DNA from: Siniperca chuatsi
Lineage: Eukaryota; Chordata; Actinopteri; Centrarchiformes; Sinipercidae
Length of the DNA stretch: 64,000 nt
Direction of reading: 5' to 3'
NCBI RefSeq assembly: GCF_020085105.1
Contig: NC_058051.1
Coordinates: 2,190,001 to 2,254,000 of the forward strand
Shown: positions 1-64,000 of the stretch, piece after piece
Position numbering within the stretch: position 1 is the stretch's first letter
Layout: the number at the start of each line of letters is the position of its first letter
The notes under the pieces: generated by a model
Seen by the model: the letters and a program-made list of their open reading frames with translations, nothing else
What the model was told of the DNA's origin: nothing
Databases searched by the model: none
Translations under genes and position numbers: made by a program

Positions 1-179
1 TGCATCCTTCCTCACTGGCGTGTCTTACTGGGACACTTACATAGAAGCAATAATGCACAATAACTCACATTGTCTGCTGTATATAATGAAACTCTTTAGC
101 CAGGCTCCAACATAAAATTTGTTCACACTATACTCACATAACACCCAAACAGTATTAAGTTATTAGAGTTAATGATGGT

Positions 180-185
180 TTTATT
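180..185 (-). promoter_or_regulatory. Poly(A) signal AATAAA of sephs2
   Basis: AATAAA on the minus strand, about 80 nt downstream of the SECIS and 800 nt after the stop codon. It places the SECIS inside the mature 3' UTR. The 160 bases left of it show nothing recognisable. Confidence 0.7.
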
Positions 186-265
186 GATTGTGAAAAGCAG
201 GAAATCTACAAACACAGAGCTTTAGACCTCCAGCAGTCTAAGTCCGACCCCAATCCAAAGGCAAA

Positions 266-316
266 CATCCACTCCACCTGCCCCAGTTGGCTGGGGTTTA
301 AAAGGCAGAGCTTCAT
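266..316 (-). promoter_or_regulatory. SECIS element in the sephs2 3' UTR (form 2)
   Basis: Minus strand, 5' to 3': quartet ATGA (316-313), AG, helix arm CTCTGCCT (310-303), TTT-AAA (302-297), ministem arm CCCCAG (296-291), CCAA loop, ministem arm CTGGGG (286-281), C, helix arm AGGTGGAG (279-272), TG, then GATG (269-266). The arms pair fully, allowing two G-U pairs. ATGA opposite GATG gives the A.G, U.U, G.A, A.G non-Watson-Crick core. The unpaired AAA lies 13 nt after the quartet, and the extra ministem above it defines form 2. The element sits about 670 nt after the stop codon and upstream of the poly(A) signal. The lower helix is weak as read by eye. Confidence 0.92.
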
Positions 317-984
317 AAAAAGGAAGGGTGGGCGGGACTTGGTGCTGGACAGCCAATCAGCTGACATAGACGGACATTCTGAACACCGCCCAGGTGGTCC
401 AAAGGAAGCTGCTCAAGCCTTCCTCTGGGCTCGGTGGGCAGAGCCAGGTGCCAGGACAGATGAACCACGTTCATTCACCCACACGAGACATTAACATCAT
501 ACACTTCCAAAAGAAAAGTCAACAAAAACCTCTGTTCTACGTCCCCACAGCAAAGCACCCCAGTCAAATGATAAAATACTCAAACACTCAAACACACACA
601 CACTTTTCATTATTCGCTGACAAAAATGATTTGGAATGTTTTCTTTTTAGAATTGAAATTCATTTTCCCCAGAAACCTTTTTTGCATTCAGATAAATTAA
701 ATAAAGTCAGTTGTCTATATGGATTGGGAAAGGGAAAAAGGAAAGGCAGAGGTGGGGTAGGACAGCGCACCACCCTTAATTTATATTTGATTCCAAAATG
801 GTGAAGGGTAAGCCTGCAGCTCTTTCCAAAGATGGATAAATAATAGTGTATGCAGTCCATTCCCTCTCCCACAGAAAAAAAAATGCTCTCAGTATTTTGA
901 CCGAAAAGGGGGATGAGATGGACAGCAACATCAACACACACACACGCTCACCAACAATGGGGGGAGGGGGCAGCAGTGCAGTGT

Positions 985-1289
985 CTATGACAAATTGGGG
1001 CTAGGAGCAGGGCTGGTGGAGCTGTTGTCCTGATTTGCTGCCTGGCTTCCTCGTGGTGGAACCTCGATAATGCGGGGCTTGTCAATGATTCGAGCGCGCC
1101 GGTCGCCTTTCTCTACGATCCCGATGATCCACGCTCCGCCCGCCGCCCCCTGACCTCCAGCTGCGGAGCTCTGACTCTTCATCTCCGAGCAAAACTTGGC
1201 CGCCTGCTCTCTGGGCAGACACACCAGCAGCCCGCCTGGAGGCAAGGAGAGGAAGAGGGAGTTTAGGTCACACACTGGGGTTATAATAA

Positions 1290-1320
<31 letters not shown>

Positions 1321-4300
1321 ATATACACTTTCAAACAACAATTATGTCACCGAATTATGGCTAAATCCATGTTACATTATCACCTTCCTCGAAAGCTCCA
1401 CTAGAAGCAGAATATTTAGATTTTGGATGGAGTATCACTTTCAATCCAAAAATGATGACTCATATCAAACATCGTTGCATGTTTACATACTGCGTACTCA
1501 TTCACAGAGATACAGACAAGACCACATTTACTGTGTGTTCATCTCTGTTTCCATACCAGAAGTCTCTGCTGATGTGCCCTGAACCAGGTTGAACAGGTTT
1601 CCACAAGCTTTACTGATGGCAGCCATCTTGGCTAGGATTGGCAGGTTGTGGATGACGAAGGCCACTTCGTTTCGTTGCTGTGCTGCCAGGTTGTTGGCGT
1701 GCCCTAACAACCCGAAACCTGTCACGTCTGTTGCAGCGTGGGCCTGGAACTTGTGCATTAGGCCTGCCGCTGGAGACAAAAACATGAATATGAATGAGTC
1801 AGAACGGACTAACTTTATAAACTTTAATCACAACTATATAAAGCCACAAAAATACTTCAAACGGACCCGAAACCATCTAAAATATCGGCCCAGGCCAATG
1901 CGTGTTCAGTCAATGTGTTATCCCCCCCGCACACACACACACAACTAAATGAAAGACTGTAAGGCTGCGAGTAAATTCAGGTCAATGGTGTGGAGCCACA
2001 TAAAACCATTACAGAATCTCTCAGCTGTAAATGAAACGGTAAATACATTTCCTGAACCCGTGATGACTGCAGGACTTCAGGGCATAATGACCAAAGTGTA
2101 GGCTACCTGTGCGGTTTAGCGTTGCCATGGAGAACATGGCTTCCTGATAGGCCTCTTTAACCTCCTCTTTGGTGACGACTAGCTTGATCTTGTTCCACCT
2201 TTCAGGCTGGTGAGATGTAAAAACAGAGATGGGGGGGTGAGCACAGAAACGCGTCAATATAATGACAACACTGCGAGCAATGTTCGTGTGAGCCGAGTCG
2301 AGGGGCTGACCTGATCGAGCCACTGGTGGGCATTCACAGCCACCTGCGTCCCCAGAGGTTTAGTCAGAACCAAGACGTCACCTGGTACTGCACCATCCGG
2401 CCTGCAAAAAAACAAACCGGGGAAACCATGTATCTCCAAATTTGGTGATCTGCAATTTTTCATACAAACTAAAGTTTAAATGTTCCTTTATCTATGGACA
2501 TGGAACAAATTAATCAGAATACCCAAAGATATGTTTTTTTTAGATATTGTTTATGGCATTTTGCCTTTATTAGATAGTGATGGTAGAGACACAGACAGGA
2601 AATGCAGGGAGAGAGGGGGATGACATACAAACAAAGGTCCCCGGCCAGAGTTAAACTGGGATGCTGTAGTTATGTGGTACGTTACTGTTATTACAATTTA
2701 TTTTTTAATTTACTTGATTTATTTAGTTTTATGACTTTTGGGAGTTCTTTGTGTTACTTATGTATTTGGTTTCTTTGACTTTCTATGTATTATTGTCTGG
2801 GAAAATGTAATTGCAGGTAGAAAGTGGACAAGGAAAAACATGTCAGCATGTGAATCTGTATATAAATTGTACTGCAATACACAAGATGCTGAAAGCAAAA
2901 ATAAGATACAATGCAACATACAATGACATATGCACATTTTATATACATAAATTAAAATCCTGTTCTTCCCGGGTTAATTTTGGTTGGTGCAACTAACGAT
3001 TATTTTCATTATTGATCAATATCCCGATTATTTTCTCTTTTAATCGTGTGTCAGACAATAGTGATTATAATTTCCCAGAGCCCAAAGTGACATATTCAAA
3101 CTGCAATTTTTTTTATCCGACCAACAGTCCAAAGTTTACTATAATATATGACAGAGAAAAGCAGCAAACCCTCACATTTCAGAAACTGGAACAAAGTCAT
3201 GTTTTGCATTTTTTTGGTCACGAAAAGACTAAAATGATTAATCAATTATCAAAATAACTGCTTGTCAATTTTCTATTGATCGACAAGTAGATTTATCGAG
3301 AAACCGTTTCAGCGCCATTGTATTTTACTGTTTACATGGATAGCTGGACAAATGAAGACAGGCAGCTACACTCCAGTTTGAAAGGAAAAAGAAAAAGATT
3401 GTCTCTCTAAACTGATCATTTTACACCAACATACCATATATACTGGGAACTAATAACACAAACGATGGTTCAGTTTCATTATGTGTCATTTTAAGCCATG
3501 GATTTTATATATATATGTGTGTGTGTAAAATTATAATGTTCAGTTTAATATTAACAAACCAGCTCTAGTAAGTAATATTCAATGAATATGATTTAATCTA
3601 CCATGAATAATTGCCATTACCAGAGATGCAGAACCTCAGCAACAGTTTAATTGACTCACATGATGAACTCATTAGGCTGGCAGACGACTGATGCTACTCC
3701 TCCTACGATGATCCAGGGGTTGATCACCGTCTGGCCACCTGTCACAGAAGTCCCTCCCTCCTCTGCCGCATCACGAAACCCTCGAATCATCAGCGGCATC
3801 ACCCGCTCACGGTCCTGTGTCACACATGCACATACAGACGATACTGAATCGTGAAAGGAGACCTTAGTTCGCCTTAAAGAAATCAAAGTATACACATGTA
3901 AAAATCCACAAGTCAAAGCTGTGTTACAAAGATACACTGCACTCACTGTAACGTGCACAAATTAGATTAGCAGAGGACACACAAAAGTGGCCTCAATAAA
4001 TAAAAGCAAAGTCAACAGCTTGGCATCCACCCACGAACACACATAATGCTACCTTGTCATTCATCTTCTGGCTGACACTCAGCAGCATCAGCATGTTGTC
4101 ACACTCTGTGATGCCCATGGCGTAGAGATCACTGAGGACGTTAGCACATGCTATCCTGCCCTGAGAGACAGACAGACAGAGAGAGAGAGAGAGAGAGAGA
4201 GCAAAAACTAGTCAAAAAGAGTTATGACACTGTTGTCATGTCTTAGAAATTATCAGCATTTTTAACATAGGAGACTCAGGTTGGAACCACATTTTACTGT

Positions 4301-7043
4301 GTCACCTCCTGAATAACATTCAGCTTCAAATTGGCTGGTGCTCCCCTTCAGCTACTATTCTTTAAAATAACTTTCTGTAAATTAAACAAACAAAAAAGGA
4401 GGCGTAGGTCCAATGTTCAATTGTTGTCCATTCATTCAATTGTTTCATTCAGTCCGGAAAACGAGAATGGGAAAAACTGATCAGATGTTTGTTTTGTTGG
4501 ATTTTAAAAAAAAGGAAAATGATGGTGTGCATCCCTGTTTTCATCTTGAAGTGGGTAATCACAAATCTTACTTCTGTTTTGTGGATTTCTGATTTCGTCA
4601 CAGTGCGCATGTGCAGCCATAAACTGTAAAGTGCAAGCACCTTGCGGAAGCACGTAGACTCAAAGAGAATCTTTTTATTTATAAAAAAGGCAAATTATAA
4701 GGCATTTGATTTTTTTTTTCTGTCAGATTCATCAGTGATGACAGACGGACTGGAGCCCGTTTTATGAATGTAAGAGTGAAGTACAATATTGGACTCACAA
4801 ATAGTGTTTCCTACGAATAGAAATCTGCAAGGTTTCCTGAATTAGATCCCAGGATGAAATCCTCACCGATGTGTTTTTAGGCATGGGAGTTTATACAGTT
4901 CCTGTAATGATGCAGATTTGACCCATTTTATCGCTTTTTTGTTTTGTTTTCCAGATTGAATGAAATAATTGAATGAGCGGATGACACAAGGACCCTCAAA
5001 CTCATTATCCTGTCAGTAATCAGTTACACATGGCCATATACACAGGTACAGCGCAGTTTACAAGGATTTAGGAGAGTTTTCCCATTATATAGTTTAGATT
5101 TAAAAAACTGTAAAATAAAACAGAAAATTAGAATAAAATCATGATCGACATTACACAATGCTTCCTGGGTTTTATAATAATCCCATTTCATCCAGTATTT
5201 TTCACATTTGTCTTTCTGTAGTAAGAGGGTGCAGTACAGGTCACCTTTTCCACAAAGAATAGATAATTAACTGAATTTATGTAAACGCACATGTTACATG
5301 AAGTCAGCATTTGGTGATGCAGGATTTTAACAGCAAATGCATCATAAAATACATATTTCTTATGGTATAGTAAACGCTAAGTGCACAGTACACAGTTGTT
5401 GAATGACGCTATACTGTACATATCCAACCGACACTGTTAGAGTACATTTCTGTTAGGGTGCGAGGGAAAAGGGCAATAAAAACACCACAACACAAAACAG
5501 TAGAGCTGCAACAATTAGTCAATTAATTTATTATTCAATGGACAGAAAATTAATTGCCAACTATTTTATTTAATTAACGAATCAAGCAAATAATTGGCAG
5601 ATTAATCAGTAATTAAAATGATCGTTACTTGCAGCTCTACAAAATAGGGTGTACACATTTCTAAAACTGTGTGAAAAGCATGACGCTTTTCACACATAAA
5701 CGATTTACATTAAACACTACATGCCCTAGTACAATCACGTGTGGCTGTTATGTTATTGCCCGCCTTCACACCCCCACCCCGCTTACTGTAAGCGGATGAG
5801 TGTGTCACCACGAATGTGTCTGTGTTTGGACTGCCTTACTTCCTGTATAGTTTCCCAACAAACAAAGGCAGGGTGCATGTGTGCAAGTGCTTCAGGGAGG
5901 GAAACACCTGCCAGTAAACTCACCATCATGTAGGGATCCTCCACCAAAGGGTAGAAGAAGTCTGTGGTCTGGACCAGAGAGAGCCCTCCATGCCTCAGGG
6001 GAATCACACAGCAGTCCATCCCCACACCTGGAAACACACCTCAGTGAGGGGGGAAAGACACTTACACTACGATAGCCCTCACTTATTTAAAGTGTTCAGT
6101 TTTTGGGGAGAGTGAGAATGCTACTTTAGTAGTTTGTGTGTGTACTTGTGGCGGTGTTGTTTAATAAAAGGTATTCATTACAGGAGTTATATGGGATTGT
6201 ATTACCAGTCCAAGAGTTTCTATGTTTGTGGTCACTCAGTGCAACTGCACACTCTGCTCTCCACATACTGTAGGTCGCTACATCTCTAAAAGGCAGTAAA
6301 CTAAGTAGTTTACTGCACTTCCACTCAGTGTTGCGAAAGCTTTACAAGAAGAAATGTTTGACCAAGAGCATGAACTTTGCACTCAAAGCATCCAAAATAT
6401 TTCTGCTGAATCATACCTAGCGTGTGGTAATTTGACAACTCACGGAACTTCTTGAACACTCTTAGCTAGCTACTGCCTGTTACATGCATTTACGATGTAG
6501 CTTCGTCATAACTTACGACTGTAAGGAGCTTAACCTATATGTTAACAAATTAGATAGCTGCGGATTATTGTTTAAAAACAGATTGTTTTTATTCGCCCCT
6601 GTCTGTCTGCCTGTCTATCTGTCAGTTGAGCTGCCACATGAGTTAAGACAAGCTAGCATGGTTAGCAACAGTTACGCTAGCTAACTGACGTTAACCACCA
6701 GGGTTTCTGACTATATGTAAGTTACGGGACACGAATAGCTCTGCTAATTCAAAATGTGTTTCTTACCGAGTCGGGGGCCGGGCAACGGTTGGCCGAACTC
6801 CGATGGTTGGTCTCCGGCCTTCCCAGTTCCGTCGGCCCGGTCCGCCTCCAGTCCCGCCAGGAGTTTGAGCAGAGCCTCCTGCGGGACCTTGCAGCCTCAT
6901 CCCTTCATGTCCGAAAAGGCTGTGAGACGGAACCCGCGCTCCAGGCCGTGCTCCTCGGGTTTGAAAGGCTTGTATCCGGGGGGAAAGCACCCCTCGGTTC
7001 CCACAGCCTCTGCCGGGGGAGGCGGGGAGGTTGAGCCTGACAT
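985..7043 (-). CDS. sephs2: Selenophosphate synthetase 2, selenoprotein (8 exons)
   Basis: Makes selenophosphate from selenide and ATP, the selenium donor for selenocysteine-tRNA synthesis in the cytosol. Coding exons (minus, 5' to 3'): 6767-7043, 5924-6027, 4053-4160, 3660-3814, 2311-2401, 2107-2206, 1557-1769, 985-1235; they sum to 433 codons, so 432 residues. The start ATG at 7043 has an in-frame TGA seven codons upstream. The active-site motif reads [11 protein letters not shown], with TGA as codon 49 and the catalytic Lys at 52. Later segments include [51 protein letters not shown] and the C-terminal [11 protein letters not shown]. The TGA plus wording such as ALLKLLAGL and [15 protein letters not shown] favour SEPHS2 over SEPHS1, which carries a non-Sec residue. 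ETS-like sequence (CCGGAAGT complement) lies near 7397, upstream of the gene. Confidence 0.97.
1283..1321. repeat. (TAA)n microsatellite in sephs2 last intron
   Basis: Imperfect ATA/TAA trinucleotide run about 40 bases upstream of the last sephs2 exon in transcript sense. Confidence 0.85.
2534..2690 (-). repeat. tRNA-derived SINE-like relic in sephs2 intron
   Basis: Contains the percomorph dispersed-repeat string with GACAGGAAATGCAGGGAGAG followed by CCGGCCAGAGTTAAACTGGG. The latter resembles a degraded reverse-complement tRNA B box (GGAGTCGAACCCGGG in better-preserved copies as I recall them). Family name not assigned. Confidence 0.5.
2985..3316. mobile_element. hAT-like MITE, GAGCTGCAAC-type family (copy 1, near full length)
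   Basis: Starts GGTGCAACTAACGATTATTT and ends with the inverted equivalent, CGTTTCAGCGCC. The interior carries the family's typical strings TTTCCCAGAGCCCAAAGTGA, CCGACCAACAGTCCAAAG and AGAAAAGCAGCAAACCCTCA. It is non-coding and lies in a sephs2 intron. Other copies are at 5501, 43943 and 55764. Confidence 0.75.
4159..4202. repeat. (GA)n microsatellite at sephs2 exon 3 acceptor
   Basis: The GA run (CT on the coding strand) directly precedes the exon 3 acceptor and can serve as its polypyrimidine tract. Confidence 0.8.
5501..5639. mobile_element. Short MITE of the same family, with target-site duplication
   Basis: Inverted ends TAGAGCTGCAAC and TTGCAGCTCTA. Flanks CAAAACAG (5493-5500) and CAAAATAG (5640-5647) match at 7 of 8 positions, as expected of an 8-bp hAT target-site duplication. 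At 139 bp it is an internally deleted derivative of the copy at 2985. Confidence 0.78.
6897..6899 (-). other. sephs2: In-frame TGA selenocysteine codon of sephs2
   Basis: On the minus strand the reading runs ATG AAG GGA TGA GGC TGC AAG, encoding M-K-G-U-G-C-K. The open frame continues past the TGA for the rest of exon 1 and the following seven exons, and it aligns with the catalytic Sec of vertebrate SEPHS2. Automatic gene callers are likely to stop here or to begin the gene downstream. Confidence 0.96.
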
Positions 7044-8816
7044 GACTGCAGGTGGACCACTTCAAACGCACAACGCCAGTCCCCGCACACCGGTAAATAA
7101 GGACGCCTGAATGAATGGACGTGTGTCCTGCGAGCGTTGCTTGAAACAAGAGCCCAGTGTAAAATTAACCAAAATAAAACAAATGCGACTTCCTGTCGGA
7201 ACTTTCGCCGTATAAATTCACAGTGTACATGCCTATGCAAGATTCACAGATCTTAAACCACACACCTTTACCAAATGACTTGGACATTGGACTTGGATTA
7301 CTACAATATTAGAAAAGGGTAATTTAAACCCATAACGAAGGCACAGTCGTCAGAGATAGAGGAGCAAACGTCTTATTTTGAAGGTAGAATTTATAACTTC
7401 CGGTCCCTCTGTGTCTCTCGTTGTTCAACTTGACGCAGCACGTAACGGCTGTAAAGCGTTACCATGTGCTCTCGCTGAAAGGGGTTTCATCGCGCTTTAT
7501 ATTTTTTTAGTCGACCCATTTATATCTGTTCTGGGATTATTACTTTAAAACGCAAAGCACGTTGTAATAATTACATTGTAACCGCATTAAATATTGCCGT
7601 TGTGATGAAGTTTTAAAGAAAATAAAAAGGAAAACAATTATGATTTTACCCGAATCGTCGTAAATGGTTACGTCGCAGTTGTACTACACTCAGGGTACAC
7701 ACACGTCAAAACACACGAGAGCTAATGAATAACTGGTTTATTTGTTAAATCTTCAACAGTTTTAAACAATATTCTTTGCATCAAATGATCTATAATCACA
7801 GACAATATGCACACAAACTGTGAAGAGCCGTCAATGTGCTTACCTTAAGACAGATAAATAGCTAGGTGCCACAGGTGAAGATAAGACAGAATAAGGGGCA
7901 CAAAAAGGGGCTGTGTGGGTTAAGGGTCAGGTCTAGCATCAGAGATAAAGCAGTGGTAGTCAAAGATGTACACAGGCACAGAACACAGAGAATGGCTACT
8001 TTTTTCAATAAGAGTAAATCCATCTCTAATACATAATAATACATGTTTTGAGGTAATGCAGCCAGCAACATTTATAACCAAAACATATTTGAATATTCTA
8101 TATGATTTAAAGCTCACTAGGTTATTCACATTGTGATGTGTTTCCTCCTTTGAGAGGAAAAGTACCCCTCTAAATAGTCACGTTTTTCAGCTCAGGCCCA
8201 ATGATTACTGATGTGTATATAGCATGGATGATGCAGTCAAAGTATACACACTTGCTCCACAGTTTGTGGTTACCTCCTCAGTTGCCACAACGCCACTGGA
8301 GCGAAGAGGGACGAGAAATGGGACTGAGGCAAGAGATCAGGGATGATGTACAAATACTGATGGAGATGTGCATCAGCGTGCCATCTCAGAGGCAAGGCAT
8401 GGGGAGAGGGAAGAGGGGAAATAAAAGAGCAGGTGCTGGGAGACAAAAAGAATGGCGACAAAAGGATGGGAAAGCTACAGCAGAATTTGAGTCCAAGGAG
8501 CAGTTCTAGGAAAATACCATGCTGATTATCTTGCTGTTGTTCTTTTCTTTCACTTGTCATCTGATTGCCACTTGTCTGGATTCCAACATATTTGATTTTT
8601 TATTATTTTCTTTTAAATGGTAAGATCCACAGAATGTTTTCAGGTTTGCGTATGCGTGTTTGCAAGGTCGAGAGAGTAAGGTGTAACTACCAAACATGTT
8701 TTTCCAGGCTTTGCCCGGAGCTGGGACCAGACACGCTGAACGCCTAAAACGTAAATATATTGTATATATATCTGTATGTGTGTGTTGGGGTCATGGTGTG
8801 CTGAACTATGCTCATG
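7044..8816. other. sephs2 promoter region and ikbkg 3' UTR
   Basis: The interval between two tandem minus-strand genes. From 8816 down to about 7720 it is best read as ikbkg 3' UTR, ended by AATAAA at 7742-7737. The remaining 300 to 700 bases, with ACTTCCGG near 7397, are the likely sephs2 promoter and 5' UTR. No conserved coding sequence seen. Confidence 0.6.
7737..7742 (-). promoter_or_regulatory. Candidate poly(A) signal of ikbkg
   Basis: AATAAA on the minus strand, about 1.07 kb after the ikbkg stop codon and within 0.7 kb of the sephs2 start. Confidence 0.5.
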
Positions 8817-10069
8817 TTACTGTATACAGTCCATGACATGTATCTGCAGCGTGTCCATATCTGGAGCCTGGTACTGGCACTTAGGACAACATAAATCTGG
8901 CAGCTCCTCAGCTCCAGTTGCCCCTTGATCACCGACTGGTACTAAACCCTGATTGCGGAACGAGGGGGCAGGGGGCACCGTGTTGAAAGCTGCACCGGGG
9001 AACACACCTAAGGCGAAGGAGAGAGAAAGCATGTTAAAACAGCTTCTTACCAGAAAAAAAATCTTGAGAAAAGACATTTAAAATTACATTTCCCATTTGT
9101 TTTAGTTTTAAGAGTCATGGTGCATAGTGGTCACTACAGTAGCCATTTTCTTGTATATGTGTGCGTTTCATTGGTAAAGCTGCAAAACAGCCAAGGCAGT
9201 GGACAATACTCAGTGGTGAAAAGTACATTTACTCAAGTACAATTCAGAGTATTTCCATTTTTTGTTTCTACTTCACTACATTTCTGAGGGAAATATCGTA
9301 CTTTTTACAAAACATATGAGTTGTTAAAATGATACTTTGTAAATAATTAAACCAACAGGATATAAAGCACTTTTATTTTTTAAGTAGTAGTATTAGCAGA
9401 TTTCTTTGGGTGCTTGAGGGCAGCAGAACAAGCTGTAAACACAACATATGACATTTCCTATTTACACATCAAGCAGTTATGGAGCAACATTATCATTCAG
9501 TGTCTGATGAATGTCAGTCCAATATTCTCTGTTTTTGGTCTCCACCAACTCCTGAGGGAAATATCTGTCTCTTTAGCTGCTAAATGCTCCGCTATGTTCA
9601 CCAGCTGGTCGCTAACTGTGTCTGTCTGCTGCTTGGTGCTGAGCAGCTCGTGTACAGTGGGTTTTAGAGCTTGTTTGCTGAAAACAGCTGCCTGGAAAAC
9701 ACTGAAACTGAACCATAAAACAAAAACTAGGAGCTGAAAGAGGCTAAAAAGCTCCGTACAGCTGCAGAGTCTCTGTAGGTTCAGAACTATCAGAAACACC
9801 TTTCACATTAGTAGTAGTTTTGTGCTTTCTCGTCTCTCCTTCTGTCGCTTTCAGCAGGTATTTCTGCCTCCGGAGCTGCAGAGTCTGGATCTGTGGTTGT
9901 GGGCCGCCTGCTGCCCCCGTGTTCCTGTTGTTATTGGCTCTGTTACTAATACTGTCATTATTATTCCTAGAGCTGTTATTCCTATTATTATTAATATTAA
10001 TGTTACCTCTACCATTACATTATCACTATTTTAAAAATTCTAGGTGGTATTTGCATTGTGCTCCCCCCC

Positions 10070-10101
<32 letters not shown>

Positions 10102-13100
10102 GCTCACACGGCAGCAGCAGATGGCCGCCCACCACTGAGTCTGGTTCTGCTCGAGGTTTCTGCCTCTTAAAGAAAGTTTTTTCTTGCCACTGTCGCCAAG
10201 TGCTTGCTCATGGTGGGATTTATTGTAATTAATATTATAAAGAGCACGGTCTAGACCTGCTCTATAGGAAAAGCGCAATGAGATAACTTCTGTTGTGAAT
10301 TGGCGCTATATAAATAAAATTTAATTGAATTACACACAGTCTACTGATTTATTGTTAAGATATAAATAATGATGATTTAAAATCAGCTCTACCCCGACCA
10401 GCGACAACATTAAAATGTTGCTTACACTGCCAAGCAATTATAAGTTCAATTAAAAACCATGACAACCAAGATGGCTGGCAGTAGATCAGACATTTCTTTA
10501 AAGAGGACCCTTGTAAGTAAACAAAATGTGATAATATCAAGTAACATCGAAGGAATAACATAATTCTTACAGTTTTCAAATATTGATTGTGTGTGAGCAG
10601 GAAATTACAATCAATCAAGTGTCCACTGAATTGGACATCATGCATCAGTAAGTATATTAAGACTTTAAAGCGTACTATTATTGCAGTGTGTGTACTACAA
10701 AAATAATAATTTTGTGCAACTTCTGAGAAATGTGAGAAAAAGCAGGAGCGGCAAGTCCTGATCCTTCTCTTTGCAGGAGTGACAGTAGAGCTTTTTGTTA
10801 AAATTTGTATTAAAATATGTTACGCAACACGCAAATGCAGGCTGTCCCCCAGAATGGTCACATCAATAACTTCTTGTAAAAACTGGCGTTAATTCATGCA
10901 TGAATGGCCTAAAAAACGTGCATTACTTCACATCTACGTGCGTGTTATTTTGAATGTTTGCATTTGTGTGTGTGTGTGTTGGTTGTAATGTACCTTGTGG
11001 AGGGGGAATGTGTGGGGCCCGTGGTGGAAAGTCTTCCAGGTGTCTCAGCTTCATTTGCTCCATACGTGCACTGAGGCAGAGGTGAACATAGACAACTTTT
11101 ATGTTTAATCACGCTTTAATAAATGTCTAGAAATATTGATATTTATTACCACGCAGAGGTAGCTACAGCTCTGACTTCAGATTTCAAGTGTCTGTCTTGA
11201 CAATGAGCCATCAGCCCTGCATTTGATGGCAGCTGCAGTCAAGCTACAGTCGCCTCAAGATGCTGATGCAGCATCTGATTAGCAATTGAGATTGAGGGCA
11301 GGGAGAGAAATTCAGCACACAAGGACTATGTAACCCCGACGTATCAGAAATGACGTCAACAGAGATTTGAACGTCCCTCAAAATAGACAGTTGGAGCACA
11401 CAGCAAGACAGACTGAGCTATCGACTGCGTGACCGCTGCATAAACGCCCACATTCAGGACATGAATAATTAACATAATGGAAATAGGCCTGCATTGTGCT
11501 CCCCAGAGATAACTTTTGTTTACCGTGATGTGGCTTCCTGTTTGAGCCTGTCAATATCAGCCATGGCCTGAGTCAGCTTATCCTGCAGCTCCTCCTTCTT
11601 CTGGTTCAGCTTCTCTCTCGCTTCTCGCTCCGCTAGGAAATCTGCCTTGTAGATCTCAGCCTGAGCAAACACAAAGACAGGGAGAGAGGGAGGGAGATAT
11701 GAATTTATTCAACGACAGCCATTTTGTTCCATTTCAATATACCTGTAATACATAAACAAGTTAAAATGTATGTGTGGCCGATACAGGCTGATTTGTGCAT
11801 AACTGACAGGTGACTCAGAGGACGGGCCATGAATTAACTGCCATGATGTTCAGACTGTGATTTTCAGTGTGTTTACTTAGCTTAAATGCTTGTCACAATC
11901 CTCCTGCTCTCTAATCACAAATACTGTGTTGCAATGCTGCCGAATTCACATAGTTGTTCTCATTTACATATTTTTCTGTTGTCAGATAATCATTATTTTC
12001 TGATCACGACATCGTTAGATAAAATGAACAAAACTGCAGGTTTGTGCGGTGAAATCCGCTGAACAAAGTGATTTGTGTGCAGATATGCTCAACAGCTATA
12101 TGACTGTACCTGTGCAGTGAGGACAGGAATAGTCTCCAGTGAGCCTTTCTGTTGCTCCACCTCCTCCTTCAGTTTATCAATCAGGTCCTGCTTCAGGGCC
12201 AGCGCTCTCTCTGCATCCTCTAGTCGGCTGCACAGGTCTCCTCCCTGTAAGACAAACACAGATGAATGAAGACAAAAATCCATATGCTAAATATCAAAAC
12301 TTATGAGGGTAAAATGATGCTTACATGTGTTTTTACCTCACTCTTCAGTTTAGAATCATAGTCTCTAAAAAGACATGTGTAGGCGTGCTGCAGCTGTGTC
12401 AGTTTTTTCCTGAGAGGAAAAAAGGGAAACAGAGTTTTACCGTACAGTACAGTACAGTATACCAAATCTGAGGTGTCGTGCTGGGGAAAATATTGAACAT
12501 TTTTGAAATCCAGCTGCAGTAATTACCACAGTGAAACAATTACCATCACAATTCTATAACGACAATCAAACATTGAAATTGTATGTCATTATTAAGGAGA
12601 CCCCGAAGTCCTGAAAAATGATTTTCTTAATCTTGCGCGCAGAAGATGAGATAATAAAATTACATTTAAATTCAAATGGGTTATCTTTCGTGAACAAGTT
12701 ACTATCTTGTTTGCACAAGATAAAAAATAGATTTTTCGGGACTTCGGCGGCTCTGTATATGATGGTTTTTATTTTCCTGTTCGCTGCATGTTTAATAAAA
12801 TGTGACAGGTTTACCACTCATTTCTCTTATTTAGAGAAAAGCCTTTTTTAATGCATGTGGAAGAAATCTTTCTCTTTTTGGAATAAATCTTTTTGAATAT
12901 CGCAATAGTGCAGAAAGTGAATAAGCAGTTGGGTCACTGCTTTCTGTGTGTGTTGAACCCACTTCTCCTCTGTGACGACATGTCTCTCTGTCTTCAGGGC
13001 CTGCTCCAGGCTCTGGGTCTGCAGCAGCAGCTTGTCCATGGCCACATGATGCTGCTTCCTCTGCTGCTCCTGCTCCCGCTCTGCCACCTGCAGGGCCTTC

Positions 13101-16092
13101 ATCGTACTGCACAGCCTACACACAAGTAGAGCAGAGAGAAACAAATCATCAGCACACATGCACACCGACAGGTGGACACATTTAAGTCTCTACATATATA
13201 TATTCATGCTGACGTGACGTGACAACTTACTTTTCTTCCAACATTTTGCGTTCTTGTTCGCTTTTCTCCAGGCAGCTCTGTCTCTCATTCAGTTCTCCTA
13301 ATAGGGAAGTTGCTTGAGCTTTCAGAGCCTCACAGTCCTTGGCCAGCTGCGGAAATACAGAAAGCTTTATGGTATCTGAGTGACAGTCGATATTTTAGGG
13401 CTGCTTGCTACAGCGCCCCCATCTGTAACTTTGTAACCTCAGTAGGTTCAAGGTTCAGCGTTATTGTCATTATACAATACAGAGTCATTTATTTATGGTG
13501 GTGTGCAGAGGATGAGGTGAAGTTGAGGAGTCTCACAGCCTGCGGAAAGGAAACAGGCTGTGGCTGGGGGGGGGTCTTTTAGTATTTTTTGGGCAGTGCG
13601 CAGGCTGGGCTCATCCCACCGATATCATCGGTAGATGGGTACCAATGATGAGCCCTACGGTCCTGGGCCGTGCGCATCCCATGCCAGTAGTTGTATTATT
13701 TGAAATTTTTTGATTATGGTCATAGGAGTAGAAATCACAGCAGTTCATAATTCATACCTGGGCACAATCCTTGTCCTTCTGTTTGAGCAGAGCTTCAGTT
13801 CTGTCCCGCTGAGCTGAACTCTTCTGCAGGTAATCAAGCTTCTCCTCCAACTCACGATACCTGCAGACATGACGGATTCATAACTGAACTGGAGTTTTTT
13901 AAAAGTAAGACACATATTTTAATCTAACTTCCTATATAAACAGATATAGGTATTATTACAATATATATGTATCACTACAATAAAGTAGGGCTGAACAATT
14001 GATCATTTTTATATAGAAATTTTAAAGGGGTTTTCCCAAGAGCCACAAATGTATACAATTTTAACTTACATAATAACAATGTCTTAATGAGCTGTAGTAA
14101 GTAAGTAAAGTTTATTTAATATAGCACCTTTCACAGAGCAAGGTCACAAAGTGCTTCAAAAGTCAAACTGTTACACAAAATTGTACAAAAAGTGAAAGTT
14201 TAATCCGCCGTTTGTCGCTGGCAAATGAACTCAGCTGTTGCTAATTAATGTTAATTCTGTGCAGAGGTGGAAGAAGTATTCAGATCATTTAGTAAAATCA
14301 AAGTGGCAAATATAGTAAAAAGTCCCATTTTCAAAATTTTACTTAAGTAAAAGTACAGAAACATTAGCAACAAAATGTACTTAACGTATCAGTAAAAGCA
14401 ATAGGTGTGCAGAAAAATTGGCCCTGTCAGTGTTAGTGTGTCAGTGTAACTGCTTCATATTCTGTTGGGTAGTGTCACCTATCACAGTGCATTAAAAACT
14501 AATCATACGTCATGTATGTAAAATCTTAACCTGAAAAATTACTAATAACTAATAAATAAATAAAGTGGTGTAAAAAGTACAATATTGATCTCTGAAATGT
14601 AGTGTAGTAGAGGTTTAAAGCATAAAATAGAAATACTCAAGGGAAGTACAAGTGCAGGAACACCACTCTGTATCTTTTTTTATGTTTGAAAAATTAAGAA
14701 CTGGGCTGTGCCTTTTTGTTTTTGTTCATGAAAGACGCCTCACTTCAGTCTCAGACATGTAGCTAGCGGGGAGCTCTGCAGTTGTCAAGTAAAGATTGAA
14801 TGACAGTTGGTGAGCAGAGTTGTCAGAATTTCACAATTAAACTTCTGAATTGAGACGTCCGGGATTAACAGCTGACTGAGTGTCAGTGTGATGCTGACGT
14901 TAACGGTAGCTTAAGCAGCTGCAGTGCACAGTGTCAACAGTAGCATTAGGTGTCGCCACTTTTGAATATTATATATATTTGAATATTGTTGAGTAAAAAC
15001 AATATTGATCAGTAAAATCACAAATAAATACTTTCCTCAAATCATTCAAGTCTAAATAAATTTGACATAATTTCCTGTCCATTTGGGTTTGCCAGTATGA
15101 TGTTAAAAGGTAAGCTAACAAAAGGTAAATCTTAATCCTTTAATGTAAAGACAAGATAGTAAAAAAAATCTTCTAGTACTGAAAGAATAATAAATTGTTG
15201 TAATGGTATATAATATACAACATATGACAGAAAAACATGGATGAAAAATAGTCAACAAAAGAAAACAATATATATATATGTAAAAAAAATAAATAAACAA
15301 CATACAGGAAACTGAGTTAAAAATGAAGAGACAGGCAGGCAGCACCACATTGTGGCGAAGAGACAGAACTGTAGAAAGAAGGCATGCACACAGTGAGAAA
15401 GAGAAGCCACACAGAGCTGCGGCTCACCTGCCCTGTGTGGCCTGAAGCTGCTCTGTGAGTTTAGCCAGGCTAGAGCTGGAAAAAGGAACAGAAAGCGGGA
15501 GGAGGAGGAGGAAGAGGAGGAAGACATCTCAAAAGTGAGTCTTTTATTAAGCAGAAGAAAGGCAGAAATAAAAAAAGCATGCTAGTGTCTGCAGATATAC
15601 AGTATAGTTAAGAATAATTTAACAGCACTCAGTCCAAAAGCTGCTAATGACAATTAGTTAAAGACAGAAAGTCAGTTTGGTGTCGTTAGTTTCAAACAAT
15701 TCACTGAAGTATTTTGTATTAGGAGGGAAAATGCATCATACCAGTCAGAGGAGTGCTGTGCCTCAGAGCGATGTTGAACAACCTCCTCAGTAACACTGCT
15801 TGCCTGTAAATAAACATTCATACAAGTCTTTCAGATCACAGATAAGGCAGCTGATTCTTGTGTCTATGCATATCCATCTTTATTGTACATGTACACGGAT
15901 CTATAAGTGACACACAAGATGTAACAGAGGGAAACAATAGCAATGAAAATGACAATGATTATTGATGAGATGCTGTCAACAGGCCTCATGCACGAACCAA
16001 TGGGACAAACATTTGTTTTTAAGTTGCACTTGTATATGTGATATAATTAAGAGAACTTGTCGTATTCAGCAGTTTTCTCCTATTTAGAATTT

Positions 16093-16176
<84 letters not shown>

Positions 16177-19100
16177 TTTGCCATCCACCACAGTGGGAAA
16201 ACAATTATAGTAGCATGCAGCCTTTTATTCTATATTTTAATGCCTTAATATGAATGAATTGGGAGTTATATATGCAACCAAAATCAACTATAATGTGAGT
16301 TTGACAGACATGGACATTTACCAGGCACAGAGGGTCTAAAGGAAGGATGCTATTGGTTTTTGTTTTTGGAGCTTAAACCCATACTAGGGACAAAAAGTCC
16401 AGATATCTCTGACTTTGATTTGGACCATTCTTTTTTTTAGTGTGTCTCCTGTCAGTCCCTCAACTTAATGGATGTGTTTATACTCTCTTCAACCAAAATT
16501 AGAATGGAACAATATTGCCTACTGCAGCTTTAATTTATACTGAACTACTGGAGTACCACTTTAAATCGAAACAGACAGCTAGCTTGGTTAGCTGGGCAGT
16601 TCCCCCAGAAGTAGATCCCTATGCAGTGAGCAACAACAGCTAAGTGTTAAAATGAGTTTCCTGAATCTCTACAACGGAGGTGACGAGTGCAAAGTTAGCA
16701 TGACCCATTAGTCAGACTGGCCACAATTATGAGAAAAAGACCCAGGTAGAAAAATACCAGAATTTCCCTGACTTGAAATACTCGTAAGAGTAAAGCTCAC
16801 AGAAAAAGTAAGAAAAATCCCCCTTCTTTGGACATCTTCTTTTTTCACATGTCATCAAGCGCAAGTTTGTCAGTTGTCATTGCTGTTATTTCCTTATGTC
16901 TATCCTGCTCATCTGTAGTACTACATCACTGCGCTGGTTCCTGGGGTACAATTGGTACGTGTTTGGATCACAGTGTTACCTGTGCCTGGGCCAGTTTGGC
17001 CTGCAGCTGGTCAATGCAGCGCCGCATTCGCTCTCTCTCGTTGTCGCACTCCTCCCTCTCCTTCTCCAGCTCTTCATTCTTTCTCCTCAGCTCTCTCATA
17101 CCTTCCTCCAGCTTTTCTTTGTGGCTCTTCAGCAACTGGAGGAACTCGTTTGCACCTTCCACAGGCTGCGGAGAAAGACATGAAAGTGAAAGAACCAGGG
17201 GGGAGTGGATGCAGGGAGAAGTGATGATAGAGGGGAAGTGGACCGAGACAGACCACGTTCACCGTGGGCTGGAGAACCGACACCAAGCCGAAAGCAGAAA
17301 TACACCAAGATGCGAGAGAACAAGAGCTGAGGTTTACAAAAGGAGACAGAGAGGGATTTTAAAAAAGGGATACAGCGGCAGATTAGAGCTGTGTATTAAT
17401 GCTGTACTCCACTCAAAGTAAGACGCAGAGAAAGTTCTCGTGTCCAACTACCATTCAATCCAACGTTCCTGCTCACAAGTATAACGAATAACATGGACGA
17501 CCTCTACATTTATATTGCCTAATGTAAAACACAGTTCCCCGTAACATAGCTGGTGCAAAGTTTATTATTAAAACGGTGATTAGTGCCAGGTTTTCTATTT
17601 GGAGTGCCGACTTCAAAGGCCAGCCCATATTATTTATCCGAGTAGAACGTCAGGATTTCCAACCTCTGCCTGAGTGCAATGAAAGATAAGGTGGGGTGAA
17701 GCGTGAAACTAGAGGTGGGACGGCCACAGAGTGGGTGTCGGGGATCTCAAAGCGTGATGGAGTGAGCAGGCTCACCTCGCCATTTTCCCTGTCCATTTTC
17801 TCCCCCCATATCCCTGAAAGTGAGGTGGGGGGAGAGGGGAGGGCACTACCCAAGGAGCTATGCACACTCGCATCACCCTACACACACACACACGGACGTA
17901 CCAGTTAGATGAAAAATAAACAAATACATCAAAACTGAAATCAGAAAACAGCGTCACACATCTTACCAGGCTGCGAGGCGGCATGGTCTGTGTGTGTTGA
18001 TCCGTCTCTTCAACTCTCTTCCTCTCCCGCTGATCTAGAGTCTGAAAGACACAACAGGAATAAGTGGTTCCAATGTCCACAGGAAACATTTTAGAAGCAG
18101 GGCATCTATTCTTCGGCAGACGCAATTCTAATGTAGTTTCAAGTTGTTTCCCCACATTTTACGTCTTTTACGAGCACACCGAATACACGTTTGCTCATTT
18201 AGATGTAGTAACAGACGCTTTGTGGCTGAAACCTTAATGACAAGCTTTTGTCACCAACTTTCTCTGCGATCACTCATTTTAAATGTCAATACAAACGATG
18301 CCACTGCGCCTCTGCTGTCATTAATATGATCACAAAATAATGATTTGATCAGCAGTGCAGCAGCTTGGTAATGACTGCTGGATAACATGCAGTATTTATG
18401 AGCCATGATCAAATGATGATGATCACAACTACATTATGAGTTTGCCTGTATCAAGACACAGTATGGGTGATCACAGACAGCAGGACGGGACAGAACAAAC
18501 ATTTAATGGGCTGAGACTCAGCAGAGTAACCGGGCTATGTCTGTTCTACCAGATGTTGGCAGTGATGCACAATTTTGTTGTTTGCCAACTAAAAAGAGGA
18601 TGAAGATGAAGAGATGTAGTAGTTTTGCTGCGTATGTGTGAAGACAAAGCCAGTAACACATGAAATGCATCATTAAATATCAATTTTTAGTCAAATGAAA
18701 ATAAATATAGTCAATTAAACGCATTCACAAGCTGCAAGCTGCTCCGGCAAAAAAAGACCCGGCATGTAAAGACAGTGGAGCGGAGAAAAGAGCCTGCGAT
18801 CGAGGCGCTCTGCTGACGGGCCAGGCGGACGCTGACACACTGGCTAGAATGGCAGCGGATCCTGCAGCCGCCATGTTTGGCATTAGCCGTTACTTGTCTC
18901 TATATACATCTGTCTGTCGCCACACGTTACGTATGTGCTTCCTAATATGGTGAAATTACAGTAACTATTACATCAGCAATAGGAAAACTAACCAGCGAAT
19001 ATACCAACACGTGATTATAGAATACAACAGCGGAAGATATGTAACTAATATGTTAAAATGTAAAAACACCTGACAATGTGTGAATATAAGGAAGCAGATG

Positions 19101-19908
19101 TGTGAATCTCAAGTAGCTAACCTGTGGTCCGTCCAGCGGCCCGTTCCTTGCTGGGCGCCCCTGCAGGTCTTCAGTCTGGCTGGAGCTGCAGCAGTGGTTA
19201 GAGGAGGAGACCGGTCCGTTCACCAAGCCCTGTAAGGAGTGGTTCTCCTGGGCCAGCCTCTCCACCAGGGCCCTGGCCTCCTGGAAACGACAGCTGAGAA
19301 ATTCTCGTTCCTCTCTTGTCCTCCGCTGCCATCCCTCCATCTCCTCACAGCGCTGACGCAGGGCTAGGTTGCTCCGCCGCAAGGCCTCTGGAGGACAGAA
19401 GGAAGAAGGTAAAAGGACAGGTAGGAGACTGACACGTCATACACAGTGACACAGACAAACAGGTAGAATTAAAGACACGGGGGCCATAGATTAAACCAAG
19501 AGTGGGACAGGAAACTAGATGTAGAAGGTTATTCTAATTTTGGTGTGCAGCTTTTAGGTTGTGATTTCCAGAGCTTAAAGAGAGACTTTTGAAAGATGAA
19601 ATAACACATTGTCCCTCTCTTACAAATAAAATGTTGAAACCAGTAGCTTATGATGGCTAATGTTAGCAAACTTTATATAGACATCGCTGTGTAACTGATA
19701 ATACCGAGTCAGTTTGCTGACTTTATGACTTTACTGTTTACACTATGTTTAGCCACGTTTACCATTATACCAATATTGCCAAGTTGAAGTTCATTAGCAG
19801 TCAAACACATGTGTCAGTTTAATACATTCAGGGGTTTTACAGCCCACAGTATTACTTGGTCTGGTGTGACCAGTGGCTTATGGTGGCTAATGTTAGCTAA
19901 CGTTAGAT

Positions 19909-19972
<64 letters not shown>

Positions 19973-20606
19973 GTGTTACTGACACTGCTCAATCAGTGGG
20001 CTGACTTCATGATTCTCCTGTACTTGTGCTACTGTTACGCTACATTTTAGCATTTAGGATTATTCATCATTTCCACTTGTGACCACAGTGGCAGCTGTTC
20101 AGCAAAAGTCAAACAGGAAGTTTCTTGTGTCCACATATCGAAGTGTCCTCGAGCAAGACACTGAACCCCAACTGCTGCCGACGGTCAGCCTAGCGTGGGA
20201 GTGGGAGTGTGAATGGGCGAATGAGAGGTAAATTGTAAAAAGGCAGTCCATTTACCATTTAAAGGCTGCTTTACAGTCACAGAATTCAACTGTTGCAGCT
20301 CAATTAAATGAACAATGAATGCCTCTACTTTTGTATGGTCAACAAATACTACAAATTACTAAAAATCCTTTCGTAAACTGTTCATTTAAAATCACCAATT
20401 ATCCTTCCAACATATCAGATATACCGTACTTTGCTTTATTCCTTTAAATGATGGGGATACATCCTACCTCTAAGCTGCTGGTTGTCACCCAGCAACCTGG
20501 TCACCACTTCATTGGCAGCCAGCTCTGGTGGGACCCTGAGGGCCCCTCCACTCTCCTCTCCCGACATGTCCCACTGCATTGGGCCATCGGGCTGGGGCTG
20601 CACCAT
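8817..20606 (-). CDS. ikbkg: NF-kappa-B essential modulator NEMO / IKK-gamma (14 coding exons)
   Basis: Regulatory subunit of the cytosolic IKK complex; binds IKKalpha/beta and linear or K63 ubiquitin chains to activate NF-kB. Exons 5' to 3': 20468-20606, 19122-19387, 17967-18041, 16980-17165, 15742-15803, 15428-15475, 13758-13860, 13231-13346, 12963-13115, 12337-12409, 12110-12244, 11524-11660, 10994-11070, 8817-9007; total 587 codons (586 aa). The N-terminal coil contains [16 protein letters not shown] and [16 protein letters not shown]. The UBAN region (about residues 408-490) contains [21 protein letters not shown] and [17 protein letters not shown]. The C-terminal zinc finger (about 559-586) has [19 protein letters not shown] then Cys. 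KCQYQAPDM distinguishes it from optineurin. It is longer than the 419-aa human protein because of extra coiled coil in the first half. The start is the first ATG after a good acceptor (TAG/GG ATG). Confidence 0.96.
9211..9360. repeat. Dispersed AAGTACATTTACTCAAGTAC-type repeat
   Basis: Holds GTGGTGAAAAGTACATTTAC and CACTACATTTCTGAGGGAAA, strings shared with many teleost intergenic repeats; a related, larger copy is at 14268. In an ikbkg intron. Confidence 0.55.
9440..9700. repeat. Unclassified dispersed repeat, paired with 24170-24500
   Basis: Shares, in inverted orientation, GTTTTTGGTCTCCACCAACT, the following ubiquitous block near GAGGGAAATATCTGTCTC, and GCTGAAAACAGCTGCCT with the repeat at 24170. 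It is non-coding as read, and I do not recognise its family. Confidence 0.55.
10075..10331 (+). repeat. CT microsatellite plus teleost SINE-like element with ATAAATAAAATT tail
   Basis: A CT run (10077-10100) precedes a stretch with CTGGTTCTGCTCGAGGTTTC, GCCACTGTCGCCAAGTGCTT and the 3' tail ATATAAATAAAATTTAATTG. This string order is very common in spiny-rayed fish genomes. In an ikbkg intron; family not named. Confidence 0.65.
12603..12748. mobile_element. Palindromic MITE with CCGAAGTCC ends
   Basis: Left end CCGAAGTCCTGAAAAAT mirrors right end ATTTTTCGGGACTTCGG apart from small differences. The interior is AT-rich with imperfect TATCTTG/CAAGATA pairs. About 146 bp, non-coding, in an ikbkg intron. 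Confidence 0.65.
13440..13570 (+). repeat. Fragment of a non-LTR retroposon tail
   Basis: GTTCAAGGTTCAGCGTTATT, GTCATTATACAATACAGA and GAGTCTCACAGCCTGCGG are characteristic pieces of teleost LINE-derived 3' regions. Truncated at both ends. Confidence 0.4.
14101..14165 (+). repeat. Retroposon tail fragment (TTTATTTAATATAGCACCTT type)
   Basis: AAAGTTTATTTAATATAGCA followed by CACAAAGTGCTTCAAAAG is a widespread teleost repeat fragment. Confidence 0.5.
14268..14672. repeat. AAGTAAAAGTAC-type dispersed repeat, larger copy
   Basis: Begins GAGGTGGAAGAAGTATTCAG with TTTACTTAAGTAAAAGTACA inside, and ends CAAGGGAAGTACAAGTGC. Related to the copy at 9211. In an ikbkg intron. Confidence 0.6.
16103..16174. 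repeat. (AT)n(AC)n compound microsatellite
   Basis: 58 bases of AT followed by about 14 of AC, in an ikbkg intron. Confidence 0.95.
19909..19969. repeat. (AT)n microsatellite
   Basis: About 30 uninterrupted AT units in the second ikbkg intron. Confidence 0.95.
20130..20267 (-). repeat. Teleost repeat with GTGTCCTCGAGCAAGACACT block
   Basis: Same family as 51937-52150 in the opposite orientation: both carry the 'caAGACACTGAACC' block and a CAGTCCATTTACC-like end. In an ikbkg intron. Confidence 0.6.
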
Positions 20607-21227
20607 CCCTACAGAAAAACATGCAGGTTATTATCTGTACAAACACACCTCGTTATGCACGCGAAACATCAGTGCACAAATAACAACACCCGTGTTGTGT
20701 TGAAGCCTGTTTCCCTGAACCCGAACCCGAACCTGAACCCAACCCAGTTATCTCTGCTACGGGAAACCCTACTTGAAGGAGGGACGGACTTCCGACACAA
20801 AGACCCACAAAGTACTGACACATGGCAAACCACGCATCAACTTTCACTTTCAGTTTGATCCCTCGTCAAAGTCCTGGTCCACTTTATGTGAGAGGGGGCC
20901 ACCTGGCCCGCTGATCAGCCTTTGTCACTCACTCGTGAAGTGTCAGTGCCGTGCAGTAAAACCTACATCCAGGTAACGGTGAACGGGAGGAAAACATTAC
21001 GTCATCCCCAGTGCCATGAGGCAACGAGCTCAGACTGAGACACACAGCTCGTGTTACATATTTGTTTACAGCAGAAGCTGAAGTAAAAGCAGCAGTCGTC
21101 AAGTTCAACCGCTGAGATGATCAAAAGCGCACCATCATCTCGGAGTTGTTGTCTCCCCCGCACTCAGTAACGTTACACCACAGCACACTGCTAACGTCAC
21201 GTTACGGTGGTACGAAACTCCTCTTAC

Positions 21228-21290
21228 CCTTTCTTCTTTTTCAGTTGTGTTGTCCGGAATAACAGGCAGCCGAGCTGTCACTCACATACA
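21228..21290 (-). other. Probable 5' noncoding exon and promoter of ikbkg
   Basis: On the minus strand AAGAAGAAAGG is followed by the strong donor GTAAGAGG (boundary at 21228). A matching acceptor precedes the coding ATG at 20608. A CRE-like TTACGTCA lies at 20997-21004 inside the resulting intron. The right edge is a guess. Confidence 0.4.
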
Positions 21291-21840
21291 ACCTGTTAGT
21301 AAACGTAGCTAATTAGCCAACCGTACAAAGCTGGCTAATGCTAGATAACTTAGCTAACGACTTAGCTTGTGAGCTAGCTAGGATAAATTAGCAAACCAGT
21401 AGCTGGGTAATCCGAGGCACTTGTTGACTGACATAAACAACGACCTGCATCAACGGACTGTGTATGTTCCGAAAGGCATTTTGCCCAATTTGTTAACGTT
21501 AACCTAATACTCTGTACGCGTTTAAGGTGAGTTTAGGTTATCTGTCAAAGCCGAGGCGAGTGTTGTTAGCTCAGGAAATGCAGTAGTCTTGTGTGCCCTG
21601 AGTTCAGCCTCTCAGGCAGCACTTCCTCTCAGGCTGCAAATACTGCCTCCTTGGTTAAACCATACAGGTCTACTGCAAAATGAATACCAGGAACCCGACC
21701 TGAGATGACACTGAACATTAAACATATTGTCTGCTGTATGCATGTTGCTTATAAATCTTTCAATTTCTGGCAAAAAAAAAACATAAATCATTTTCACCGA
21801 ATTTATTGACCAACCAACAATACCCCGAAATGTCTCTTTA

Positions 21841-21985
21841 GCAGAATCAGAAATACTTTATTGATCCCCGAGGGGAAACTCTTTTGTTACAGCTGCTCAC
21901 TATCACGTCAGTGCACACAGGAATAGAAGTACTAAGCAAATCAAAATATAATACACTATAATACAGGTAAGAAAAGCTAAAATAA
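21841..21985 (+). repeat. Retroposon 3' tail, copy 1 of an inverted pair
   Basis: AGAATCAGAAATACTTTATT followed by GATCCCCGAGGGGAAACTC, then a stretch that matches the reverse complement of 23765-23932 almost base for base for about 145 bp. Confidence 0.8.
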
Positions 21986-22254
21986 GTGTAGGTACCTTTT
22001 GATACGATTAAATTCCAAAAAAAAAAATTCATCTGGGCCACTTAATGTAAGTCTGAACAACAAGGATTATTTCAAACTATATCTCAGTTCAACAAAAAGA
22101 ATCTTAACTCAAGGTCCCCTTACTACCACTATCAAACCTGACTTGGATATAGACATTTTATGTTGTAGGTCATTGGTGCTTTATATACATATATACCTTG
22201 TGTACATAATAGTCCTGCCTTTTTACCTTTATTTGTCCTTGTTCTTAGCTGTTA

Positions 22255-22335
22255 TGTCTATTTCTGGGTAAGTACATTGAGAGTCCTTGTATGTGTTCAC
22301 ATACTTGGCCAACAAAGCTGATTCTGATTCTATCT
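22255..22335 (+). repeat. LINE-like 3' tail fragment
   Basis: Ends CTTGGCCAACAAAGCTGATT then CTGATTCT, a tail seen on many teleost non-LTR elements. Between ikbkg and tmed4. Confidence 0.5.
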
Positions 22336-22933
22336 TGTTCCAGGCATCTCAGCTACGTCTCACAGTGTTCATCTAAAGTTTCGTGATGATTATTCTCATT
22401 TTTTCCTCATTTGATTTTTGATCAAATTAGGAAACCCTGAGCAAACTCCATCTGCTGATGGAGACTGTGAGGGGCGGTTGAAAGCTCCACAAAAAGCTAG
22501 AAAGTGGACTTTGAGTTAAACTTCCACTCTAAACCTATGTCAATTCTTTGTAGTAATGAATTCACAGGAGTCATTGCATCAAGATTCATTTCGATTCTAA
22601 ACCTTCATGAGACAAAACATATATATAAAACAGTGCAGTTGACAAAAGACTTCTCTGTGGCTTATGTTTTATTGGCTCTCTGCAGCATTTTGCATGTTTA
22701 TATACAGTCATAGACGCTTTCTAATAGTAGCCTAAAATTGTGTTAAAACTATGAATGCTGTCATTCACTGTCCCTCGCTTAATCATTCAAATTATCTGTG
22801 CAGTAAAAAAAAAAGAAACTCGCTTGTCTCTTGGCTTGTCGGCGCGGGCGTGAGCGCTGCCTGATAGGCTGAATTCAGGGCAAAGCGGTCCAGCTCCCTC
22901 CGGAAATCCCCTTCCTTCTTCCGCAGTCGGAGA

Positions 22934-22941
22934 TGACGTCA
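22934..22941. promoter_or_regulatory. Palindromic CRE TGACGTCA upstream of tmed4
   Basis: Perfect 8-base CREB/ATF site 57 bases before the tmed4 start codon, in a GC-rich stretch with CCTTCCTTCTTCCGC, so within the core promoter or 5' UTR. ATF6/CREB-type control would suit a secretory-pathway gene; that is inference. Confidence 0.6.
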
Positions 22942-22997
22942 GCTGGCTGCAGCATCAGAGCGTCTTTTGCTGATGTGCGCAAAGTGAAAGAAGCTAC

Positions 22998-25900
22998 ATG
23001 ATGCTCTTTGTCCCCGCAGCTGGAGTTATTTTAATATTAGCTTGGATTTATCCAAGTTACGCACTCTATTTCCACATAGGAGAGACGGAGAAAAAATGCT
23101 TTATTGAAGAAATTCCGGACGAGACCATGGTTATTGGTAAGCTGTTGTGGGGTCGTTAGCTTGATGTAGCTAACTAGCAATGCACGCGAACAGCTGGCTC
23201 CAGCAAAGATGCTGCGTTGAATATGACAGTAGTGACGACAAAAACACTCTGCAGTTTGAAGAAACATCTAGTTCGTAGTATTCAGACTGGTTATAAGCCG
23301 TAAAATCGCAAACGCTGGGGCTTTCTGTAGGCTTCCGTAGCTGCTCGTTAGCCTCTTTAACGTTACATTAATTCTCTGAGTGATTTACACCTGAGTTTAT
23401 GTTTCACATTCAGATAATAACTGCAATATATGTCACAAGGCACTAATTTAACTAGCTGACATATATATTATTATTGTTTTTATAAATGTCCTTTCCTCCA
23501 CCACAGCTGGTAGATATCAGGAATTTGTAGCAGTCAATAAGCAGTATTGTCCACCTGAAACCAAAGGTGGTATATGTACGTCGTATTTATGACAATAATA
23601 TTGTCCTGAGTAACAATTTACCGTAACGCATATGAATCTCTGCACCGCTCACATTCCACGTCCTGTTTGGCTGTAACACGCAGCCTGCACAGTACAGTTA
23701 AACATAAATTGTGTTCTTATGTATGTAGTCTTACATTTCTTTATTTAAAATATAATACAGGTAAGATAAATCCACTTGTAGTTAATTTATCTTGCCTGTA
23801 TTATAGCGTATTATATTTAGATTTGCTTAGTGCTTCTCTTCCTGTGTGCACTGACGTGACAGTGAGCTGCTGTAAGGAAAGAGTTTCCCCTCGGGGATCA
23901 ATAAAGTATTTCTGATTCTGCTATACTACCATTGTATTCATGTAAATACGGGGGATAAACAGAAAATACCCAGACTTTCCATTTTTGGGAAAGGATGTCC
24001 TGATTCCCAATGAAAACGTTTTATCTAGCTCCAGAACAGTTGAAGATGATAAACCATGCATTGGGCGAGAATCTTTTTATTTCTATTAACAATTTGTGTA
24101 ATAACTACGTGTAATGTGCAAGGTGTCGCTCGTGGTGTCGAACGGTCGGAGAACTAACACTAACTCTGCAGTTCCCCTCGGCTCTACTGAGCGTTTTAGC
24201 GCCTTTCAGCTAATCGTTTTGGTTTTATGGCGCTCAACTTTTGGTTCACTCTCATTGGCTGCAGTAGGCAGCTGTTTTCAGTAAAAAAGAAAAGCTCTAA
24301 CTGTAGGCAGAGAGACAAAGTTAGCGGCCATCTGGTCAACAGTGTGCAGCAGCATTTCTCTGCTGAAGAGCCAGATATGTTTCTGACGAGTTGGTGGAGA
24401 CCAAAACAGAGCTAAAAGGAGCGCGAATATCGCACTTATATTCATCAGGTGGCCAGAAACACGACTCCAAATTAATGCTAATGTTACTCTGTGTCTGATG
24501 GATGTGTAAATAATCAACTGTTTGCTGCGAAGTTCAACTTTATAAAGTGATAATATGTCAATGAATGTCAGAGGAGTAGGCGCTGGCATTACTGAAAGTG
24601 AAACCTGCAATTTATCTAAACCTTGCATGAATTTGGGGTTGCGCACATCGTGAGATGAGATGCATTTGTTTTTTGTCACTTCTGGCACTGTAGGCTACAT
24701 TATGTTGAATACCCCCATCTGCTACATTGGCATTTCTACTAATTATATTCTCATTATAATTTTAATTCTACTGCTGTTTCACTGGTGCAGCAGTCTCACA
24801 AAGTTACTCTCCTTTGAATGATTACTGGCCGACGTGTGTGATGGCATGTGTCTGTGCTGCTTTGCCTGTCTGGCAGGAAAGTACAGGACTCAGCTGTGGG
24901 ACAAACAGACCAGTTCCTTCCTCCCAGCCACCCCCGGCCTTGGGATGCATGTCGAGATCAAGGATCCAGATACAAAGGTAAGGACGGAGGAGGTGGTGTT
25001 ATAAAATGGTCATACATATAAATCGAATCTAATGGTTTTTTCCTCTTACAACTCTCCCAGATTATCCTTTCTCGTCAGTATGGGTCAGACGGACGGTTCA
25101 CCTTCACCTCCCACACTCCTGGAGAACATCAGATCTGTTTGCACTCCAACTCCACCAAGATGGCTCTGTTTGCAGGAGGAAAACTGGTACTTTGATTTTT
25201 TTTTTTTTTTTACCCGCTGACCAGTTATTTTCCTTCAAAATGTTTCACACTAATGTTAATTACTAATGACGTTACTTTCATGTTCAGTGTATTCAGATTG
25301 ACAAAGACGTCCTGCATGTTTACGTGTAAACTGAGGGATGTTTCATAAAGCAGGATTACTCGTTAAACCAGTAAATCAGGCTTGATTTCAGTTCATTACT
25401 GTTTCATAAAGAAGGATTAGATAAGTCTGACACCTGAAGTTAGGTCAGGCTAGTTTCCAGGCTTGGCATCACCTCAGGCTTAAGCAGCAGCAGCAGCAAT
25501 CTGACCGCCTGAAACAGCGTTTTCTGCAAAGTTCCTTCCTAAAGTTTTCTCTCTACTGCTGCACTTTGTATTACATGTTAGTTTAATCACATTTTGACAA
25601 GGAATTGAGATCAGATTTGAGTTATCTGCACAGTATTCCAGTGAACAAAGTGCTTTTAAATGCACTGCAAATAAAACAAAGCCTATAAATAATTTAACCC
25701 AGAGCTGTAGTAAGTAATAGTAAGTAGCTTTTTTAACTATTTGTTCTCTCTTTAATGGTCCTGCACACCCACACAGGTGTCTTCATTCAGGCAGAGCTGT
25801 GCTGGGAATGACATGAGGTCATCTGACTTAATGTACCAATAAGAATGATAAAGGTGTAATTTGCCCCGCCCCACCAGGTGCAACAAAGCTAACAGGAGAG

Positions 25901-27025
25901 TGAGGGAGATGTCAATCAAGCACAGCCTGTACACGCCCACACAGGCTTGAGAAGAGGTCTAAATAAGGTTGACCATGGATATGCAGGGCCTTTAAATGTT
26001 ATTTAATCAAAAAAACAGACAACCAGAAATCCATTTTATTAAAAATACAAGAGGGACAGTTATGTCACGTCTACACTTCCAGTAGCAAAATCCACCTGAT
26101 AGTTGAAGAGACTAAATAGAAAGTTTAGTTTCTAGAAAATGCAAATTATCTTATTTTCTTGCTATAAAATACATTACCTGGCCAAGCGTTTATTGCCATG
26201 TTGCATCTTATACTTATTGTACATTAAGTCTCAGCACTTATTTATGTATTTCTATTTTATTTAATATTTTTCATAACATTTTAAATTTAAGAGAAACTCA
26301 ATTGTAAACCAAAACCACGAGGACTAGAATGGGGTCCTCGGTTGATACAGACGGATTCACCGGTACAGTCCATTCCTGGTTCTGAAGCTGGCATTTGGTA
26401 ACTGTCACTTTGGTAACTTAAGGATGTTCATCTCACTTTTACACAAACCTTTAGGCATGTCTGCAAAATACAAAAAGTGAAACGAAACATCAATACCAAA
26501 GCCCAGTATCCTTGATATTGAAACACCCATCAGACAGTTATCATTTCTTTTAATTCCCACAGAAAACAAGCGCACAGGTTTCAAACTGTCTGTTTCCCAA
26601 TGTTGCAGAGAGTGCATCTGGATATTCAGGTTGGAGAACATACCAACAACTACCCTGAAATTGCAGCTAAGGACAAACTCACCGAGCTGCAGCTGCGGGT
26701 CCGACAGCTGCTGGACCAAGTCGAACAGATCCAGAAGGAGCAAAACTACCAGAGGGTCAGTTAAAAAAAAAAAAGAAGACATGTCTGAGATAGCACGTTT
26801 ACTCCTAAGTTTATTAGGTGCAGTTGCTGTCTGTGCCATTAGACCGCTCTTCATTGTGTGTCGTGTCTTCTGCAGTATCGCGAGGAGCGGTTTCGCATGA
26901 CGAGCGAGAGCACCAACCAGCGCGTCCTCTGGTGGTCCATCGCTCAGACGCTCATCCTCATCGTCACCGGCATTTGGCAGATGAAGCATCTGAAAAGCTT
27001 CTTTGAGGCCAAGAAACTGGTGTAA
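22998..27025 (+). CDS. tmed4: Transmembrane emp24 domain protein 4 (p24 family cargo receptor; 5 exons)
   Basis: Type I membrane protein cycling between ER and Golgi in COPI/COPII vesicles. Exons 22998-23136, 24877-24977, 25061-25186, 26609-26755, 26876-27025 sum to 221 codons (220 aa). Residues 1 to about 23 are a signal peptide; then the GOLD domain begins at [18 protein letters not shown] and includes [31 protein letters not shown] and LFAGGKL. The coiled coil [20 protein letters not shown] precedes one membrane span (about 187-207) and the tail [10 protein letters not shown] with a KKxx COPI retrieval signal. WDKQ, SRQYGS and [15 protein letters not shown] favour TMED4 over TMED9. A second ATG follows the first immediately; either could start translation. 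It is transcribed divergently from ikbkg. Confidence 0.95.
23765..23932 (-). repeat. Retroposon 3' tail, copy 2 of an inverted pair
   Basis: Reverse complement of the copy at 21841, in tmed4 intron 1. The two copies bracket the tmed4 promoter and exon 1 with a spacer of about 1.8 kb. Confidence 0.8.
24170..24500. repeat. Unclassified dispersed repeat, inverted relative of 9440-9700
   Basis: Contains AGTTGGTGGAGACCAAAACA and AGGCAGCTGTTTTCAGTAAA, the reverse complements of strings in the 9440 repeat. In tmed4 intron 1. Confidence 0.55.
25330..25480. repeat. GTTTCATAAAG-type dispersed repeat
   Basis: Two GTTTCATAAAG motifs (the first reads ATGTTTCATAAAGCAGGATT) flank a short spacer, typical of a low-copy teleost repeat. 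In tmed4 intron 3. Confidence 0.35.
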
Positions 27026-29794
27026 TGTCTGAGCAACGGCAGCATTGGGGAAACAACATAAACACGAGGAGACGGACTTGACTGACCGAATCGGAGAGAC
27101 GCCCGCCCACAGTGCAGAAAAATCCACGGGGAGACATGTGGTCTTAATATCAGCCATAAATGGTACGAGCACATTCACAGAGGCAGTTATCAATCCTGGG
27201 CAATGAGTTTTTCCCTGCAAATGTTGTAAGCTATAGTTATTTTTCCGTTAGCAACAACACAGTGTCACGTTTCCATTTGCTTTTCTTGTTGTGTTTTCTT
27301 GACAACACTGGGCTCGTTATTTTCCTGCGCCAGAAGAAGCAGAGACAACATTAGTGAATTTATTATGGAGTGAATGGCCGACTGTTAAAGCTGTTACAAG
27401 TAATAACCGAGTACTTTATTGATACATGATTTTATGTAGGCCATTTTTTGTCATTGATAGTGTTGCACATAGTTTTATTTCCAGGTTTTGTAACTTCTAA
27501 CCGTAGGCTTTCAGCTGTGCTCATCACTTGCTCACACAGATATTACACTGATTCCTTATTTGTCCATTTGTAAGGAGTATATAAACACTCAATAAATGGT
27601 TTATAACACACTAAAATATAGTTGTAGGCAGCACTGAGGACATTTTTAATTTTATTAATATATTTGATAACAATTATCAAATATATACACAAATATACAA
27701 TGAAGCATTGGTAACTGGTGAATAAACAGTTCAACAAAGCTTTAATCACGATTAATGATGTTGATTACACACGTTATATAACATTTCTTAACTGTTTCTG
27801 AACTCAGTATAAACAGTAGTTTGACAAAAATAAATCTTAACACAATCACCACTTACTAGTTTTCTTCCAGAGCTTTCAGCCTCATCTTGTGGTCTTCATC
27901 AGCTAATGGAGTAGGCTCAGTTGTGACGGTGGGTGAAGAAGATATATTTGTAAATAAATAAATAAATACTTAAAATAAATACAACTATTACCTACAGTTA
28001 CTGTAATATTTCATATTCATTCGTTATCTGTTTATACACCAGTTACAGACGCTTCACAGGAGAAGTTATAATAGCTGACACATATATTAGCAGACACTTA
28101 AAAGTGTCCATCTATCTTAAAACCACATTTTAAGTGTTTATATATTGCTTAGAAATGTGAAATGGAGGGTCAAAAGACAGCGTTGCCATTCATCCTTCTA
28201 CCGACCTGTATATAGTTTGTACCTAGAGTCCAGTTTCTTGTACATTTTACCAGAGCTGTAGATACAGTTTGATACTGGTCTATTAATAACAGGATTCTAC
28301 TGTATGTTGTAAAGAACAGGTTTAGCTTATTGACTGTCCTGTTCATTTTCTAATGCCTTTTACACTGATTGAATGATATTCAAGTAATATTAATTGTGTC
28401 ACCAGGTTTTTTGTTTCATCAGTGTCTTAAAACTTATTTATTGAGCAGTCGTGGCCTGTTTTATTGCTGAGCTTAAGACAAATGTACTCTAATTGCAATT
28501 TACTGTGATTTTGGTTTCCATTTGTCAATGCAATGCAAATTCTGTTAATTCAGATTCATAGCGAGGAACAACTTAACATTAGAAGGGATTATAGTGATGC
28601 ATTATATTTGGGCGTTAAATTATTTTTGAAATTATCACTCTAAAAATTGTTACCGGTTCCAGATGTCACCTCCATGTGCTTAATAAAGAAACTTTGGCCA
28701 AGCTACTGTCTGTTTCTGCTGTTATCTGTGCCACTTTGCCCCGGCTCGAAGAAATACACAGCAAATGGCAGATATTTTCAACAATAAAATTTATTGCTTG
28801 GCTTTGGCTTCCCTCCGAGCCAGATTCCAAACCAAACAAACGCCTCATTACGACAGCAACCACACGTCTAACCACAAGTTGATCAATCTTTTTTTTTTAT
28901 ATATATATATATATCACTGACAATGAAAGCACTTTTCATGGAGACAGAAAAACACACCGACCTTGTGACATCTCTGAAGAACCCCTGCGACACCGTGACA
29001 GCTGCAGTGTAAAAATGTACTCGAAAACAAAATCACCACTTTGCATAGATTCACCCCCTTTTGTTCTCCAACAACGCGCCACACCATAGCACGGACACAA
29101 GACTGTTACACAGGAACAAAACACTTTCGTCAGGTTTGCCCTCGGTTTTGTTAATATCAAGAATAGAGATTTGACACAATAGGCACACCATACGAAACGA
29201 TATCAAACACACAATACTATGTATGTGTCATTATAAAGGGATAAATGATTTATTAAATCAAGTCTTTGTTTTATCTGTACAACAAAAACGGTACGCTGTA
29301 CTGAGTGGAATTCCTGATCTCTGGGACACTGTACACAGTCGAGCACATGTCAGCACTGTCACGTTGGGTTGGAAAGGTAGAAAATATCACATCAGCACAA
29401 CAAATCCCCACTATCATGTGAAATCATTTTCCATATGTCACCATGTTTTTCAGTATGCGTACATTTGTCTTGTATCCAGTAATCTTGTAGGCGAGATTTC
29501 CATGAGAAGGAAGTCAGAGCGATATAGGTTAGTAACACACTACTTTTAAAAAAGGTAGAACTAGTTCTGTATCGAATGCCACTTTTTAATGCTTAAAAGA
29601 GCAAGAAGGGCACACAAAAAAGTGAAGAGGATTAGGCAAATACACTTTAAAATTATGCAAGAACTTTGCAATCCTAGCTCCACATGGCTCTGGAAATGAT
29701 CTGCTTCACTGCTCGGTTCAGCTTGAACGTGAAGAGTGTTTTTCTTTTCTTTTTCTTAAAGGTATTTCAGAGGAGGAGAAGCTCTTCTCTCTTC
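27026..29794. other. Convergent 3' UTRs of tmed4 and plpbp
   Basis: No coding sequence seen. It contains a MITE relic at about 27571-27640 (TATAAACACTCAATAAATGG then TTTATAACACACT, related to the element at 57877), several plus-strand AATAAA hexamers (27591, 28682, 28783) and a short AT run at 28898-28914. Confidence 0.55.
28783..28795. promoter_or_regulatory. Near-palindromic poly(A) signal readable on both strands
   Basis: AATAAAATTTATT gives AATAAA on the plus strand (28783-28788) and on the minus strand (28795-28790). It could end tmed4 with a 1.8-kb 3' UTR and plpbp with a 1-kb 3' UTR at the same point. Sequence seen; use inferred. Confidence 0.45.
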
Positions 29795-32325
29795 TCAGTG
29801 TCCTGACACAGTGAGGTGCTGCATCTTCTTGGCGGCCTCTTCTGACACCGTCTTGGAGGATTTCTCCGGGCTGGGAGCTGGACTGGGAGCCGGACTGGGA
29901 TTTGGAGTGTTCGCTGCACTGTTGGGATACTCCCTGTTGCCGAATATAATACTGCCCACTCGCACGTTGGTGGAGCCCACCTCGATCTTCAGCACACGGG
30001 AGCACAGAAAAAAAAACGTCGATGAACTCTTGATGACAGCAAGAGTCTTAACGAGGAGGATATTCTGACTTACATGCTTTGATCGTGTTGTTATGGAATC
30101 AAATAATGAGAATCGTATTCAACAGACATTTCAAAGAGGGGGATTCATTCGGGCTATTATTTGCTTCCATATTTGTGCTTAGAAATTGTTCGTGAATGCT
30201 GATAAGAAGTGACACTCACCGCATGTTCAAAATCTGTGGACATACCCATGCTGAGTTCCACCTCCTCCAGAGGCAGCTTCAGACTGTCACACACCTCCTG
30301 CCTCCGACTCAGCAGCATCTGCCAGAGCAGGTGTGGAGAGATAGTTCATCTTAGACACCTTAATTTGGCAGGTTCAAACTGGGAATATTTAGGTTTTGGA
30401 GGCATAAAGACTAATTTTAGTTTCTGTTTGTTTTTTTTAAATATACTCCGATGTTGTTGTTTTAGTTGACTATGATATTGATCTAACGTATAGTTTACCA
30501 CAGTATTATTGTGCGCACAGAAAAACCATCACATAAATGCGATGCAGTTCAAACATAAAATTTAAAAACGCACAAAAAGACTCCAAAACCACATGGTTTT
30601 GGAGTCTTCTGTACCTGAAAGTCTGGGTTGGGGCCCAGGGAGAGGTCGTAGCCGTAGCGCCCGATGGTCATGAGTCCTAAGAAGTGCAGGGCGGAGCAAT
30701 GGGACACAATGTGTTTCACCGTGTTCACTGTCTCCTCTGGTGGCAGGCCGTGTTTACCTACAACAAACATTGGATATACTGTTGGCGAACAACTGACTTT
30801 GTGTTCGTGATCGGCTCACGACACCAGAGCAGAAGAAGTAACACTAACTCTGTTCTCCGCTGGTGTTGATCTGCACCATGACCTTTAGCGTCTGCGTGCT
30901 GGCTCCTCTGATGCGCTGCCATGAGCTGTTGACCTTGTCAGCCAGTTTCGCAGAGTCGACTGTCTCCACAAGGAACAGGTTTGGCACGCCTGGGAACACA
31001 AAGACAAGAGGTTGTTGTTTTTTTCTTAACATGCAGCTTGAGCAGCAGAGCTGACAATCACTCACCCAAGAGTTTGTTGACGTTATTCTTCTGTAGATGG
31101 CCGATAAAGTGCCACTTGATCTCTGGACATGAGTCTAAAATCTAGATGAGGGGAAGAAGAAACACTGTAAAAACGTGTCACAGACCGGGGTGGTGAATCA
31201 ACTCTACCTCAGAAAACACGCAAACCCACCAGAGGATCTGAAGCTTTGTCCACGAGTTCATTAACCTGGAGTGGAGACAGAGGAAGAGGTCAATCTCTCC
31301 ATTATTTCCCACCTTTATTCCTCTCGGAGTTTTACGTTGATGCAGCGACACTTGGAAAGTTTGGAGGGATGCAGACCAGCAGCGCTCTATACTCACATAA
31401 TTTTCTCCAAAGTTACGCTGCCCTTGTCTGTAGGCCTCCACAACCATGTCTGGGGGTTTTGTCTTGCTGACAGCTACGAGGCGGGGCGGCACAGCTGGTA
31501 GTGTCTGAGGAAGGACAAAACAGGCTCATTTGTCATCCGTATCAGTGAATGTATCAGTAGGGGAGCTCAGTGTGTGATGCAGCATGTTTGCAGGGGTATT
31601 TTGGCTCTGGCAGAACAGTGACTCAGCCCTGTCAGGATCCTGCAAAACAAGGATGCAACTGAGTGTTTCCTGGCTGCTGCTATGTTCAGAAGATGTTACA
31701 CCTCATGCAGTCAGCTCTAATGATTTAGATCATTAGTAACAAGCCACTGAGAGACATCTGGGTGATATTGGAAAGATGCTGTGCATTCCTACACGCGTTG
31801 ACCTACATATCAACCTTGATGCTATTTTAATGGGGGAGCACATCATGAAAATGACATCTTCACTAGTGGACATGTTTCACAGAGCTGTGGTGTGGGGAGA
31901 GGCTGGCGCTGTAGACGAACAGCCTACAAACATGCCAAATGCCAATCAAGAAGCCATGACTACAGGCATTATTTCTATGCAGCAACGAGCATGCAGATGC
32001 AGTCTGTAAGCATAACATAATCCTCCTGCTCCCACGCATATTCTGCCGCCACTAATACACCACGCACGGTGTTATGAAAGTGCTGCCACAAGCCCGACTG
32101 TCTCCCAACCAAAGGTTGAGGTGTTTGGCAGCCTTACATAACGAGTCGTGATGCCGCAGCACGAGCTTTTTCGGACCCCGACAGCGGAGCGACGGCAGCG
32201 GGGCTCCTGAGCGGAGCCTCCCGGGCTGCAGTTACCTTGGGCCGCCGTGCCGCCGCCTGGTTCACCCGCTCCACTACCGACTGTAGCGCCTTCCCGATCT
32301 CCTCCGACATTGCTGCTCTCCACAT
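29795..32325 (-). CDS. plpbp: Pyridoxal phosphate homeostasis protein (PROSC/YggS family; 8 exons)
   Basis: Binds PLP and buffers its level in cytosol and mitochondria; human deficiency causes B6-responsive epilepsy. Exons 5' to 3': 32236-32325, 31397-31504, 31230-31265, 31066-31141, 30849-30989, 30615-30757, 30220-30318, 29795-29986; total 295 codons (294 aa). [10 protein letters not shown] contains the PLP-binding Lys at residue 44. [62 protein letters not shown] and [20 protein letters not shown] follow the single-domain TIM-barrel fold. The start MWRA matches the human N-terminus; a second ATG five codons on is possible. The C-terminal tail is a low-complexity [11 protein letters not shown] stretch that makes it longer than the 275-aa human protein. 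Convergent with tmed4. Confidence 0.96.
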
Positions 32326-32371
32326 ACCGTCAAGCGGCTACGACACAGAACGTAAAGAAACGTGCCCGCGA

Positions 32372-32379
32372 TGACGTCA
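32372..32379. promoter_or_regulatory. Palindromic CRE TGACGTCA upstream of plpbp
   Basis: Perfect CREB/ATF site 47 bases upstream of the plpbp ATG in a GC-rich segment; probably core promoter. Confidence 0.6.
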
Positions 32380-32399
32380 ATGGCCTTTCAAAATAAGAG

Positions 32400-33405
32400 T
32401 CCACTTGAAGAGGACGCGCGTCCTTCAGAGAGCGCCCTCTATCGGCCCTGCTCCCGCATTTCAGTCGAGGACTGAAGTCCACCACTCCTGACTGAAATAT
32501 AAAGCTTTCTCTGGCAGTGTGCTCCCCTTCCCCTTAATAACGTCCACATTAATAACCCTGAAGATACAAAACAGCCTACCTTTCAACACATTGTGATTAA
32601 GATTAAGTTTGAGATTGAGTTTAATCATTCTGCCAGAAAAGTGGTAAACATACATCAGAAAAAGCCGTCTCACTCTCTGCATGTTTAACCAGGACCCTGC
32701 TGAGGAGTACATTACACCTTCTCACTGTAACTCAAAATACTTTTTTACTCCCTTTTCATCAACCAACTCACGTCTGCTTTCTTCCTTTTAAAGAAAAGCA
32801 TCGAACTTGCTGTTGTTGGCGACGCTTCATTTTTTACTTTTTCGAAAAGTGTACCTATAGTGGATGTTACGCCTTTGACCCACTCCAGTGTTTCGTTAAA
32901 AACAGCTGGACTAATAAAAAGCTAAATTATTAGTGTCTAAAGAGCAACGGATTTAAGTTACATTGTTTCCAGTTTTACTCATTATAGTGTTATGACTGTC
33001 CCTTCAAATCATCTATGAACATATAAACAAAAAAAAAGTATACATTTTAAGCTTACGCACTTCTGTAACACAATTCAGCTGCTGATCCGCTATCAGCTGC
33101 AGGACTGCTGCTCTGGAGTGAACCCTGACCTTTAAAACAGACTTTGATGGAGGGAGCGAATTTACCTACGTGAGTTTATAAATTGCCAAACATAAAACAC
33201 CCAACCAATCAAATGTTCGACCAGATTCTCATATATGAGTTCATACTGTTGTTAATCTGCTTGCTGTTACAAAAACAAAGCCATGCGCTGCAGTAACATG
33301 TTGAACAGAACATTTGTCAGTAACTTCAGGCAATAACCTGTGATCTGGTGGTAATACACTGTACATCGTAAACTGAATGCACAAACACAAAATACAAAAG
33401 AAAAA
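32400..33405. other. plpbp-snrpg intergenic spacer
   Basis: AT-rich sequence without conserved coding signal or recognised repeat. plpbp promoter at the left, snrpg cleavage site at the right. Confidence 0.5.
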
Positions 33406-33409
33406 CAGA

Positions 33410-33415
33410 TTTATT
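33410..33415 (-). promoter_or_regulatory. Poly(A) signal AATAAA of snrpg
   Basis: Minus-strand AATAAA about 195 bases after the snrpg stop codon. Confidence 0.65.
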
Positions 33416-33609
33416 CACAAGATTACGCATTTCAAAACATGTCCAAACAAACATCCCTGTCAATGGAAATCAGATGAAGACACACAAAAAAAGACATGTT
33501 GCACAATTGCTTTGCCTCTTTCAAACTAAGAAGTAACTAAAAGGGACAACAGGTGTAAAAAGGTGTGGATCATTTTCTTCTCCGTCTGCAGCCGCCGCCT
33601 CCTCTTCTC

Positions 33610-35949
33610 TCATACTCTCTCCAAGGCCTCCAACATGATGATGCTGTTGCCCCTGATGACCTGTGAGAAATGAGACCACACAGAGTTAACACACTGCATT
33701 AAAAAAAAAAACAGACTTCCTAAAAGGTTCCAGTGTAAAACTGAGATGAAATTTCAAATGAGTCAGAATACCAATCGCATCATTGTCAGTCAAAATCCTT
33801 AACAGTGTATTAATATCCCCAAATTTGCCTGGTATAACCGCACACAGCCGGCATATAAAACAGTCAGGCTGGCTTTTCTTCTGCTTTACATGCATAGCTA
33901 CAATGACCGTGTGCTGAGCTCCGAGTGCTGCCAAAATGCGGGTGACCTACGCTCTACACTGTGCCTGAACGCATCCTGCGTAGACAGACAGAGTGAAGCT
34001 GCTGCCCTGCTATCATGCTGCTTTCACTACACCTCCTGTGCAGACGCTGTTTAAGTACACCTGTGCTTTTCCTGTTACGACAAGACAAAATGTCTGCTGT
34101 GAAAAAGGCACATTCCCAGAAATCAAACAACGAGAGCTGTCGTCAGACGATAAGTCTGGGGATATTCTATATTTTTGTCAACAAATCCAATGGAAAGACC
34201 CGAACCAGCAGTGAATGTATCTACTAACAAGTAATGTGTGTGTATCACAGCCTGATGCATCTTCTTCCTCTACAGAGCTCCAAACTATTAAAAACACACC
34301 AGTGAGCCACACTGTCGCACGGGGTGACATGTTCCTTCATTACCCCCAATTCAAACATGTGAATGATTACATAATGATCTATGGACCTGGTTTGTTCCTG
34401 CCCCGATCTTTCGTATAAATAAATAAAAAATAACACTAATAAAGTTAGTTATTTTGGAAATTATTTAGCCAGGCCATATGTAGTATACACCCAGAGATTT
34501 ACCTCTTCAGTAGGAACCAATCACTCCCTCATCCACTACTCCCTATACAACACGCAGCAAATACTTTACTCCATCAAACTGAGATTTCTGACACTTATGA
34601 ATCATCGTCATTTTGCGTCACCGCTGACAGGTGTAGGGCCCACCGACTGTGATTTTCACGTCTACAAAATGTGGTGCATTGTGGGATTGTTAGCAGAAAG
34701 TAGTGTAATGTTTGAGCATAATTTTCAAACTCAGAATGTGGATCAAAATAAAGAATGAATAGACACAGCCCTGCTCTTTTCATGGGATTTACTGTACTGA
34801 CAATAAGAATAATACAGAGTAACGCCAGCCAAGGTACTGACCACCATGCCGATGCTGTTCTGTTGTCCTCCCGGGCCCATCTCCAGAGAGTCGTCCAACA
34901 CCATGTTCATAAAGGGGTCAAATCCTCGTAGGATGCCCTGCACGTGTCTGCCTCCATTCAGCTTCACTAAAAGGACAAAAGAAATCACTCTCATCTTGCT
35001 CGTTGGGTTTAATCGCTGTTCCTTTTCAGTTCAAAAGTCCGCCCTGCTTTCAGAGGATTTACTCTCACCTGTGCTGTTGCGTGTTAGTATGAGGCAGTAT
35101 CAATTCGTCATTGTAGGCTACAGTCAATCGCAAACGGCAATTTCTGTTTCGATCTTTACTTTCTTTGTTAGTTGTAAGTCTCATGACTGGGAACCAGTAA
35201 ACAATAGACGGCATGTAGCACTTAAACCAGTGAATTCAAGTACACTCAGTTCATATCTAAGGCTGGGGACAACCAGTACATTATCCGGCTTTCTGCCATC
35301 TTTTTCCACACAACCAGGAAGTAAAATCCTACTTGGAGGCTTAACCCGGATCACTGGTTTACAGAGTGTAGTGTGAAACAAGAGATCCTGGCTGAGATCA
35401 CTGGTTTGAGAGGATGTAGCTAATGCTTTGTGTCTGATTTTGCCTATGTGCTTTGTTGCGATGGTGATTTCAGTTGGCACATAACAGGAGGCCTTGAATA
35501 TTGATTAAACAAATTTTACATCTTATGTTTAATGCTGCTTCAGAAATAACTTAACTCATCGGAACATTTAAAGGCGATAGATGTTAGTTTATGTTTCCAG
35601 ATAACCAACAACTTAGAAATCACATCTGAAACAACAGGTTCATGTGTGCTTTACTCGGAGTGGGTTTGAATATCAGCTTTTAGGGATAACGTTACTCACA
35701 TGAAAGCTTCTTGTCCATGAACCTGAAAAAAGAAAAACAACATTAGCTTGCGTTACAGAGGCTCACAGATGATACACAACCCAGTCAAAGAGGCTAGCTA
35801 ATGTTAGCTTGTTTCCGTTAAACAATGTAGCAGGGTTGCTGATTTCAAACATTTAGAGTAAAAAAACGTGTTCAAATTACAGAGTGCAGGTTTATTTAAC
35901 CAAAATCGATATCTTACTTCTTCAACTCGGGTGGATGTGCTTTGCTCAT
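33610..35949 (-). CDS. snrpg: Small nuclear ribonucleoprotein G, SmG (4 exons)
   Basis: Core Sm-ring subunit on U1, U2, U4 and U5 snRNAs; assembled in the cytoplasm by the SMN complex and acting in nuclear splicing. Exons 35918-35949, 35700-35722, 34842-34966, 33610-33660 sum to 77 codons, giving 76 aa, the same length as the human protein. The sequence runs [20 protein letters not shown], then LNGGRHVQGILRGFDPFMNM (Sm1), then SLEMGPGGQQNSIGMVVIRG (Sm2, with the conserved I/V-RG) and ends SIIMLEALERV. Exon 2 is only 23 bases. The long plus-strand frame over exon 3 is an antisense shadow. Confidence 0.97.
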
Positions 35950-36033
35950 GTTGTTTTTATTCTTTAAACGCCGACGAAGGTGCTCGTATGATCTTCGTTT
36001 TACAAACCGCGGAAGGGAAACGTGCGCCGCGGG

Positions 36034-36063
36034 ACCGGAAGTTCACCGTCGAGCTTCCATCTT
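36034..36063 (-). promoter_or_regulatory. ETS and YY1-like sites of the snrpg promoter
   Basis: ACCGGAAGT (36034-36042, ETS/GABPA-type) and, on the minus strand, AAGATGG (36057-36063, YY1-type) about 90 to 115 bases upstream of the ATG, in a GC-rich stretch. Typical of a housekeeping promoter; usage inferred. Confidence 0.5.
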
Positions 36064-36069
36064 AGACTC

Positions 36070-38567
36070 CGCCGCTACGTCCGCACACCGCCGCCACGCG
36101 GCCAGGAGGAGGAACGGTCGGATAGGGCTTTTATTTATTTATTTATTTATTTTTTACTGTTTTATACAAAAATCTAACTTTCAGCTGACACGTTTTAAGT
36201 ATATTCTACGCATACAAATAAGGAGAACTAAAGCAAGAAAAAACAACAAGATAAACTTGGATAAAATAAGTTCCGGTATCATCATCATCATCATAATTAA
36301 CTGACCAGACATTTTCTAGAAAATTGGAGATGTTTGACTTGCTTTCTTATTTTTGTAGACATTTTAGGCGGGCAGGGAGGCGAAAAGACCGTCTCCTTTA
36401 ATACAAAACAAACTGGACTCGTTGAGAGCCGCTCACAGCTTTTGAATTTTAAATTTGCTTGACACAAAACTTGGACTTTGTTGTTGAGAAAACATTTCTG
36501 CAACATAGAGCGGGACTACATTTTGTTTCATTATACTTTATATCAACTTCTCTGCACCCAAAAACAGCGTGACATTTATTTATTTTTTCAACATGGAGGG
36601 AAATATCTTTACTAAAAGGTTTGATGTTGTTATTACCACTATCATCATTGTCATGCTGCTGTAGAATATGTGGAGTTTTAAACATATTAGCAATTGTAGC
36701 AAGCAAACAAATGTTAACAGTTTAGTAAACTGTGCAGATGGTTGCAGAGAAATCACTTTCACTAACTAACACTAAGTTTACCGGCATGAAAAACTTGAAT
36801 GTATTCACAAAAATCAGCATAAAGAACAGACAAAACATCTCATGAGAAGATTTAATTAGGTTTTAATAATTTTATCTATAAAGAGCCATAAACTAATTTA
36901 CAAAAGACCTTGAAAAAGTGGAAGCTTCAAAACCTATTAAATAATTTTCTACATTTTCACAGTACAGCACTTTGAAAACAATAGCTGAAACAAAACAAAA
37001 CAAAAGAAACCATGTTGATCCTTGTTCATTCACCAAAGCGCACTTATCGAGCATCACAGACATACTGAAGGGCTGCCATCAGTCTTTCTGTTTGCATAGC
37101 TATGTAATATCACCCGAGTACATGCCAGCTAAAAAGACAGGCCATAATGAAAGGCATTGTGTTGGGTATAACTATCCACGACAGCCATTTAAAAAAAAAA
37201 ATTGTTCATTCTGTGGATTATGGCAATAACAACTACCACATGTTGGAACCTCCAAACAGCACATAAGGTGCTCAAAACATGTTAACATTTCACACTTTTT
37301 GACTTCATTCATACCGCGGGACTTTGCGGTCTTGACCAAAGCATTCAATTTCCATCGAGTGTTTGAAGCGGTGCTACAAATTCAATGCAAATGCAAATAC
37401 CCAGGTCAAACACACAACAGTGACAGTCCAGCAAGTGACACACCAATCTGACTAATTATTGCCAAAATTGTAAGAAAAATAACTAAAATGCAGCATAAGA
37501 CGTATCTGACCTTACTTAGCTAAAGCTCTCCAAATGTCTGGTGTAAAAATAGACTCTAGCAAACAAGACGCCTCTGGCAGCGCTCCGGCTCGAAGGTACC
37601 GTGCAGATAGCCTTGAGGTGCTTTTTGGGAAATGAGGCCAAGATGATCTCGGTCCTATTGTAAGTCTTTGGGCTAAGATCATCTTAGCTTTCGGATGTTT
37701 TGGGAAAACAAGGTCCTGATCTGTACAAAATAGTCAGTGCTAGTAAAACAGGGTGGATATGCCAAACTATATTAAGGAAGCATACTGGCGTTTCTGCATA
37801 TTTTATTTTTCAACTTTTCAGGCTGCCACAGGTTTAAATGTATTTAATTAAAGTGTGAAAATCAACAGATTTATGTTAAGTCAAAGTTGCGTTATCTTCA
37901 TGTTGTAATAAAGCTAAAACTGACGATCAATTTGAAAAGTGTTAATTATCGGTCGGAGTGCACAAGTGCTTGTAAAATACTTCAATATCTTAGAGCAAAC
38001 AACATACACACGATGCTTTTTGCAATGCCCACATTTGCTTCTCATCTTTTCACAACAGCATAGCTTGTTAATGCAATGCTGCTCTGTAAGTGACTCAAAT
38101 CTGGGATGGAGGAGCGTCCCATAAGCACATGAACACGCTAAAATGTTCAGTTTTCAAATGTACAAACAGGCGGTGATAACCTGAAAAGGTTAACCAACTA
38201 AAGGGTCACTGTGACGGATCTCACACAAACTGATTTACATACTGTACTGAAACAGAAACAAGTGGCCGCATAAAATGTAGAAAACATTTGAAAATCTGAA
38301 AAGAGCTATGGTACGCTACTTTATAGTAAAAGGGCTAAATAAAACATGCAAAAACTCTGGTATGGTCCTTTAACAATCCATTCTCTTTAACCCTCCATAA
38401 GTAGCTATGGATAACGTTAGACCAACAGCGTAGGTATAAAAACAAGATTCTGAATGCTCAATCAATGAACTGGTTAATCAACAGGAATTTCATAGAGATT
38501 TCATTACTCTCTGCTCTCCAACCCTTCAAGGCAAAAAGGCATTCGATGACGACATTCAAACTGAACC
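36070..38567 (-). other. Probable long 3' UTR of the zinc-finger gene
   Basis: AT-rich, without coding signal. Overlapping minus-strand AATAAA hexamers at 36575-36584 would end a 3' UTR of about 2 kb. A short TTTA run is at 36131-36151. Confidence 0.4.
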
Positions 38568-40136
38568 TCAGGCTTTGCTGGCCTGATGCGTGTAGCCCTC
38601 CGTGATGCTGTCCTCCTCCACCCTGACTCGCAGGTGCTCCTGACAGTGTTCTAGGAAAGAGTCCAGTGCTGAGAAACCCTGCTGGCAGGGCACACAGTGG
38701 TACAGCCTCTGCCTCTTTGAGCCCGGCCATTTACAGGTGTCCATCTCGTTAGTGCACACACTGCACTGTCTCGTCCTCACGGAGGACTGGTGGAGCTCCA
38801 CGTGCTTCTTTAGCTGCGACTGCAGAGAGAAAACCTCTGCACAGGAGGGGCACGGGAACTCTCTGTCGTCCACCTCCTCCACTTCAGGCACTTCTCTGCA
38901 TCTCCCTGGATCAGTAAGCTTGTTATCTAATCTGGCCACTTTCCTGGGTCTCCCTGGACCAGCCCTAACAGTCTTGTCATCTCCTAGGCCGGTCTTTACT
39001 TTATTTGGTCTATTTTCCGATAAGTTGGAGTCTTTGGTGGTGCATCCTACAGACTGGCTTTTGTTTTTGACCGCGGTGAAGCTTGAGCCTGCGTGCTGTT
39101 TGTAATGTGCCTTAAGTGACAAATGATGGATAAAGACTTTTCCGCAGACCTGACACGGATACGCGCCTCCTCTCCTGCGCTTGCTGATCACCGGCCTTGG
39201 TTCTCTCCTAACATTTTTCTCTCTGCTGTGCTTCTCCTTTCTGTGCAGGTACAGCTTAGAGGTGCTCCTGAAAACCATGTCGCAAGAGCGACAGTTCAGA
39301 TGCGTCTTTTTGGATTTTGGCCTTTTAATTGGATCTCCATTCGCCTTGGTATTCCCTCCTTTCCTCGTGTCTCCACTAGTACCTTGTCCTTTGCTCTTTT
39401 GTCCCTGTGGAGCCATCACCCGCTCCTCTGCGTGGTTGGTCTGTTCATGGCGTTGCAGTCCAGCCTCTGTGCGGAAGGTTCTCGAACAGTATTGGCACAC
39501 ATTGACAGCTCTGCTGCTGGGCCCCGGGGTGTCTGAAGAATCAGAGCGGGTCGAGTCTCCCTCAGAAACGGGCAGAGAATCATCTGGAAGGCTACTGGCA
39601 TCGACTATATCTGATGGGGATGGTGGTTCACTACAACCAGCCTGCTGATGGTGCAGCAGAGCCTGCTTCTGGCTGAAGCCTCTACCGCACGGGGCACATG
39701 CGTAGGGGCTACTGTCCAGGAGGTGAGGCGACTTGCCAGGATCCGACGTGCGAGTAGTGCATGCAGGGCACGGAGAACCAAGCCGTGACTCTGCATGACA
39801 AAGCTCACACGGGGAGGAATCGCGATCGCACTTATGTAGCTGTAAGGACGACTTCAGGGAGAACTCCTGACCACAAGAGGGACAGCGGTGAGGCTTGGGT
39901 AACGTGTGTTTTAGTTCCTGGTGGTGCAGCAGATCTGTCGCATAAGGGAAGCCCTTACCACATTCTTGACAAACATACGTGGACAGGTGGGATGGTTGCT
40001 GCCTCTGGTTTCGTGGGTGCTGTTTTGTCTCAGCACGTGCAATGAAGTTGGCGAGCCTGGACAGAGTGTCTGCTGCCGTCTGCGAGCGGCTGAACGACTC
40101 CTGGGCCCTCGTGGTGCTCCAGCTGACTCCATCCAT
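38568..40136 (-). CDS. C2H2 zinc-finger protein with AT-hook-like motif
   Basis: One uninterrupted coding exon of 522 codons, with an in-frame TAA seven codons upstream of the ATG and a good acceptor (CACTAAG/G) at 40162. I count six regular C2H2 fingers: YVCQECGKGFPYATDLLHHQ (from about residue 54), NVCQYCSRTFRTEAGLQRH, LNCRSCDMVFRSTSKLYLH, YPCQVCGKVFIHHLSLKAH, FPCPSCAEVFSLQSQLKKH and YHCVPCQQGFSALDSFLEH. Two more C2HC-like units (HRCPSCGQEF and YACAPCGRGFSQKQ) and two orphan CxxC pairs are also present. A basic GPGRPRK segment between fingers resembles an AT-hook. No KRAB, SCAN or BTB domain was seen. A nuclear DNA-binding regulator is the likely role; I do not recognise the orthologue. Confidence 0.9.
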   Translation of the reverse strand: MDGVSWSTTRAQESFSRSQTAADTLSRLANFIARAETKQHPRNQRQQPSHLSTYVCQECGKGFPYATDLLHHQELKHTLPKPHRCPSCGQEFSLKSSLQLHKCDRDSSPCELCHAESRLGSPCPACTTRTSDPGKSPHLLDSSPYACAPCGRGFSQKQALLHHQQAGCSEPPSPSDIVDASSLPDDSLPVSEGDSTRSDSSDTPGPSSRAVNVCQYCSRTFRTEAGLQRHEQTNHAEERVMAPQGQKSKGQGTSGDTRKGGNTKANGDPIKRPKSKKTHLNCRSCDMVFRSTSKLYLHRKEKHSREKNVRREPRPVISKRRRGGAYPCQVCGKVFIHHLSLKAHYKQHAGSSFTAVKNKSQSVGCTTKDSNLSENRPNKVKTGLGDDKTVRAGPGRPRKVARLDNKLTDPGRCREVPEVEEVDDREFPCPSCAEVFSLQSQLKKHVELHQSSVRTRQCSVCTNEMDTCKWPGSKRQRLYHCVPCQQGFSALDSFLEHCQEHLRVRVEEDSITEGYTHQASKA

Positions 40137-40263
40137 CCTCTTTCGCCAAGCTTACGTCCAGCCTTAGTGGAGACAGAAGAAGCTTGAGTCATTAGCTTGG
40201 ACATCACACAACTACAAGCGCTAAAACAAAAGGCTAAGACATTCAGCAATGTTTTGTTAAACA

Positions 40264-40578
40264 CAGGGCTGCACAATTAATCGAAATATGGCCAAGTGCA
40301 GTATCGCAGAAGCTGCAATGTTTTGATGAAGGTAAAATGTGTAGCATTATAATGAAGTACTGTGGCGCTGCAGAGATGCCTACAAATCTTGTTCCCCAGA
40401 TGTAAGAAAACACGTTACAGACCCCAACAAATGTCACGTCGTCATGATTTGAATAGTTTTTTTTCAGTGAAAATGAAAATCGTGATACAAAAATGATCAT
40501 TCCCACTAATCGCGAAACATATCGCAATCGTAATATCTGTAAAATATATGATTTTTGTGACCATATCGTGCAGCCCTA
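40264..40578. mobile_element. hAT-like MITE with AGGGCTGCAC ends
   Basis: Inverted ends CAGGGCTGCACAAT and ATCGTGCAGCCCTA. Flanks GTTAAACA (40256-40263) and GACAAACA (40579-40586) agree at 6 of 8 positions, consistent with an aged 8-bp duplication. It sits in the 5' UTR intron of the zinc-finger gene. Non-coding. Confidence 0.75.
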
Positions 40579-40916
40579 GACAAACAGATACCTAAGCTGA
40601 CGGAACCAAGCACCTAGAAGTGCAGCTGGTCATGTTTTGACAGGGAAAAGGGGAAGCGTGCCTTCTTGTTAGCTTGTTCCTCTTTCTTGCTAACATTATC
40701 GATAACTGGTAGCTAGGTTTGACTTTACAGCAACACAAAAGCATTGTTAAATAATAATTGATATTCATTTAGTGAGAAGTCGACGCTACCATAGCAGCGA
40801 GGTTGCTAACGTTACTGCGCGACCACAGCGTAGCTTCGTCTTTGCTAACGTTAGCTCGTCGCTAGCTGCGCTAACATGCTATGAATCCACACTTTCCGTC
40901 CACAAGAGCAGCTTAC

Positions 40917-41095
40917 CTACACACTCAAGACAAACGCGGCGCGGCGGGGATGTCGCCAACTGGTTAAAGCCAGACGGTGTGTCGCGTTAACATCTGCTTT
41001 CGTTAACAGAAAGCACACTGGCATGGCTGCAGGAGTGAAACCCAAGTTTTTGTGGGGGGTTACTTCTCTGCGCTGTACGCTGCACTTCCGGCTTC
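40917..41095 (-). other. Probable 5' noncoding exon and promoter of the zinc-finger gene
   Basis: Minus-strand donor GTAG/GTAAGC at 40917 pairs with the acceptor at 40162. Upstream are CACTTCCGG (ETS) and TACGTCA near 41085-41102. Exact transcription start unknown. Confidence 0.4.
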
Positions 41096-41099
41096 GTAC

Positions 41100-43536
41100 G
41101 TCACTTCCCCCTTTTCAAAGCGGCTAGTTAATTTGTTTGGGCAGGCCTGAAACTACCTTTTTATATATGAACACAGTGATGATATCTGATCTGCACACAC
41201 AAACAAATGCCAAAATGAAGAATAACAATCGTTTAATATAAACAAAAAGTTTATATACAGCAGGTACTGTAATAATTTAATAATTCTTCATTTTAGGCTG
41301 AAGCCAGCACTGACTACAGAAGCACTCTAAAACAGATTGTATTGGCCCAATAAAGATTTGGCATACAAGTTTTCATTTTGTCAGCCTTTAGTTATCAACA
41401 CCATATGTTGAGGACACATGACCTTTAGATAAAAACAGCATGGAGTGAACAACACCAGCATGGTAGTGACACAATCAGTTGGCGCACCTGAATGAAGAAA
41501 ACCTACTTTAAGGCTAAAGGTATACTGTAACACTCACAAAACATTCAAAATGTTTCAGATGGGTAACACAAGATTATAGGTGGCTTAACTGACAATGAAT
41601 GAACCATAAATAGGCATACGACACACACAAAAATGATCTTTTTCATGGACTCAATTTAAGTACCATAGTATCTTTAGAAGCACTTCACTGAATATAATGC
41701 CATAAAGTAACTTAGAGTTCAAGCTATGGTTGAACTGCCACATTTCAGAAGGACTGAATACTTCCTGAATATGAATTAAGATTCATTCTACCCATGAAAG
41801 ATGTTTCTCCATTCAGTTAGTTGTAATCTATTTTGCTACAGCCTAACAACGCATTTGCTTCAGGATGGTTAAGTTTTTACACGTGAAGCAAACGACCAAA
41901 GCAAAAACCTTAAAAACACATCTAATGTTAGGGAAATCAAAGTAACCAAAAGGCTAATGATTGTCATTTCTTTCAAACATACACTGTGTTATAATTATCA
42001 CTGGTAATGAAGGTAGATGAGTAGTAACACACATACACACCCCCCTTCCAAATAAAATGCAGTCACAAATAAACAGTTTCTTGGATCATGTCACTGACCT
42101 GAACCATAAACAAATATAAAACACAAGCATTAATGATGAAGAATTTATCCATGTTACCCTTTAAAAAGACAGGAGAAAATTACAAATGCTCATAACAAAA
42201 GGCATCGTCATATATTCTGAGCTGCACTGTGTCCACAGGACTGTCTCAAGTAGGATGGTGTGACCAAATGTCCTTCAGTACCGACAAGCATTGACAGAGG
42301 CATTTAAAAAATATCTTCAACCCCATAAACAATTATTTAAAATGATTCTAAACTGAGGAAAGTGAACATTTTTAACTAATTGTTATGCATATACAGTTTT
42401 TACAGTGACCGCAGGTACCTCATTAGATACTTCGTAGATATCATAAAATTATTTATAAGACCACTGCTCTCATTGTTCTGCATAAAGAATCGAGTTTGGT
42501 TAAATCAACACTCTTAGGCCAAAACAGACCAGTTGTTACTGATGTCATTTTGTGCCAGTTGTAAGAGTGGTAATATGTGCCACAATCTGACTAAAACTGT
42601 ATTCCAACTGTCTAAAATATAAAACATTTTTTAGATTCATCTCAGTCTGTTCCAAAATTAAATTAGACCCATTTCGGCTGACATATGAACGGGAATTTCA
42701 AAGCTACATTAACCAGTTAAGTTCTCCATTTTTCCTCGTCCATTCAGAGGCACTAAAATTAAAATTTTACCACTGTTACACGAGCTATACCCAAGAGCCT
42801 CACAGTGATTCAAAACTTCCTCTTGATCAGCTGATTCATAATGACCAGGAAGGCAAACTGATACCAAATTAGTTCCTCCACTTGTAACCCAAAACACAAC
42901 CTACTATTTGCTACTCTTAGGTCTTATACTAAATACAACCCAAAATATCAGTACTGCCAACCAATTAAACTGCCTGATTGAAGTCCAAACGAAGGACTTT
43001 TATTAGTTGATTGTGCAGTGCAGATTTGGCAACCATAAACCAAAACAGAAGTCTACTCACAAATGAGCTCTCATATCTGAAAGGGGGAGGGGGAACCCAA
43101 AGTCCATCTTAGTTGTAACAGCTTTACAGTGTCAGACTAAATAAGTTTTAAAACAGAAAATGACATATTGTATTTGCCTGGTTTACACCTAATATTTTTC
43201 CCTTTTTAAAACAACAACTAAAACAAAATCTGCAAAAAAATAGAATCTGTCTTTCACTAAAAGGATGATCTCACAAACATTCATCATCCCGTTATATTAC
43301 AGCATGTTCTTCTGAGTGTGTACATTTCACTTGAGAGACAATCAATGTTGCATGACCAAAAACAGGATAAGTAAACCAAGATAGCATAAGTTTTGTGGCT
43401 CTGAGATAACAGGTGTCCTGGAGCTGCACTTGAATACGTCAGTCTCTTCCAGGTTACCTCAAAGACAACACTTGATGTCTGGAGTATGTCAGATACAGTG
43501 GGTCCATCCAGTGTTTGCTGTGATGTAGCCTCGGGC
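41100..43536 (-). other. tbc1d22b 3' UTR and spacer
   Basis: AT-rich, no coding signal. A minus-strand AATAAA at 43004-42999 would give a 3' UTR of about 540 bases. The rest may be a longer alternative 3' UTR or spacer; nothing else recognised. Confidence 0.45.
42999..43004 (-). promoter_or_regulatory. Candidate poly(A) signal of tbc1d22b
   Basis: Minus-strand AATAAA about 535 bases after the stop codon. Confidence 0.45.
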
Positions 43537-55243
<11,707 letters not shown>

Positions 55244-55443
55244 ACTCGGATCACACAGCCCCCTTCAGACCGAGACCGGCTCCTCGCACGAACAAACCAT
55301 GGGGGAAACTGTTTCCGCGTTTCACTGGCGACGACTCAGCCCCGCTCGGCTTCTTCTGGTCTGCCTCCTCATCGGTTTAAACGACACGGAGACGGTATTA
55401 TTCAGCTACCAAATGCGATGATGTCTGATAAGGCGCACTGGAA

Positions 55444-55455
55444 GCCGCCATCTTG
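55444..55455 (-). promoter_or_regulatory. YY1 site in the tbc1d22b promoter
   Basis: GCCGCCATCTTG on the plus strand, CAAGATGGCGGC on the gene strand: a full YY1 consensus about 200 bases upstream of the tbc1d22b ATG, in a CpG-rich segment. Confidence 0.6.
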
Positions 55456-55590
55456 GAGCACACCGAGCGAAGCGTGTGATTGGCGGGTGGGTCGAACAGG
55501 TGCAGTGAAAGCGGCCAATAGGATGAGAAGGTCAGAGATGCTCGCTGATAAACGCATAACAAAGAGGAAACTTGCTGCTGGTGGGGGAAA

Positions 55591-55654
55591 GTTTGCCGTT
55601 GTTGGAGAGGGCTTCCTACCACAGGAGGACACGGGTTCAAACTCCGGCGTTAGC
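55591..55654 (+). pseudogene. tRNA-like relic
   Basis: B-box-like GGGTTCAAACTCC (55633-55645) and a possible 5-bp anticodon stem CTTCC/GGAGG around TACCACA, but no U33 equivalent and no matching acceptor stem. A tRNA pseudogene or SINE head rather than a working tRNA. Confidence 0.3.
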
Positions 55655-55763
55655 AGCCGTCAACCATCCGAGAGACAGGTGTTGCACCAAATTCTGTGAC
55701 CCATGACATTCTGTGACCTGACCTGTTCAGGCATTTTAGCTCCATTGCAACGTTTTCATCATT

Positions 55764-55957
55764 CAGAGCTGAAACGATTAGTCGACTAATTAGTCAATCA
55801 ACAGATTTCTTTCTTTCTTTTTTTTTTTTTTAAAGGTTTCTGCTCGTGCTCTGGAAAGTTTGGACATTTCCCCTCCTTTCTAACATTTGATATACAAACG
55901 ATTAATTGAGCAAATAATCAACAACTTAATCGTTAATGAAAATAATTGTTAGCTGCA
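55764..55957. mobile_element. MITE of the GAGCTGCAAC-type family (copy 4)
   Basis: CAGAGCTGAAACGATTAGTC at the left and AATTGTTAGCTGCAT at the right are inverted ends. The interior is AT-rich and shortened. Confidence 0.65.
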
Positions 55958-56819
55958 TTTTGATAGCTATATTACCAAAACTTGTGCCTACATAGTATTT
56001 ATATAGGGCCACACATTTGATAGCAGAACTGTAGTGTATACAGTAGACCACATCCTCACAGAATCTGACATGTCATACACACACCTAACCTGTGCTCTCG
56101 TCTGGCTGACCTCTGACCTTACTGGAGGGTGCAAGTGAAAGAGAAAAGAAAAAAAAACACTTCCCTATAGAGGTGGAGGGAAGAATCACAATCGTGCATT
56201 GCATTAACTGAAGAATGTACAGATGTACACCAGGCTGTCACCCAGTGACCATGTTCTTTAAGCTCTTTAGTAGCTGTTCTATAGCTATTACAAGCCGTAC
56301 AAACAACAAACCGACACACAAATCAAAATACTTCCTCTGCGTTGTGACCCTCGCATCTTATTTGATGCTGAGTAATACTTCTCTTTTTCCCCAGATGCTG
56401 CATCTAGATCCTCTGTCCACATGAGGGCAGGCATTTTCTGCTACAGTGAGAGAGAGCCTTGGTCGAACTGAAACCAGCTGAACCACCTCCTGTTTACTGT
56501 AAATGTTTTAAAAGTGAGTGCTCTATTTACGCTGCTTGTTACATATCAACATCGGAAAGCTGACTGCACAGAAGGCCATGTTTTGACCGAATGATGCCTA
56601 GTCAGTGAAATGAAGTCAACTGACTCGACATTTGTTGATGAATTAAGTCAAATTATTTTAATCGTTGTTTATTTGATTCAGTGACCCCGGTGACTTACAC
56701 AGAGCATTTTGCCCTATTCAAATGCAGGCAAATGGAGCTTTTGGAGACACGACTGAGTTTAATTTGACATGCGGGCCTGTATTTGAATTGCAGGTGCTCT
56801 CCTGTGTCTGTTTGTTTAG

Positions 56820-58460
56820 GGAAATCACTGCAGCGCCCCACCTGTCTTCACCTCCTCCAGCGTCCAACGAACTTCAACTGACAAAATCCAGGTGAGAGTT
56901 TATATTTGGGTTACTTGTTGTGCTACTGTATTATTTTTACAGGCTGGGAACAAATGTGTGTTGTGGATCTTGTGTCATTTCGAGTGGAGAATAGCTCCAT
57001 TCACGCATTTTCCGGGATTATCCATTTGTGACAACTTTAATTTGAGAGATTTTGAGCCTTGCCTCAAGCGGGTCTTGTGACTTTTTGCCACTGCGTTGCT
57101 TTTGGTGTGGTCAGCTCGCTGAGGAAAACAGTGGTGTGAAAGGAGCAGGCCGAGAGGAGAGACACTAATAGAGTCACAAGGCAGGACAATGGGGAACTGT
57201 GTGTGGGACTACCGGAGTTGCCTGGGGCACAACAGTTGGCTAAACGACACTTTACATTTACTTTGAACTTTTTTCTGCCAGACCACCATGGCTTATTTAA
57301 TTTCTTTAGAAGTTACACATGTCTTCTCTAAGTCGCTGCTGAAAATGCACATGTGATTTTTAACTTCAAACCCTAAAACGATCATTTCAATTCTGTGTCT
57401 GTTCCTGCAGAGTACACTATAGGACAAGATAATTGTTTTTTCAAAAATAAATGTATGATGTGCTTTTTCATGGCACATGCTCTGTGGAGTTTAAGCCCCC
57501 AGCTATATTGTGGTTTGTGTGACCCCCTTGTTTTGCTCTCCCTTTCAACCCTGAAAGGATAGCATTGTGACTTTTTCTCTTCCTGAATGCTTAAGTGGCA
57601 ACAAAACCACATCGACAGCATTCTTTAAAAAAGAGGAACTTTTTTCTTTTGTTGTCCTGTCACTGTGTTCAGCTCTGCAGCTAGTTGCAAAGTTTAGAGA
57701 ACGTTTGGGAGAACTTTACAGCTTAAAGTGTCTGGAGAAAAGCTGCCCAGAACTTTTTGAGAAGTTTTTCAAGTCAGATTCTAACTTTTAAGCGGGAGTT
57801 TTTTCAGCTTTTGTCAGAAGAGGTAAGGTTTTTTTTCTTCATGTCACTTACGTAAAAACTTTACTCAAGATAATTTGGTAACACATTACCTTGAGTCCCC
57901 CTATTTAGGATTTTAAAGTGCTATATAAATATTTAATAAATTATATATAAATCATTTTAACACACTATATAGTTGTAAGCAGGCATTTTAAGTGTTTATA
58001 AATGGAAACTATTTGTCAACAGTTACTTACAATTACATTATAGTGTGTTATAAACCATTTATTCAATGTTTATATGCTTCTCATAAATGCTAAATAGGGG
58101 GACTTAAAGTAAAGGGTTGCCGATAATTATTTATTAGTCATGTACATTTTTACACTTTGTGCATTGAAACTTTGTTCAACTACATTAGTCACATGAGAAC
58201 ATTGTATTGATTCAATGAATAATAGATTTTTTACCACCCTAAGGGATTATGTGTATAATGACACAACTTTTAGTCGAATGTAATTTAATTTGTCAAGAAA
58301 CAACGGCAGACAGTAAAAGAAAGCCTGATTTTTTTGAGTTTCCTCTTCAGGCTCATGGTGATGTATATTCTTCATCTCAAGGTCAACGGGTCATCGATAG
58401 CCGTGCTCACACACTCTGACTGTGGCCAGGCCATGAAGGATTGTGAATTCTCTGAGAAAG
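56820..58460 (+). other. Two candidate exons of an unrecognised plus-strand transcript
   Basis: Exon A 56820-56891 has acceptor TGTTTGTTTAG/G and donor CCAG/GTGAGA. Exon B 58351-58460 has acceptor TTTCCTCTTCAG/G and donor AAAG/GTAAGA. Joined, one frame stays open through both (60 codons; includes SSPPPASNELQL and LHLKVNGSSIAVL) and ends in phase 1. No similarity recognised. They could be 5' UTR exons, a lncRNA or coding exons of a gene continuing past the window. Confidence 0.3.
57877..58121. mobile_element. hAT-like MITE with 31-bp inverted ends and 8-bp target duplication
   Basis: Left end GGTAACACATTACCTTGAGT then CCCCCTATTTA; the right end is its inverted match (TAAATAGGGGGACTTAAAGT then AAAGGGTTGCC). 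Flanks GATAATTT (57869-57876) and GATAATTA (58122-58129) agree at 7 of 8. The interior has TTATAAACC/GGTTTATAA pairs. Lies between candidate exons A and B. Confidence 0.82.
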
Positions 58461-58860
58461 GTAAGACTGTGAGGAAGTCTGAGTGTGCGCGTTTGAGGGC
58501 TTGTGTGTTTGTGCACTTTCCAAATGTGAATTGCATGTGATCATACGAGGTTTACGCTTCCCTCTTCTTTGCTTCTGACCTTTATGCAGTGCTGTTTTAT
58601 TGTCAAACTACAATGTACAGATTAGTCACCTGGCATAAATACACTAGAAAGTGTAATGAGCTTTACGGTAACAGAAAACTGCCTGTAAATCAACTTATTT
58701 ACCAGAAAAAGACCAATTTTCTGAGAGTGCACACTAATTCACTGTTGCGTGCTTTCAAGATTTATACTTCAATAAAGGCTGCGTCTGTATGTACTGTATA
58801 TGAACTCACATACAGTAGTCTCAATGTATGTATGGAGAGGAATTAGAGTCAATGGTAGTG

Positions 58861-60109
58861 CCAAATACGTGTTTCATGATCCACAAATAAAAACAAGATT
58901 CAAGGCCCGGCCACACCTCAAGGTGGCACAGTGAAATTCACCTGCATGTCTTTGCGAAATATTTGGTCCTAGAAGCTTGCTGACATAGTGACTACTCACT
59001 CAGCTAGTTGGTGAACTGCTGTAGCTGGCGAGCTAACTGCTAACACGGTAGCCGCCGGGAACAGTCTAGTCAGTCACGTAAGCTCCCCGAGCTTCTTTCT
59101 ATTTTCTCTCCACCGGGCTGTTTACAGGATTGTTCTCAGGGCTGTACATCATTTCATTCAATAAAGAGTTACTGGAGGGGGAAAAATAAGCTCTCGCTAT
59201 TGTTCACACAGTTTATTCGACGTATACCATCGACTCTTGTCTCATAACTCTCTTCAAACCATGCATCTTTTGTGGAGCAGTTTATTCTCCGACAGAGGAG
59301 GGTTAAATAAAAGTGGATGGTGTAACTAATAAGCCACAATAATTTCCTCCATTTTGGACTCTTCAGCTCTGCGTTCCCACAAAAGTCAGCAATGTCAAGA
59401 AGATGACTTGCTATCGGTCAATGGCGTGCATTCTCATTTCAAATTTCAGCAAAGTTGAACTCAAGGTCAAAAATGTGTGTGGATTAACCTTGCCCCGCGA
59501 GTGAATCTAATAGTCATGGCAATTCCATTGAAGTGAATTGATTTTCCAGTGAAATTTCGCTGTTTTAGATGCTGGTGTGACCGGGCCTTTAAAAACGTGG
59601 ATGGCAACGAGAATGTGTGAATAAATGACGGTGTTCACAGATGGATTTTCCTATTCACAAACAAACACAACCAAACCGGAATAAATGTCGGTGTTCTATA
59701 TGTGATAGATGCTGATAAGCTAGTGTATGTTTTCAAGAAAAAATACTTTCCCACACGGAAATTCCATATGAATGAATAGCCAGACGTCCCAATTGTCCAT
59801 CAGCACCTAAATGCAACATGCATTTGTGGATAGGAGGACGTGAAAAGGGTAAAAAAAAACCCCTCAAATGTAACCCAATCCACATGTGTCCTCAGGAAGC
59901 ATTTCAAAAGCAAATGTTATTAGATTAATGAACCTGAAGTTTGGAATAGATATGTACAATACGGACATTTATTTAAGTTGGGTTGTATTTATTTGTAAAA
60001 TACTTCTGCTGGTTTTTGTTTGTGGATATGAATACTCAAATTTATTCCCAAATAGTCACACGCATTTTAAAATGTTATTTTTATTTGTGGATCACGAAAC
60101 ACACATTGG
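58861..60109. mobile_element. Outer palindromic MITE, split by a second element
   Basis: The 40 bases at 58861-58900 (start CCAAATACGTGTTTCATGAT) and 60071-60109 (ending GTGGATCACGAAACACACAT then TGG) are inverted copies at roughly 80% identity. The left end stops where the inner element begins. Confidence 0.65.
58902..59590. mobile_element. Inner DNA element with AAGGCCCGGCCACACC ends
   Basis: Left AAGGCCCGGCCACACC and right GGTGTGACCGGGCCTTT are inverted ends, with further GTGAAATT pairing inward. About 689 bp, no transposase reading frame seen. Inserted in the outer MITE. Superfamily unresolved. Confidence 0.7.
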
Positions 60110-63100
60110 ACATAAACATCTCTCCATACTGCTGCACTGACTGAGCACAGGTGCTGCACACGTGATGACCTTCTGGGTGTCCAGCAGCTGACCCCAGATC
60201 AGATTGAGGTTAGTGGTATTTTACACCCCAGTGCCTGCCTATGGCACATTAATCCTCAGAGAGCGCTGTATAAATCTGTGAAGGGGAAGGCTGACCCTCG
60301 CTCTCCTTCAACACCAGGTGGAACTCAGTCCTCAGTGTTTGAGTGTGAAAACTTTTTTTTCCTTAATTTCTTTAATGTTGCCTTTGTAGAAGCAATCAAA
60401 TATTAAGTAATTCATTAATTCTGTATTCAGCAATGGTATAAATATATTTTACATTGCATTGAGTTGATATGGATTCTATTTCTGCTTCTTCAATTATATT
60501 ATACATTGTATTATATATTTCAGCGTCTTTACAACGCTATGGTGTTTTCATAGATGAAGTCTGTGCAAGACCGTTAAACAGAGGAGAGAGGTTGTCCGGC
60601 AGTTGCAGGAGAAATCATTGTGTGGCTGTGAAGAAATGTAGCAGAGGGGTGTGTATGAAAGGAAAAACCAAGAGTTTATGTATATGTATTTTATCCATGC
60701 AGTATATTTGCATGAATCTACATGTATTTTGTATATTTTGTGTATTCGTGCTATACCGAGGGAGAGAAGAAGACGAGAGGATATAGTATGTGTTCTGTGG
60801 TGTGCACTTATCGTAAAACAACTCTTAGGCAGAGTGTGATTGTGTTTACTGCTGCAGTGCTTTTAGCAAATATCCATCTTTACCTCTGTGTTGTTATCAC
60901 CCTGCTTATTATGGATTCACAAACAACACACACATTCACACACACACACACACATATAGGAAACTGCCCCCTATAGTCATTCCAATTGACACACTCGGTT
61001 TAGCTTTGCGAGAGATTGTGTGTTTGTATGTGCATCTGTGAGTGTGTGTTTGCATGTACCCCTCTGTGTGTGTTAGCGAGTGTGACTGTGTGTGTGCGCC
61101 CAGTAGACTGAGTTATGAGCGTGAACGGAGTGAATGGTATTTGACCATGTGCATTGTGTTTTATGAGATGAGCAGGCTTTAATGACTCTGTCACCAGTAA
61201 ATGGACTCTGATTTGTAGCACAGCTGTCGCTCCGCACTGATCAACTTGGGCCTTCTGGAGACAAACACGCACACAACACACACACACACACAGAATTAGC
61301 AAATATTCAGCGCATACCCCACACCTAAACATCCGTATTAAACCATACATGCTCACTGTGCAGTTCGTGTAGATTGGGATTCTGGCACAAACAGCCTCAT
61401 TAACATGTGTTGTCGATACAGAAAGTAATTGCCATCTGAAGTCTAATCAGAGAGAAATTACAGCTGTTCAGATGCAGGCAGCAGTCAGACATTAGATCTC
61501 ATATCCAATCAATGCACCTATTCCTCAGAGATACCACTGATCTATGACGTGGTATTGGTAGTGCGGCTTAGATCCTATTTTTGTGGATACAGTGCAGATG
61601 GAGTTATGTTATTCATTAACACACTGTGCAGATGTAGCAGGGGGGCTCTGGTTGGGGCAGCAGGGTGGTGTTGTGAGTTCCTCTTCAACCAAACCAGGGA
61701 GTCTGTCGAGGGGGGGGGGCAATGGAAAAACAATTTGACTGGAGGGAAAGGGTCTGGTGCAGGTTTAGTTTCCCATGTAAGAGAGGGCCTGTTTGGCTAA
61801 TGAAGAACTTTAAAAAAAACAGCTCAGCTGAAAAGTACATTAGAGCTGACAGTAGTGATATGTATGATAACATTTCAAGCCCCAGTCTTCTTCAACGTGG
61901 ACTGCCAAGGACTTCTGCTGCGGGGAGGGCAGTCCAGCCTGGCACAATATTATTCAACAGACGAAGTTTAGATGCGATCATCATGCATGTGTATTTTGCT
62001 TTTGGTGATGGAGCTTTTTTTCTGTCTGTTGGTTTTAAATAACTTTTAAACACACTATTGAACTGTGTTAGCTTTTCAAGTTGTACTTGTTTTGTTTTAG
62101 GCCCTCCTTTACCGTAAGCAGTTTTACCTTTACTTCTAGATTTATTTTATTAACCTACTTTTCTGTTTTAAAGGCTTTCTCCAGCAATTTAGTATTGCAC
62201 TCCCATCAAATTGGGGAACTAACAAGAGATATGTAGATTTAAGAGGAGGAAAAACATAGCTGCACTGGCTTCAATGGGTTGAGCCGGGTGTGGTCAGCTA
62301 TGGTCTATTTTAAATGTTGGCCATACCCAGCTGTGATACAGTGTGGTACTATAGTGCCACGGTACATCACTGCTGCACAGAGTGTATTAGTATTAGACTG
62401 GATAAGTTACTCTTTAAAAAAGGATTGTCAAAATCGAAGCAGCAGATGCCAAGATATCCCGACTTTCAGTATCTAGTATGCAGCTGAACACGAAGGATCC
62501 CACGATGCAACTCAGTAGCATCATTTATTATATCCTCTCTGCCACAAAATGCCCACTCCTGTCAAACCTCACACCTTCACGCCAAACGCCGGCTTTCTGT
62601 TTAAAATTATACTGTGTCAAGCCCAAACCGAGATAACCCCTATGACATCATCAGGGTTATTTTTTCAGACTTGAGAAAGCTCCTCCAGAAGCACAGAAGA
62701 CATTATACAACTGTTTTCACAGGCCGTATGATACTCCTTGTGACAAGAAAAGTGAACTTCATGTGTAAAATCACTGGAGTGCCCCTTTAAATTCTTTTTG
62801 CTGAGAACTTTATGACTATGTTTTTATAGGGGAATGTTCAAACCTATTTTACATCAGCTAAATTATGAGTATTTTTTACACGTTTGTTAGAATTGTTAGT
62901 TTGGTTCTCTAGTGCGGCCCTGCTAAAGGCTGTGATGGAGTATTGTTATTATAAGTTCCCACCAGCAGATGTCCCTGTTGCAAAGTGTTTACTGAGTTGT
63001 ACAGGTTTGGAGTCCACAGTTTTTTCAGTGTCGGCCCTCAACTCTTCACTTCACTGCATCAACTTATAGACATTCAAACGGTTGCATTGATCTATCCATC

Positions 63101-63770
63101 TGTCTTGTTTACTCTGCAGACCCAGAGCTTACTGACAGCGTAACATCTGTGCCCTTTTGATTTCCGAGAAATGTCAGTGCAATCTTATGACGATGTGTAT
63201 GAAGAGTGTGTGTGTGTGTGCGAGAACTCATGGCAGACTTGTACATGATCAAGTTTGAAATGATTTCCCATGTTATGCTCTCTCTCAGTATCGTGTCCTT
63301 TGTGTCTTTTACTCTCTCGACTACTTCTCTCTGTTCATTTAGCGGTGAGCTGCAGCAGCAATTCTACTCATGTATGCTGCACCTTGTTGACTTTAGCCTC
63401 ATTAGAAGGCCAAATGAATATGACGAGTTGTGACATTAGACTACAGCTGGAACAAATGTGCCAGCCGCTCACTCTCCAGCCTGGCCAATTTCTATCTCTC
63501 TGTTTCTCTCTCTCTCACACTCACACACAAACACGGCTCACTTATTTTTCAGGGAAGGGCTTGGTGGGGTTGATGGGTTTGCAACAATATTGGAAATGTA
63601 GATGGGCCTGTGTTTTGAATTGGTTTGCACGCTTTGATGCAGAGACAGATTGTAAACTGTGATTTTATTAAATCCTTCATTAGGATTCATCAGTGAGATT
63701 GGATCAGAAAAAGGTCACTGTGCAGATGCGCCCCCACCTCTCTCCTCTTTGCTCCATCTCTGCTGTTTAC
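60110..63770. other. Gene-poor stretch
   Basis: Short CA/GT runs (60937-60955, 61020-61100, 61270-61292) and otherwise unique sequence. No frame with recognisable protein similarity. Confidence 0.5.

Positions 63771-63772
<2 letters not shown>

Positions 63773-63829
<57 letters not shown>
63773..63829. repeat. (CT)n microsatellite
   Basis: About 28 uninterrupted CT units near the right edge, within a longer pyrimidine-rich region to 63905. Confidence 0.95.
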
Positions 63830-63831
<2 letters not shown>

Positions 63832-64000
63832 TTCTACTCAGCAAAGCATAGGGGACTTGCTTTCACCCACATCTCTCCCTCATGCTCTCTTGCTCTCTCT
63901 TCCCTCGCTAGCCCTTACCCGAAACAAATTTGCGATGAAAATGGGGAAAAATGATCATCATGGGCCTGCTAGAGAAACACAAGGTGAAAGTGACATTATC

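Follow-up and report, generated by a model that had tools for sequence, protein, structure and literature searches.

The window analysed here, a 64,000-nt stretch of the Siniperca chuatsi genome, carries a selenophosphate synthetase gene, sephs2, on its minus strand, with a coding span of 7043-985. The gene was modelled from genomic DNA alone, and its exon ends were placed by comparing the sequence with what is known of the family. Coding exon 1 (6767..7043) opens with an ATG at 7043 and closes at a GTAAGA donor; this is the first ATG of its frame, since an in-frame stop lies just upstream at 7064. Exons 2 to 7 (5924..6027, 4053..4160, 3660..3814, 2311..2401, 2107..2206 and 1557..1769) are each bounded by AG and GT, while exon 8 (985..1235) follows an acceptor AG and runs to a terminal TAG and the 3'UTR. 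Once spliced, the gene amounts to 1299 nt, or 433 codons including the TAG, and encodes 432 residues with a single internal stop; all seven introns (7/7) have GT...AG ends. A sequence-only reading of this DNA had proposed eight exons that together close to 433 codons, and the rebuilt model of 1299 nt with seven GT-AG introns agrees with it. These eight coding exons give sephs2 the multi-exon structure of an SPS2a gene. The 3'UTR spans about 800 nt, from the end of the TAG at 985 to an AATAAA poly(A) signal read from the sequence at 180..185. Judged at the level of genomic DNA, the locus appears to be a complete, functional-looking vertebrate sephs2 of the SPS2a type.

An in-frame TGA at the Sec/Cys position of SPS proteins

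The spliced product scored 270.7 bits on the family model TIGR00476 (SelD/selenophosphate synthetase), whose cut-off is 125. The six other NCBIfam models listed fell short of their cut-offs, among them two narrower SelD models (NF010705, 220.9 of 291; NF002098, 130.9 of 299). Both the AIRS and the AIRS_C domain were found in the product above their cut-offs. Among solved structures, six distinct sequences matched at E<=0.001, five annotated as selenide, water dikinase and one as putative selenophosphate synthetase. The best match was human SEPHS1 (3fd5), with 628.9 bits over residues 26-418 and no gap at the TGA, followed at a distance by 5l16 (the "putative selenophosphate synthetase", presumably a protist protein) with 292.7 bits, and by bacterial-type structure entries with 79-95 bits. 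Because of the scores against TIGR00476 and human SEPHS1, the reading frame is judged not to be a chance ORF, and the assignment to sephs2 made in the earlier reading holds, both on the TIGR00476 score and on the position of the TGA at the Sec/Cys/Thr site of the family.

The internal stop lies at 6897..6899, which reads TCA on the plus strand and TGA on the minus strand, and forms codon 49 within K-G-U-G-C-K, just where an in-frame TGA inside G-U-G-C-K had been described. The genomic frame around it is open for 54 codons before and 50 codons after, as had also been claimed. At the aligned site human SEPHS1 reads K-G-T-G-C-K and 5l16 reads K-G-C-S-C-K, that is, Cys; the site was compared in three of the six structure sequences, namely two SEPHS1 entries and 5l16. 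The gapless alignment to the Thr of SEPHS1, together with the Cys of 5l16, places the TGA on the catalytic Sec/Cys site of the SPS family. By this alignment, codon 49 corresponds to a position held by Sec or Cys in SPS proteins and by Thr in SEPHS1. The same gapless alignment of the flanking residues argues against splicing that removes codon 49, such that the TGA would never be translated. Exon 1 does contain five GT dinucleotides before and eight AG dinucleotides after the TGA, but none of the strong donor motifs sought before it in this exon (GTRAG, GTAGG and GTATG) was found, and we regard such splicing as exceedingly unlikely.

For annotation, the consequence is practical. If the TGA is taken as a terminator, the product shrinks to 48 residues; the first Met beyond it, residue 96, is a false start. 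A gene caller that treats TGA as a stop would report sephs2 as a 48-codon gene or place its start too far downstream, and the earlier remark that a standard gene caller would truncate or mis-start this gene is reasonable.

A SECIS-like hairpin in the 3'UTR

The sephs2 3'UTR contains a hairpin with SECIS core features, as expected of SEPHS2, at 267..316 on the minus strand. This SECIS-like element, which the sequence-only reading did not mention, combines an ATGA/GGAT core with a 9-bp helix, an AAA and a 6-bp apical helix, has a folding energy of -20.5 kcal/mol, and lies 669 nt past the stop codon and about 1820 nt from the UGA. The SECIS core motif is ATGA...AAA...GGAT, and the arrangement of hairpin 316-267 is that of type II. 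A SECIS-like scan, whose rules were drawn up after the candidate had been spotted by eye, scored the hairpin with 11 pairs. Over both strands of the window the scan returned two further matches, at 5345-5303 on the minus strand, in an intron, and at 27700-27765 on the plus strand; both lie outside the sephs2 3'UTR and were set aside. Ten shuffled single strands gave three matches in all. When the 984 nt between the stop codon and the window end were shuffled base by base, 7 of 2000 shuffles contained a match.

Other measures did not single out the hairpin. An Rfam scan of the whole window at the gathering score gave no match, and one of positions 1-7200 at E<=5 did not report a SECIS; two SCARNA7 matches in the latter, scoring 17 and 13.6 against a gathering score of 65, were taken as chance. 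The 91-nt stretch holding hairpin 316-267 folded no better than its shuffles (z -0.40, 71/200 as good).

The hairpin also bears on whether the TGA could stem from a mistake in assembly or sequencing, or the locus be a pseudogene. The model does rest on assembly sequence rather than on reads, but the sole internal stop in 433 codons sits on the Sec position, the seven introns keep their GT-AG ends, and both the SECIS-like hairpin and the AATAAA are in place. We give next to no credence to either an error or a pseudogene.

A stem-loop directly after the UGA

Directly after the UGA, at 6840..6899 on the minus strand, the mRNA is predicted to form an SRE-like stem-loop. Howard et al. 2005 is reportedly the source for SRE stem-loops at SPS UGA codons. 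We compared the fold with synonymous shuffles, that is, 1000 permutations of synonymous codons within sephs2 exon 1. The stem over codons 49-68 reached -29.2 kcal/mol (z -3.19), and 4/1000 shuffles were as good. Overlapping windows were matched by 5/1000 (codons 45-68), 15/1000 (codons 49-66) and 17/1000 shuffles (codons 39-72). Codons 21-40, taken as a control, were equalled by 882/1000 shuffles. Against dinucleotide shuffles of 6900-6820 the stem was weaker (z -1.60, 18/200 as good). The stable stem-loop (SRE) near the UGA that characterizes SEPHS2 is thus present here when measured on synonymous shuffles and less marked on dinucleotide shuffles. According to PMC4561486, every eukaryotic SPS gene with a UGA has an SRE stem-loop. 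The hexanucleotide that follows the UGA is GGCTGC.

Selenocysteine machinery and a sephs1 paralogue in the same assembly

The window belongs to an assembly of 718.8 Mb in 65 contigs, which also contains a tRNA-Sec with anticodon TCA, located with the RF01852 profile and then with ARAGORN. The profile gave 15 listed matches in the assembly, six of them over the cut-off and the best with 73.1 bits; ARAGORN, run on three of these loci, called the best a tRNA-Sec; at the matched positions of the remaining two it called tRNA-Ser. Exons of the SepSecS family were represented by seven matches in order on contig C22. RF01852 also matched in 14/14 control genomes, in five of them over the cut-off, and the SepSecS family matched in 3/14 (Bacillus subtilis and two archaea); matches to either family are unspecific on their own, because both also occur in control genomes.

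Searching the genome with the sephs2 protein returned at least 15 matches, eight on C10, which are sephs2 itself, and seven on C4. The C4 gene reads K-G-T-G-C-K and is identified as sephs1 because of the Thr at the Sec site; the genome thus holds a separate non-Sec SPS1 paralogue, as in jawed vertebrates. Two SPS genes, one of them a multi-exon Sec copy, are the pattern of jawed vertebrates other than placental mammals (PMC3316567, PMC4561486). Compared by eye, each of the seven sephs2 introns has a counterpart at the same position in this gene. Sephs1 has one extra intron (L027 9399-9258, on C4), which lies immediately behind G-C-K and three codons beyond that for Thr; none is present at that place in sephs2 (6899-6885). 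The SECIS-like scan found no match in the approximately 1.7 kb after the sephs1 stop; elsewhere at that locus it gave one weak match, on the minus strand between exons 7 and 8 (sephs2 numbering).

A Pfam AIRS_C search of the assembly gave four matches, located on C6 and C24; it did not pick up sephs2, whose AIRS_C domain is split over exons. When the sephs2 protein was compared by tblastn with these four AIRS_C loci and the seven SepSecS loci, 0/11 gave a hit at E<=1e-3, and the four loci on C6 and C24 are probably other AIR-synthase-type genes. A scan of prokaryote genomes with the sephs2 protein produced 13 pattern matches and no tblastn relative; its reach extends to close relatives only, which makes it uninformative on bacterial SelD.

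Decoding of codon 49 and dependence on its own pathway

Taken together, these features make it almost certain that the locus is a vertebrate sephs2 (SPS2a) in which the UGA at codon 49 is read as Sec by means of a SECIS hairpin in the 3'UTR. Ribosomes reaching codon 49 would insert selenocysteine delivered by tRNA-Sec, an insertion that would be enabled by the 3'UTR hairpin some 1.8 kb downstream in the mRNA, and the stem immediately 3' of the UGA probably works against termination. The sephs2 product would then convert ATP and selenide to selenophosphate, the selenium donor for Sec on tRNA-Sec. We infer with high confidence that this animal decodes codon 49 as Sec; the enzymatic activity of the product and the role given to each hairpin are predictions as well. 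Since selenophosphate is needed for Sec and the enzyme itself carries Sec, synthesis of the enzyme would depend on its own product. The sequence-only reading had described a protein that depends on the pathway it feeds, and the TGA site, the SECIS-like hairpin, the tRNA-Sec and the SepSecS-family exons support that view, with Sec insertion as its deduced step. The loop, in which a selenoprotein is required for making selenoproteins, is real and long known.

Ribosomes might instead read through the TGA by inserting some other amino acid in place of Sec, which has been proposed for the SECIS-lacking SPS1-UGA genes of Hymenoptera. A stem is indeed present after the UGA, and non-Sec read-through of SPS UGA codons has been put forward in PMC4561486. 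Here, however, a SECIS-like hairpin occupies the 3'UTR, the assembly contains a tRNA-Sec, and sephs1 exists as a dedicated non-Sec paralogue; the hexanucleotide also differs from the GGG-TG[C/T] named in PMC4561486. We therefore consider non-Sec read-through very improbable. A mixed outcome seems quite unlikely as well: with the help of the stem, a fraction of read-through might occur independently of the SECIS. A single mRNA would then yield the Sec enzyme as its main product and, in small amounts, a non-Sec isoform with an SPS1-like role, despite the presence of sephs1. This would be the ancestral double function proposed in PMC4561486.

Sec insertion at codon 49, our preferred reading, also fits what has been described for other vertebrates. 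According to PMC3316567, the SPS2 of every vertebrate was found to be a selenoprotein, and non-mammalian vertebrates and the platypus carry a single, multi-exon, Sec-encoding SPS2a. A multi-exon, Sec-encoding sephs2 with an in-frame UGA is, on that account (PMC3316567), the usual state in vertebrates and already known. Like the SPS2a/SEPHS2 genes of non-mammalian vertebrates, as described in PMC3316567 and PMC4561486, the gene studied here has multiple exons, a Sec-UGA near the N terminus, a 3'UTR SECIS (here SECIS-like) and a stem-loop at the UGA; in the features compared, these published descriptions reveal no difference. The spacings are similar to published ones: the distance from the stop to the SECIS-like hairpin is 669 nt, compared with 555 in opossum SPS2a and 596 in SPS2b, and that from the UGA to the hairpin about 1820 nt, compared with 1542 and 1805 (PMC3316567).

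The relationship to SEPHS1 combines likeness and difference. Sephs2 aligns with human SEPHS1 (3fd5) over residues 26-418 and has seven intron positions in common with the C4 paralogue, but unlike both it has a Sec codon where SEPHS1 has Thr. It has a SECIS-like match in its 3'UTR, of which the C4 gene shows none in the approximately 1.7 kb after its stop, and it lacks the intron after G-C-K. PMC4561486 describes how SPS1-Thr was derived from SPS2 when jawed vertebrates originated, and kept its intron positions. The SelD proteins of bacteria and protists (TIGR00476, 5l16) belong to the same family and are more distant, with Cys at the site in 5l16; in bacteria the Sec signal lies within the coding sequence, according to PMC4561486.

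Neighbouring genes and repeats

The minus strand also carries ikbkg (NEMO), at 8820-19440, upstream of sephs2. Its NEMO N-terminal domain was found at 19056-19436 (PF11577, 65.3 bits) and its C-terminal zinc finger near 8888, where the best match was NF-kappa-B essential modulator (E 4.2e-14). In humans, IKBKG is X-linked. PMC3316567 places opossum SPS2a on the X and speculates about a marsupial rearrangement. The linkage of sephs2 and ikbkg might then be ancestral instead of due to such a rearrangement.

Also on the minus strand, Pfam placed an LSM-domain gene at 34746-35030, a C2H2 zinc-finger gene at 38571-40151 and a Rab-GAP TBC gene at 46340-46669; the first of these resembles snrpg. Pfam gave no match for 6/10 window ORFs that were searched. 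The peptide at 31181-31525 on the minus strand, for which Pfam likewise had no match, resembles the PLP-binding protein PLPBP. A long (CA)n/(GT)n repeat occupies 45000-45480 and is visible as VCVC/HTHT runs in the list of ORFs.
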